Shown here one piece after another: positions 1 to 64,000 of a DNA stretch of 64,000 nt. Numbering within the stretch: the first letter of the stretch is position 1; each line of letters begins with the position of its first letter. A program made the translations under genes and the position numbers. This DNA comes from Isoetes taiwanensis (lineage: Eukaryota > Streptophyta > Lycopodiopsida > Isoetales > Isoetaceae): positions 8,323,424 through 8,387,423 of the forward strand of contig JAJEKV010000053.1 of assembly GCA_021234155.1 (NCBI GenBank), given 5' to 3'. Under the pieces are notes generated by a model. The model worked only from the letters and a program-made list of their open reading frames with translations. It did no database searches and was not told the DNA's origin.

Positions 1-877
1 TGAAAACATCGTTGTTTTTATTCCTGTGAAAATTCTCCACCAACTCTCACTCCAGTTGGTCCAGATGGTCCATAACTGGTTGTACAATGTTTTGTCCCAT
101 GTCTACCATTGACATACCACTGTTATACCATCAACCCTGTTTTCTCTTGCTCTGTTTCTGCTCTGTTTTGGAAAGATAATGCAAGCAATTTCAGGTTTAG
201 GGTTGTCGTCACTATATCCCACCGATGCTGGGTTTGGAAACCCAGCATCGGCCAAGTCTGTAAGACTTATGGCATGGTGAAGAGGGGTTCATTAGAATTT
301 GGAGGCAGGGTTAGATTAAAAAGGTTTATGCTTCCTTTCAGAAAAAATTATTTTGTAACCAATTTAAAAAATTAATATAAGTTTTTTTTTTTCACTAAAT
401 ATCAAGTTGTTGCAACTTAAATTGCCTTTTAAGATCACAAAAAAAAGGAAAAAAAACAACTTATACTAAGTCAATTTACAACTTACAACCTTGAAGCTAC
501 TAAAAAACCAAGGCATATCCCAAGGCCTTTTTTTTTTTTTTTTTTAAGAGAGAGATATTTTTTCAATTAATTATAGAATACAAAGTACATTAGGGATAAT
601 TGGATGATCCAAGAAGGATTCAAAAAACCATGTCCTTTAAAAGCTGTGATGACAAAGGAGATAATCGTATATTTGAGCAACAAATCAGAAAAAGAGGTAA
701 TGATTGTCTCAAATATTTCCACCACTAAAATTTAGAACTAGCATAATTTGGTTCCCGAGGTGTCTTCAACCTAATTGTAGCCCAAATTCTCCATTCCGAT
801 GTGTTCGTGAAGAATTGTAGAGATACAAATGAGCCAAATCTGTATACAGAAAACAAATATAAAGGAAAGATGATATG
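1..877. other. Gene-free AT-rich spacer
   Basis: No coding stretch with convincing composition, splice sites or family resemblance is visible on either strand. The segment contains runs of A and T, including a T run near 528-545, and ends just before the unrecognised minus-strand coding segment. The short open frame at 109-375 has no features of a real protein. Confidence 0.6.
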
Positions 878-2063
878 TCAAAAACTGTAAGTGTTAAGGT
901 AGGCGAAATGGTCAGTGAAGGATGGCTGAAGGATGAAGTTTGTGTGTTTTCCCCAATCCAATGCCTTTAACAGGTCTGTAACACAAAAAGCAACCATCAA
1001 GAGCAGCAAATTTGCATATAGATCTGCCTTTTCCCTGTGATAGTAGTAGCATTCCCTGTAGAACTCAAGCTGACCATCTGTCATATTCATGTGATTCATT
1101 TCAAGCAACCAAAACAAGTTGATCATCTGATAAGTGCTCTTGCTCATATGCCCATTGTATCTCTTTGACAGAGAATTCCTCAAGCTTGGGAAATAATCTG
1201 TTAGGCTTCTTAGATTTCCAGTAATAACCCTCATAGGCATTGGTCTAAGTGTCAAGTTGTCCAAGATATTTCTCTGCCTCCTTAAAGTCAAAGCTTGTAT
1301 CCAGATCATGTTTGTAAAAGTTCAGATACCCTGGAATTAAGCTTCTCCAAATGTTGAATCTCATTGCAGCATGGATTGCTATTTAAAATGGACATATCTT
1401 GAGTGTTAGGAACCATAACTATTTCAGTGTCCTGAGATTGTATATCTGATCCACTTCTTGAATTCTTTGCTTGGATGATATGATTCCCAACCATATTTTC
1501 TATATCAACTATTCTATTCTGACTTGTGGTATCCATAATATTTGATTGTCTTTCCAACTCTCTCTGTAGTTCAGCCATTTGGAGTGCAATGTCTTGGGAA
1601 ATACACACTTGATTCATTTCAATAGGGACCTTGAGGTATGTTTGAGGTTCAGAAGAGAGGTCAACAAGATCAATGAGGTCAGATAATGGTTGGATAGTGG
1701 AAGGTTTGGCCGAGCTCATACATTTGGAAATTACAACAGGATTATTAGATTCAGAATACAAAGCATTTGGCTCATCTATATCTGCACAGAAATCTTCGTT
1801 TAAATCAGTTAGAATATTGAAACTATTGGAGCAAAAAGCCTTTTCTGGATATCCATTTGCAGTGGGGATATTAATTGTGTTGTCCACAATGTCCTTCTCT
1901 TTTGAAGAAGAGATCTGTTTATTAGGATTTCTATTTGCAGTGGGAATATTAGCTGTGCTGTCATCAATGTCCTTCTCTTTTGAAGAAGACATCTGTTTGT
2001 TAGAATTTCTAGATGTTGAAGTAGTACTTGTTGAAGCTCTTCTGGCAGCATTGAAATAGCCAA
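878..2063 (-). pseudogene. Unrecognised low-complexity coding segment, probably broken
   Basis: I do not recognise this protein. A 228-residue frame (1306-1992) is rich in Ser, Asn, Asp and Lys and reads like a disordered nuclear-type protein. It ends at an ATGA overlap with a second open frame (878-1309) that is rich in aromatic and charged residues. In this plant-like context the overlap is best read as a frame break or an unseen intron, not translational coupling. In the other minus frame the same stretch also reads plausibly, for example FDFKEAEKYLGQL, which again suggests a shifted frame. Upstream of the first Met the same frame stays open for about 20 codons, with a Ser/Thr-rich stretch, before a stop. 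No neighbour clarifies the function. It could be a decayed transposon protein or a lineage-specific gene. Confidence 0.4.
1834..1989 (-). repeat. 78-bp tandem duplication inside the coding frame
   Basis: Two head-to-tail units of 78 bp (1912-1989 and 1834-1911) each encode a 26-residue block starting SSSKEKDI and containing NIPTAN. A third partial unit precedes them. The period is a multiple of three, so the reading frame is kept. Confidence 0.8.
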
Positions 2064-5000
2064 ATCTCTTTTTTTACTTTTCTTTTCTATTTAATGGAAT
2101 CTCTTTCTCCATTGTAGGGAACTCATCATTATCCCTTGCAGATAGAATTTTATTGGGGTTTTTCATCCCAATAGGCTGAAGTCGACTTCCTTGGTTGCTT
2201 TTCAATATGTTGTATATATGTTTGCTATATGTGTTCCTGTTATGGTGTTACAGTTTTTCTTCTTAGATTCTTGTCTACTGTGCCACTTGGATGGCCATGT
2301 GTTCATGCCACTTGGGTGGCTACTGTAATGTTTTGTAATGCAAGTTATCTATTTTGACATGTGTATGGCTCATATTTTTTATTGGGATGGCAATAATTTG
2401 ATCCAATGGTCTGGATGTTTTTCTGTTTTTTTTTTTAATGTGTGATTAGAGTATGAAGGACCAAAAACTATATGCTAATATTTGTGAAAGCCCAATTATG
2501 AATAAAACATACAAGAAATTTAACGCAGCGGCCAAGGCAGTCGCGAACATTTCTTTTTGTCAAATTTGTGCGAGTTCAAAATAATGTGACGTCAAGCTTG
2601 GTCTCAGTTCAAGTCTTCCAAAACTTGAACCCAGTATCAACTACAAATATGGGGATTTTCCAGAAAATTTAGAAGCGAGGCCGCATAGGAGATTTTTGTG
2701 AAGTGGACTTGGTGGCAAAGGGAACTAGTGTCTGGCTCTACCCAGTACATTGACCGTCAGTGTGAAGGTCCACAATCAAAAGAGCCTCAATCCTTTATAC
2801 ATATGCACAGAAGCACCTATAAGTAGGCCAACTGACTGGAAAAGTCAGCAGTGTTGAAGGTCATAAAAGAGTAAAAAATGTGAGGTTATTAATGTTAAGA
2901 TACTGTATGAGTGTGATTAAAAAAAAAAAAAAAAAAAAAAAATGTTATAGGGAACAAAGCAAACGCATGTGGAATGTAAACATCCAGGTGGATTTGAAAG
3001 TTCACAATGAAGATTGGTAAGTGCAAAAATAACATTGGCCAAAAAATTTCCAAACCAAGATATACATGCTCTTTTATAGTTGGCATGAATAATTGAGCAT
3101 AAATAATTGAAGTGGCAAGAGATTCGAAGATGCACCCCACACATGAGAAATAAAAATAGTAATACTCCATGGCCTCTTAAAAAAAGAAAATTGGAAAGTA
3201 AATGCAAATAAGAAATTGCCTTATCATGTGGCAATGTTGGGCCCTGGCATCGTTGGGCTTGGGTGAGATGCCAACATTTTTAACTCATCAATTGAAGACC
3301 AATGTGCAAGAAATTTGTTGGCCTATTTTTGTTGGCTCTCTTAATCATGCTTCAATTCGTTAGATATTAATTTTTGTTTGACATTCTATTTTTCAATGGA
3401 GATTCTTTTTTCTCAGATTTGTATTTGTTGCAATGCTCGGCATGTTTTATATCTTTAGGTAGAGACAATAAGAGCATGAGTTTAACATTTGGGTGGACAA
3501 AGGGTAACATTTCAGTATAATACAAAAAAGAGCCCATTGGATCTCAACAAGTCGGGAGGACAAACCTACACCTGTCAGTGTGGAGTTGGCTCTTCCAGTT
3601 CTGGTGGAGCCTGTTGCTTGAGCGAGGATTTTGTAAATTCTTCTCTGCATGAAGCATCAGATTTGTCCTGAATTTTTCCTTTTCCTTTTCGCAGGTTTGT
3701 CACCCACTTTCTTTCCTTTTAACTTCCTATTCCTTATTTTCACGTGGGCAAAGCTTCGATTCTTCTTCCTGAATGGATTCTTAACAAGGTTTCCAAAAAT
3801 AAATTGGATTTGCAAGGGCAAAGATGGTGATGGTCGTGGGTTTGAAGACAGATTCTTTATGAGTCTTCTCAAAACCTGAGAACAATACTCAAATTAGAAT
3901 TTCTGATTTGCACCCTGTTTGCATCAAGAATAGGTGCACAATGATTTACCTTGCTGCCAGCCCAGTACCCTGAGCCCAAGTCCGATTCTACTGGCCTTGG
4001 ATAGCAGCTAAGTTCCGACCTAGTTCTTTCCCACAAATCTGCCATGCCATTTTGGTGAGCGTTAAGCCATGCCCACGAGAAAGAAAAGCAGAGGACGGTT
4101 AAGGGCTACACCAGAATCAGATATAAAAGCTTCACTCAAGACAGCATGAAAGACTGTAGTTTCGAGCTATTAAAAGGGAAAATCAATAGTGGCAAGGTGA
4201 ATTTGATCAGCACAAAACAGGGAAGAATAGAGTCGTTTCCTGTTCTGTATCAGATTTTTAGAATGATGGGAAAGGCGAGATAGGTACATACCAGATAACT
4301 GCATGAATCTGCAGAGTGGAAGCCTCTGCAACCTTCGCACAGAACAGGGCTTTTAAAGCTCTGATGATGGCAGGACATTCATTTTTTTAGGTAGCATGGG
4401 ATAGTTTGAGAATTTGGCAATGCAGACCCTCCATGCCAAACTTCAAGCTATAAAATCGATGGCATTCAAGCCAAACTAAATGCCAATAGGTTTAGATTTG
4501 AAGCCTTGCCCAATAATCAGTTTTGATTCGCTGCTGGACTTCGCAGATGATAGTTCACATCCCATTACTTGTGCTAGAAGGAATTAGCTTATTAGTTGTT
4601 TGGAAAAGTATGGACCTTGGATCAACCACCTTCGAAATCAAGAATTAATGCCAAACAGAAGATGTATGGCATGATGTCAAAGGCGAGACCGCCCATAAGC
4701 TTTAGTTTTGCAGCAAAGAACCATCAGGAAGACCCAATGCCAGAAAGAAACTTTACCATAATGATGCCATAGACAGAGAGATCGCCGGAATGGAGTAGGT
4801 AAACTGGAGAAAGCAGAGCCTGAGGAAGACCATTCAATGGAGTGAAGTCCTCCAGAAGCCGATAAGATCAATAACGTGGCATCCATCGAAATTTTCTCAC
4901 AATTATTTTTTCCTTCTTAATTTTGCTTCGAACCGTAGCTTCTCGACACATTCAGGTCATAATAGATCTGAAATCTGTCTTGATACCCGCCATAAATGCC

Positions 5001-6692
5001 ATGAATGCAACGTGTCATGCGATCATAATTTTTAAGGAAGAAATTTGACGAGAACAGAAACTGGATACTGCATTACATAAGAAGGATTAAGCGCTTAATA
5101 GTAAATAGATTACATTTATTTAATGTTTTATTATATTTTCTTTTTGCTATGTTTATTGGTATTCTTGTGAGGTTGAATGCCAACCATGGATCTGGAATAT
5201 ATCCTGTGTATGATGCCAGATTGGCGGCCAGCATCTTTTTGGGAAAAAAAAAATGTTGTGCAATTTCCTAAGGTCTCGATCGAACTCATGGTCGTAGGGC
5301 AGGAAAACACAAATAAAAGAAAATGTCCGCAGACCATGCATGTTCTGGGCAGGCTGTCGGAATTGCCCTTCCTAGTCCTGGGCCGCAATGGTTCATCCCC
5401 ACCTTGCCCAAAGGAAATAAAGATTGTCTAAAACAACAGAAACACAAACAAGAACCAAAATTGTCAATGGTTACCATCCAGCCTGTGGTACGCATCCCAT
5501 CCTGAAGCAGGGAGCCGTTCCCCATATAGTTTGCCCAATTCGTCTTGCCAATTCTCATCTCCCATTCCGGAATGCTTAAAAAAAATGACTCAAAAGAAAT
5601 GGAAAAAAAAACAAGCCATTGGCATGAAGCTTGTGCTGCTACAAGGTATTCCTGGCTGGAGGGCTGTCACGGCCTCACCAGAGCCCCACAATATCATCCC
5701 TTACCTCCGCTTCACCAATTCATGGCTTCACCAATGCTCATGGAATCATGACTTCACCGAATGTGCATGGCTTCACCAATGCTCATGGAATCATGACTTC
5801 ACCGAATGTGTTGACGCCAAAACCCAAGTCGCAAATAGGAAGCAGCATCACATCATCACATCATCCATGCCCTAGTCTGGCCCATGGGTGCCATCACATA
5901 TACACATGGGTTATGGGTGCCATCACGTAAAATACCTTTCTTCTTTCTACCCATGGCAAGAAAAATCCATCCACAAACACACCAAAATAGAAAATGTGAC
6001 CATTCATTCCTTGAGCCAATTAAGCTCCTCAAAATTAAATATACCCTTTCCTACACAATACCATACCAAAATCTTAGTCCTAACCATTGCCAAAATACCC
6101 TTTTCTCAACGCAAAACGAATTGGGCAAACTATATATGAATAAAACATATTAAGCCCTTCATCTGTATAAGATATGTCAATTTAATTGGAAAGGCAGGGT
6201 TGGGGCAATCCTTAGACTAGAGAGCCGATTGACATGCATTAGACATTAAACGCCCAAACTTCATGCCTTCTGCAGTTGCACTCCGTTTCAATTCTTTTAC
6301 AAAAACTACAGCTCGCAGATTTATTAGACCAGATATTCAAATTTCTGAGCGGTGCTTTTTCCTCAAAAAGATGGAATACAAAGGGCAACCCTTTGTGCAT
6401 TGCAACAACTAGTTTAACTTTTATGTTCTTTTCATTCACATACATATCTTTAACTTTTAATATAAATACATACTTGATACTTCAATCAGTAAAAAAATAT
6501 ATGCTAACGTTCTTATTGCCCTTTAAAAAATGGAACCACGTTAGATAGCTGTAAATTTCTCTATTGTTAAATGCCCGCCACAAGTGTACAAGCTCGAAGC
6601 AAAAACATCGCCTGCGCCTCCAACAGAAAATGTCTACCAGCTTCTCTAACTAGAAAGAAGCATAACAGACAATTTGAATGGAACTGGAATTC
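2064..6692. other. Spacer without recognised gene
   Basis: This 4.6-kb stretch carries no exon I can support. It includes an A run of about 24 at 2920-2943, AT-rich tracts and a short tandem repeat at 5721-5810. The open frames here are short and overlap on both strands, for example around 3650-3880 and 5130-5560, which is typical of noncoding shadows. Confidence 0.5.
5721..5810. repeat. Perfect 45-bp tandem duplication
   Basis: Units 5721-5765 and 5766-5810 are identical head-to-tail copies beginning CATGGCTTCACC. Identity over the full 45 bp implies a recent duplication or active homogenisation. No coding function is apparent. Confidence 0.9.
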
Positions 6693-9087
6693 TCACTCCA
6701 ATTGAGTACGCTCCAAATCACTAATTACCTCCTCAAACTAAAACCAAAAAATGACCATTAATTACATATATTATCTGTTGTTATCAAACCAAAACAGTTC
6801 TTAAAGAACACAGACGTATAAATGCAGCTTTTGACAAGACGTATGTAAGAAAGAAAATATCCATCATGAAACAAGAAAAGACAAACAAGATATAAGGAAC
6901 CATCTGAAGTTGAATGTTACTACCTTTATAATGTGGCGGATAAAGTAGTCTCCGAACTGTTTTGCCATTTTTGGCTCTGCAACATGCACCATATCCTGCC
7001 AAATGAAAACAAGTACTCAGTTTTCCATGAATTATCTATACTTTCTTCTCAGGCTGCTGTTACGCAAAAGTATAAACCTAACCAGACTACCGCCTACCTC
7101 GAAAAACCAAAATCTGTCTACCTCGAAGTTAAATCTGTCTCACTTTTTATTATTGGATTAATGATTGACCACATAAAAATACCTCACTGATGTAAAAATC
7201 AATGTCTGCATTTGATACTATACTCCCATCTTGATCAACAACATGTGTCTTGTGCTTGTATGTCAACAAAGCCATCCTAGAACAACAGACATTTTAAAGC
7301 CAAGAAAAATTAAGATGCTAGACACAGCTTGCATATGATTGCATAAAACTTGCATTAGGATACCTTAATGTTGACTCATCAACATCCATCAGAGAAGCAA
7401 GTTTTGCAACTGAAACAGTGGTATATAGTTTCAAGGATGCTCGAATTGAAGATAAAAGTTGTTGTTGGCGAACTTCTGACAGAAAAAGTTTTAATTGTAG
7501 CCGATATGTATCCTAGCAAAGAAGCCATGAACATGTTGAGTGTCAAATAAGGAAAACTGGTAAATTTAAACAAATCCAGAAACATAGAGTACCTGGTTGT
7601 AGTTAACCAATGGTTCTTCATAATTGGGTGACGAAGGGGTTATGAACTTTGGACAGGCATATGTAAATATTTCGTCATAAAGGCTCTCATCACCCCTCTG
7701 CATCCGTTGCATTTTATCTGCATATTTTTCTCTGAGCTGGTTATTTACATTCTCCTCTACCAGCTTCCCCTGGGGGCACAAAGATAAGCATATGGCAAGG
7801 AGACCATACATTTGCTCATTCTTTTTTAAGATTTGATCAAACTGTGGAGATTTTTGATGATGCTGCTTTGACCTCCAGATATACAAGAGAACTTGGTTAA
7901 ATGCCTTTATCGCATCAACATACCTGCGTTTCCACAAGGATGGTCAAATGGTCAAATGGTAAGTTAAAGCTGATATGAGAAGACCCCAACGAATTTATAT
8001 TTCAAAAATGATAGTACTCACCTTCGCAGCATGAGATTGGCAAAACCATAATAGTACATAACAGTGATATAGCATCCAACCACAGTAGCAAAAACTCCAT
8101 GTTGACTAGTATCAATTGGTGTCAAAATCTTGAGACCACTATGATAGTCACCAAGCAAGCAATGCACTCTCAGAAGCCCCACAATACTAAAATAACCCAA
8201 GACCTTCAAAACGTTGCTTCCACCATGATAATCATAGCCATCTGTTGCTGTAAAAGTCACGCTTCCGTCTTTCTCATCCTCTAGAATTTGTAAAATTTGA
8301 GACTTGTCTATAAATGCTTGTAGAAAGTTCAGCACACCAAATACATTCCAAACCTGTAAGGTTGCAGAAAATGGCAAACTAAATTAGATTCAAAAAATTA
8401 AAAAAAAAAAAATGAAAATCTTATACCGCAAGAACATAAAATCGCAATGACCAATGTAGCAGTACATCCAACTTAGATACTAACCTCATCATACTGCCTC
8501 AAAACAGCCAGTTCCTGCTCCGTCTTACTCTTCAGTTTAGCACGGTACTGACAGAAGGATTGGAACTGATAAATGAACTCATCTACCATATCCCAGAGCC
8601 ACTGGTTAGGCAGCTGCATATTCACATTGCCATGCAATATGACACCAAACAAATTGCAGTAATTGTCCCAAGACTCCATCCTCTGCTCCAAGGTGACAGG
8701 CATGCGTGCATAGACGTGCCGAAAGTACATTTCCTTGTAGAGGAAACAGAAAACTGGGTCATGCTCTACATAGGGAGCAATGAGCTCTGCAGATGGCCAG
8801 GGGGTAGTGCTAAACAACCTCTCACTCAATTTCTGGAAGTTACCCTCATACATTTGATGTATTTCATATACATTTTTCTCGCGAATATGCCTATATAGAA
8901 ACACGACGAATGTCTTCACCACATCTGGAACGCTCTCGGGGGCATCATAGGTTTCCTGTCCACTCGGAGCAGAAGCGAGGGAAGCTCTATATTCAGACCT
9001 TTCGTCATAAGAATCGTCGAAACTAGCACCATATCCAGCTCCGGCGCCGGAAGACGGAAAATCTCGGCCATAGCTATCGTAGGCCAT
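6693..9087 (-). CDS. EIF3L: Eukaryotic translation initiation factor 3 subunit L (eIF3l), complete
   Basis: This is subunit L of the eIF3 complex, which binds the 40S ribosome during cytoplasmic translation initiation. Seven exons can be set by GT/AG sites and matching phases: 8485-9087, 8022-8353, 7593-7923, 7364-7512, 7183-7276, 6924-6995 and 6693-6737. Together they give about 541 residues, the usual length for the family. The start is the Met of MAYDSYG; an in-frame Met seven codons upstream (9108) is possible. After an acidic, Gly/Tyr/Ser-rich N terminus comes the conserved helical body, with VVKTFVVFLYRHIREKNVYE and, in exons 2 and 3, VWNVFGVLNFLQ and KAFNQVLLYI. The C-terminal PCI region spans exons 4-6 with YRLQLKLFLSEVRQQQLLSS, LASLMDVDESTLR, LTYKHKTHVVDQDG and FGDYFIRHIIK. 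The last exon encodes only FEEVISDLERTQLE. No breaks are seen, so this is probably a working housekeeping gene. Splice sites are by eye. Confidence 0.95.
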
Positions 9088-9400
9088 CGCCGGATGGCAA
9101 GGCCGCAACAGCGCCGCCGCTGTTTGAAGGGGATAAATTAGGGCAAAGGTTTAGAAGAAACGATATACCGACTACCGTTATACGCCACACATAGAATTGA
9201 ATTGATTTTTATAAATTTATCATGGCGGCCTTGGGCGAACATTTATCTCTCACCACCTTTGTCCTCTATGGACTCGGGTTATTTTTTTTGCAATAGGGAA
9301 TTCTTGAACAAAAGGGTATATCGTATGGGGGGAGATTAGTAGAAATGGGGGATTATTGTACAGAAAGGGCATATCCGAATGGGGGAATTAATAGAAATAG
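9088..9400. other. Upstream region of eIF3l
   Basis: This is the probable promoter and 5' UTR of the minus-strand eIF3l gene. I see no clear TATA box or other named element. From about 9300 the sequence passes into G-rich tandem repeats. Confidence 0.4.
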
Positions 9401-9401
9401 G

Positions 9402-9690
9402 GGATTACAAATGCACATTGGGGTATTTTGAAGAAAGGGGGATTGAGTCAAAAGGGAATTTGCTAACGGTTTGGGGTAATTTCAAGAAAAGGGGACTAGT
9501 TCAAAAAGGGAATTTGCAAATGGACTGGGGTATTTTTAAGAAAGGGGGATTGATTCAAAAGCGAATTTGCAAATGGATTGGAGTATCTCCAAATAAAAGA
9601 GGATTGAATGAAAGGGGAATTACCAAACAAACAGAGAATTGCAATAAATACCAGGGTATTTTCAAGGAAAGGGGTATTTTCAATTAAAAA
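9402..9690. repeat. Degenerate 54-bp minisatellite
   Basis: About four imperfect units of roughly 54 bp recur, each containing AAGAAAGGGGGATTGATTC, AATTTGCAAATGGA and GGGGTATTTT blocks. The array gives a 102-residue open frame (9379-9687) with the same periodicity, but this is a by-product of the repeat and not evidence for a protein. Confidence 0.75.
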
Positions 9691-12600
9691 TAATTTCAAA
9701 ATACAAGTGGTCGGATCAGCTCATATACAAGTTGGTGAAACCATATGACTTGTGGGTGGTTTTTATTTATGGTATGCCTAGCCTGCCAGTTCGCACAATC
9801 AGAGATAAAGGTTTCGTATTCATGATGTATCTATTGCCCTGGATATTATTTTCATTGGGTGCGAGTAATGCATTCACTTGGAGAGGGTCGAAATTCCTTA
9901 TGTGGCAGACATGCAATTTGTGAGTACTAAGGCAATTTGTGGCAAATATTTGGCATAGGAGGTTTCTGGAAACTTTGGCCCATTAATTGGAAACATTGGG
10001 TATGCCTGGTCATTCAAGCTAAGATTTTGATCTATTCTGTTTCTTAATGGGGTCATTTGCAGCAGGGCAAATGGAGGAACAATTGTCATTGTAGGATCAT
10101 GGACGATACATGACATGCACTTGCATCAGACAAACAAAAAGTGCAATAGGAGATATAATCTCGCGTATACCGGGCGAACAAAAGGTGCATTAGGGGATAT
10201 GATCTAAGTTTGTGTGTGCAGGAGGAACTCCAAAAGCACGTATAACAATGAAAATACATGTAGCCAAGAAACATATGGAAGCAATGGGGTGTGCTGAGGT
10301 TCTCTGTGAAAGGGTAACGGTTGGGCACTGGATTCAATTAATTTACAAAAGAAATATTAACAATACAAAGTCATTCCTGGAAAATATTGTGAATTTCCTT
10401 TAGAAATACTGACTTGTGCAAAATAAAGAAATTATGGTCTACATGAACTTGGCAAGGTGCTGTAGAATGGGAGACATCTTAGATATGGTCTTGCACATGC
10501 TGATGGGAGTTAATACATGAAAGTTTTTTTTTTTTAAATGAAAAGTCCAAAGAAACAGGTTCGATGGAACGAAAATAATGACGTGGACATCTTGTGGAGA
10601 CAAGGGACGAAAAATGCAATGGTTTCACAGAAAATGAGTTTTAGGGCAAGCAACGACAAGCCTGGTATCGGACCCTAAATGCAAATAGTGGAGAATCTGG
10701 GCCGGATGGCGATAGTGGAAAATTTCGCCCTTCTGGATCATGATGACAAAGATAGGGCCAGAGCAGAGTTAGTTACGGCCTGGCCATGGCAAAAAAAAGG
10801 CAACAAAAAGTCGTGCGACATGAAAAAGGTAAGCATTCCCGCTCCAAAAATCGCTCGGAAAGTTCGATCTATTTGGCCCTTTGTATTTATATTTGACATC
10901 CGTCATTGGCTCAAAGCTGAGTCCGCCTGTTACATCTGCAATGGGAAAGGCATAAGGAGCTCAAAACAAGGGTAATACCAGAGCCAAGCTATTGGATCTA
11001 ATTGATAGAGCTGGCCTGGACCTTAAGGCTTTATGCAGAATTTAAGGGGAGTCTATTACCCGACCATCTAAGCAATTTCTTGAGAAAATCGTGGAGAGGT
11101 ACAACTTAGAGCCTCCTGCATCAATGGGTGCACCAAGTAGGCCGAATGGAATGAAGAAATTCTTGGCTAAAAATGTGGAGAGGCCTACCATGATGGCACC
11201 ATGCCCTAGCATTACTGTACTGGTGATTCACCGAACCGGAGGAGAAAAACGAGGACAACAATGCATCCGACGAGGAGATCGAACACATCCGGCCTAACCG
11301 GGTTCTCGTAGCAAGATTTTTTCGAAATGGATCTTTGGATTTCTTAACCTCAGTGGTTTAACCATGTAATATTATAGTCTAGATATCTGAACCTTTCTTT
11401 CTTTGTCTTTGCTTCAGTGATTAAATTAATACCATGCTAAATACTATAGATTGCATGTTTAGGTGCTCATAGACTGAAAATTAAGGCTGAAATCTGTACA
11501 TTGGATCTTAGAAATTGGGCAAGGGGTTAAAGCATGGCTATCTGAATAAAGCATGCTGCAGTATTATTATAATAGGAGGTATGAAATTGAGAATAGGGAA
11601 ACGAATTGGCTGTTAAGCCCATGATCTTGTGGCTGTAGTTAAAAACTCTGGATATGATTTGTTTATCCTTTTGGAGGAATGGAAACTTGGCGTGTAAACC
11701 ATTTAGGTCTACCCCTGTGTATTAATGCTTTAGGCTTCTGATCTGTTCCTTCCCTGTGGTAGGCTTCTGGAATTAAACTAGGGCCTGGCTATTTCTTAAA
11801 ATTAAATAATCTGGTCATGCAGTTGCAATAATCTGGTGCATGCGGATTTGGCTGCAAAAAACAATACTTCATGATTAGTTTAGATGATTTAATGCTGACA
11901 TATTTATGGAATAGGTCCAGGTCTGTCCCAAAGGAACATACTTATAAAGGGAACTGTGGACAGGATTATAGTTAGATATCTTTAAATCTGTATGTTGCTG
12001 AAGTATAAAATGTTTGACCGTGTATAGTGCCCAATGCTACGGGCTTAAACCCGGGTTTGTATAAGCATGTAATGGGGAGAATGCGGCTCTTCGAATATTT
12101 GAGGTGCAAAGTCTGTGCAGATGGGCCCTAATGGAGCACAACAAACATAAAAGAAGTGATGGCTTACATAAATTGTGATTAATCTTTTGAGCTCTTATAA
12201 TTATTTGGTAAAGGGCGATAAGCCGAGTGAAGTTATAGCTTACCTGTCAGTTCCTTTCTAGTTTACCCTTCTCAGGCTAACTCTAGACTGATTGACTGCA
12301 GGTAACCAACTTTACTTTTCCAAATATGCTCGTATTTGGTGTTGGATGAAGTCTTGTACAATGGAGACACTCTTGATACTACAAGATCTGAGAAATTAGA
12401 GTTTGCACTGGACCTCTTCTGGTTTGTATTGAGCTTTCATTAAATCTGGTAAGTACATTGGCAGGGCACATGGATAAAAGCCTTGCAACATGTGTCAAAC
12501 TTTGATTACTTCTAAACTTGATATGCATTTTTTAGGTATTTGTTAGACTGAGTATCTGCAAACTAGGCTTTAATGGAAAGAATGGCTTTACTGAGATAGC

Positions 12601-12894
12601 CCATCCTACTCTTTAAGTAGGTTAAGACGTGGTGTGGCATAGATCTGCATAGAATGTCACTGAAGTTAATCAAATATAGCTTTGATAAAATGTTAGAGCT
12701 TAAGATCTTGATGCTTTGGACACATATGCAGCATTGGGAATGAGTCTTGCATAGCTTGTATAGAATGAGGTTCTTATGGTTTCCCTAGTTTGCTAGGCAC
12801 TGTTCAGTCCTTATAGTTTAGTTGTTTGAGATGATTGGTCATCAACAACTCAAAATGGGCAATTATGTTTAACTCTAAGCATGAATATTTGCAG
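9691..12894. other. Spacer or intron with scattered possible coding
   Basis: No identifiable exon. A short plus-strand stretch at about 12330-12421 reads as LVLDEVLYNGDTLD and looks protein-like, but no compatible donor joins it to the exons at 12895 and 13110. A cysteine-containing open stretch at 10679-10975 matches no family I know. Much of 11300-12300 looks like intronic or intergenic plant DNA. Confidence 0.4.
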
Positions 12895-13320
12895 ATTTAA
12901 AGGCTTAAGAACGTATTTGTCTAAATCAGCAGTGAATGGAAATTCTATTGAGAATGTTGTGTCTTCTCAAGAGAAGCATGCAATCCATGTGAACACCTTG
13001 CAGCTAAGGTAAAAAACGTCTATCAATGTGATTAATATTTAGTTAGTCTTAAAATCTGAAATTTGAGTAAGCATGCTTGCATTCTTTTTAATATGTTGTC
13101 TTTTCACAGTGTGAAGGAAAAAGAGGCTGTATGTATGTTCCTTCTGAAAATCTCGAACGTGGATCAAATGTATTCTCAATTGAACAAGTTCATGGCGGAG
13201 AAGAACAAAGCAAGGCAGCGAACGTTCATAGGTACTCGGAGAACTACACAAGCACAGAAGTTGGACTTAGTGGTAGAGTACTTGTTGAGCAAAAACTCTC
13301 AGTTAACTGCTAGGAAATAG
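12895..13320 (+). CDS. Last two exons of an unrecognised gene
   Basis: Two open segments are joined by consensus splice signals. The first exon, 12895-13008, lies after ATATTTGCAG and before GTAAAA. The second, 13110-13320, lies after TTTTCACAG and ends in TAG at 13318. Their phases agree and no stop interrupts them. The joined tail is about 108 residues, basic and helical, with KISNVDQMYSQLNKFMAEK and a C-terminal NSQLTARK. I do not recognise the family. Upstream exons are not resolved. It could be a genuine gene end or an old retained fragment. The second exon also stays open in another frame, which weakens the call. Confidence 0.4.
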
Positions 13321-13662
13321 CCTGGACAAGTAGAATTTTGTGTATCAGATTTGTTTCTTGAAATTTGATCAGTTGTTACTGCTGTTTTTGAAAATAATGG
13401 GAAATCTTATCAATTTGTTACTGGTTAACTCTTCTCAATTTGTTACTTATCAACTTGTTTTTAAAATGGATATTATCTTACAAATGATAACAGGGCATTT
13501 TCTTATGAATGACAATAGGGTATTATCTCATGAATGATAACACGGTATGTTATTTAGAGAACAGGGTACGTTATTTGAAACAGGGTATGTTATTTGGAAT
13601 GGGGTATTATTTGTAACAGGGTATTATTTGGGTATGATCTGAAATAGGGTATCACCTGAACA
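13321..13662. repeat. CAGGGTATTAT-type degenerate repeat field
   Basis: A motif like ACAGGGTATTAT(TT) recurs roughly every 12-25 bp from about 13490 to 13670. The same motif resumes at 15448-15540, because a poly(A) retroposon has split the field. Confidence 0.7.
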
Positions 13663-13671
13663 GGGTATTAT

Positions 13672-13706
<35 letters not shown>

Positions 13707-15461
13707 TAGGCAAGCTTTTTTTCATTTTCTATTGATAGTAAAAAGAGTACAAGGCCTTGTGACCTTATTTTTCAGGCTCCACAATAGGCTGGATAGGAAG
13801 AATTGAAAAGCACATGGTCGCCAGATGGGAAGTATTTACAAAGGTAACCCAGATGTAGATCTAGGGAGTAGCACTGCCATAGAAACCGAATTAAGGGGAG
13901 ATCTGATAATGACCTAGAGACAATACCACACTGTGCTGCTGATCCGGAAATGCAGGCTAAGAAAGAACAAGAAATAGAGAACTTCTTCCCACGCGTTAAC
14001 TCGGCCTTGATCTACACTGTCTCATAAAGGTACTAAAAGGAGAATAGTCATCCTCACCGTCTTCCCGTTATAGAGACATCAATCAAAGCCTCCCCTAAAG
14101 GGTGGTCCATTACCCCACAATTCATTCAGTCCACCTGCCTAGGTTTTGTCTCTATCATACTCTACCATAGTTGTGATAACCCATGGTTCTCCCGTACCAC
14201 GAGCCTCCTGGACCTCTTCCCTCTCATCAATTTCCTGTCACATACCACTTCTAGAAGCTACACCTCCTCCTAGTTGGGATAGAAGAGGGCAACACGGGGG
14301 AGGCATGCCACCGTCCAAGATTCACATTATAACATAGATATCTGCCATACAAACTGGGAACATCCACACATCCAACCCATTACTGCATGATGCGATAATC
14401 TTAGATGCTTGCCTGCCTTCAATCCAACAGACACAACTAGAGCTAGCTACGGAGAAGGGATACCAGTACTCAAAGAGCATACCTTTCCTACTTCTCCCAA
14501 GGCGCAGTACTACAGGAAAAAGTTCCTTGACCATAACATGAGAGCCTGAAGCACAACCCGGGTTATATACCTTCAGTTATTGATTTGCAGAAACTATTCA
14601 ACCCTCTTCTCACACCTTAGAATACTAAAGGTCTGGCCTCCATTTCCTGCAATATATCCAGCTCTAAACCAACTCCATCATATTTGAGGAAAGAAGACAA
14701 CATCGAAGCATGTAAGACCATCACCCTCTTGCAACAACTAGGTCGAGATTGATATGCTGCAATATTCAAGACCTGCTCATCCATAGTAAATACTGCTACA
14801 ATATGCATCTTTGCATTATGGCATTTCCCTCATGTTTTGTTTTACGTAAAGAAACCTCAGCTGTCATGCAACCCCTTTTCCACTTAAGAACCAAGAGCCA
14901 GACTAGACGTCCTGTGTCACAGCTGGGTGCAGTGAGTGCACCCATCCACCTTTGACTGCAATGAGTGCAGCCATACTGCCTGGCCACAGTGGGTGCAGCC
15001 TATTCAACACACAACTACTCTGACAACATTTAAACATTGAAGAGGGACTAGCATATGCCATAAAGATGGAACTGAGATAACTTCCTAGCCTATGCATCAA
15101 CACATCCAGCCCTGCTAATGCAAAGGGGCTTCCAGATATGATTAAGCTGCAGGAGAAGCAAGGAGGTTCTTACCACAGCATCTTGGACAGAAAGAACTCT
15201 TAAAGCTAAGGCGAGCTCCAGGGAAGATCCTCTGCTACAAGGCTGTTAAAATGAAGCACATCACACCTTCTTCAACTAGCAACGAAATCAGATGCAGAAG
15301 CAAGTGCGAGGCTTTCCAACGCACTCTTCCAACAAGCTATGGGGACTTCGTTCGTCCTGCAAGAGAGGGGCGGCCGCCTGCCGCCGCCCTAGCCGCGAAA
15401 CCCTAGCGCCATCGGTCCCCGTCTTCCAACACTTCTCCTTCATGCCCGGGTATTATCTCTT
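13663..15461 (-). mobile_element. Poly(A)-tailed retroposon insertion with 14-bp target-site duplication
   Basis: The 14-mer GGGTATTATCTCTT occurs at 13663-13676 and again at 15448-15461, bounding a 1.77-kb insert (13677-15447). The insert begins on the plus strand with about 29 T, so the element lies on the minus strand with its poly(A) tail at the left. Its 5' end (right side) is GC-rich and carries GCGCTAGGGTTTCGCGG, as seen in plant 5' UTRs and L1 leaders. No reverse transcriptase or other long frame is present. This fits a non-autonomous L1-driven element, an internally deleted LINE, or a processed copy of a long noncoding transcript. Confidence 0.8.
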
Positions 15462-16949
15462 ACGAATGATAACAGGGTATGAATTCCCATTCTTTGAATG
15501 GGGGATTGCGACACCAGCTTAATAGGGTATTATCATGCAATTGAGAAAAAGGGGGATTGTGGCCAAATACCCCGATTCCAAAAATACATTTTATCCCCTG
15601 TTGTTTGACAGAAAAGGGGGATTTCATAGGTATTTTTTGGGGGTATTTTCTAGGGTATTGGAGCACCTTTTTCGTTGTGTTACATGGTCGGCATACCAGT
15701 CCTGGCCGGCTTTCAATCCTTGGACACGTCCAGCATCTCTTACATCACTCATCCCTGGATCTCTTCCTTGGATGCCTGCCATAGCCAAAAAACTCTAAGC
15801 TCTGTCGGAATCCGAAGCTCGACAAAGTAATGAAGCAAGCATTACAAAATATAAAAAGGACAAACATGTCTAGTTAAGCTTAAATGCTAATTAGTCTAAA
15901 TTGCAAGACTCTCTGCCCAAGGCACCGAATTGAATTGAAAGGAAACCCCTTGCTAAGAAAAATGATAGGATTTATTTCGATCTGCCAAAACCGAGATTCT
16001 AAAACCACAAATTTATCAATTAGGATTTGGAACGCAAATTCTACGTCCAAACCAAATGAATGTCTCAAGTCAACAATCCAAAAGGTAACATTCGTCAGTC
16101 TTAAGAATCTCTCTCTTCAGCGGTAAGGCCCCAATGTCCTTCGCATGCCCTTCAATCACACTTCTGGTTTCGAAAACCAACAAATAGTCATGCATTCATA
16201 ATCATAAATGTTCCAGCAACCTTAAGCTCTAAGATCAATGGTTGCCATGGCAGCCGAAATTATAAAAGCCCTGCCAAATTCCTTCCTGGAGCTCGAAATC
16301 CCTCCCTACCAAATCCATGAATCAAAGAAAACATGAATGGATATAGTTTGCGCACCCAAAGATAAATCTTTATCGCTTAGTATGAATCTGATGCACATTA
16401 TTTTTGGGTTTTCATTCTGTGCTCCATCACTGCAATGGCACTTCAAAATGGGCAACTGTAATAGGCCCAGAAGAGTTGGCATGCCTTGAAGCTCGTATCG
16501 TGACTAGCCCCCTTTCTACTTCTGGCCGAATCAAATCCATTCCTTCGACAATTCACGCAAAAACAACTCCAAAAGACTCAGGATATTAAGCATGTCAAAA
16601 ATTAGCAATAAGCACCTCAACTTTGGTATTTATACGATCTGAAATACAAGATTCCCTAAACATCATATGCCCAACCAATGCCTGAATACCCTCCAGCAAT
16701 ACACAAAGGATTGTGCAAACTTTATGGTTGCAGGTACCTAGATTAGGTATTATAACTTATAAGAGCTAGAGTTACAAACATATTATGGAATTGCAAATCT
16801 ATCTATTTGAATCCTTATATAATTTGACTAGAAACTACCATTTCTAGGATGGGTCCTATGATATAACCAATGGGCGGAAAGTGAGGTGGTGTCCTCATTG
16901 AGCTCTTTGAAAATACTGAGTACGAATTGGTACCCCTTGCTGGGGGTAG
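15462..16949. other. Spacer without recognised gene
   Basis: After the end of the GGGTATTATC repeat field (about 15660) there is no supported exon. Short frames at 15880-16130 occur on both strands and lack family signals. Confidence 0.45.
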
Positions 16950-18530
16950 AAAATTTTGAAATGCTTGGAAAATAACTGGGCAAAAAGAACCAAGACGAAT
17001 TAAGAGGAGAGTTGAGCGAAAGAAGGAGACAGGACAAATAAGGAATAAAAGAACTAAAATGATTGAAGAGGTTAAATAAACAATCAAAAAGTGAAGAAAA
17101 CGGGACAACAATATGAAGAAGAAAATTGTTTAAAGGAGCAAATGAGATAACAAGAGCAGATATGATCAAAGGAACAATGTGAGACCGTGAGATTGAATTT
17201 ACTAATACAACAACGGATGAAACGGAACAAAACGAGCAAAGTTTAGCGAATGCAAGAAAAGAACTAGCTAGGAAAAGGGAAAAAATAAGACGCGTGGTAC
17301 TAAATAATCTAAAATGATAACATAAAACATGGTAAAGATTGAAATGAAGGCTATGTAGTTTAAACACTTTAGCCACCTTAGGCACATTCCCATTAGGTAG
17401 TTACACGACCTGCTTTTGCCATGTGGTAACCTCAGTAATATAATTTGCCATTCCCCTTATATTCTTATACTCTGTGGGAACTGGTTTTCGCTAAGATGGC
17501 TAGGTTGCCTTCAAAATAGATTTAATTTTGTGGCCCATTAGAAAAATTGAGTTCGAGTCTTGATGGCTTAATATCATGGCATCTATTTATCAATTTGCAA
17601 TCACGACGAAACAGTTTTCCAATCACTCTAGAATAAAGGAAACCAGAAATGATCCATAATAGAAGTTTGCACTTGTTGCATCAGTAGCTAAATCTCCATG
17701 CCGGGCAAGTTTTCTAGTCAATCAAGCAGAAAAGAAAATTATATATCAAGAATAGAAGAAATGCCAAACCTAGCTTGAAGATGGTCCAGCAATCCTTGTT
17801 TGAGGACCAACTGCAGCCACTGCTAGAATGACGATAGAGATATGAGAAAATACATATTGCATAGTTCATTTTCAAAGAGAAGTAAATATTCATCATTTCT
17901 TTACTTAAGCATTTGTATATGATAGCAATACAATGGTGCAAACAAAAGCATGGGGGTAAAAAAATCAAAAGGGGGTAACTTTGCACAAATATGATGTGCA
18001 GAGTGAAGTAATGGAGTCAATGGGATAAATTGAGTAAAGCAAAAAAGTGGAGAAAATGAGGCATATAGAAGTAAAGACATAAAAGACATTATGCAAAGGA
18101 GTTAATGGGGTCAAAGAGGATAGTAACAATGATATACTGCGACAAAATAAAACTGAAGGAACTAAAATGGATAACTAAGGAAAGAAATAGTGCAATGGAG
18201 TTAACGGTGTCAAAGAGGATAGCCGAGGCATGAGAAGTCATGGAACAATGAGATACTAATGCAAAACGAACCAATATAGACAACTAAGGAAAGAAATGGC
18301 GCAATGGACTTATAATGGGATTAAAGAGGATAGTCAAGGTAAGAGAAGCAAGGGAACAACAAGATCCTAAGGCAAAAAATGTTTTGTAGATGAAACCGTT
18401 TTGGAAGGATGAAGCCAATGAAATGAATAGACAACAGGGGGCAACATGGAAAAAAAAATGGGTGACATGGAGCCAGTTGGACGAATGAAACAAATGGGAT
18501 AATGGAGATTTTGTCTGTTTTCATGCGAGC
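16950..18530. repeat. Purine-rich degenerate tandem repeat
   Basis: The plus strand is strongly A/G-rich. Units marked by GTCAAAGAGGATAG start near 18093, 18191 and, slightly changed, 18301, giving a period near 100-110 bp. Neighbouring blocks carry GGAACTAAAATG and AACTAAGGAAAGAAAT. Older, more diverged units appear to extend left to about 16950. The 185-residue hydrophobic frame on the minus strand (16828-17385) is the pyrimidine-rich complement of this array. Confidence 0.6.
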
Positions 18531-20151
18531 CCTTATTCGATAATTTATATAATATCAAAGCCAAAATCTATATATAATAATAATGGCGTTTTACGATAGT
18601 CTGTGCGCAATCTTGTGCGTTGAATTTTTTTAGGGTTTTTTTGTTCGTTGATTACCTCCACGTTAGAAGAGAAACCGTTTTTTTTTCCATGGCAATGTCT
18701 CCTCGGCTAGCTGCTCTTCCGGTTCAATATCTGTATTTCTAGAATTAAAGGAACCGAAACTCGAATGGGAAGAGCTAGCGTGTAGGTTCGACTGCCGTTC
18801 CATTTTCTGCTGCAGGTATTTCTAAAGCGCACTCTCATCATGATTTTGTTCTCTGTTTAAGCATATCCTGGGCCAGAAAGTTCCATTCGCGCAGCAACAT
18901 TACTGAATTACTTTAAAAGGTTGTATATGAGCTGCTTTTACTTTTCTGCAAGGAGATTGTCAATATGGGCGATGTTCAACATGATAGTTCCACTAAAGAG
19001 AAAGGGTCGTCAATGTCACCATATGTTGATTATTATGCCTTATTAAATTTACCAGATCTACTAGCCTTGGGAGATTGTTTTGCAGCATGTGTAAAAATAT
19101 TGATGAGAGTGCAAAGCTGTTTTTGAAGTCTGACTCAAGGAAAATGAAGATAAACAACTGCCCTCAGTAAAAAGGATCTGAGATAGATGTCTTATGTTGC
19201 ACATTTTCATCTGTCTTTTCCACTCATGTTTTACTTGCTCAATATGGTGCTCTTTTCAAGTCTCCTCCAGATATTTAATCTAAACTGGTCCGTTTGATTA
19301 TTAGGGTTATTTTTCTATACTGGAAATCTTTCATGAAATTAGGTTGATTCATTAGATTTATGGTTTTGTTTCACGCTCTCTCTTTTCTCATCCAACCCGC
19401 CTCCAGGCTCTTCGGATTTAATCTCCTTGATGCATATGCTCGATGGTTTTGCCAATCCCATGCTGCCGCTGTTGCAACTTCATTCAGACATCATATTCTT
19501 CATAATTTTAGTCTAGCAAAGATGACTTTTGTCTTTCTGGTTCCATTTCCTTTCTTAGTTCAATTTGTGGATTGCCAGTTTCATTTTTGATAGATTAATC
19601 CAGCGAGAAAAATACTGATCCCATCCCACTTTGATATCCCCAGCCATAGCCATGGATTTTCTTAAAGTCATTGTGCCTTCAGACCCATTCTTTCAGCAGC
19701 CACCATTTTGCAGTATAACTGGAAGAATACTTTGCAGATATGGAGAGTACCGGAAGTTCATGGATGGGGGTTGTGCTTGCAACTTTGCGTATGTGTTGCA
19801 CTGCGTTGGATTATTTTGAGCATTCTATCAATTGTATATGGTTAGTCAAATAGGAGCAGGAGTGGTCCGAAGTTGAACACTAACAAGGTGCCGGATCCAT
19901 ACTTACCAAGCATAGTACAGTTGCCAACTAATAGAGATGGCTAAATAGAGTTAGGGTTAGCTGCATCAACAAGTGTAGAATCGATTTATTGCACTGTTTA
20001 ATAGTGGCCATATTATTGATAGGCAGGCTGGGATGCAGGCCACTACTTCTTACAAGCAGTTTAGGAATGACAACAACATTGGTAATGCTATCATGGGCAT
20101 TTTTTTCTTTAGAGTCCGAATTGAATTCCAAGCATTACCTTCAGAGATAGT
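18531..20151. other. Mostly noncoding, with a possible short first exon at 18965-19126 (+)
   Basis: A 53-codon frame at 18965-19126 begins MGDVQHDSSTKEKG and reads on to VDYYALLNL. That resembles the first helix of a J domain (D-Y-Y-x-L-L), as in plant DNAJC11-like proteins that also start MGD. The HPD motif and the remaining J-domain helices are not seen downstream, so this may be a first exon, a relic or chance. The rest of the stretch has no supported exon. Confidence 0.25.
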
Positions 20152-20960
20152 TGTAGCGATGGTTGCAGTATGCTTGCTTATGGCATTCCGAGAAAGCTGG
20201 ATTTTCCTATTCTCAGATGCCAAGGCCCCAGCAAAGTCGTACAAACCATCATATGCTGCCTTAATGATGAAGGCATGCATAAAAGAATGATCGAGCTTGA
20301 GCTGCTCCTTACTGATTGCAGACTTTCTGCCATTGCTTATCTTGGTCAGTGATTGGCTTTTCGTACTGTCAGAGAAGATGAAATGCGGGCCAAATAATTA
20401 CTGCAACATCATTGATGTGGTGTATACAACATGCAAGAGCTGATCTGTGATAAAACACAGGTTGAAATGGAATTTCAAAAAAATTATCACACTGTCATTG
20501 ACAAGCTCTTTGAAAAGTATATGGTGGAAATGGTCAAGAACAGAGTTAAACAAACAAATTGCTAGGCCTGCACCTAGAGTGATTGAAAAGGAGAAAGAAC
20601 AAGCTCCAGAAACACTAGTGTTGGGCAACACATTATTTAACTGTATGGCCATGGGATTGGGCACCAAAAATACAGATATAGAGGAGCCAGTACATGTCCC
20701 AATGCATGAACCCATGCAATAAGATATTGATGCTGAAAATAGAGAGAAGGAAATTCTGTTGGAAAGGGAAAGAAAATTGGAAGACTATAATGCAGAATGC
20801 AATGCTCTTCATCTCACCAACACTGCACTATTTCCTATGCTCCCACCAAATGTAATAGAGGCATTTGCAGAAGAGCATGACAATTGTCCTTTGGGAGCAC
20901 AGGTAATTTAGACACTCTTGCACCCATATCTGAACTGGCTTGCCAGTTTATGGCGGATCT
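20152..20960 (+). pseudogene. Decayed coding segment, possible relative of the RT locus N-terminal part
   Basis: Three successive open stretches in different frames read as protein. 20170-20352 contains KVVQTIICCLNDEGMHKRMI, a second contains VIDKLFEKYMVEMVKNR, and a third (20447-20722) contains APRVIEKEKEQAPETLVLG, followed by an acidic-basic coiled stretch. The first block resembles NVVQILICCIKDRRVHEHIQ at 51092-51424 on the minus strand. Both share VVQ-x-x-ICC-x-x-D-x-x-x-H and are followed by a helical stretch. If real, this is a relic of a paralogue of the 46.8-53.9 kb RT locus. The similarity is judged by eye over about 25 residues. Confidence 0.35.
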
Positions 20961-22314
20961 GGATAACACTAAAATAGCAGCTGCTATAAAAACTATTGAA
21001 ATTTATTCATCAGCTTTGGGGAGAATCGAAAGTTCAACACCCTGTATAGAAATCCAAGTGATTTACACTATAACGTAACATTCTGCAAATCAAGAATGTA
21101 TTGGTCAACTAAGTTGGGTCACTGCTTTGAACACTTGACGCATGCCACATTTTTTTGTTCCGAGCTATGCATGATTCTTTTATTCTGGCTGCGCAGATCA
21201 GGAAGCAGTTAAACATGTTTGTATATAACCCCAGATGATACGTTGCTTTTACGACATATTACTGGCAAAAGTGTCTGCCTATTTAGACTGCATTCATCGG
21301 GAGGTTTAGGAATTTAGATGAAGTTTGTACACACTTAGCATGTGGGCATTTGGATGCCAACTCCATGGGGGGTGCCCAGGCCGCTACTTATGAATGCAGA
21401 ATCCATCTTTAGCATGAAGGGGCACATGCATAATTACTTACGAGTCCCCTTAGCATGCACAAAACATGCGCAGTGTTATGAGTTACAGTGTTATGATCGA
21501 CATGCTTATTGAAACAGTTGGGCCTACTTTAGTAAAGCAAATCTCACCTGATCAAACTTTGATGGAATCAAGGCGGAATAGTAGAGCCATGAGGTTCAGA
21601 AAGGGGACTATAAAAGGGCATCAAGGCATAAAAAACTGTACAGGAACTCTACAAATTAAATCAAATACCAGGACCAGTCCCATGCTGCCGCTGCATCGCA
21701 TCTACAAAAAGATCTGCTCACATCCTCGGTATTCATGGGAGCAGCTCACGAGAAAGGTTAGGGTTCTTGAAATGTGGTTGTGAAGGCACCTATTACTTTG
21801 TCTGTGAACCCAAATTCTCTTTGTGCCGGGAACGTATATGGCCACTGACAATACAGATTAGCCCTGTACCTTTGACATTCTTAAGTGATTATTGATACTA
21901 CAACACATGGTTTTTAATGTGGTTACATGCTATTTAGCAGTCGAATACATGTAAATGCTATAGGTTTTGGATTCAAAACAGTGACACTGTTTTAATAAAT
22001 ATGACAATTTTTTGTTGAAGTATCTTTGTCTGGGTTGGCTTAACAATCCTGTTGTCTAGGTGCTTTCTTCTATGAATTTAGAAAAGGACAACTCATTCTG
22101 ACAACTCCTTCTATGAATTTGGAAAAGGACAACTCATTCTGATAATTCGCCAGTTTATAATACTTCAGATGGACGGTTTTCTTCATGATGTAGAGCCTCG
22201 AGATGATTGTTATGGATTTCAAGCTAGAAGGAGACTCCTAGAACCTAAAGAGTTGAAGAACGTTGATCTTAATTGTCTTTAGTAGCCACTAATACATTCT
22301 TCCATTCTTTCCAG
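20961..22314. other. Spacer without recognised gene
   Basis: No exon is supported. A 105-codon open frame at 21466-21783 contains MIDMLIETVGPTLVKQIS and could be a relic coding piece, but it has no known family. A short direct duplication (TCCTTCTATGAATTT with GGAAAAGGACAACTCATTCT) occurs near 22065-22145. Confidence 0.4.
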
Positions 22315-24294
22315 GATTTTAATGCCAATCAGGGAGATGTTCTCCTTGCATCAGTTCGTCTCATAGGCAGGTGAGTATCTGGGCTCAAATAAGATTTGAA
22401 GCATGTTATTAGACAAACTGATTAGAGCTTGTTAAGAAGAAACCACCTCAGACTAGAGCATGTTAAAAAATGACCTTGGAGGATGGCAATTTTTGTTTTT
22501 GATGCAATTTTCGTTGTAAATACCTTGCTGAAGTGCCATCTGCCCACAAAAAATGCGTATTTAGGCTTCTAGCCTTTCTCCTTTCTACCATTTATTTTCC
22601 TGGATTAATGGAGCTTTTATTTTGTTCTTCTGGGTGATTGGTCATCTCACGTTTTAGCTAAGGGGCTCTGAACTTTTTGACTGGATTGTGGCAAGATCAC
22701 TGTCACAGCAGGTAATGATATCTGCCATTGAGTGTTTTTCCTTTCTTTTGATGGGTTGAATTTAGTGCACTATAGAAATGATTCAAGTAGAAAAGACTCA
22801 AAGATAAGAGACTGCCGATTTTTTGTGTCTCATAATCTGGCTCGACCCATTTTCTTTCAAGTGTTTCAATCCCATATATGGAATATTAAAATTGTTTTTT
22901 GCATAGAGGAGGAAGCGGAGAGCTCTTTTTCTAGATTGTCAGCAAAGAACTCCTTGACTAAACCATCACATGTCATATAGAGGTTAGTTTCTTTGTCTGA
23001 TTCTGTAAAAATGAAAGGTTTAAATGAGTCGAGAAGCAAGAAATTGAAGTACGACTGAATTAGCTGGCCTTATAGTTTTGTTTCTATTGCAACGTTAGAG
23101 ACCAACATGCTTAGGAAAGAAATTGTCTTTCTGTTGGGCCATAGCCACAGCAGACTTAAGGCAATAATTCTGATGTAGGTAGCCGACAATTCTCCCAAAT
23201 AAAAGCTATTTCTTCATGCACATCTCACTCAGGTATATCTAATTAACCGAAGTAGCTTTCATTATGTATTTTTTTGTCATGAGGTGGTCTATTTATACAC
23301 GAGGTGCTGCATCTTTATTTGTTGCAGAGCAGACTTACGGAGGCCACAATCATGATAATTATTTTATTGTTTTGGAGCTTACCAAAATGGCTAGATGGAT
23401 GACAGAGATGGAGAATTGTTTCTGTGTCAGTACTTTGGAAATAGACAAATGCATTATTAGAAACAATGTTAAGGTCTGTTGAGTCTTACGATGGGCTTTG
23501 TTGCCGTGATTATGCAAAAATTCAAAACTTAAGGCAAAATTGATGATCTTAAGGTCTGATGGTAAAGCAATCCAAATTGTTTTTAATCAAATCTTGAGCA
23601 GTCAAATATCTTGACTGTCTTGCATATATATTTTCTTTTACATTTAGGGTTGTTATGTTTGACATAAATTGCTATTTCATGCACGAATGTCACGCTTTTT
23701 CTGTTGGTTCATTTCGTCCTATCTGCATTTTTATCAAATGGCGAAGAAAAGGGTATACTTGACGATTTATTTTTTTCCAGATTTGAAAATTTATCAGAGT
23801 GTATTGATGATTTGTCCTGTTGATCTGGCCTTGTTTTTTTTGTTTAGCGCAGAATTACTAAGTTGATTGTGCATTGGAAAGGCTGATGTACATGGATATA
23901 GTAGTTAAGTGTAGTTAGATATTTAATTACTCTTTGTAATTATTGCAACTATTCTTTCTACTTAGGCAACTCCACTAAATGCATTCATTTGACATTTACT
24001 CTATGATAGATCCTGTTCGTTCTTACATTCAATGTTACCCTTGGATGAAATAGGTTGTGCCGTTTGGAAGATTTAACGAAGTGGTCCAAAGCATTGGGGT
24101 TGGTCTTGCCAAATGCGCAGGCTCAAATAGTCCTGCAGATGACTCTGGATTTATACTTATAGGAGAGATGTAGGAGAGATATGTTGATGCCCGACTTATC
24201 CACAATGAAGAAGCTTCCTTAGTTAGAAATTGGTTTCTCTACCTAACATTTCCTTCAGAGGCAATAGATGATGAGCTGGTTGATTCAGGAGTCC
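22315..24294 (+). other. Exon-like segments of an unrecognised gene
   Basis: Three plus-strand segments look like exons. 22315-22370 (after TTCTTTCCAG, before GTGAGT) reads DFNANQGDVLLASVRLIGR. 23328-23473 (after TTTGTTGCAG, before GTCTG) contains QTYGGHNHDNYFIVLEL. 24054-24294 (after GAAATAG) reads VVPFGRFNEVVQSIGVGLAK and continues, past a stop, to RYVDARLIHNEEASLVRNWF. I cannot name a family, and the phases of the first two do not join directly. A stop in the third suggests a pseudogene or a misplaced exon end. Confidence 0.3.
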
Positions 24295-24424
24295 ATAACA
24301 TGTTATAGTTTTTGCGGATGTGCATGTTATGCTTGGCAAATCTTGGGAATACTGTCCACGACGTACATTGTTTTATATGGCTAATATACTGGATAAGGAA
24401 TTTCAATTGGTAGGCCGTCTCCAT

Positions 24425-26274
24425 TAAATTAGAAGCAGAGGCAAGTCAGTGAGACCTATTATTGTAACTTACAGACTGTACGAGTGGGTTCTGAGCATGA
24501 GTTTTACTTGCTTAAGCAATCATCCAGGTATTTTTAATAACGTGGACCTTATATCTGTTTTTTATCTTATTATGTTTCATTATGCTAGCACATGACAAAG
24601 ATGGAAGGGCCTAGACTCTACAAGATATTGTTCCTTTACAAGTTTTAAGAAACAAACATATTTTTGAAAAAGCTAATGCCACAATGCCCAAGGCATGGTT
24701 TCAAGGCCCAACATTTATAGAATACATGTGCTTAAACTATATTAGCTTTTGTTTCCAACTAGAATCTAATTAATAACATTTACATCTAATGACCATATAT
24801 ACCCAACTAAATGTCCTCAACCATATTTCGCAAAATTTTAATTTAATCTCGACGAAACGCACTTTTTCTAGTAACATGATAATTTGTGTTGCAATCTTGG
24901 CAGTTAATTTTGTGTTTTCCAACTTTCATCCTAGGTCGTCAGATTTAAAAGCAGTTGGAAAGGCTCGTGCCTGGGTTCATGGGGGCTGCTAGGCGAGCAT
25001 GATCGTGGCCATATCATTTCAACATTTATTTGCTCTGCTTCCACAAGGTGTTAATTGATTTTGCTGGCCAGTTCTAAATGGCGGGAATGCCAATTGCCAT
25101 GATAAAAAATAAAAGCTTATTGAAAAATGTTTATTGGGTTCCAGAAAAAAATGAAGATTGTGAATGCCATTCTAGCTATCGACCATAGACTTGCAGCTAT
25201 ATATCATCTTGACTTGATATCATTCTAGCTATTGCAGGTTCTTCTATCGACAATATTGACTTAATATTTTGTAGCTAGGCCAGAGCAGGTGGAGTTACTC
25301 TTATCCAATGCATATGCATCAGAACGATTTTGTTTCTATTCTCTTTGGAGGATTTGGCATTGCAAGGCCTTCATTTTTTGAGTTTTCCCTTCTTGCTTTT
25401 GATGCTTAGGGTTATTTCTAGAAGGAGTATATATATTCTCCTGCAATTTGTGGGTCTTTTCCTAAAACACAAGGAAGGGAGTCACTAAGACTAATTTCTT
25501 ACCAAGAGCCCATGCAGATATATGCCTCTCTCTTAAAAGTCATGTTTTTAAAAGCATGCACACCAACTTGCATTCTACGAAGTTATAGAGCTATATGGTG
25601 ATCAAAGAAAATTGGAAAATGCTTTCAAAATAGACATCCCAACTCAAAGATGCATCAAGAGCTGAACTTCTTCAAGTCGTCAACTACATCATTAAAACTA
25701 TCAACAATGGGAGGTTCCTAACGAAGAAAGTCAACCTCTACATCTAGGAGGAGCACACCTTCAAAGAGACCAAAGTCTCGAACAACTCGGAAGAATGTTA
25801 CCTTGTTGCTTCAATTAGGCAATGGGTGGATGAGCTTCTAGCAAGATCGAAGAGCTAGGATCACATAGTTGAGTAGGACAAGCTTATGGATGGTAGCATC
25901 CATAATGGGATTGGGAGGCATTCTCAGGTATTCTTCATTGAAAGGATTGCCTCAAGATTGACTAAGCGTCAAGGATTGGGAAGAAAACACATAAAAGTAG
26001 CTAAATTTATACATGATTGTTAACAGACATCCAACATTGGTGAGATTGATCACCTCATTAAGAAGGAACATTACTAGGATAATTGTTGACTATGTATAAA
26101 GCTAGTACCTTCAAGGAACGATCCAACCAAAGGAAAAGAAGTAATCTAACAAGTTTGGCCAACTTGTGATTATAGCATCAACTCAATTGGTGGGAGTATT
26201 CCAAGAGCTTAATAACAAAGAAAGTGGGAATCTCTAGAATATGAAGTTAGATGATACATAGGTACATCTAAAAC
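24425..26274. other. Spacer with a decayed coding relic
   Basis: From about 25610 to 26000 one plus frame reads as protein between several stops, for example LLQVVNYIIKTINNGRFL and SQVFFIERIASRLTKRQG. I cannot assign a family. The stretch lies directly upstream of the LINE at 26275 and may be an older transposon relic. Elsewhere nothing is supported. Confidence 0.3.
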
Positions 26275-28016
26275 AAGAAATATCAACCATTGACCACATC
26301 TTCACGTTGCGAACTCTGATTGAAGACAGCAGGAACCGCTGTCAGGATCTTGTTGCTTTGTGGATTTTGCGAAGGCGTTTGACACTATGCCTCGGGAAAA
26401 ACTATGGGCAAGACTGCAACAGCTGGGGGTTCCTGTAGATTTGCAGAGCAGTGTATAAGCTATACGAAAGATGCTCGGGTCGGTTGCAGCAGACAAGTCA
26501 ACCATTTGATAGTAGTATCGGGGTTCGTCAGGGATGCCCTCTCTCCCCAACATTGTTTGGGCTTTACATTGATCAATTGGAGAGCTGGCTTGCTGATAAT
26601 GGGGGCGATGGAGCTCACCTTCTCTATCAGATCATCAGACAATTTATATATGCTGATGATGTGGACCTCCTAGCTTACACACCAGCAGACATGCAACGAC
26701 ATCTCGATGCCCTGGACGATATGCGTGTCAACCTGGCCAAGACTAAGGTGGTTTTCATATCATCTTCACGTCAGCCGAGGGTCCCCTCCTTCAGTTACCG
26801 AGGCCAAAATGTGGAAGTTGTATCCACATACAAATATTTGGGACTGGAGTTTCCTTCTACTATGCACTGGGACACATCCATACGGCTACGAGTGACGGCA
26901 GGCTGGAAGGCACTATATGCAATGCAAAACAATAGTCATAGAGCGGAGTTGTATGATTGGGCCCATCAGTCACACCTGTTCAAGGTCTTAGTGGAGCCTG
27001 TCCTTTTATACGGGGTGGAAGTATGGGGCCCAGTAGTATCACTTGCTACTTGGAATGACTTGGAGAAGGTCCAGAAAGCGTTCTTAATACGAGCACTGGG
27101 GGTGAAGTCCACAGTCCCATATCAAATTTTACTGCAGGAGACAGGATTCTTGCCTCTTCAGAGGGCGGCCCTTGATCGCCACATTGTCTATTTTCAAAAG
27201 GTGGTCAATATGGACGATGCTCGTCTCCCTAAACTAGCTTATATCATGGCAATGGAGCCGCAGTGCCTCAAGGCCTGCTGGAGGGAAAAGAGAGCTCAAT
27301 GGTTGGCTAGATGGAATGTGCAAGAGCACAGGTGCATACATGTGCAAACAGAGGCAGATCGCCATAGCTTGAGGCAATATCTTGACGCTTGCTTCCTCAG
27401 CAAGCTTTGGGATGCCAATGCCCTTGAACAGGTCAAGACAGCACACTACCAGCGCCACATAAAGCCCATATTGGAACGAGGCCTGCAATGCTACCTGCGT
27501 ACCCACTTGCCCATGAAAAGGCGCAGCACAGGGGCACATCATCTTCGCATAGAGACGGGCAGATGGATTGGTGAGCCACGCCAGGACAAGCTCTGTCAAT
27601 GCTGCCAAATGAGAGTCATTGAGGATGAATCTCATACCCTTCAAAGTTGCCCAGCATATGATCAAATTCGGACACGATATACTGAGTTGGTCAGGCCTGG
27701 CCAGCCGTTACATGTGACATTGAGCACAGCATCCGTACGGGTGCTGGGATCATATCTTCAGGAGGTTATGGACATGCGAGATCAGCTATGTCCTCGGGCA
27801 CACACTTGACATGTATATATACATTGATGTATACTTGTACAGTTTGACAGCATTCTTATTACTGCCACGGTTTTTCCCTCGAAAACCCTTCGGGGCGGGG
27901 GTTTTTTAACCCGGACAGTAATAAGTTTGCTGCGCTCCTTATGGGTCCCATAGGTCGATTGGCCTCAGTGGACGATAAAAAATCATTCTCATTCTCATTC
28001 ATTCTCTTATTCTTTT
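26275..28016 (+). mobile_element. 5'-truncated LINE, copy 1 (RT, C-terminal zinc motif, hairpin 3' end)
   Basis: This is a non-LTR retrotransposon, truncated so that the endonuclease and first RT blocks are absent. It starts in the RT fingers with FTLRTLIEDSR, then motif A in FAKAFDTM. Motif B is GVRQGCPLSPTLFGLYID and the catalytic motif C is YADDVDLL. The main frame runs 26451-27809 (452 aa). A frame change near 26440 separates motif A from the rest. The C-terminal region has LLQETGFLPLQRAALDRHIV and a CCHC-like motif, CQCCQMRVIEDESHTLQSC. The 3' UTR (27810-27983) folds into two hairpins and ends in a (CATTCT)n-like tail instead of poly(A). No target-site duplication was found. Clade assignment is open; the tail type argues against ordinary plant L1. 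Confidence 0.9.
27855..27982 (+). other. LINE 3' double-hairpin module, copy 1
   Basis: Arms CTTATTACTG (27855-27864) and CAGTAATAAG (27916-27925) pair perfectly over 10 bp. They enclose a conserved GGTTTTTCCC...GGGGTTTTTTAA loop that holds a CCC-TTCG-GGG mini-hairpin. A second hairpin AGGTC-GATT-GGCCT (27952-27965) follows GGGTCCCAT. Similar modules end the other three LINE copies with changed but still paired stems. It is probably the template-recognition structure used by the element's reverse transcriptase. Confidence 0.75.
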
Positions 28017-28048
28017 GAGACCAAACAAAATGTTGGGGAAAAAAATGC

Positions 28049-28318
28049 TAATAGAACTAGCCTAGGCCAACTAGCTAGCATATACATCAACTTCGGTCAA
28101 TCCTTAAGTTGTACTATCAATTTACTATAAATCATGTAATGACAAGAATGGTACTTGCATTCTAAGAATCATATTCCATCATTTGCAAACTGCTACAACA
28201 CTTAACAATATGCATGTTCCAATCAACATAACATTTAAACAAATGCATAACAAACCTACTAGACATTTGAACTATTAGTCTTTAGTTTTTATCCAAGCTG
28301 GAAAACTAGAAAAGAATG
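28049..28318. repeat. About 260-bp local direct repeat, left copy
   Basis: This segment matches 31267-31520 in the same orientation, with shared stretches such as ATCATGTAATGACAAGAATG and TTAGTCTTTAG. By eye the identity is roughly 85-90 percent. The two copies bracket a LINE, an RT fragment and an L1 insertion, so this is either a segmental duplication or two copies of an unnamed dispersed repeat. Confidence 0.8.
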
Positions 28319-28320
28319 TA

Positions 28321-29640
28321 TTTTTATCATCCAGGGAGAACCAATTGGTCTATGGGACCCAAACAATGAGAGCAGCTAGCATATTACTGTCAGGATTAAA
28401 AAACCCCGATCTGGAAGAGTTTTCGAGGGAAAAACCTTAGTAATAATAAGTATGCTGGTAGATTATATAATCATATAGTTAATTCAATACTGCCCTGGAG
28501 GACATAGCTAAGTCCATGCATCTATCACCTCATGAAGGTATGATCCCAACAAGCCTATGGAAACAGTGTTCAACAACACATGCAGCGGCTAGTTAGGCAA
28601 AAATAACTGATCATACCGTGCGCAGATATAATAAAATGTTGGCCAACTCTAAAGGGTGTGTCATTCCTCTTCAATGGCACCCTGTTGGCAACACCGACAG
28701 ATCCTGTCCTCACGTGCCTCCCGAGTCTATCGTCTTGTCTCAATGCGGAGGCAATGCGCACCTGTGCGGATAGAAGCTATCAGTTCGCGCTTCTTCGTGG
28801 GCAAATGGTTGTGCAAATAGTGTTGTGGACCTCAGGTGAGCCTGGAATTGACTTGCTACCGACAATGTGCCATCTTAACATGCACAGAACATCTTCATCT
28901 TAGAGCTTGCCAAGGAAGCAAGCATCAAGGTACTGCCTCAATGCATTGTGGACCTTCTCTGTTCGTACCTGCACGCATCTGTGTGCCTGTACATTCCATC
29001 GCTTGAACCACTGATCTTGCTTGTCCTTCCAGCAGGCTTTGATGCATTGTGAACCCATTGCTAGGGTCATAGCAACTTTGGGCAAATGGGCATCACCCAT
29101 ACCAACTACCTTCTAGAAGTAAATGATACGACGGTCTAGTGCAGCTCTCTGAAGGGGTATGAAACTCGTCTCTTGGAGCTGGATCTGATATAGAACTGTG
29201 GACTTTACCCCAAGTGCTACTCTAAGTCATTCTGTGCCTACTCTAAGTCATTCTGGATGGCAAGGGATATCAGTGGATCACACCTTTCTGCCCCGTATAA
29301 GAGATCGACTAAAGACCAAATAGGTGTGACTGATGATCCCAAGCATATAGCTCTGCCTTGTGGCCGTTGTTCTGCAAGAAATATAGTGCTTTTTACCCTG
29401 CTGTGATGCGCAACTTGATGGAAGCATGCCAGAGTAGTAGAAAACTCGATCCCCAAATACTTGTAGGTCGGCCACCTCCACAATTTATCCTTGGTAAGTG
29501 AAGGACAGAGGTCTTGGCTAATGGGAGGATGAAACAAGCAGCGCTCTAGTTTTGACAAAGTTAACTCGCATGTCAGTGAACCGGCAGAAAATGTCTGTTG
29601 TGTCAATAATTAAAAGAAGTCCTTTTAGCAGTATCTTGCG
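28321..29640 (-). mobile_element. LINE copy 2, decayed
   Basis: This is the same family as copy 1, on the opposite strand. The 3' end (plus-strand left) carries the GGGTCCCAT box, the AGACC-AATT-GGTTCT hairpin and the larger hairpin with arms TATTACT and AGTAATA (plus coordinates 28439-28445 and 28382-28388). Coding relics include DMRVNFVKTRALLVSSS, YKYLGIEF (29238-29606) and MGDAHLPKVAMTLAMGSQC (28900-29100), all alignable to copy 1. Several frame changes and deletions are evident. Its 5' end abuts the RT thumb fragment at 29645-29952. Confidence 0.8.
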
Positions 29641-29644
29641 ACTT

Positions 29645-29952
29645 CTTGTGGAATTCTGCAACCTCAAATCTGATGCTTGGGAAGCTGTTTGCTTTGATAT
29701 ATCTAAACCAAAGTGGCTGAAACCATTATCTATCAACTCAACAATATTGGAAGCCGCATAAGAAGGATTGGAATTGGCATATAGAAGTGGAAGGATCTGC
29801 GATAGAATACCATTTTTTGTCTGATGATATGGTCTATAGCAATCAATATGAATATATTTTAGAGCCGTCAATGGTTTAAGACACACAACTTGTAGCCGAA
29901 TGGCATACTTTTTTGCAACTGCATAGTGGCTTTGGCCACTTTGGAGAAACAT
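29645..29952 (-). pseudogene. Thumb fragment of an rvt/Penelope-like reverse transcriptase
   Basis: The fragment reads LKYIHIDCYRPYHQTKNGIL, then SQILPLLYANSNPSYAAS and IDNGFSHFGLD. It aligns with LKYIHASSCRPYHQARNVIL, SQILPFIYVNSCPSKAGS and IDNGFDRHGL in the larger RT locus at 46781-47290. This block follows the YxDD motif in that RT class. Only this part survives, and it runs directly into LINE copy 2 in the same orientation, either by insertion of the LINE or by chimeric retrotransposition. Confidence 0.75.
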
Positions 29953-30195
29953 ATTTAGGCAAATCTATAAAACATTTGAACTTGTATAGTGCAATCTATG
30001 AATACATCAATAGATGCATAAATATAGAGAGTTCAAAACATCATAACTTACGATTATTAAAAGAATGAACTCTTATCCAGACTTACTGTTGCTTCCAGCT
30101 CACTGTTCCATAGCTCATTTTTCCATATTGGTAGAACTACTTCATCATCACAATCTTCCTGACCATACTGACCTATAATGTATGATTACAAACAC

Positions 30196-31131
30196 TATTA
30201 GTATTAGAATTTATGCATGTGCATTCCCAAGCGAGGTGGAGGAGGGCAGGTATTATTTCTGTTGAACAGTGGTATTTTGGTATTGACATTGCTCCTTGGC
30301 AATGGTTTCAGGAGACATATGGGTTGTTGGATAAAGATATCAGTATATGGGCTTATGTAGCAAGTGCTCTTCCTCTAATTAAGAAGGTGGGTAACAAGAG
30401 ATGCTAGAACTTTGTTCAAGGTATTAAAGAAGGCAAGAAGCTAGTAAGTTCATGCTACAGATTGCTTACCTCCTCAAATACTTTATCACCTTCTCGAAAA
30501 TGGCACTTACAGACTTTGCCTTCTCAATGGCAATCCATCTGGAACCTTGTTTGGTCTAAATATAATCCTCCAAAGGTAAATGTTCTACTTTGGCAGGTGA
30601 TTCATCGCTCTTTGAGAGTTAATGAGATGGTTCATCGCTTTAAGCCAGGAGTAAGCCCACTTTGTCCAATGTGTGAGCGGTGCATTGAAACATTGGAGCA
30701 CTGTTTATATTTGTGTGCAGAGCTGAGTAGTCTTAGGTCCTGGCTGCATTCTCTTTTTGGAGTATCTTTGGATAGTCAGCACTTTCTTTTGGGTATTTAT
30801 CCAAATCAGTGGACTGCTTCTAAAAGGATTGCATTTCACATGGCAAAGTCTTGGCTAATATGGAGTGTATGGAAGCGAAGGCGAAGAAAGGTTTCTGATA
30901 AGCGTATCTCTTATCAGGTGGTGCTTCAAGAAATTCGTAAGAAGTTGTATAATTGCTTTCAGATCTCCAATTGGCCTGATCGTATTAAAATTCCAATATG
31001 GAGTGATCATCTAAAAGTGATTGATGCTTCAGGGACATTCCTTACTTCTGGAAGTACTTTGTAATATTTTGAGTGTATAATATGAAGTAAAACACGTTCT
31101 TCAAAAAAAAAAAAATTATTAGTATTACAAT
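30196..31131 (+). mobile_element. 5'-truncated plant L1-type LINE with target-site duplication
   Basis: The element (30211-31116) is flanked by TATTAGTATTAGAAT (30196-30210) and TATTAGTATTACAAT (31117-31131), a 15-bp duplication with one difference. It ends in a short poly(A) run. Its open frame (30462-31064, 200 aa) is the zf-RVT C-terminal domain of plant L1 elements: PPKVNVLLWQVIHRSLRVNE, then CPMCERCIETLEHCLYLC. Only this last part of ORF2 was inserted. The near-perfect duplication and intact frame suggest a fairly young insertion. This L1 is unrelated to the four LINE copies with microsatellite tails. Confidence 0.92.
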
Positions 31132-31266
31132 ATCAACATGCAACCAAAGGTATCAACTACTAAATTGCAGTCCATAATGCAGACATAAATGTAAAAAACA
31201 TGTTTCTCAAGTTACAAGTAACACTGGTTATACCAATGTATTGAAGTGTCTAAAAAAAACCAGTAG

Positions 31267-31520
31267 AACTAGGATAGTCCAACAAGCTGGCACATACATC
31301 AACTTCGGTCAAACCCTAAGTCATACTATCAATCCACTATAAATCATGTAATGACAAGAATGGTACTTGCATTCTAAAGAATCATGTTCCATTATTTGCA
31401 AACTGCTACAAAACTTAACAACATACATAACATTCAAGGAATGCATAACAGACCTATTAGACATTTGAATCATTAGTCTTTAGTTTCTACACAAGCTGGA
31501 AAACTAGGAAAATCAACTAT
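31267..31520. repeat. About 260-bp local direct repeat, right copy
   Basis: This is the partner of 28049-28318, in the same orientation about 3.2 kb away. It contains ACATCAACTTCGGTCAAACC and GGAAAACTAGGAAAAT near its ends. Confidence 0.8.
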
Positions 31521-31572
31521 TTTACATTCATACTCCATAATTTCTTAGTTGTGGGCAACTATTCTGTCTTTT

Positions 31573-31790
31573 ATAGCTAAACGAGGTGCACCCTGGAATA
31601 TCACAGTCGTGGGATTCGTCGATCCTACGACCCAGATCGTATGTTGGAGCCTCTAGGCATCTCTCGTTTCGCTTATAGTCATTTATGATTGGAGGCCCCT
31701 ATGATTCTGAAATATGAAATACGATTTCGCCTAAGGTTTTAAGGGGATATCAAACCTCTATACGGCTTTGCCTAAGATTTTCTGGAATAA
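31573..31790. repeat. Dispersed repeat, copy 1 of 2
   Basis: This segment matches 55517-55735 in the same orientation, 24 kb away. Shared stretches include TGCACCCTGGA, TCATTTATGATTGGAGGC and GAAATATGAAATACG. It holds an imperfect inverted repeat, GTCGTGGGAT...ATCCTACGAC. No coding capacity. It could be an unnamed SINE or MITE; I saw no convincing Pol III boxes or terminal inverted repeats. Confidence 0.8.
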
Positions 31791-31846
31791 TTTGGGGAAA
31801 TTCTATGGCTTGCATAATTTTTATCTAACTAATCTAATAATCTCTG

Positions 31847-32481
31847 ATGATGTTTTACACAGATGCACAGAGGAGACTCAATAGAGTTGGTAGTATGGAT
31901 CGAGCAATAGGAGTAGCAAGAAATTCAGATGATGAAGAATCCCAATTGTCTAAGACTGAACTCGAGGAGATATTTATTCATCTTAAACAGGAGGTAATAC
32001 ATGCCAAGGCAATCAAGAAAGCCCTGAAAAGAGGAGAGGTATGGAGATTCAATAGCCTTAAGCCGTTTTTCACAAATCTTTACCATAAATGGCAGCAGAA
32101 AAGAAAATTACATGTGCTGCTTCTTCTAGACTTCACTAATTTTCAGGCAGGAGTACTTGACAATCTCCTCACCATATTTGGTAGTAGGACAGTAGCAGAC
32201 TTCACAATACATGATCTGTTGGATGAAGAATGATGTGGATACAGGGATTTGAGCAGTTTTTCTAGTCCTATATAAGCAGTACATTAATTTTGTTGTATTA
32301 ATTTGGTTCATGGATCCATTCTATAAGGACCATGAATTTTGGATTTGGTTCATGGATCCATTTTATAAGGATCATGAATTTTGGACTATTAACTTAGGCC
32401 TATTAGGTATGTAAGATATACCATCTAATGTATCTATTCTAGATGCAATATAAAGAAAACCTTGCCCTCAAAAAAAAAAAA
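31847..32481 (+). other. Unrecognised 128-aa frame with duplicated 3' region and A run
   Basis: The frame 31847-32233 encodes an acidic-then-basic helical protein with LSKTELEEIFIHLKQEV and FNSLKPFFTNLYHKWQQKRK. No family is recognised. Its 3' region contains a 42-bp direct duplication and ends in an A run (about 32470-32482) after AAAACCTTGCCCTC. That layout suggests a retroposed copy (LINE ORF1-like or a retrogene), but no target-site duplication could be shown. Confidence 0.4.
32302..32385. repeat. 42-bp tandem duplication
   Basis: Units 32302-32343 and 32344-32385 both start TTTGGTTCATGGATCCATT and differ at only a few positions. Confidence 0.85.
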
Positions 32482-32489
32482 AATAATAA

Positions 32490-33864
32490 TAATAAATTAT
32501 AGAGTTATTGCTTTCCGAATAATCTGGAGTTATCCGGAGCACCAGTGGCCTCCTCCTTAACCACTTTGGAAGCAACCTCTGGTTCTCAACTCCGAATTGT
32601 TGCAGAGGAGCCCAAATAAGCTGTGACGATTTTACTTCTGCCTAGTTCTTTCTGCTATTTAGATTGCAATTTTTTGCAGCTCAGTCAGGAATTTCTGCAT
32701 CATCTTCCAGTGCTCCCTATAATCTGCAAACTAAATAATGGAGCGTAAACAACCTTAGGGATCAAATTTGATAGAGGAGCCAATGATCAAATAAAGTTTC
32801 AAATCGGCCTAGTTGGTAATTTTGTTGTCTACATACACATCTTAGATGTAGAAGGGATTAAAAAACTAAAACCAAATGGTTAATATGAGGAAGTGAAAAA
32901 CTAATATGGTTTTACACTTCTACTTTACAATTTCTTCATCGATCTACAGATCCTCCATGTACTGTGCAATTGTTTACAAAAATCCTCCCATGCAAGATTT
33001 TACCAAATTCTTCAAACATCTCTGACTTCATCAATAATTTACATTTGTCTATATAAATTTTCAAAAAACTATGCAGTTTCTAAGCAATGGAATGTGCTCT
33101 AGCTGGAAACACAATTCCACCATGCATTCAAATTGACTTGGACATTCATAAAATGCAATGGACCTGTCTTTCTATAGCTATAATGTTCACCATTATACAT
33201 CAAAGAGTAGCTTTTACTCTTTGAACTGGAAGTCAGAAAATCCTTTGGTGCAATTGTGGTCTCCTTTGGTGCAATTATGACCCCAGAATAAAAGTTGAGT
33301 TGCAAGACAATGAAATATAAAAAATACACTAATGTAAGTGATTTCCAGCTCCACATATGATAAAATATCATATGTGTACTTTTGTAGAATCTTCAAAATC
33401 CAACTGAAAACTCTAAAAGGACCTAAGTACAGTGTTCAATGTGGTTTTTATGGGGCTACCAAAATGGTAGAGTAATCAAATCGTTCATCACAGGCCAGTT
33501 TTGATTCTAAATACTTAGATTTCCGCATATATGCATCATTCTCATATCGTTCTGGCAAATATACTTACCTTGATAGAAATTATTCTGAATGTGCAGCTGA
33601 TACAATTGCATGTGCAGCTGATACAATAGAGCTGGCGCTTTTGTGATGTATGTAGTCTTTAGTAGAATCAGATGTATTAACCTTCAGATTTCGGTATTGA
33701 CAATCTGCAGAATATAAAGTAATATTTTATTTAAGAAAAGCTCAGAGAGAACTGCATTTCCATTCTTGCCCTGAAGGCTTAGTTTCAGAAGCCTCTTTGA
33801 GCATCCTTTAAATATCAGGGCTTATGATGAGGTTGATATGCTTACCTCTAGTTAGCTCCACAGA
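32490..33864. other. Spacer without recognised gene
   Basis: Short frames on both strands lack family signals. A small direct duplication (ATTGCATGTGCAGCTGATACA-like) lies near 33588-33625. Nothing else is supported. Confidence 0.45.
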
Positions 33865-35840
33865 TTAAAGGCTCCAGAATAGAATTGCATACATTAGGTC
33901 AGTTCTCTCCTTGCTTTCGCATGCCTTATTGCCGAGAATGGCAGCCCTCATGCAGGCAACTGCCATTCTACAGAAGGATTCGAGTAAGATAGTAATCTGA
34001 ACTTCTGCCATTGTCATACAAAGCTTTTGAACCTCATGCTCAATGTCTTTCATGGAACAAGAAATATTAGAACATAATATATGCTTGGTTGAAGTGATTC
34101 AACTGAGTTGATAAATTTATATCATATGCATGTTGAGAGATAAAAAAAAGGCATAGGACATTGTATACTCGTGGCAATTGTATGTTTATGTAGCACCGAA
34201 GGCATGCAGTATTCACATGGAACTTTAGTACCTTATGCAACTTGTTGATCTGGGTCTCCACCAGGAACAAGCTGAACCCACGCCATAACTGAGAATAGAA
34301 TAGAATAGATAATGCAGGTCACAGTTGCATACAACCATTTCGGAACAACGCATGCCAAGGTGGAACAATGTTTTAGAATTTCACATTCTGATATTGATTA
34401 TGCTCTATTAATGAAAATGCAGGTGTTCCATGTAGTGACAATGATTATACGCAGACGCAAGAGAAGTAAATACTTTACCTTTATTTGTTGAGTGTCCTTC
34501 AGATTCTTACTCGGAATTTTTCTTATGGGCATGTCACAAAAAAGAGAATATACAAATGAAGGAGATATGGAAAAGATGATGGACAACCTGTTCTTAAATG
34601 GAGCTTATTTTGTTCCATCTAGTTCAGAGTCAGGGGCTGTTTATGGGAAGGCATCCAGCCCTAGCCTCTATGCCAAACCTGCTACATATGTTCAGTTCCT
34701 TATTGCTAATGCAGAATCCATCTCCTGCAGTGCAGGTTGTGCATTTGCAGAGTTATTTATGGCAGCCTCTAGATTTGCTACACCAGAGCACACAAGAAAA
34801 TCATGGGAGGAATTTATAGGACACTTATACATCATCATGATGCCACATGTTTAGAACTATACAAATTGTACTATAATCTCTATGGTCCCTAGCTAAGCAA
34901 GCATCAATCTCATGCTTGAATTATTTGTTAAAGTAGCAACCTCGATCAGCAGCAACTGAAGGCAATGACTATCTTCATACTCTGCTGGTGCAGATGTCTT
35001 GTGATATCTATATCAATGTACCATATATTTGTTATGGTCAACAAGAAATATTATTTACTGGTCAAGATTTTCTCTACCTATATTGACAAGTTTCTTGTGA
35101 GCCTTTTCCATTTTCGGTTTAGCAGTTGTTGGATAAAGATATGCTTGAACCTATAAATGTTGAAATGAACAAAAGTACAGAGGGAAAGATCGCTTTACCG
35201 TGTCTGAAACAGACAGTACATGGGCCCGGCTGGTATGCTCATTTAGGGTGACGTGCCTCCATGTGCGTGAACCACGTTGGATCCCAAGCAAGGTTAAAAA
35301 TCCCTCCTTCTCAGCAATTCTTGATAAATATATGGATATAGCAAATGCAATGCAACAAGATAAGTGAGACCCTAAGCTCATGATCCTGGACTGCAACCAT
35401 TTGCAGCCCTAGCTCAAAAAGATTAAATATTTGAAGGAGCCAACAAAATAGAAACATAAAATCACATCACATCTAAGTCAGCCAAAAACTTATAATTAAG
35501 AATTGAAGCAGCAAGAGTACATTCCTTTAAAGCAAAATGGAGCACTGAAGTAGGCCTATAGAAATGAGTATGCAACCTTCTGAATTAGCGAACCCATAGT
35601 ACAAGACATGATTAGAAAACAAAGCATGGCTAGATTGATAGATTAGGAAAATAAAACATGCAAAATAACTGGAGACCAAGCTTACAGCAGCCTAAAATAC
35701 GAGAAAAATTAAATATCTGAGGGATATAATAAGAATAGAAACAGTTGCCTGTAGCCAGAAGAAGAACAAGGTGCTACGCACGGAGGGTTGCCCTCCAATT
35801 TCTCGAGGGTGAAGTGGCCTAAATCAAACCGTGAAGTCAT
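33865..35840 (-). other. Exon-like segments of an unrecognised minus-strand gene
   Basis: Four minus-strand pieces look coding. From 35840 a frame begins MTSRFDLGHFTLEKLEGN. 35199-35319 (acceptor TATCAAG, donor GTAAAG) contains EKEGFLTLLGIQRGSRTWRH. 34232-34288 (acceptor TATTCTCAG, donor GTACTA) contains GFSLFLVETQINKLHK. 33865-34053 contains IEHEVQKLCMTMAEVQITIL and CMRAAILGNKACESKERTDL. The last two phases do not join directly. I cannot name the protein. It may be a genuine gene with unseen exons or a decaying one. Confidence 0.35.
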
Positions 35841-37890
35841 GTTTTCACAATATTTAAATTAAAGTAGACCCCTATCATGTTCTGACAATCAATTTGTAGG
35901 CCCCCTACATTCATGTGCAAGCCCCTCCACAAGTGCCCCTCGATTGAATTGTGTATGCAATTGAGTTATTTAATGTTGTAGAAGTGTCCGTACGTGTTTT
36001 ATGTCGTGCAGACACAATTACAGTTCGGATTCGGCCTGTTCAAGTGCTTCAGAGAAAGCATAACCAAAATATTAGCCATAGCCAAAATGGTGTTCACACA
36101 AACATCAGTTGGTTCTAGATCCAGATGTTTTTTTTTTTTTTTTTTTGCAGCAAAGGAGCTGCTTCTTCCAGACAGAGGCCATGGCCATTTACAGCTCACA
36201 ACTCACAACTCACATTTAAGGTATTCATACCATTACATATGTACTATCTATTGGACTGCAGAGTTTTACACTCCTCCTCCTCCTCCTCACAACTCACATT
36301 TAAGGTATTCATACTATTACATATATACTATCTATTGGGCTGCGGAGTTTTACACCATTCCTCCTAAAATCTAGATAACAAAAACAATAATGCATCCCCA
36401 TCTTCATATCTTCACATTATCTTATTTCCTATTCATACCATTGCATATGTAACATCTACATTCTACATTGGAGTGGATAGTAATTAGTAATACAAGGAGT
36501 TTGTCGCGGCGGCAGAGCTCTAGCTGTGGCCTGTGACACCTTCACTTGGTACGAATCCATTGTGTGTTCATATGCATCAAATCCCATGTGGGTTGGAAGA
36601 AAAGAGGAAAATATAGAGATATAAGATGAATACAATAACATGCCTTACAACTTTCAATTTCTACAGCTTTTAATAACATGGACAGTGGGATGGTAAGTTG
36701 TAATGTTGAATGCTTAAACAATTGCACTGCTTAGGGGTATGCGATGGGACAATTAATCAGAATGGCAATGTTATCAAATGCAAAATGTTAAACATAAAAC
36801 ACATTGTCTTTGTTATGTAGACAGAATTTTCTGTGTCAAACATAAGTAACTAGTCTAATTAAATAAGGCCTTAAGTTTGAACAATGGCAGTGCAATTGAA
36901 TTGTAAAGCAGCACATGACTGAAGTGACTTGAAGACAGCCTTACAGCATCTATGCAATGCAGCATGAAGGAAATATCAATGAAATATTAGGGAGAAATCA
37001 CAAAAATACTTAAAGTTTGTCTATAAATAATAAATATATCAGAGCAGGTATGCTCAATCTCGATTTAAAAAAATGCAGCTGACATGAAGCCCACCCTTGC
37101 CGTTTTATTCCCTGGCAAGAAGAATCTATTATGGCAATCCTGAACATTTCTGCAAGGAACAATCGAACTAAGCAGAACCATTCTGGCTATCTTCGTCTAT
37201 TCTTCACAGCATTAGAGATGACATCCGGAAAAATTCCATACAGAGGTTATATTGAACTCATATTCTACGGTAAGACTCCATGCCAAAACAGCGGCTACAT
37301 AGGTAGGATCTTCACCAATCTAAATAATGCGATGATATATACATGCTCGGTAATTCAGGCTGGACAAAGGAATAAACAATTACCTGATTTATCACCTAAA
37401 GTTGCTCTCACCCAAAGCCTCTTACTGAAAGCACACTTGCTACAAATCTGCCAGTTCTTTTGGAAAAGGCTGTAAAGATCCTGATGACTATGATCCATAT
37501 GTTCCCTATAATTTTGTGGTTGCAAGAACATCTGGTTCCTTATGAAGATGGTGCATCACATACAGATCAAAGGCTGCTGTGCAGGAAGAGCATAATCAAT
37601 TTCTTATATCTAGCTAGGGAAAACAGAACAATGGAACTTCTAATTCACTTAAAAATTTAGAACTTATACTATGCTGATTTTTTCTACAAACATGACAACC
37701 TCCGTGTCACTTCCTTTCCATCTTGGAATAGATAAATCTTCTAAGGACTGAACCTCTTTCCTGGACCCTTCCTTTTTCTTCAGTGTTGGAAAAATATAAA
37801 GAAAACTGTCGACGCCACTCTCTCAATACCATCTCAATGAAAATAGACATGTAATATAGGAGACAAAAATGGAATGAAAATCAAGCCAAC
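35841..37890. other. Spacer with T run and tandem repeat
   Basis: A T run of about 20 starts near 36127 and is followed by an 84-bp tandem duplication at 36204-36371. At about 37465-37540 a plus frame reads CKDPDDYDPYVPYNFVV, which looks protein-like but is isolated. No gene is supported. Confidence 0.4.
36204..36371. repeat. 84-bp tandem duplication
   Basis: Units start at 36204 and 36288 with CACAACTCACATTTAAGG and differ at a handful of sites. A (TCC)n stretch closes the first unit. Confidence 0.85.
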
Positions 37891-38460
37891 CTTGTATATA
37901 AGACCCGCACTACTAAGCTTTGTTTTAAATCCATTTCCAAAGCAATGATCAAAACCCGTGATGATGATCCCTTTTAGCATCATACGCCTCCAACATCCAA
38001 CACAAAGATGCAACCGATCTAAAATCTATAAAATTATGTCCTGAATTAGCAAAGTGTTATTGTAACTAGTAAGTACAATAATAATGGACCGACCAATTAC
38101 CGATTCATTTGCGGTGCGTAAACACATTAAAAGGATGTTAGTTATTAGTTCAGGAAAAGCATTAGTTTGTAATAAGCTTAGACAGCATTGCGACCAAAAT
38201 GTTTGTGCAGAGTGTTACATATACATATGCATAGGTAAGCGTTTATTCCCAGCATTAAGAGCTTCGTTTGTGGACGTGTATTAGACTAGACATTTATGCA
38301 AACAGACACACGAAAAGTAACTAACAAAGCTGGTCTAACTAAACACTAACCTTCTGGTCTCTGGTCCTAACTATCTCTGCACCTGTGAACTTGTCCGTAA
38401 GACGAATGAGGAAACACCCTAATGCTTCATCGCAATGAAAAGTCCCATCATGTGTCCCAA
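37891..38460 (-). pseudogene. MYG1: MYG1-family exonuclease, broken 5' part
   Basis: MYG1 (UPF0160) proteins are DHH-like 3'-5' RNA exonucleases of nucleus and mitochondria. Exon 1 (about 38351-38460) encodes the family hallmark GTHDGTFHCDEALGCFLIRL, continuing to ADK-type TDKFTGAEIVRTRDQK, and ends at a GTTAGT donor. Exon 2 (37891-38040) still shows LDVGGVYD and TKLSSAGLIYK, but these lie in different frames, with a stop near the exon start and a shift on each side of the DHHH stretch. No start codon fits upstream of GTHDGT, where an unrelated open stretch runs to 38623, and I found no later exons downstream on this strand. It is therefore a truncated pseudogene. The family call is firm. Confidence 0.85.
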
Positions 38461-38577
38461 TGAGCACGAAGGCAAAGAATCGGAGGTGCCAACTTCGCCG
38501 AGAACCACGACGGAAAGGCGGATGACCGAAAGCATTTACACAAAGCGCCAGCCCGGTTTTAGCGCCATCAAGATATG

Positions 38578-38665
38578 CTAGGTATATGCCAGCATATACT
38601 TGAATATGCCCATATACCCACATAAACGAGGGTTTGCCCCCCTAGGGGCAACCCAAAAAATCGAT
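38578..38665. repeat. Palindromic repeat module, copy 1
   Basis: This 88-bp module also occurs at 42771-42858 in the same orientation. It holds a hairpin with arms GTATATGC and GCATATAC (38582-38599), then a second with arms GGGTTTGCCCC and GGGGCAACCC around CCTA (38630-38654, one bulged base), followed by AAAAAAT. It lies just upstream of the MYG1 relic. Confidence 0.8.
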
Positions 38666-39769
38666 ACTAAATCATAAATGGATAAACTTGAATATTTAAC
38701 TCAAGTAGTTATGATAAGAACCCGATACTAGCCTATGACCCTATGTTGATGGGAGTAATATGTGAAAATCCCTTATACAAATGTTCTTTCTAAAGCAAAT
38801 CTTTGTGCAAATAATCCAATCCAATTTTTCTTGTGTTTGTTTGGGAACACTTACTTAAAATGTTTCCTTATATGGGTCCTTATGGGTCCTTATGGTTTCT
38901 TCAGATGTTTTAAAAATCCAAAAAAACCCTGAGCCGTTGGATCCTAAATCTTCTTTCAATAGTCTGATGCAAATGGGTCTACACAGCGTACACGTGGCAG
39001 AACTTAGAATAGAAACAGCTCCCTGCTCCAGCCAGCTCAGAGAGCACATGCATACAATACATTCGAGTTGCGGAGGGAAATTAGAATCTGCAATGCTACC
39101 CACATGCAATCAACAACCTGAAATAAAAAATTAATAGAAACAAGCAATAGAAGAGCGCAAATCCGAAAATGACTTCAGGGAAAAGGCTCTACTCCAGCCA
39201 GCACACATAAAGATCGCTATTTCGATTAAACCTCATCGGATCTGCAGAGGACTATCTCAATCTGGCTGTAGCTCACTCTTGTTGTTTGCTCGCCCTACAA
39301 ATCAAGACATTATCAACCGTCCGACCACCAAATCCAAGATAAGGACACAGATTCGAGCTGCTGAATGCCCCAAATCGAAAAACAGGCGGAGGGGGGAAAA
39401 CGCTATGAAGCGCCCGACCAGTAAGTCCACACAGGAAGGTCACAGATTTGAGCTGTCGGATGCTCCAAATTGGAAAGCAGGGGGAAAAAAGCTTATGCGA
39501 CCAGACCCGACCAAGGCAAGGGGGAAAAAAATACATGACGTCAAATTTAACATTTTTTGGAAAAAAACCCAACAAGAGCTCGACCCTTAAAAAACATTGG
39601 GCAACCTTTAAAAGCTCTACCATCTCTACAAGATAAGTAAGACAGGCAAGAGGAAATTGGAAAAGAATAGATTACATCCTATAGATATATTTGGCTGACT
39701 AGGCTGCATTTGTTTTGCATTCAATTGAATCACATTACGACAGATTTGATTTGCCGCATCAATTGATAT
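38666..39769. other. Spacer downstream of the PPR relic
   Basis: No gene is seen. An imperfect tandem duplication of about 93 bp occupies roughly 39314-39502, with blocks such as CCCGACCA, AAGTCC and CACAGATT(C/T)GAGCTG repeated. A short TTATGGGTCC triplication lies near 38872-38893. Confidence 0.5.
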
Positions 39770-42713
39770 TCACCAATAATCACCACAAGAACAAATTCCA
39801 TTCTTGAAGTGATGGAAGCGATGAGAGTCTCTAACAATAATGTCTCTATTAACAATTTTTGAAATGAATTTGGTGGCAGCATGACAATCCCCACATGCAC
39901 GAAGATTCTTTGCAATGCGCAGAGGCGTTCCAGGGGGTGTACTAATAAGCCCAAAGGCAATTGCCAATTTCTCGCTATGGTAACAAAGTAATTGTACTTT
40001 CTCCTCATACACATTATGCAACACAAAGCTTGTGTCAGGTACATAACCAGCATCCCTCATCAGACTAGTTAACCTTTCAAGCTCAGCATAAATCTGTTCT
40101 GCCTGTGGATGAGAATGATCCTCTGCAAAGAACTCATGGATTTTACGTCCTACTTCAATCCAGCTGCGTCCTGGTAGCTTCTTTGCTCCGTTGTCAATCA
40201 TTGCTTTTCTGACACTCGCGGCCTCATCTAACCTTCCTGCTGCAATCAATATGTTTGCTAACTGTATATATGGAGCAGCATTCTTTGAATCTAGCTCTAT
40301 AGCGCGTTGTGCAACACGCTTGGCTCTGTCAACATCATGATGAATTCGACAAGCACCAAGTAAAGCAGCCCACATCACAGCATTAGGAGAGAGAAACATA
40401 TTACATAACATCCCCTCTGCATCATTTAGATGGCCTGCTCTTGCAAGTAGGTCAATCATGCAACCATAATGCTCCATACCTGGTCTAGTCCAATGGCAGT
40501 TCCTCATAAATTCGAAATAATAATGACCATCATCAACCAACCCTGCATGGCTGCAAGCTAACACATTGATGAAAGTAACTCTATCTAAATTAATGCATTC
40601 CTCCTGCATTTTCAAGAAAATCTGGAGGGCCGTAATACCATCTCCCTGTTGAGCATAAGCTGCAATCATGGCATTCCATGTAACCAGATTTCGTTTGGGC
40701 ATCTCATCAAACTTCTTATGTGCTCTGTTAAGGTGACCACATTTTCCATACATGTTGATAATGGCTGTGTCCACAAACATCAAAGTCAAATCCATTCTCA
40801 GTGATATAGGCACTGATGATGGTGCCCTCTGTCAGGGCAGCAAGGTTCGCACATGCATCCAAGGCACTAACACAAGTAATCTTGTCTGGAAACATACCTT
40901 CCTGTTGCAGTTGTTGAAAGAGCTCAAGCGCTTCTATCGGCTTGTCATGCTGAACATATGCCGCAATCATTGAGGTCCACAATACTACATCCTTGAAAAG
41001 CATTTTATCAAAGACCTGTTGGGCTTCCAATAGACTGCCACACTTACTGTACATATTGACTAGAGCAATTGTCACAGCAACATCGTACTCATTTTCCTTA
41101 CCTATAAAATTAGCATGGAACAACCTGCCATCCATTAATGCAGAAGCATTTGAGCATGCATTGAAAATGCTAGTAAATGTAATCCTGTTTGGTTTAACAA
41201 CTTGCCCATGCATGTCCCTAAACAATAAGATTGCTTCTAACAACTATGTTGAGCATATGCCGTAAACATTGTATTCCAGGAAACCAAATCACGTTGGTAA
41301 AGCTTGTCAAAAACACCACGTGCACTTTGTATGCTTCCACATTTTCTGTACATATTCATAATAGTATTACTAAGAATGATATCTGACTCAAACCCATTGT
41401 CAATGACATGCTTATGAAGTAACTGACCTTCTTGGAGAAATTCTGGACTACAACATGCATCGAGCATGATAAGAAATGTAGCCTGGTCGGGACCACAAGC
41501 ACATTGTTGCATCTCATTAAAGAGCTTAAGAGCTTCTTTGCATTTTTCATGCTGGGCATATGCACCCATCATGGCATTCCACGTGCCTGTGCATGTGCCT
41601 GTGCCTTGCTCCTGCATTTTCTGGAATATTATCTGAGCATCATGCAAACTTCCACACCTTGCATACATTTCAATAAGGGCGTTGCCAACCATAGCATCTG
41701 ACACCCTGATGCAAAGTATATAAGCATGAAGAAAACCACCATATGGAAGACTAGAACACGCATCAACAACACCGAGAAGGGCTCTGATCTGGTTTTATAG
41801 AACTATATTGCATCTGTCTAAATAGACTTAAAGCATCTTTGTCATTTTTCTCGGTATTTGCTGCAATCACTGCATTCCAAGAGACTAGATCATGTCTATG
41901 CATGCGGTCAAATACAATATAAGCTTCTATAGTACAACCACACTTTGCATACATGGTTAAAAGAGCAGTAGCTAAGACGTCATCTGAATACAATCCAGAT
42001 CTTATAATACACGCATGAATTTGTTTGGCATGAAACAAAACCATTGGAGTCAATTGTGCAGAAATAATATTAATAAATGTTACTTTGTTGGGATTTAGAG
42101 ATTCTTCTTGCATCTTATAGAACAGACCCAGTGCCTTCAGAAAATGCTCATGCTGGGCACATACTGCGATTATGGCATTCCATGAAACAATGTCCTTCTG
42201 TGGCAGTGTATTAAACAATCTGTAGGCATTATCCACAGCCTCACACTTTCCATACATATCGATGAATGCATTACCTACAACAGTATTTTTCTCAAACTTA
42301 CTTGTAATACTGTGAGCATGAAGTTTTTTGCCATCTGCAAGATCCTCTGGACCAGAACAAATGCTTGGAATAACGATAAAAGTGATTCTGTTTGGTTTAA
42401 TTCCTTCTTGAGACATCTGTAAGAACAAATCAAGAGCCCCGTCAAAAAATCCATGACGACAATATGGAGCAAGCAGAGAATTTCAGGAGACAATATCTTG
42501 CAAATGACCTATCATCTCAAACATCCGTCTTGCGTATTTGAAGCTTCCGCATTTTCCATACATGTTAAGGAGTGCATTTCCCATAACCACGTCCTTTTGA
42601 AGGCCACAACCAACAATTTGAGAGTGAAACAGTTTCCCACCTGACAACCTTGCCGATGGCCTCCATGCATCCAAACTTCCGGTTAGCCGGTATGCACAGC
42701 AGCCGCCTGGCAA
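39770..42713 (-). pseudogene. PPR-DYW type organelle RNA-editing factor, broken
   Basis: PLS-class pentatricopeptide repeat proteins with a C-terminal DYW cytidine-deaminase domain edit C to U in plastid or mitochondrial RNA. Repeats with GNALLNMYGKCGS, DIVSWNAIIAVCAQHE and similar blocks run through the whole locus. The C terminus has the E/E+ region and a full DYW domain: PGRSWIEV near the start, the deaminase signature [11 protein letters not shown], then [12 protein letters not shown] and terminal SCGDYW. The protein lacks introns but changes frame about four times, near 42480, between 41705 and 41770, near 41240 and near 40770. The N-terminal part before 42713 is missing, including any organelle transit peptide. 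The last frame (39770-40813, 347 aa) is intact and carries the catalytic residues. Either it is a pseudogene or the assembly carries indel errors. Confidence 0.9.
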
Positions 42714-42762
42714 CAGGGATGACCTAACATTTACAGCTTACAGCAGGTTTTTAACAGTTTTT

Positions 42763-42858
42763 GGCATATTCTAGGTATATGCTAGCATATACCATGAATA
42801 TGCCAAAAACCCACATAAACAAGGGATTGCCCCCCTAGGAGCAACCCAAAAAATGGAT
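42763..42858. repeat. Palindromic repeat module, copy 2, with perfect nested hairpin
   Basis: Arms GGCATATTC (42763-42771) and GGTATATGC (42774-42782) pair with GCATATACC (42785-42793) and GAATATGCC (42796-42804). That is 18 bp of perfect pairing, broken only by a 2-by-2 internal loop and closed by TA. A second hairpin, GGGATTGCCCC / GGAGCAACCC, follows at 42823-42847. The module directly adjoins the truncated 5' end of the PPR-DYW relic. Confidence 0.8.
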
Positions 42859-43460
42859 GAAAACATACTCTTGCGAAAGGTAATGACACAATGTAAAATA
42901 TTTTCAATGGCATGCAGAAACATCTTAGACTGTAGGTTAACTTTGTCAAAGAAATGCACAAACAAAAAGGCAGTTAAAGTAGGGCCGAAATCTCACTATG
43001 CTACTTCTCGTCTTGCCACATGTTTTGCACAAGACGAAATTGTCCTCCTTCCTAATCGTGCCGCCACAAGCCCCGGCATAGCATTATAAGCAGACCAAAC
43101 CAGTCGTCCACATGAATTCTATTGTTTTGGATGCTTGGCGAAACCCTACTTGCATCTGTAAGTAGCACTAAATGATCCATCTGCCATTGCGACCAGAGCA
43201 AATTTTCCAGAGCAAATCCACATAATCCGGCAAGACATGTCCAGACGCACAGTTGGAAAAGAGGAAGAAATACAGACGAGATCGACATCCTTCTAGATCT
43301 CCATGTCTATTTTAGTCAATTTTTTATTTTCATGACGCAGGATGCATAAAATAGAGATCTAATGGTAGAACATGATACCAACTCAGATTTTGATGATGTG
43401 AAGGTGACATGTGGATAGGCTAGAATTGCAAGAAAGGCTGCAGGCTTGGTTAGGCTGGTG
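42859..43460. other. Spacer between PPR relic and duplication A
   Basis: No exon or repeat is recognised. It ends at an A run (about 43470-43486) that marks the edge of the large duplication. Confidence 0.4.
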
Positions 43461-44576
43461 GGCTAACAAAAAAAAAAAAAAAACAGCTAATCCTAGCCTT
43501 AGACAAAAGCCCATCTAGAATTAACGTCTGCATAAGTCAATCCTTATACAACATGATCAACCCACACAATTATAATGAGTACAAAATCTTAAAAAAGGCC
43601 AGTCCCAAATGACTTACTTTAACAAACTGAATGACCATTTCATGTCCTGCCACTAGTATGACAGATTAGATCAGATCAAAGTTTAAGTTATATGGATACA
43701 CTGAAATGCATGGAAAAGTCTGCTACATGACTGAAATGGTAGATGTATCTATGATATAAGAGGCACTGAACCCATGGGTACAAAACATAGCTTGTCTTTA
43801 AAGTACGGCCATTTTTTCTTAAAAAAACCTTTTGGGCTTCCCATATATTAGATGTAGCATAACAGAAGCAGATACTACATAAACAAACACATAGTCATGA
43901 TGGTGAAGCAGAATGCATGCTCCCTCTTTCTTGTCTCTGCAATAGTTCTGTCCACCTTTTTTTATAAAGTCCGGTTACTCCAATTTGAACACCTTCTACC
44001 AGACAAACACCAACAAAGCAATAAAGCGACAAGGGAAGGAGAACAATTCGTACCTGCAGCCAATCATCAAAACATTAGCAGAAAACTGGTAATGATTGAA
44101 GGGCCAAAAGGTACATGTGATTACTCTCAGTTTATCACATTTCACCCCTTGTATCCCATTACAAATCATTAGTCCTATCTCGAATGTAGTATAAATAACA
44201 AGCATCAAAGGCAAAGTACAAACCATGTAAGGATATATTTAGGGGCAGTGCATCTTTCGAGCAATGTAGACATCATGTGTTTATAGAGAGACATGTGTTC
44301 CAAGCCATTTATTCTGTGGTAAATAGATACTGAATTTAAACATTTAATATGAAAGTTACCTGATCATTGTCATGGTCTGATACAAAGCCCTCATTATCTT
44401 GTGTTTCTGGAACGGAAATGATATTTGCCCCAAGTCCTAAAACGTGCTGGATCTTGTTATGCATGGCATCCCCTGAGGGTTTTTTTCTTACTAACAACAT
44501 CCACTGACTCAGCCTTACCATGTTTTTGTCCATGAGTATCATGTTCTTTAGCCATCAGGGCACTGCTAAAGCAGCT

Positions 44577-46036
44577 CCTACACTCTTTGGTTTGTACATT
44601 GATCAATTAGAAGAATGGCTTGATAATCATGGCGGCGGAGGTCCACATTTGGCACACTATATCATTAGGCAACTTATGTATGCTGATGATGTTTCACTTC
44701 TGGCACATACCGCTGCTAGTATGCAGCAACATTTACATGCTCTGCACAGTTTTTGTGAGAACACAGGTCTGCGTGTTAATCTCCAAAAGACCAAGCTTTT
44801 GGTAGTTCAATCTTTTCGTCACAATGTTCCTCCTATGCACTATGATAGCCGCGAAGTTGAAGTGTAGATAGCTACAAGTATCTTGGTGTAGAATTCTGTA
44901 AGAACACACTTTGGGAACAGTGTATTACCAAGTGGGTGGCTGCTGGATGGAGAGCACTCTATGCAATGCAAAACAATTGTTTTCGCGCAGAAATTCATGA
45001 TTGGCCACGGAAAGCCCACTTGTTTCGGGCTTTGGTAGAGCCTATTTTACTGTATGGTTCTGAAGTGTGGGGGCCTGCCATTAGTGCTAGTGCTTGGGAG
45101 AGCTTGGAGCGGGTGCAAAAGTCCTTTCTCACTTACAACCTCGGAGTTAAAACAACGGTGCCCTATGCTATTCTTTTACAAGAGACAGGTTTTTGGCCTC
45201 TTCAACATTCTGCCATGAAGCGCCATCTCGATTATATCTGCAAGGTGCACCACATGGATGATGTTAGGTATCCTGTTCTTGCACTTGCGATGGCTAAATC
45301 TCCTCAGCATTTGAAACGATGTTGGAAAGAGCATTGCACTACATGGTTTGCCCGTTGGGCTGTGCAACCAGAGCACTGCCCGATGCTTGCCAGTTCTGAT
45401 CCTGAGCTTTTACAACAATATCTCAATGGTCGTTTTTCTCAAAAGATATGGGACGCAGTTACTTTGGCCCAAGTGAAAACTGGTCATTATCATGCACACA
45501 TAAATCCCACCTTGGCACCAGGGCCCCAAGCTTATTTGCTTGCTTCATTGTCCAGGAACAAGCTTGTAGCTATTGCATCAATTCGCACAGGGTCCCACAG
45601 GCTACGGATTGAGGCATGTAGATGGGAGCGGCCGCAATTGCCGCGAGAAGCGAGACTATGTGCATGTTGCCAATTACAGGTTATTGAAGATGAAAGCCAT
45701 ACTCTTCTGAGTTGCCCTGCTTTTGAGATAGTCCGGAATCATTTTTTGACCTTAGCATTCCATTCCACGCTTCCACAACTTTTCAGAGCACCATCTGTGC
45801 ATGACTTGGCATTATACATACTTGAGGTTCTAGATAAACGTCTGCAATTACTGAGCCCTCAGTAGTATTATCTCCGCTTGTCTAGTATCATCATTACTGC
45901 AAAGGTTTTTCCCTTGAAAACCTTTCGAGGCAGGGGTTTTTTTACTCCTCGTAGTAATGATTGTACTAGCCCATTGTATGGGTCCCATGACCTATTGGTC
46001 TCCGTGGACGTTAAAAAAACTATTCTATTCTATTCT
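44577..46036 (+). mobile_element. LINE copy 3, inserted in repeat A
   Basis: The element starts inside RT motif B (PTLFGLYIDQLEEWL) and continues through motif C (YADDVSLLAHT) in 44520-44867. After a frame change it runs on in 44936-45865 (309 aa) with LLYGSEVWGP, LLQETGFWPLQHSAMKRHLD and the CCHC-like CACCQLQVIEDESHTLLSC. The 3' UTR has the double hairpin and an (ATTCT)n tail. Comparison with repeat B fixes the 5' junction after GCAGCT and the 3' junction before TTTTCAATATGCAC. B has about 31 bp here (53744-53774) that A lacks, so integration was accompanied by a target deletion and not a duplication. Confidence 0.9.
45890..46022 (+). other. LINE 3' double-hairpin module, copy 3
   Basis: Arms ATCATTACT (45890-45898) and AGTAATGAT (45953-45961) pair over 9 bp and differ from copy 1 by compensatory changes. 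The loop contains CCT-TTCG-AGG where copy 1 has CCC-TTCG-GGG. The second hairpin is GACC-TATT-GGTC (45989-46000), then TTAAAAAAA and the ATTCT tail. Confidence 0.75.
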
Positions 46037-46622
46037 ATTTTCAATATGCACAGTATTGAGGCGCTCAAGATCAGAGGAAGATATAAAATTATCAGGGTCG
46101 GAATATGAATCCATTTGTATGCAGCTATTAAGGTTATACGAAATCTATAATCTAGGTCAGAAGTGCCTGTCTGTTCTTCATAAATATCTTAGTCTCGAGG
46201 CAATCTTTTCCAGCAGAAAATCTGTGAAAATCAATGATAATACAAGTGGTACTGTAAATCTCTGGAAAGGATTCATACCTAAGATCATAGGGAATGCGAA
46301 CCCATCTTTAAAGCTATCGGCTGGTCATCCGGCATTCAGATCCGATGCCTGGCTGTAAATCCATATTCTTAACGAATATCCTTAAGGTAAAAATAATCCA
46401 TTGTTTTGTGTAACAGAACCCTAAAATATACTATACCTGGCTATAATTAATAGTCATGTCTTAAAAGCCATACACATAAACATAGAGGTGCAATTTAAAA
46501 GTAGAATTCCTTATGTAATATGCAACAACAATCCTAAAAGTTCTCTATGTATAACTAGATTTAAAGATATATTTATTGGAGAAGGTTATAGTTCCCTACT
46601 GGACAACCATATATCAAAAGAA

Positions 46623-46780
46623 AAAAAAAATGCTACCACCTCCCGAAGGAAATGTTAAGACCTCTGTATTAATCTGTAATGATAGGGAGGGCTGACCCCT
46701 ACCATTACAGTTGAGGTCATACCACTCCCTTTAGCAATTGCATACCCAATCAGAACCTTATATAATTTAAACACACTACC
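46623..46780. other. 3' flank of the RT locus
   Basis: A short AT-rich segment between repeat A and the last RT frame. A small inverted repeat, TGTAATGATAGGGAGGG / CCCTACCATTACA-like, occurs near 46675-46710. Confidence 0.4.
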
Positions 46781-49700
46781 TCAGATATTCTGGATAATCT
46801 CTTGCTTCAATACTTCAATGTCAAACTTGATTCCAGGGAAATTACTGCATTGGATATATTTGATCACTCTGCTCTTCAAGCCATGGCGGTCAAAACCATT
46901 GTCTATGAATTGTCGTATCAAATTAACAATATATGAACCTGCTTTACTGGGGCATGAGTTAACATATATGAATGGCAAGATCTGTGATAGGATAACATTA
47001 CGAGCTTGATGGTATGGCCGACAACTACTGGCATGAATATACTTCAAAGTAGTAAATGGCAAAGAGTCTCTCTTATCATATTTATATGTCCAATATGACC
47101 CGTTTGTTCTCACGATAATCTCAATACACATATTAAGAAAGTTAGCCTTCTGTCTATATGAATATTTATTTTCCGTCCCATGTAGCATTCCTGTTTCCTC
47201 TTTGATTTCTAGAGTGTCTAGGTCATAGATCCATACATCATTATTGTCCCCCTTTGTGACCTTTTCCAAAACATTCTGATGATGGGGCAATTTAAGGCCA
47301 ATAAATCATCCATATATCTGTAGACATATTTAAACATTTCCATTTCTTTATAACTGCCTTGATTTGCTAGTTCCTTGATGAAACTCATTTCATACCATGC
47401 TAAAAAGAGGTTACACCGGCATGGACTGCACGAGAACCCCATGGAGATACCACTGATCTGTCTCCAAGATTTACTGCCCATATGGATAAAGCAATTGGTT
47501 AAACCCAACAATTAGCATTTATGAAAGGTTGACAGCCCATTTTAGTCCAGCACTTACTAGTAGGAATATATTTAAACCATTTAGCTGTAAATTTGTTATC
47601 TTTAGTCCTTTCCACCCATATCTCATTCTTATGGTGCTTGCTTTTATTCCATTTCCATGCAGCCTCTATAACCAAGGAGATGACTTTACAAATCCCCTTA
47701 TCTCCAAACAATGGGATTGTCTCATAACATTTTGTTATGTCTGCTACATAAACTTCATGGATTTTGTTAGGGACGTTTACGATGACATCATAAATGGAAT
47801 TAACCATCCAATTGGAATTAACACTATGAGGGAATAGAGTACTGACCTTGGCACAAAGCATTTTAGAAATATCAGACCATGCCTCTGTTATGTCATTAAG
47901 GATTGCAATAATGATATCAGCAATCTCTATATATAAGTACCATGGGCGTTAGTTATCCATCTGTAATTCTTCTTATGGGCTTTATACACCCCGAGTAAGT
48001 ATGGTAATTTATCGTATTCGATATCAATTTGTCCCAAGCGATCCTGTATGTCTGCCTTAATATTTGAGACCCATTCTCAACTGTAGTATTAATAGGTAAG
48101 AAATCCTTGTTGTTTAATCTTTCTATTGCTTTGTTCCTAATATACAACAGACAAATGAAGCAAGTATTATTTGTAGCTTTATCTACCCCTGAGATATATA
48201 GGTTCTTCCTTAACCATTCTAGATTTCTGGTGATACTTGAATCACTCAATGGGAAGAGTCTATCGCTGCCAGACTTGGTAGCATGGTCTACTTCTTCCTT
48301 GATTCTACAACATATCCCCTGCTTATTTCTTTCTTTATCATTATCAGTAATAAATGGGAACTGAAATCTGTGTAAATCGAAGAAAATATCACACATGCTT
48401 TGTATTTTTGCTTTTAGTTCCTTCCAAACTAACTTCCTGTCATGAATATTATTGAGTCCCTTTCAGAAGAAATTTCTAAGGCCTTTATTCTTCACAATGT
48501 AGTAATTCTAATATGTTCTGCTTCTGGGTCAATGAATGTTTGAAGATGGGGGATCTTACTTGGGCATGCAATCTCGTCATTTTGGGCAAAGATCAAATAA
48601 GGTTTGTAGCATAAGTCCCTAAGTGTCTCAGAATATCTCCATGAAAACATGATCTCTTTCATCATGAGTTCCCCATTGTAATGGAAAATCTCAGTCATAA
48701 CTTCATCAAATATCTGTGGGATGCAGATTTTATCTAATAGCTTGGAAAGAAAGGTAGAATGGATGATTTTCTTTTTATTTTTATCCGCACATGTAGTTAT
48801 ATGCAACCTGCCCTGACAGTCCCTAACAGTCTTCTTAATGATCTAAAAAAATATTACTAAACAAAGTTATTTAAAACCCAACAATAAGACCATTAGAATC
48901 GCTCTACAATCTGGTAGGATAGAAAAATTTAATGGGCCAAGTGGCATATATATGGATAGCTTCCGTTCAGAACTATGTTATGTTTCCATCGAAAGTACCA
49001 CAATTGAGTAACTAAATGCAACCGTGTATAAAAGCAATTCAGTGAAAATTCCTTGCATGCATAATAATAAATGATATGAGTGTAACTCACCCGGATTACT
49101 TGTGGTATGTCAGTTTCTGTACCGTCCCATCCTTGTAATTGTCCATTCCCGGTTTGCTGCCCTTAGTAACAGAGTGTCCCATGTTAATAGATGTGTTTAG
49201 CCCTTCCAATGTTTCACTATCTGAGGCATTAGTAATAGCTTTTGTAGGTGCCATGGTGATCCTAGGTGGTTCATTGATTTTGCGGTTGTGGCTGGTACGA
49301 CTCTTAGGTGCAGTTTTGCCATACTTACTAACTCTTCCACTACTATTGCTAGCTGAACCCTCATTTGATTTAAGGAAAGACTAAGGTTTAATACTCTTCT
49401 CACATATGTCGACTAGCATGCACAAGGGTCCACTGCCATTTGCAGTGCCATATCGATAAGCATACGTCTGTCAACTAGATCTGGATTTCAAAGTGGTCTT
49501 GATGCCTGTTCTGAAGGCCACCATTTGGCCAGCAACAGTCATATCAGGATAGATTTCATCAAGATTATTAAACATATATCAGATAGCTTGGTCAAGCCAT
49601 GTCATATTATCCTTACACTTATTGTTGTCGACATTACCCCTTATAGGTTCGCAGATGCATTTGAAATACGGGCAGAATGTTCTCCATATTCGTTTTAGAT

Positions 49701-50012
49701 AGAAGTCTCCTTGTGGTTCGTTTGGGTATGCCATATGTCCTTTCTGATTAATGTAAATAAATTCTGTTTTATCATATGGCTTATCAAAGAACCTGTGGTC
49801 AATCCGAAATTTGACTCTTTCTTGTTTGACAAGCTTCTCCATCTTATAAGCAGCAGTCCTAGATGCTGCCAGTTGAGCAGGTGTAATATTATCGAGGGTA
49901 ATCCATTCTTCCTCTGTAATGGATGCTAAGGCTCCAAAATTCTTGGATCTCCAAATAAATACCTTGATTGTACAAAATAGAATAGCTTTCCACAATCCTT
50001 TGGGGTATGATA

Positions 50013-50884
50013 GGAAGGAAGGAAGGAAGGTTCTTTTATCGTCCCCGGAGGCCAATCGGCCTATGGGACCCAAATTACACGGGTGCAGCAAGCCCGTTGC
50101 TACCCAGATTAAAAAACCCCCCCTTAGGAGGGAAAAACCGTCGCAGCAACAAGCCTGCTGGCAGCTGTACAAATATACATATAGACATGAATTCCCGGCA
50201 CCTCAGGTAGGCGCCCGGGGGCAGAGGTGAGTCCGCAGATCCAAAACCTCCTGGAGGTAGGAGCCAAGGGACCGAACTGACGGCGTACTGAGTAGCTCGT
50301 GCAGGGGCAGACCAGATCGCACCAAGAGAGTGTAGCGAGCCCGAATCTAACTATAGGCTGGACAGCTATGGAAGGCATGGCTTTCATCCTCAACAACCCC
50401 CAGCATGCAACACTGACAAAGCCTGTCCTGGTGCAGCTCTCCAACCCACCGACCCGTCTCAAGCCGAAGATGGTGGGCCCCTGTTCGAATGGACGCGATG
50501 ATCCTGTGCTTCTTCATGGGCAACTGAGAACGCAGGTAGAGCTGTGGGCCTCGAACCAGGGTGGGCTTTATGCGCTGTTTGTAGTGTGCCACCTTTACCT
50601 GTTCCAGAGCATCGTGGTCCCAGAGCTTCCCCAGGAAACAAGAGTCCAAGTACCCCCTCAGCCTATCCCGGCCGGTGTCTGTGTGCACCTGGACGCACCT
50701 ATGTGCGTCTACGTTCCAGCGCGCTAGCTACTGGGCGCTCTTGTCCTTCCAACAAGCCCTAAGTCGTTGCGGGCTCATCGCCACAGCGTAAGCCAAGTGC
50801 GGGAGCCGAGTGTCGCCCATGCTGGCCACCTTCTGGAAATAAACAATGTGTCTATCGAGGGCCGCATGCTGCAGGGGCCATGTG
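50013..50884 (-). mobile_element. LINE copy 4, inserted into the RT locus
   Basis: A heavily 5'-truncated copy beginning at WPLQHAALDRHIVYFQKV and keeping only the C-terminal region (50347-50688, with LRGYLDSCFLGKLWDHDALE and CQCCMLGVVEDESHAFHSC). Its 3' UTR has the double hairpin, with arms GTTGCT and AGCAAC (plus 50145-50150 and 50096-50101) and AGGCC-GATT-GGCCT (50049-50062). The tail is (TTCC)n, plus strand 50013-50030. Protein-like sequence of the RT locus stops at its 5' edge (ending DFSFNLANC) and resumes beyond its tail (YPKGLWKAIL), so it inserted into a coding region. It is the best-preserved relative of copy 1 at the 3' end. Confidence 0.85.
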
Positions 50885-52036
50885 ACAGTTAGCAAGATTA
50901 AAGCTAAAATCATCTTTGTCAATCTTATTACCTCCCGTGATCCTGCCTTTAAGAGTTTCTTTGTCTTTCTCTGACAGCAAGTTCTCTCCAATTGGGTCTT
51001 CCTCTTCATCAACATCAATATTTTGACTCTCCTCGAATGTTAATTTTTTAATCTCATTGGCCTTTTCTAGTGCTGTCAGGCCAACAACAAACTATTTATT
51101 GCTTTTATCCTCTTCTTGTGTCCACTGGTATATGAGGTCTGGTAGTGCTTCATAGAGGTTGTCAATAATATTGACAATATTCTCCAAGGTATCACTATTT
51201 CTGTTAATGACTGGGACCTGCTTTAACCATTCACTAAAGCCCATATGTGATATGCATAAAAACTCTCCTGGTCCCCTCAAGCTTTCTCGAACTTGTATGT
51301 GTTCGTGTACCCTTCTATCTTTGATGCAACATATCAAGATTTGTACAACATTGCATGGGCATTCTATGTTACCCTCATCATATCCAAGAGCAGTGAGTTC
51401 TTTGTCCCATATGGGCAAATTCATTTTAAACCATCCTGTTACATGAACAGTATAAAAGTAGATTCAGTCATGGTTAGTACCCAAAGTAAGTATTAATAAT
51501 GCCTAGAATTCCCTATTTACCGAAGGAAAAGAGCATCAACAGTAAAACTAGCGAGTTCAAGTACCAAGAAAAAAAACCCAGCCAATCCTACAACTAGAAT
51601 TAACGTCTGCATAAGTCAATCCTTATACAGCATGATCAACCCATACAAAGCCTAGGCAGTCTTAGATGGTACTCTAATTCCTTAGTTTCTTTATCAAATC
51701 ATGAAATCTTACCTATAAACCATAATATATCATCCTTACTATAGATAAACCTTTAAACACCTTCGATATCTCAGATGTAAGCTTTATTAAAAACTATGCA
51801 CAATATTAAGTCTCTCAAACCTATGTATAAAAGAGACAACTTGTAATACAGACTGCCTTAAGATTTTCTTAGAAAGAACCTCTGCAGTACTGGAAATCCG
51901 TATCCGTTTCATAATATGCTCAGATAGTGATCTGAACTATTGTGACATGTGTTTCTTGTGTGGACCTAATCCATTTTTGTAATTCCAGGCTTAAAAGTAG
52001 AACCGTATATCTGTAATTGTGTGTTCAAAACTCCAG

Positions 52037-52060
52037 TAGATAGATAGATAGATAGATAGT
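52037..52060. repeat. (GATA)n microsatellite
   Basis: About six GATA units inside repeat B, in the part missing from repeat A. Confidence 0.9.
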
Positions 52061-52783
52061 AATAAGGGGTAACCTCTTTTATTTATCAGACACAATTCAA
52101 CAGCTTATATCTAGTATTTATCATGTCATCTACAGTGCAAGACCATAGTGCTATGTCAAATGCAACCTTCATTATTAGTATCTGTTATAATGAGTGTGGA
52201 AACATCAGAAAGCCAATGCACAATGATTTACTTAGCAAATCGAAATGACATTACAACAAAGGTTCTAAAAAACAAAGGCCAAGCCTAAGTAGGGCATATT
52301 TACTAGCTTGCAGCCCTTTAACCATTTTTCATACAACCCTTTGGAAAACTAACCTTCATTCACAATTTTAGTTATAATGAGTTAAAAAAGGCCAGTCCCA
52401 AAGGACTTACTTTAACAAACTAAATGACCATTTCATGTCCTGCACTAGTATGACAGAAGATCAGATCAAAGTTTAAGTTATACGGATACACTGAAATGCA
52501 TGGAAAAGTCTGCTACATGACTGAAATGGTAGATGTATCTATGATATAAGAGGCACCGAACCCACGGGTACAAAACATAGCTTATCTTTAAAGTATGGTC
52601 ATTTTTTCTTTAAAAAACCTTTTGGGCTTCTCCCTCTTTCTTGTCTTTGCAATAGTTCTGTCTATCTTTTTTGATAAAGTCCGGTTACTCCAATTTGAAC
52701 ACCTTCTACCAGCCAAACACCAACAAAGCAATAAAGCGACAAGGGAAGGAGAGTAATTCGTACATGTAGCCAATCATCAACAC

Positions 52784-53165
52784 ATTCAAGAATGGGGCTC
52801 GCATGAAACCAACAAACCGCCGCCCGTAGGCTTCTCATTCATCTCACCAGATTTTCTACAATGGTGGATAGTGGGTAGCCGCACACATGCGAACTACCCA
52901 TGAAAAAATAAAGGGAATATCTAATTATATAATTTGGACCCCATAAAATACAATGGTAATAGATGTCTGGCTTGTGTACCTGCCGAAAGCTTATCACCGG
53001 GATTAAAAAACCCCGCCCTTTCGAGTTTTCGAGGAAAAACCCGCGCCTAAAATAGTGATCTCCAACCAGAAAGGGCATGCGCCGCATGCATGCATGCATG
53101 CATGCAAGACATGCATGCTCGCCCCATTCTAGAATGGCGATCCGATGTCTCGGATCGATGGGATT
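52784..53165. mobile_element. 376-bp insertion with ATT duplication, inverted repeats and a LINE-like hairpin loop
   Basis: Repeat A has an empty site (CAAAACATTAGCAG), while B has 376 bp between two ATT triplets (52784-52786 and 53163-53165). Near the ends, AGAATGGGGCTCGCATG (52789-52805) is matched in inverted form by GCATGCTCGCCCCATTCT (53114-53131). A perfect hairpin, CGATCCGA-TGTC-TCGGATCG (53138-53157), lies beside the right end. Inside, on the minus strand, is the GGTTTTTCC...GGGGTTTTTTAATCCC loop typical of the LINE 3' ends, with a short ATCAC/GTGAT stem, and a GCATGC microsatellite. It has no coding capacity. The 3-bp duplication hints at a DNA transposon relative, but the family is unknown. 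Confidence 0.6.
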
Positions 53166-53452
53166 AGCAGAAAACTAGTAATGATTGAAGGGCCAAAAGG
53201 TACATGTGATTACTCTCAGTTTATCACATTTCACCCCTTGTAGCCCATTACAAATCATTAGTCCTAGCTTAAAATAGAAGGAGAAGTATAAACATAATGA
53301 AGCTTAGGATCTTATATCCCAAATGTAGTATAAATAACAAGCATCAAAGGCAAAGTACAAACCATGTAAGGATATATTTAGAGGTAGAGCATCTTTCGAG
53401 CAATGTAGACATCATGTATTTATAGAAAGACGTGTGTTCCAAGCCATCTTAA

Positions 53453-53484
53453 AAATTCATCTTATCTTATCTTATCTTATCTGT
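53453..53484. other. Possible extreme 3' tail of a LINE: TTAAAAATTC plus (ATCTT)n
   Basis: Repeat A reads CCATTTATTCTGTGG, while B has about 30 extra bases, TTAAAAATTCATCTTATCTT and further units. This resembles the ends of LINE copies 1 and 3 (TTAAAAAAA or GATAAAAAAT followed by a pentanucleotide or hexanucleotide array). A LINE insertion truncated to its tail would explain it; slippage alone would not supply the TTAAAAATTC part. Confidence 0.35.
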
Positions 53485-54310
53485 GGTAAATAGACACTGA
53501 ATTTAAACATGTAAATATGAAGGTTACCTAATCATTGTTATGGTCTGATACAAAGCCCTCATTATCTTGTGTTTCTGAAACGGAAATCATATTTGCCCCA
53601 AGTCCTAAACCGTGCTGGATCTTGTTATGCATGGCATCTCCTGAGGGTTTTTTCTTACTAACAGCATCCACTGATTCAGTCTTACCACGTTTTTGTCCAT
53701 GAGTATCATGTTCTCTAGCCATCAGGGCACTGTTAAAGCAGCTATCAAGACTTTCCTTACACCACATAATTTCTTTTTCAATGTGCACAGTATTGAGGCG
53801 CTCAAGATCAGAGGAAGATATAAAATTTTCAGGGTCGGAATCTGAACCCATTTGTGTGCAGCTATTAAGGTTATATGAAATCTATAATCTAGGTCAAAAG
53901 TGTCTGTCTGTTATGTGAAAACTAATGATAATACAAGTGGTACCGTAAATCTCTGCAAAGGATTCATACCTAAGATCATTGGGAATGCGAACCCGTCTTT
54001 AATGCTATCGGCGGGTCATCCGCCATTTGGATTTGATCTTCTTAATGAATATCCTTGAGGTAAAAATAATCCATTATTTTGTGTAACAGATGCCTAAAAT
54101 ATACTATACCTGGCCATAATTAATAGTCATGGCTTAAAAGCCATACACATAAACATAAGGGTGCAACTTGAAAGTAGAATCCCTTCTGTAATATGCAACA
54201 ACAATCCTAAAAGTTCTTTATGTATAACTGAATTTAAAGATATATTTGTTGGAGAAGGTTATAGTCCCTACTGGACAACCATATTTCAAAAGAGAAAAAA
54301 AAATAAAACT

Positions 54311-57018
54311 TATCAAGACATGTCCTGACTCTAAAACGAAAATTTCTAATTTAGTCTTCAATTAGCAGCATTAGAATACATTAGTGTACATATATCTAAG
54401 CAATGATTTGGCACCATAAAACATGTTGAAAACAAGTAGCCAAACTATTTTATAATCAGATTTCAAATACATTAACATGAAATCAATCCAACTTATGGGC
54501 AGAAAGCTTTTGTAACCAATCTAAAACTTAGTTTAAAAAGGTAAAGAATAATAGAAAAGTAGCAACTCCACAGATATTTGAAGAAACTTTATACGTGAGA
54601 TGCTCCACAATATTGATACAAGAATATATCAGTGCAAAAGATCAAAAGATCCTGTTACCTGCAGCAAACCAACCAAAAAATTAGCCTGTTGGATAATTAT
54701 GGAAGCACTAGCAGGTGTCATGGGATCCTTTATCCCCTTCACTCTGCCTGATACACAGGAAATTTAATAGCATAAAAAGAGAAGTTAAAAGTATAATTTA
54801 CTAAGCTGCAAATGAGTGAAACATATGGTGGTATTTCATTTTCATAGTACCACATAAACTAGGTGATTGAAGTCCTTTCAACAACTATACTCCACCACTA
54901 GCACTATTTAGATAGATAGACTACTGATTATACTTCCAAAGATGAACTAGCCAGAAAAAATCTCAATTAACTATTAAGTTTAAGATTAAAATTGTAACAA
55001 ACGGTATACTAATGATAGACATGCCTGAGCTTAAAGAGATTCCTAGAAGATAATTGAATCAAGATATAAGTAATGTTGCGTTGGAAAGAGAACTTCAGAT
55101 TATATGTTAAATTTCTGCAAATTACACTCTATCCAGACCTGCAACCAACCTAGATTCTAGTTAAGCAGGTCAAGGAAATATACAGTCCGATTGAGTTCTT
55201 AGCTATTTAGTGCATATGCACATTAGACTTTAATGCTCTACAAATATAGATCCCTTCAGATCTGGTAACCAATCGGACATTCTAGTTCAATATGCTAGGA
55301 AGAGAAACAGATAAACGCTTTTCCTAGACCATTGCAATATTTATTCCAGAGTATATTTATGTATAAGCGTCTATAAAGATAACAGATATTCAAACCTGAG
55401 ATGGTTGATTGAGGCCAGATGCCTCCAAATTGGGCGAGTTGGTCTCCATAGTAGGTGTGCTGTTAGAAGCTTGATTGCCCTGGTTGGTCTTGCAGCCAAC
55501 AATATTGCTACATATTCTAAACGAAGTGCACCCTGGACTACCACAGTCGTCGGATTTGTCGATCTTACGACCCAGAGTGTATGTTGGGTTCTGTAAGCAC
55601 CTCTCTTTTCGTTTATAATCATTTATGATTGGAGGCGTCTATGATTTTGAAATATGAAATACGCTTTCGCCTAAGGTTTTGATGGAATATCGAACCTCTA
55701 AACGGCTTTACCTAAGATTTTAGAATATGAAATACAGGGACTCGAACCTCTACCAAAATAACTCAATGTCCTAATAAAACTATACTTTAATCAATATACC
55801 CAATGAGGTAATGTGATTATTTTTTATCTTGAATCTATGTTTTTTTTTATAACAACCCATTCAATTGTTTTAGGGATGTATGGTCTGTAGTTTCAGGAAT
55901 TGTTATCTATAGATACATATCAATTTCCCCTGGAACCCCCTGTTATTTTGCTACATATTCTATCTCAGTACTTAGCAAATTGGTATTGCTTTTGAGATTT
56001 ACTCCAGCATCTTAATTTCCCTCAAGCTTTCCAAGATGCTTCAGATCTTTATCAGCAGTGGTATTTGCCTCCAGGTCAATTGTTTTTTGCGTAGTACATA
56101 ATGGTGCATGGAAATCATACAACAACTTACGTTGGCATTCTGCTTCTTTTCCTCATCAAGCTTCTTTCTAGTGGAACCATTCAGGTCCCCTTTCTTTCTC
56201 CCCATTGCAGTGGGGTATTTGGATAGAACTGGGCTGAGAGCCAGGCTTAACACAAATGCAAATGCATCAGACCTTAAGAAGCAACCTAAATAGAGGACTT
56301 CTTTGGATATGTTCTTAGTACTGACGGCCTTGTAAAAGAATTTTAGTTCTACGCTTGCTTCACCCTCACAGATTTATAAGAAAAGATATTTATGCATGAA
56401 AATGACCAAAGGTTTTTAGAAAAGATCATACTAAAATGCTTAAAAATAGCTCCTCCAGTTAAGCCACTGTCGTAAGGGCAATTAGGTCAAGCCCATTATC
56501 CTTGCATGTTCTGTGAGCCCTAAAATATTCCTTGGAAAACTTAGGCAATAAAATGATTTATTTATCATTATTATTATTTTTGTTTTAACAAGTGGTATAT
56601 TCCGTGGTCAGGTACAAGTGATGTATCTACCTCATGTCATACTGATTCCAAGGTTATGCATTTAAACTTCTGCTTGCATATACCCTGGGTTTAAAGACAA
56701 AAAGAACAATTAGATAATTAATATAAAAAAAAAACTTAAAATAGAGTAGGATTTTTAATTTTTAGCATTTAGCTTTTGAGCTTTGAAGACAGATGGGCGG
56801 CATGACGGTGGATGTGGCAGATGGGGCGATCTCTTTCTTATCCAACCGCAGGTGCAGGTGCATGAGCTTCAATGGCAAATATCGACTTGTATGCAGGGCT
56901 GTAGATTTGATAGCTTTGCAGATCAAGAGACAAGAGTTGCAATCAATTGTTGGAGCACATAGGTTTTGTTGTTAAAATGTAATCACAATTCTTCATCTGC
57001 ACAATTATTCATCACCGG
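54311..57018. other. Spacer with one dispersed repeat
   Basis: No exon is supported. The segment contains the dispersed repeat at 55517-55735. Short frames near 55371-55622 and 56041-56293 occur on both strands and show no family signal. Confidence 0.45.
55517..55735. repeat. Dispersed repeat, copy 2 of 2
   Basis: This is the partner of 31573-31790. The inverted repeat in this copy is GTCGTCGGAT...ATCTTACGAC, so one arm pair differs from copy 1. Confidence 0.8.
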
Positions 57019-57218
57019 TAAGGGTGCTTTCCCATGAATTTGCAGACCTGAAAAAGTCGTACTAAGGTCAAAAACCTGAGGCTCAGAATTGTGTGGAGAA
57101 TACTTTGCGACTCAGGTCCTAAACCTGAATCAAGCAAGTAAGGCGCTCATGGGAACACCGGAGTCTTCGGCCTGACAAGAAAATCTCCAGGTTTTAGTCC
57201 CATGGGAAAGCACCCTAA
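57019..57218. mobile_element. Tourist-like MITE 1 (PIF/Harbinger type)
   Basis: The element (57022-57215, 194 bp) has terminal inverted repeats GGGTGCTTTCCCATG and CATGGGAAAGCACCC. It is flanked by TAA on both sides (57019-57021, 57216-57218). A 3-bp TAA/TTA duplication and GGG-starting ends are the hallmark of PIF/Harbinger MITEs. No coding capacity, so mobilisation would need a transposase from elsewhere. The near-perfect ends suggest moderate age. Confidence 0.93.
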
Positions 57219-57351
57219 GAGGGATTCACTATGATTTCTCCTTCAGGCAAGCTGCTTGCCGAAACCTAAGCTATGTGTTGAATTAGAGCAGAAGAATTGG
57301 GAAGAGTGTCAATCGGTTGCAAGATCTTGAAGGGTGAAGGTTATTCTTTCT

Positions 57352-57554
57352 TTAGGGTGCTTTCCTATGGATCTCCGACCTCAAGGTTTTCTTGAGGTCC
57401 AGATAAGGGCGCGCAGGTTCCCGTGGGTGCCTCAACCTCAAAGACTCAGGTTTTTGACCTGAATAAGAAGTAATCACCAAGCATTTCTTAACGCTGAGGT
57501 TTTTGACCTGGACCCAGATTTCCAGATCGCCAATCTCATGGGAAAGCACCCTTA
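57352..57554. mobile_element. Tourist-like MITE 2 (PIF/Harbinger type)
   Basis: The element (57355-57551, 197 bp) has ends GGGTGCTTTCCTATG and CATGGGAAAGCACCC and is flanked by TTA (57352-57354, 57552-57554). It shares termini, size and internal CAGGTTTTTGACCTG-type motifs with MITE 1, only 136 bp away, but the interiors have diverged. Two insertions of one family this close suggest a preferred target or local transposition. Confidence 0.93.
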
Positions 57555-59056
57555 GCACTTGGTTGCAAAATCGTGGAAGGAAGGTATCTGCTTCAATTGG
57601 TTGCACAAACATATAAGATTGAGATTGAGATCCCACGCTCAATAGCTTCTGGTTTCCAACATAAACATGCAGCGAGAGGGCAATCTAACAAAGAGATTAT
57701 GTACAAAGGGTGAAAAACCAAGTTATGATCATAGCAGAATCAACAGCACAGTCAAAACTAGGATCATCATTTTCAACAACATAGTAATAGCAAAGCACCC
57801 ATCCAGGGGTTTTACTGCTTAGCCCTGGCCATGAAATGAATCCTAGTGAGAGCGGCGCTCTGCAGCAGACTCCTGGATTGATGTCCTGAAACCCCATCCA
57901 TTCCTTTCTATTACTCCTTCTATTATGATTTATGCGCTTTTTTTTTTTTTTTTTTTTTTTTTTGATCATCCCATTCATCTCCTTGTTCTGCCATCCTTTT
58001 CAATCTTGAGAAAAAACCATTGAATAGTATTCTGGTGGTTCTCCCCTCCCTTTTTATTTTGTTGCCCATCGATGGTTCTTTTGAACACTCTTCTGCCCCT
58101 CCACATAAGCCGAACAGAAGGAAAGAAAAATAAGCTTGTTAAAGAAACAACAAAAAAGGATTCGCAAAATTGCTAAGAAGAAAGCGTCTCAATAAAATAA
58201 AGAAAATGTTTTTCTTGTGCTTTGTCTCGAAAACAAAGAGGCTGAAAAAAAAAAATCTAATTTTACCATACAAAAACAAATTGAAAATGTTTCTCCTATA
58301 CTGAAATACCAAACCATAGTGTACGCCCTACATGTAGCCCTCCACATACCATATGATTATGGGCAAAATATTGCCCAGAATAGCAACTTTAACCAACTAG
58401 TTTGGCCAAACCATTGGAAACTTGACCCAACTAAATTTGTTTTCGAGGTTAAGGCGTTGTGGACCTATGTTCATTATGCAGGGGACGTTCTGAAGGGAAG
58501 AGTCTCTTATGCTGACCACTTTCTAACATTATATTATATGGTCTGACTTTCCAAAGCCGTTCTTTGCAGGGGCAGAAAGCCAATCTCTTGCAAAAAAAAA
58601 GGCATAATCTTCACGCCTAACCTATCTCATTCCGGGAAAAGAACACCTACCATATCCACTACCCTTCTTTTAATTACGCTTCGAACATATTGAGAGTTGT
58701 ATTCAAATACAATGCAAATATCATAAAGGATGGCACAATGTAATAATTCTTTGCACACATGTGCTTGCATGTGCAAGACATATACTTGCACGTGTACATA
58801 GACGAGTACATACATTTTGCACATGAAGCGGAAGACAAGACAACAAGCTTTAAGAAGAAGCTAACCTCATATTCTTATTTTAGATGTCCAAAATGTAAAA
58901 GATGGCAGAAATTGACACACGCGATGACATCATGTGATGATATAATTGTCTTTGATTGTAATGGTTTGTTAATTTAAGGATGGTTTTCCTACAATTTGCC
59001 ACATAATGTATTATAGCACAAAGCACGTGTGTTTTACTTACTAAAATGGAGCATCA
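57555..59056. other. Spacer without recognised gene
   Basis: It contains a T run of about 23 at 57940-57963. A 109-codon frame at 58217-58546 with PYDYGQNIAQNSNFNQLVWP has no recognised family. Nothing else is supported. Confidence 0.4.
57939..57963. repeat. Long T homopolymer
   Basis: About 23-25 T follow ATTTATGCGC. This may be the poly(A) tail of a minus-strand retroposon, but no matching target-site duplication was found. Confidence 0.6.
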
Positions 59057-59234
59057 GGGTTATCTAAAACACACCGTTTTATCCGCTATAAAGATGTTAG
59101 ACATCTTGTATCGATTAAAAGAATACTTCTGATGAAGATAAGGGCGGGTTATCTAAAACACACCGTTTTATCCGCTATAAAGATGTTAGACATCTTGTAT
59201 CGATTAAAAGAATACTTCTGATGAAGATAAGGGC
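59057..59234. repeat. Perfect 89-bp tandem duplication
   Basis: Units 59057-59145 and 59146-59234 appear identical, each starting GGGTTATCTAAAACACACCG and ending GAAGATAAGGGC. Each holds a short hairpin, AAGATGT-TAG-ACATCTT. It lies about 550 bp upstream of the likely TTM promoter. Confidence 0.93.
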
Positions 59235-60795
59235 GCCGAGTCGTATTATAAGGATTGATTGTATGGTGTCAAGGTAACAAGATGCTCAGGTGTGCACAGA
59301 TGAAAGATACAATATATATCATTGAGGTAAGGGTGTAGAAAATGGAATCCCATGGTCTAAAATACCAAATACCAATAAATAAATGAACAAGAATGCCCGT
59401 TCAAACCTTGGAGGGTGCAAAACTAAACCATTGTGGTGCTTGTAACTTGCATAACATCATATTATAGTGCACAAAATTCCACGTCAGTATGCTACGTCAG
59501 CCCTATTTCGTCATGAAAGTACAATACGGTCAATGCGTGCCCTACCTTTACTGGCTAAAATTACTCTAGGAGATCCGGATCTGGCACAGCGTAGGCCAAC
59601 GGCTGGGATACTCAGCCAATTGCACGTACCCTTTCTGGACGGCTCCAATCCCGCCACCTCACTCGTTGGATCCACCGTCCGTTTGAGCGAGCGAAAACGG
59701 ATTTCCACGAAAAGATCCAAAGGTGTGAAAGATCTGGGCCTTTGAAGGCCCATGTAAGCAGTAAATGCTGATGAGCTTGGTGAAGAACACGCACCGCCGT
59801 TTCTATATACATGGATTCTTCTCTTCCAGCGCCAGCCTTCTTGTTTTTGTGATGCGGCGATCCTTCTAAATTTAGGCAATCCGGTTTGAAGAATCTTGTT
59901 TCTGGGCATTGATTTTTTTTTCTTCGATTATTCGCCGATCCTCATGTTTATGTCGATGGCCTTTTTCTTTATGGGAGATCAGTTCTAGGTTTTAATTAGG
60001 ATCATCCATCTTGTTATACGTTTCTTTTGCAAAAAGTGTTTCGGATAGTGCCTGATATGGGCTGATCACGACAATGTTGATATGGCACGCATACTATTGC
60101 ATGTGAAGGATTGTTCTGGTCTTAAATTGCTTTTGGCTGCTGGATTCTCTTTCCCCAGCACTGATCATGAAATGAAGAGAAATTAGTATTTGGGTCCTTT
60201 AGTTGAAGAATCAGAATTGGATTTCAGCAGCATATTGAAAGCTTATTTCTTAATGGTTCTTGCCTCATGCAATGCGGATCGGCGTGAAGCAACCATTTAG
60301 TCCTTTTATGGTAACTCAGGCACTGAACTTGTTTAAATTGTTGAAACGCTCGTGTATTATGTTTGATCTGGAAAATTCCTTTTTCCAGTTCGATCTCTTC
60401 GGCCAGCTACGGGTTTGTAACTGGTCTTTGCCGTATCTCCTTATGGCCCATCAATCGCATACACCTATGTTGCTTGAAACGCAGCGTTCTTCGTGTCTTA
60501 TTTGTCTTCAAATACTTTAGTACCTCGTTTGCACTTGTTCTCGGAAGTGCGCATGCATTGGTGCTTCAATTATCAATGATTCTGTTAATCCGGAAGGCAA
60601 GTTCTGTCCCGTGTTCTGTACAGACTAGTAGATACTATATACCAATTAAGTATCAAGCTTGTCTGTCAACCAATGCTTATTCTTAAGAGCCCTGCATTTG
60701 TTGAAGGCTTGGCTCTTAAGCTTGGCTCTTCACCTGGGGCTACAGACCCCATCCAACTTTTTCCAAGTTGTGATTTCTCAGACCAAGAAACAGAC
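59235..60795 (+). other. Promoter and 5' UTR region of the TTM-like gene
   Basis: No separate gene is supported. From about 59760 the sequence has promoter character (TATATA at 59804). The CT-rich, CCAGCGCCAGCC-containing stretch after it resembles a plant 5' UTR, and the T-rich sequence up to 60790 probably contains a leader intron. Confidence 0.45.
59804..59809 (+). promoter_or_regulatory. Possible TATA box
   Basis: TTCTATATACATGG lies about 25-30 bp before a CT-rich stretch suited to transcription initiation, about 1 kb upstream of the TTM-like coding start. It is a weak prediction from one motif. Confidence 0.35.
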
Positions 60796-63700
60796 ATGGC
60801 AATGGATTCTTTGGTAGACGCTGATTCTGTCACTGTCCGCAGTCGGAAACCTGGTCTTTTGAAGCATCAGCTACAACTTGTCAAGAGAAAGGACATTGAT
60901 AGATATGAAATTGCAGCTGTTCCAGGATCTCTTTCATTTGAAAAGGGGTTCTTTCTGTTCATTCGTGCATGTCAGCTGTTGACCCAAAACATCGAAGGTG
61001 TTGTTTTGGTTGGGTTGGCTGGACCATCTGGTGCAGGGAAGACTGTCTTTTCAGAGAAAGTCAGCAACTTCATGCCAAACATTGCTCTCATTTCCATGGA
61101 TGATTATAATGACTCAAGTCGCGTGATTGATGAAAACTATGATGGTGAGACGCTTTTGAGAAGTTGTGAATGCTTGTGTTAAGATGTTTGGAAGTTTGGC
61201 GGAGCTCACTGGAACTGTTGTAGCTGCACAGATTTGATAATGGCATTCTTTGTCTGATTGCCAAATTGATGACTGTCTTTATTATTGACCTTCTGTAGTA
61301 TTTATGTTTCAGATCCAAGGCTCACAGACTATGATACTCTACTAGATAATCTTCAAAACCTGAGGCAAGGGAAAGCAGTGGAAATCCCTATTTATGATTT
61401 TAAGTCAAGTCGCCGTATTGGATATAGGTATGTTGTTTGCATCATCCATAAAACCCTTTTGTTTGATTGTGTTGGTGAACTTTGCTCACCACCTTTTCAG
61501 GAGGCTGGAAGTTCCAAGTTCAAGGATTGTCATCATAGAGGGGATTTATGCCCTGAGTGCCAGGCTTCGAGCTCTCTTAGACCTCCGTGTGTCTGTGACT
61601 GGTGGTGTTCATTTTGATCTTGTGAAACGGGTACTCCGTGACATTAATCGTTCAGGGCAGGAGCCTGAAGACATCATTCACCAGATTTCAGAGACAGTAA
61701 GCACCACTTCTTTTCTGAAGTTCTCATTAATAGTTTGTCCTAGGTACATTTTCAATAAAAGCTGAGCTGCTATGAAGCTATTACTCAAAATCTTAACCTT
61801 GATATTTTTTCAGGTTTATCCCATGTACAAAGCCTTCATAGAGCCTGATTTAGAAACTGCTCATATCAAAATTGTTAATAAATTTAACCCATTTTCTGGG
61901 TTTCAAAATGCTACATACATTTTAAAGGTAAGCAAGCCATGGTTGTAGTTTGCAGTAGCCTAGTTGGAATTCTCTGATCATGTGCGTCTATATCTGTATA
62001 CAGTCTTCACACACAGTCACAGAAGACGAAATACGGAAGGTATTGTCTCCGGACCACACAGAATCAGAGGAGGAGATCTATGACATGTATCTTTTACCAC
62101 CTGGTGAAGATCCAGAGACTTGCCAGTCATATCTCCGCATGCGAAATCGGGATGGAAAGTACAGTCTTATGTTTGAGGTGAACTACTTGTGAATTGGCAT
62201 ACAATGATGCGACAGGTTAACAAACAAAAGCTAGGATGAAATGAGTAAAGTGGTTTATTTTTTGTGCAGGAATGGGTAATAGATGAACCCTTTATCATCT
62301 CTCCACGTATTACATTTGAAGTCAGTGTCCGTTTGCTGGGAGGTTTGATGGCTCTTGGGTATGAAATAGCAACAATTTTAAAGCGCATTAGTCATGTTTT
62401 TTCTGATGATAAGGTGACCATAAAAGTTGATAAACTTGAACAGCTCCAACGGAAATATGTACAGGTTAGACAAACTCTAACAAGCTGATAGTTTAAGAAG
62501 TATTTCTCAATATCTTCAAGCAAGATGCTTATGCTGATTGATATACCATGGATATCAGATCCAAGGCAAAGAAAGATCAATTACTGCAGAAACTGGAAAG
62601 AGATTGGGGCTTGAGGGCTATTATATACCGTATTCATACATTGAGCAGATTCAACTTGAGAAACTGACTGCAGAAGTGATGGTATGCGAATTAAATTTAG
62701 TCATATATAAATAACCCAGATTAAGTAACCAGTTTTACTTAATCCATTAGGCTCTTCCTGAGGATTTGAAGGCAAAGCTAAGTCTTGGTGAAAATATGTT
62801 GCAAAGCCCAACACCCTCATTTTCATGGATAGCAGAAGCAAGGCCTGGTGTCCGTAATTTGTACAGCAAAAGGTACTATTTTGAATGTGAGCTCCAACTA
62901 AATGAGCTTTTGTATTTTATAGTTAATTTAGAATGGAAGTGCAAAGAAACGAGCTTTTATATGGAAGTGCAAAGAAACGAGCTTTTATATCTTATAATTT
63001 TATGTTTGGTTGTCCTGTAGCTGGACGCGCAATGCAACAAAAGACATGTATGCTTGCCAATTTTTTGTTATTATGTTTGTTTTGATGAGTTTTAGGGTAA
63101 CACTACCTTGGCTCACTTTTGTAGTGAATGCAAGCAATTTGGACGTCAAAGAAGTATCAAGCAGCCACATCTCATTTGGAGTGAAGACAATGGAAATCAT
63201 GTGGATGAAAAACATCACAATAAAGGAATAGAGCACTCAGAGGATCAGGTGAAGGTAATGACATGTTTCTTCTTTTTGAATGTTTGTTGACACACTTGGG
63301 CACCTCAGGATCACGTGGGGGTGTCAGAACAGTTGCAAAGCATCAACGAAAGGCTAGATGAGCTTATTTCTCGGCTTGGTGAACTGGAAAGCAGGGTGTC
63401 TCTTGCAGCCCATGGCAATCTTCAACGATCTGGATCTTGTACCATTGGGATTGCGGAATCTTTTGGAAACAGTGAATGTGGTTTACATAATGCTAATGGT
63501 AATGGTAATGGTAATAAAGCAAATGGACATATGGCATACCCGAGTGCAGATGCAATGCTCCTTGAAGAGGTAACGTATGTTGCACATGTGGGTGATTTAT
63601 GAAATCAGTTTCTAATGTTCTTTATTCTTCAGGTTAAACTTCTTTGTAGAGGGCAGTATCATATAACAGCGCAACTTGACGTTTTAAGCAATTTCTTACA

Positions 63701-63875
63701 TGGAAATCGTGTTTCAAAGTATGCAAAAGGCAAAAGTAAAGGAAAGCTACAAGGATGGTTCAGAAGCATGAGGACTGGTGACGTAGGCTTTACTTCGGCG
63801 AGTATTTTCATTGCTGCTCTGAGTACAGCAACTCTTATTGTTGCAGTTAAATTATGTCAAAGAACAAGGCTCTGA
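60796..63875 (+). CDS. TTM1/TTM2-like protein: uridine-kinase-like P-loop NTPase with CYTH domain and tail anchor
   Basis: Plant TTM1 and TTM2 are tripolyphosphate-tunnel proteins with pyrophosphatase activity, anchored in the outer mitochondrial membrane and linked to senescence and immunity. Exons by GT/AG sites are 60796-61144, 61313-61427, 61501-61696, 61814-61927, 62004-62177, 62270-62464, 62559-62681, 62751-62872, 63096-63248, 63309-63569 and 63633-63875. One small exon near 63021-63047 is uncertain, since phase 2 after 62872 does not meet phase 0 at 63096. Motifs are the Walker A GPSGAGKT, DDYNDSSR, DPRLTDYDTL, IVIIEGIYALS and VSVTGGVHFDLVKRVLRD. The CYTH part has EEIYDMYLLPPGEDPE and YLRMRNRDGKYSLMFEEWV, with the altered ExExK start typical of TTM1/2. 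A coiled stretch (LQSINERLDELISRLGELES) and a C-terminal membrane helix (IFIAALSTATLIVAVKL) follow. The start is the Met of MAMDSLVD, close before GLLKHQLQLVKR; 60673 is an in-frame alternative. Probably functional. Confidence 0.93.
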
Positions 63876-63990
63876 TAGAGCCACTAGATGCTAACGTTTG
63901 CTTTAGAGTTTTTTATGGCTTGTGGGTACCATTGCAGCACATTTTTTAAGCTATCTGATACAGCAACTTGTTTTTTGACCGGAGGGGCTC

Positions 63991-63996
63991 AATAAA
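63991..63996 (+). promoter_or_regulatory. Putative polyadenylation signal AATAAA
   Basis: AATAAA lies 116 bp after the TTM-like stop codon at the very end of the window. Its position fits the 3' end of that transcript. Confidence 0.5.
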
Positions 63997-64000
63997 TGTA

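Follow-up and report, generated by a model that had tools for sequence, protein, structure and literature searches.

A degenerate copy of a high-copy, intron-retaining retrotransposon family in Isoetes taiwanensis, probably Penelope-like and without a detectable GIY-YIG nuclease

Introduction

The CxC region is a hallmark of Penelope-like elements (PLEs). Chlamys-type and Naiad-type PLEs occur in the lycophyte Selaginella. Craig et al. are said to have described Chlamys and Naiad in 2021 as PLEs with an N-terminal GIY-YIG nuclease and a CxC linker. The life cycle of PLEs is poorly known. Retained introns, pLTRs and tandem organisation are named as PLE hallmarks in excerpts of two papers (PMC3846280, PMC11167929). 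In the first of these excerpts, canonical Penelope/Poseidon elements and the conifer Dryads have pLTRs with the ORF start, partial tandems and retained introns, and EN(-) PLEs are described as telomere-associated (PMC3846280). An excerpt of a third paper lists EN(-) PLEs for Selaginella, Pinus and Picea and presents the plant cases as patchy (PMC9033089). The rvt genes are described, in a part of a further paper, as domesticated and as carrying a large insertion termed loop 2a (PMC5718144).

Here, we analysed a 64,000 nt stretch of the Isoetes taiwanensis genome (1.66 Gb), referred to below as the window. It harbours a degraded copy belonging to a large family of retrotransposons. We consider it likely that this is a copy of a multi-copy, intron-retaining Penelope-like retrotransposon without GIY-YIG that moves by a mechanism such as the one proposed below. 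The main texts of the genome papers on I. sinensis and I. taiwanensis do not contain the word "Penelope".

Results

The window copy lies on the minus strand. Every RT motif quoted in an earlier sequence-only reading was found there, in the order given: GVDKATNNTCFIC (fingers) in the frame at 47953–48462, ADITKCYETIP (motif A) in the frame at 47499–47948, GISMGFSCSP (motif B) and YRYMDD in that at 47218–47511, and YKYDKRD (thumb) in that at 46781–47305. Together they belong to exon 3 (46781–48842), which comprises the CxC region, fingers, motifs A, B and C, and thumb, and is interrupted by frame changes and stops. The palm piece matched RVT_1 (E = 6.1e-4), and when frames from 12 other copies were aligned, all 12 matched it too (best E = 2.3e-7); the motifs are thus not due to chance. 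That reading had proposed a spliced RT preceded by exon-like blocks. The blocks were recovered as exons 1 and 2, whereas the RT itself occupies a single exon, from 48842 to 46781.

Exon 1, a leader starting with MGSDSD (53528–53851), ends in TAG in the window copy; copies L059 and L061 have CAG at this position, before the GT donor. Exon 2, or ORF1 (49091–51435), contains stops, one frame change and a LINE-like insertion (50015–50872), seen as a gap of ~0.85 kb between the exon-2 pieces, in which a weak zf-RVT match (E = 0.14) fell short of the cut-off. A tblastn comparison with exon 2 of L061 aligned this exon in two halves (E = 8e-79 and 1e-45). Its final stop is TAA at 49098–49096, and the donor GT is at 49090.

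The limits first proposed for the feature, 46781 and 53851, were too narrow, as terminal direct repeats extend it to 43468 and 54302. The 5' repeat (51569–54302, minus strand; 90–97% identity, repeat families D1–D9 and D11) contains exon 1, starts with a T-run at 54302, ends with GGCTGGG and eight T (51576–51569), and carries insertions relative to the 3' copy. The unit ends 3' with CCTTCGGGAGGTGGTAGCA and ten T (46621–46649, minus strand), and the start of the next unit directly adjoins it. The 3' repeat (43468–46630, minus strand) is interrupted by a LINE-like ORF on the plus strand (44861–45862, by our own reading of the ORF) and ends with a candidate hairpin and 16 T, followed by flanking DNA.

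At least 150 loci of the same genome, out of 2147 first-look candidates, were scored as relatives. An expectation that such a locus would be rare was therefore not borne out, and the description of the locus as a fossil holds for the window copy only: in 50 of the 150 loci listed, the RT frame is open over 640 aa or more. A unit consists of a short, acidic exon 1, an exon 2 of ~520 aa with its own stop and an RT exon 3, which in intact relatives is a single open frame of ~690 aa. The RT was estimated to be under purifying selection (dN/dS 0.08–0.51 in four RT pairs with unsaturated dS), and so was exon 2 (0.06–0.30 in three exon-2 pairs). A CPC motif, which we take to be the CxC of Chlamys and Naiad, was present in 10 of 10 aligned rows extending to this region; the window copy reads CPS. 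Motifs A and B were separated by 97 aa in all 12 members aligned, by eye a longer spacing than in two bacterial RTs placed alongside.

The family shows pLTR-like repeats and tandem organisation. Terminal direct repeats of 1.6–3.0 kb, with 93.8–99.0% identity, were found in all four other copies for which both ends were fetched; they include exon 1 and have ends that are fixed on both sides and of the same kind across copies. The window copy is bounded in the same way, with insertions. In L063, a 2.4 kb repeat (98.5% identity) recurs at a spacing of 6.8 kb. Among pairs of loci within 25 kb of each other, 15 were on the same strand and none on opposite strands, with 0.34 pairs expected in all, indicating head-to-tail arrays. 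One of the five copies with ends read, C1018, starts inside exon 1 and has the usual 3' end.

The 3' motif and T-run were detected in 34 of 35 distinct copies, and in the 35th on a separate look. The conserved 3' signal is followed by T6–10, and the purine-rich GGAGGYAGG directly precedes the 3' repeat. Copies sit in T-runs, which are longer at most outer ends. The outer 3' T-run measured 14–21 nt in five of five copies, versus 8–9 nt for the inner one (three measured; eight in the window). At the 5' side, outer runs of 13, 26, 26 and nine nt compare with inner runs of seven, eight, seven and 10 nt; the window copy, with nine outer versus 10 inner, is not lengthened. TSDs are indistinguishable from T-runs at these insertion sites. 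The predicted unit-end hairpin was unconvincing in L061 and in the window, and a covariation test gave it no support.

Introns are kept in genomic DNA, a conclusion drawn for many copies from their AG/GT boundaries and protein frames; exon limits are predicted, and we infer the splicing itself. We did not recognise exon 1 in L062, and in L060 the exon-1 frame is disrupted. Taking as donor the first GT after the exon-2 stop, picked by eye, the stop lay 0–7 nt upstream of it in 14 of 14 readable copies, with phases 0, 1 and 2 in six, three and five copies. Exon 3 starts in phase 0 in eight of eight rows, which fits exon 1. Since the phase of the exon-2 stop varies and exon 3 fits exon 1, the sequences predict that the RT is made from an mRNA that skips exon 2 (exons 1 and 3).

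The predicted exon-2 product, ORF1p, has no known domain and four invariant Cys, and searches of sequence collections for its relatives confirmed none. A resemblance to a Copia-type capsid (phmmer E = 0.1) was lost with profiles of four and 10 sequences; with the latter, a different single chain came up (E = 0.58). Two window exon-2 pieces modelled by AlphaFold without an alignment had mean pLDDT values of 36.5 and 36.0 and were set aside.

The absence of a visible GIY-YIG nuclease, remarked on earlier from the window, held for the scored copies: among the matches listed, no GIY-YIG match out of 140 lay closer than 10 kb to any of the 150 palm matches. Near 83 exon-2 matches there was one (9.1 kb away; 0.39 expected), again among the matches listed, and Pfam GIY-YIG profiles did not match the exons. 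At C1057, one weak GIY-YIG match (E = 0.0012) was spotted by eye ~5 kb from a fingers match. The GIY-YIG elements of this genome were also considered as PLEs and rejected, as three fetched loci gave only chance-level RT matches. By our own reading, two of these three loci carry helicase-like ORFs.

The RT had been called neither LINE nor LTR type, in agreement with its low RVT_1 scores and its separate position in a rough tree. Where printed, family scores were 20–29.5 bits, whereas the 150 top-scoring RTs listed from the same genome reached 144.5–150.2 bits. The tree set the family apart from Gypsy, group II-type, TERT and partial LINE sequences, references that were themselves poorly separated. 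Against single references, the family profile gave weak matches throughout, to two bacterial RTs (E = 0.0061 and 0.031), a plant TERT (0.0085), a second TERT (0.14), Gypsy (0.13) and a partial LINE (0.57), so that TERT was not preferred.

Searches for RT relatives confirmed none in viral and prokaryote contigs, and tblastn against plasmids and phages returned weak places only (best E = 0.3). An animal RT motif, used as a DNA pattern, had zero matches; the family motif used in this way hit one contig, a phage by its ORFs, which we judged coincidental. Rfam families gave a single chance-level match in window positions 40000–60000, and none to a hammerhead ribozyme.

Discussion

The sequence-only reading had left a choice between an rvt gene and a Penelope-like element. 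The exon-like blocks, the YxDD palm and the NN-type fingers would all suit a domesticated, cellular rvt-like RT gene, but copy number refutes it: at least 150 copies, with terminal repeats, arrays and T-run insertion sites, leave this explanation virtually no probability. The Penelope-like alternative stood, on anatomy. It is favoured by that anatomy together with motifs known from PLEs, the sequences compared being bacterial RTs, TERTs, Gypsy and a partial LINE. We think it very unlikely that the family is a new LTR type with an unusual RT, in which the repeats are true LTRs and the purine-rich 3' motif a polypurine tract. Repeat ends fixed at both sides and GGAGGYAGG immediately upstream of the 3' repeat agree with it; however, searches of exons 2 and 3 with Pfam and NCBIfam revealed no RNase H, protease, integrase or Gag, TG...CA ends are absent, and tandem arrays, introns retained in DNA and a 5'-truncated copy with a normal 3' end all speak against it.

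A deep, non-PLE class of retroelement near group II/UG-type RTs, with PLE-like repeats that evolved independently, also appears unlikely. The best match in bacterial libraries was a CRISPR-associated RT profile (E = 2.9e-7), group II-type RT scored slightly over TERT, and the lack of confirmed relatives in viral and prokaryote collections is compatible with such a class. Against it, the family keeps introns in its genomic copies and has pLTR-like repeats and tandems, all of them hallmarks of PLEs, as is the CxC region. Within the Penelope-like explanation, the RT might instead be made by stop-codon read-through or reinitiation on an exon 1-2-3 mRNA, a variant that we hold possible without preferring it. 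The exon-2 stop and exon 3 share a frame in six of the 14 readable copies, five of them with TAG abutting GT, but the frames mismatch in the other eight, and the aligned rows of exon 3 have no conserved early Met.

For a Penelope-like element, the following life cycle may be proposed. An unspliced RNA would begin where a unit starts, read through the RT and continue into the following unit, with its 3' end formed by the G-rich stretch and T-run ~120–150 nt upstream of the next exon 2. An A-run at a break or nick could then pair with the U-run at the RNA 3' end and prime reverse transcription, and insertion at the elements' own T-runs would build arrays. Alternative splicing would yield ORF1p from exons 1 and 2 and RT from exons 1 and 3; ORF1p, with its four invariant Cys, probably either acts as a nucleic-acid-binding protein or provides the cutting activity that is missing. 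A bolder version, offered tentatively and with considerable doubt, is that of a lycophyte lineage of GIY-YIG-less Penelope-type elements, high-copy in chromosome interiors, in which a new ORF1 (four invariant Cys; a new nuclease or targeting factor) replaced the endonuclease, one promoter with exon skipping serves ORF1p and RT, and A/T homopolymer tracts are where the genomic RNA is primed.

The family has open frames and clean ends, and its inner T-runs can be matched with outer ones; it would therefore allow a test of how insertion proceeds without GIY-YIG, of the reasons for intron survival and of the role of an additional ORF. A fraction of PLEs may go unnoticed in a plant genome whose annotation centres on LTR elements.

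Chlamys and Naiad resemble the family in having CxC before the RT, pLTRs, tandems and interspersed copies; the long spacing between motifs A and B in the family may correspond to their insertion in fingers domain (IFD). They differ in that the family has no GIY-YIG found and a separate ORF1 of ~520 aa instead, inserts in T-runs and has its ORF1 stop at the splice donor. Penelope/Poseidon elements and Dryads share with it retained introns, partial tandems and pLTRs in which the ORF begins, whereas their C-terminal GIY-YIG was not found in the family, nor a hammerhead match by Rfam in window positions 40000–60000. The rvt genes likewise have an RT outside the LINE and LTR groups, but the family is high-copy and mobile. 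EN(-) PLEs, such as Athena of rotifers, are like the family RT elements without GIY-YIG; they are described as telomere-associated, while 25 of 30 fetched family loci lie >100 kb from the ends of contigs, which are not chromosomes.

Reverse transcriptase and copy number

The sequence-only reading had proposed a spliced reverse transcriptase (RT) apart from the LINE and LTR types, and every RT motif that it named was found, on the minus strand and in the order it gave. The palm frame in the window matched the RVT_1 profile (E = 6.1e-4), as did 12 of 12 aligned family members (lowest E = 2.3e-7). Printed scores were 20–29.5 bits (curated cut-off, 29.6), compared to 144.5–150.2 bits for the best 150 RTs listed for the same genome. 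Because RVT_1 is matched, yet with scores far under those of the genome's best RTs, the family RT is, as judged from sequence, genuine and far from the main LTR and LINE types, in line with that proposal. The spacing between motifs A and B was 97 aa in all 12 alignment rows, and CPC was present in 10/10 rows reaching that part of the RT exon; the window copy has CPS in its place. The RT is a single open frame of about 690 aa in other copies and is split over several frames in the window. The dN/dS of closely related RT pairs was 0.08, 0.11, 0.13, and 0.51.

Related loci were counted in the genome (1,658,258,908 bases, 1110 contigs), all counts being lower bounds: at least 150 scored loci for the palm piece of the window (2147 first-look candidates), at least 150 for the fingers piece (2041) and at least 83 for exon 2 of another copy (3809). 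The RT locus belongs to a family and is no single gene, which removes the suggestion of an rvt-like cellular gene. Among the 150 palm matches listed, 50 belonged to an open frame of 640 aa or more and were themselves free of stops; 13 contained stops. Pairs of these matches within 25 kb numbered 15 on the same strand and zero on opposite strands, with 0.34 in all expected by chance. At one locus (L063), the first 2.4 kb recurs 6.8 kb further on with 98.5% identity.

The window holds two further fossil pieces of the family, an RT thumb (29657–29874, minus strand) and a short exon 2 stretch (20194–20346, plus strand). By our own reading, PPR-type repeat frames occupy 39773–42482 (minus strand), with about 1 kb between them and the 3' end of the element. 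A perfect tandem duplication of 89 nt lies at 59057–59234. Elsewhere in the genome, contig C163 had 22 group II maturase match rows (some being pieces of one gene), 19 of them with in-frame TGA; it may be an organelle genome rich in group II introns, with RNA editing or a changed code.

Exon structure and expression

Copies with open frames comprise a short acidic exon 1, exon 2 (ORF1), and the RT exon (exon 3). Exon 2 measured 513–523 aa from stop to stop in 10 of 11 copies, including L076, whose frame continues past the end of its locus; in L081 it measured 474 aa. The N-terminal blocks had been said to resemble nothing familiar, and exon 2 bore this out. Among 10 members, Pfam gave one family at E = 0.026 and another at E = 0.19, each in one member, and otherwise nothing up to E = 1; two copies gave nothing better than E = 0.047 in NCBIfam, PHROGs and PADLOC; in PDB, one copy reached E = 0.1 and profiles nothing below 0.58. 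Cysteines C319, C324, C326, and C337 (first-sequence numbering) were invariant in 10/10 aligned members, and dN/dS in closely related pairs was 0.08, 0.30, and 0.06. In the exon 2 and RT comparisons together, three more distant pairs yielded no ratio, as synonymous sites were saturated.

The end of exon 2 was inspected in 20 distinct copies, of which 14 were readable (two loci stop too early; in four the frame is broken). Each of the 14 had its stop codon 0–7 nt before the first GT, which was taken as the splice donor; the phase was 0, 1, and 2 in six, three, and five copies, respectively. Exon 3 began in phase 0 after AG in the 8/8 rows reaching its start, and no conserved early Met was seen in these rows. 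Exon 1 ended in CAG/GT, phase 0, in L061 and L059; its frame was broken in L060, its last codon was TAG in the window, and it was not recognised in L062. Because only the junction of exon 1 to exon 3 keeps the frame throughout, we predict that exon 2 is skipped to make RT, exon 1 being joined to exon 3. Read-through or reinitiation is a possible alternative route to RT.

Terminal repeats and insertion

Repeat comparison placed the direct repeats of the window copy at 54302–51569 (5') and 46630–43468 (3'), both on the minus strand and both holding insertions. In the four other copies fetched with both ends, repeats were 93.8, 97.1, 97.8, and 99.0% identical over 1.6–3.0 kb. Copies whose ends were read are alike: the unit starts in a T-run that follows the RT 3' end without a gap, and the outer 3' end consists of a G-rich stretch and a T-run, about 120–150 nt before the expected exon 2 start. 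Some 30 bases ahead of the T-run are missing in the C1079 copy; the start of the C1018 copy lies inside exon 1, and its 3' end is of the usual kind. Fifty loci (L009–L058) provided 35 distinct copies reaching the RT C-terminus, the window's included. A variant of CCTACGGNAGGAGGYAGG followed by T6–10 occurred 150–235 nt past the C-terminus in 34; in the 35th, L036, a different T-run of that region had been picked, and the motif was seen on separate inspection. Hairpins were predicted at the repeat 3' end in the L062 inner copy (z = −2.0) and at the window outer end (z = −3.7); a third prediction was for the unit end of L062 (z = −3.3). The unit-end hairpin was not convincingly predicted in L061 (z = −1.4) or the window (z = −0.3), and covariation analysis gave the unit-end stem no support.

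Outer 3' T-runs measured 14, 17, 18, 21, and 16 nt in five of five copies; their inner counterparts measured 9, 8, and 8 nt in C1018, C1045, and C334 and 8 nt in the window, C1079 being absent as its inner run could not be measured. Outer 5' T-runs were 13, 26, 26, and 9 nt (window) versus 7, 8, 7, and 10 nt for inner ones, with truncated C1018 left out. These lengths fit insertion into A/T tracts, where the U-run of the RNA would pair with an A-run primer; target-site duplications are indistinguishable from the T-runs. The C1079 copy, read by eye, begins directly behind sequence resembling another copy's 3' end, and self-insertion of this kind would account for arrays.

Relation to Penelope-like elements and other RTs

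No GIY-YIG nuclease had been visible at the RT locus, and the genome search agrees: of the 140 matches listed (from the best 150 of 263 candidates scored), none had any of the 150 listed palm matches less than 10 kb away. With the same limit, one was near the 83 exon 2 matches listed, at 9.1 kb (0.39 expected). Both counts leave out the fingers list, in which one match has, by eye, a weak GIY-YIG match (C1057:3525618, E = 0.0012) about 5 kb upstream. Three fetched GIY-YIG loci (L070–L072) gave no RT match beyond chance. In two of the three, we read helicase-like ORFs near genome-repeated GIY-YIG domains (L071, 1064–3340 and 3826–4712; L072, 1900–2556 and 3995–4891; L070, 4601–4987); these loci look like a Helitron-type element with a GIY-YIG exon.

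Profile comparison and a tree had been proposed for placing the RT; neither reference set included a Penelope-like element (PLE). With hhalign, the family was scored against two bacterial RTs (E = 0.0061, 0.031), two TERT-type genes (0.0085, 0.14), Gypsy (0.13), and a partial LINE (0.57). In the tree, the family stood apart from every reference (support 0.990); the references themselves were left unresolved, and even the two TERTs were ungrouped. The genome also has two very different telomerase-type genes, L068 (C1056:11072773) and L069 (C1062:4065477). The latter is Asn/Thr/Ser-rich and may derive from a contaminant or transfer; C1062 also carries an exon 2 match of the family.

Chlamys and Naiad, as Craig et al. 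reportedly described in 2021, have a CxC linker and IFD. As GIY-YIG was looked for and not found with the family, we do not file it under either name. We found no paper joining Isoetes, genome assembly, and Penelope, and neither the I. sinensis nor the I. taiwanensis genome paper uses the word Penelope in its main text; Repbase, supplements, or further papers may still carry the family. Plant PLEs are described as patchy in PMC9033089: conifers carry both Dryads and EN(-) PLEs, and Selaginella carries EN(-) PLEs. Among PLE hallmarks, PMC11167929 gives a telomerase-like RT, and PMC3846280 gives pLTRs taking in the ORF start, partial tandems, and intron retention. The family works like a PLE and, judged by its anatomy, which agrees with the hallmarks in PMC3846280, probably is one.
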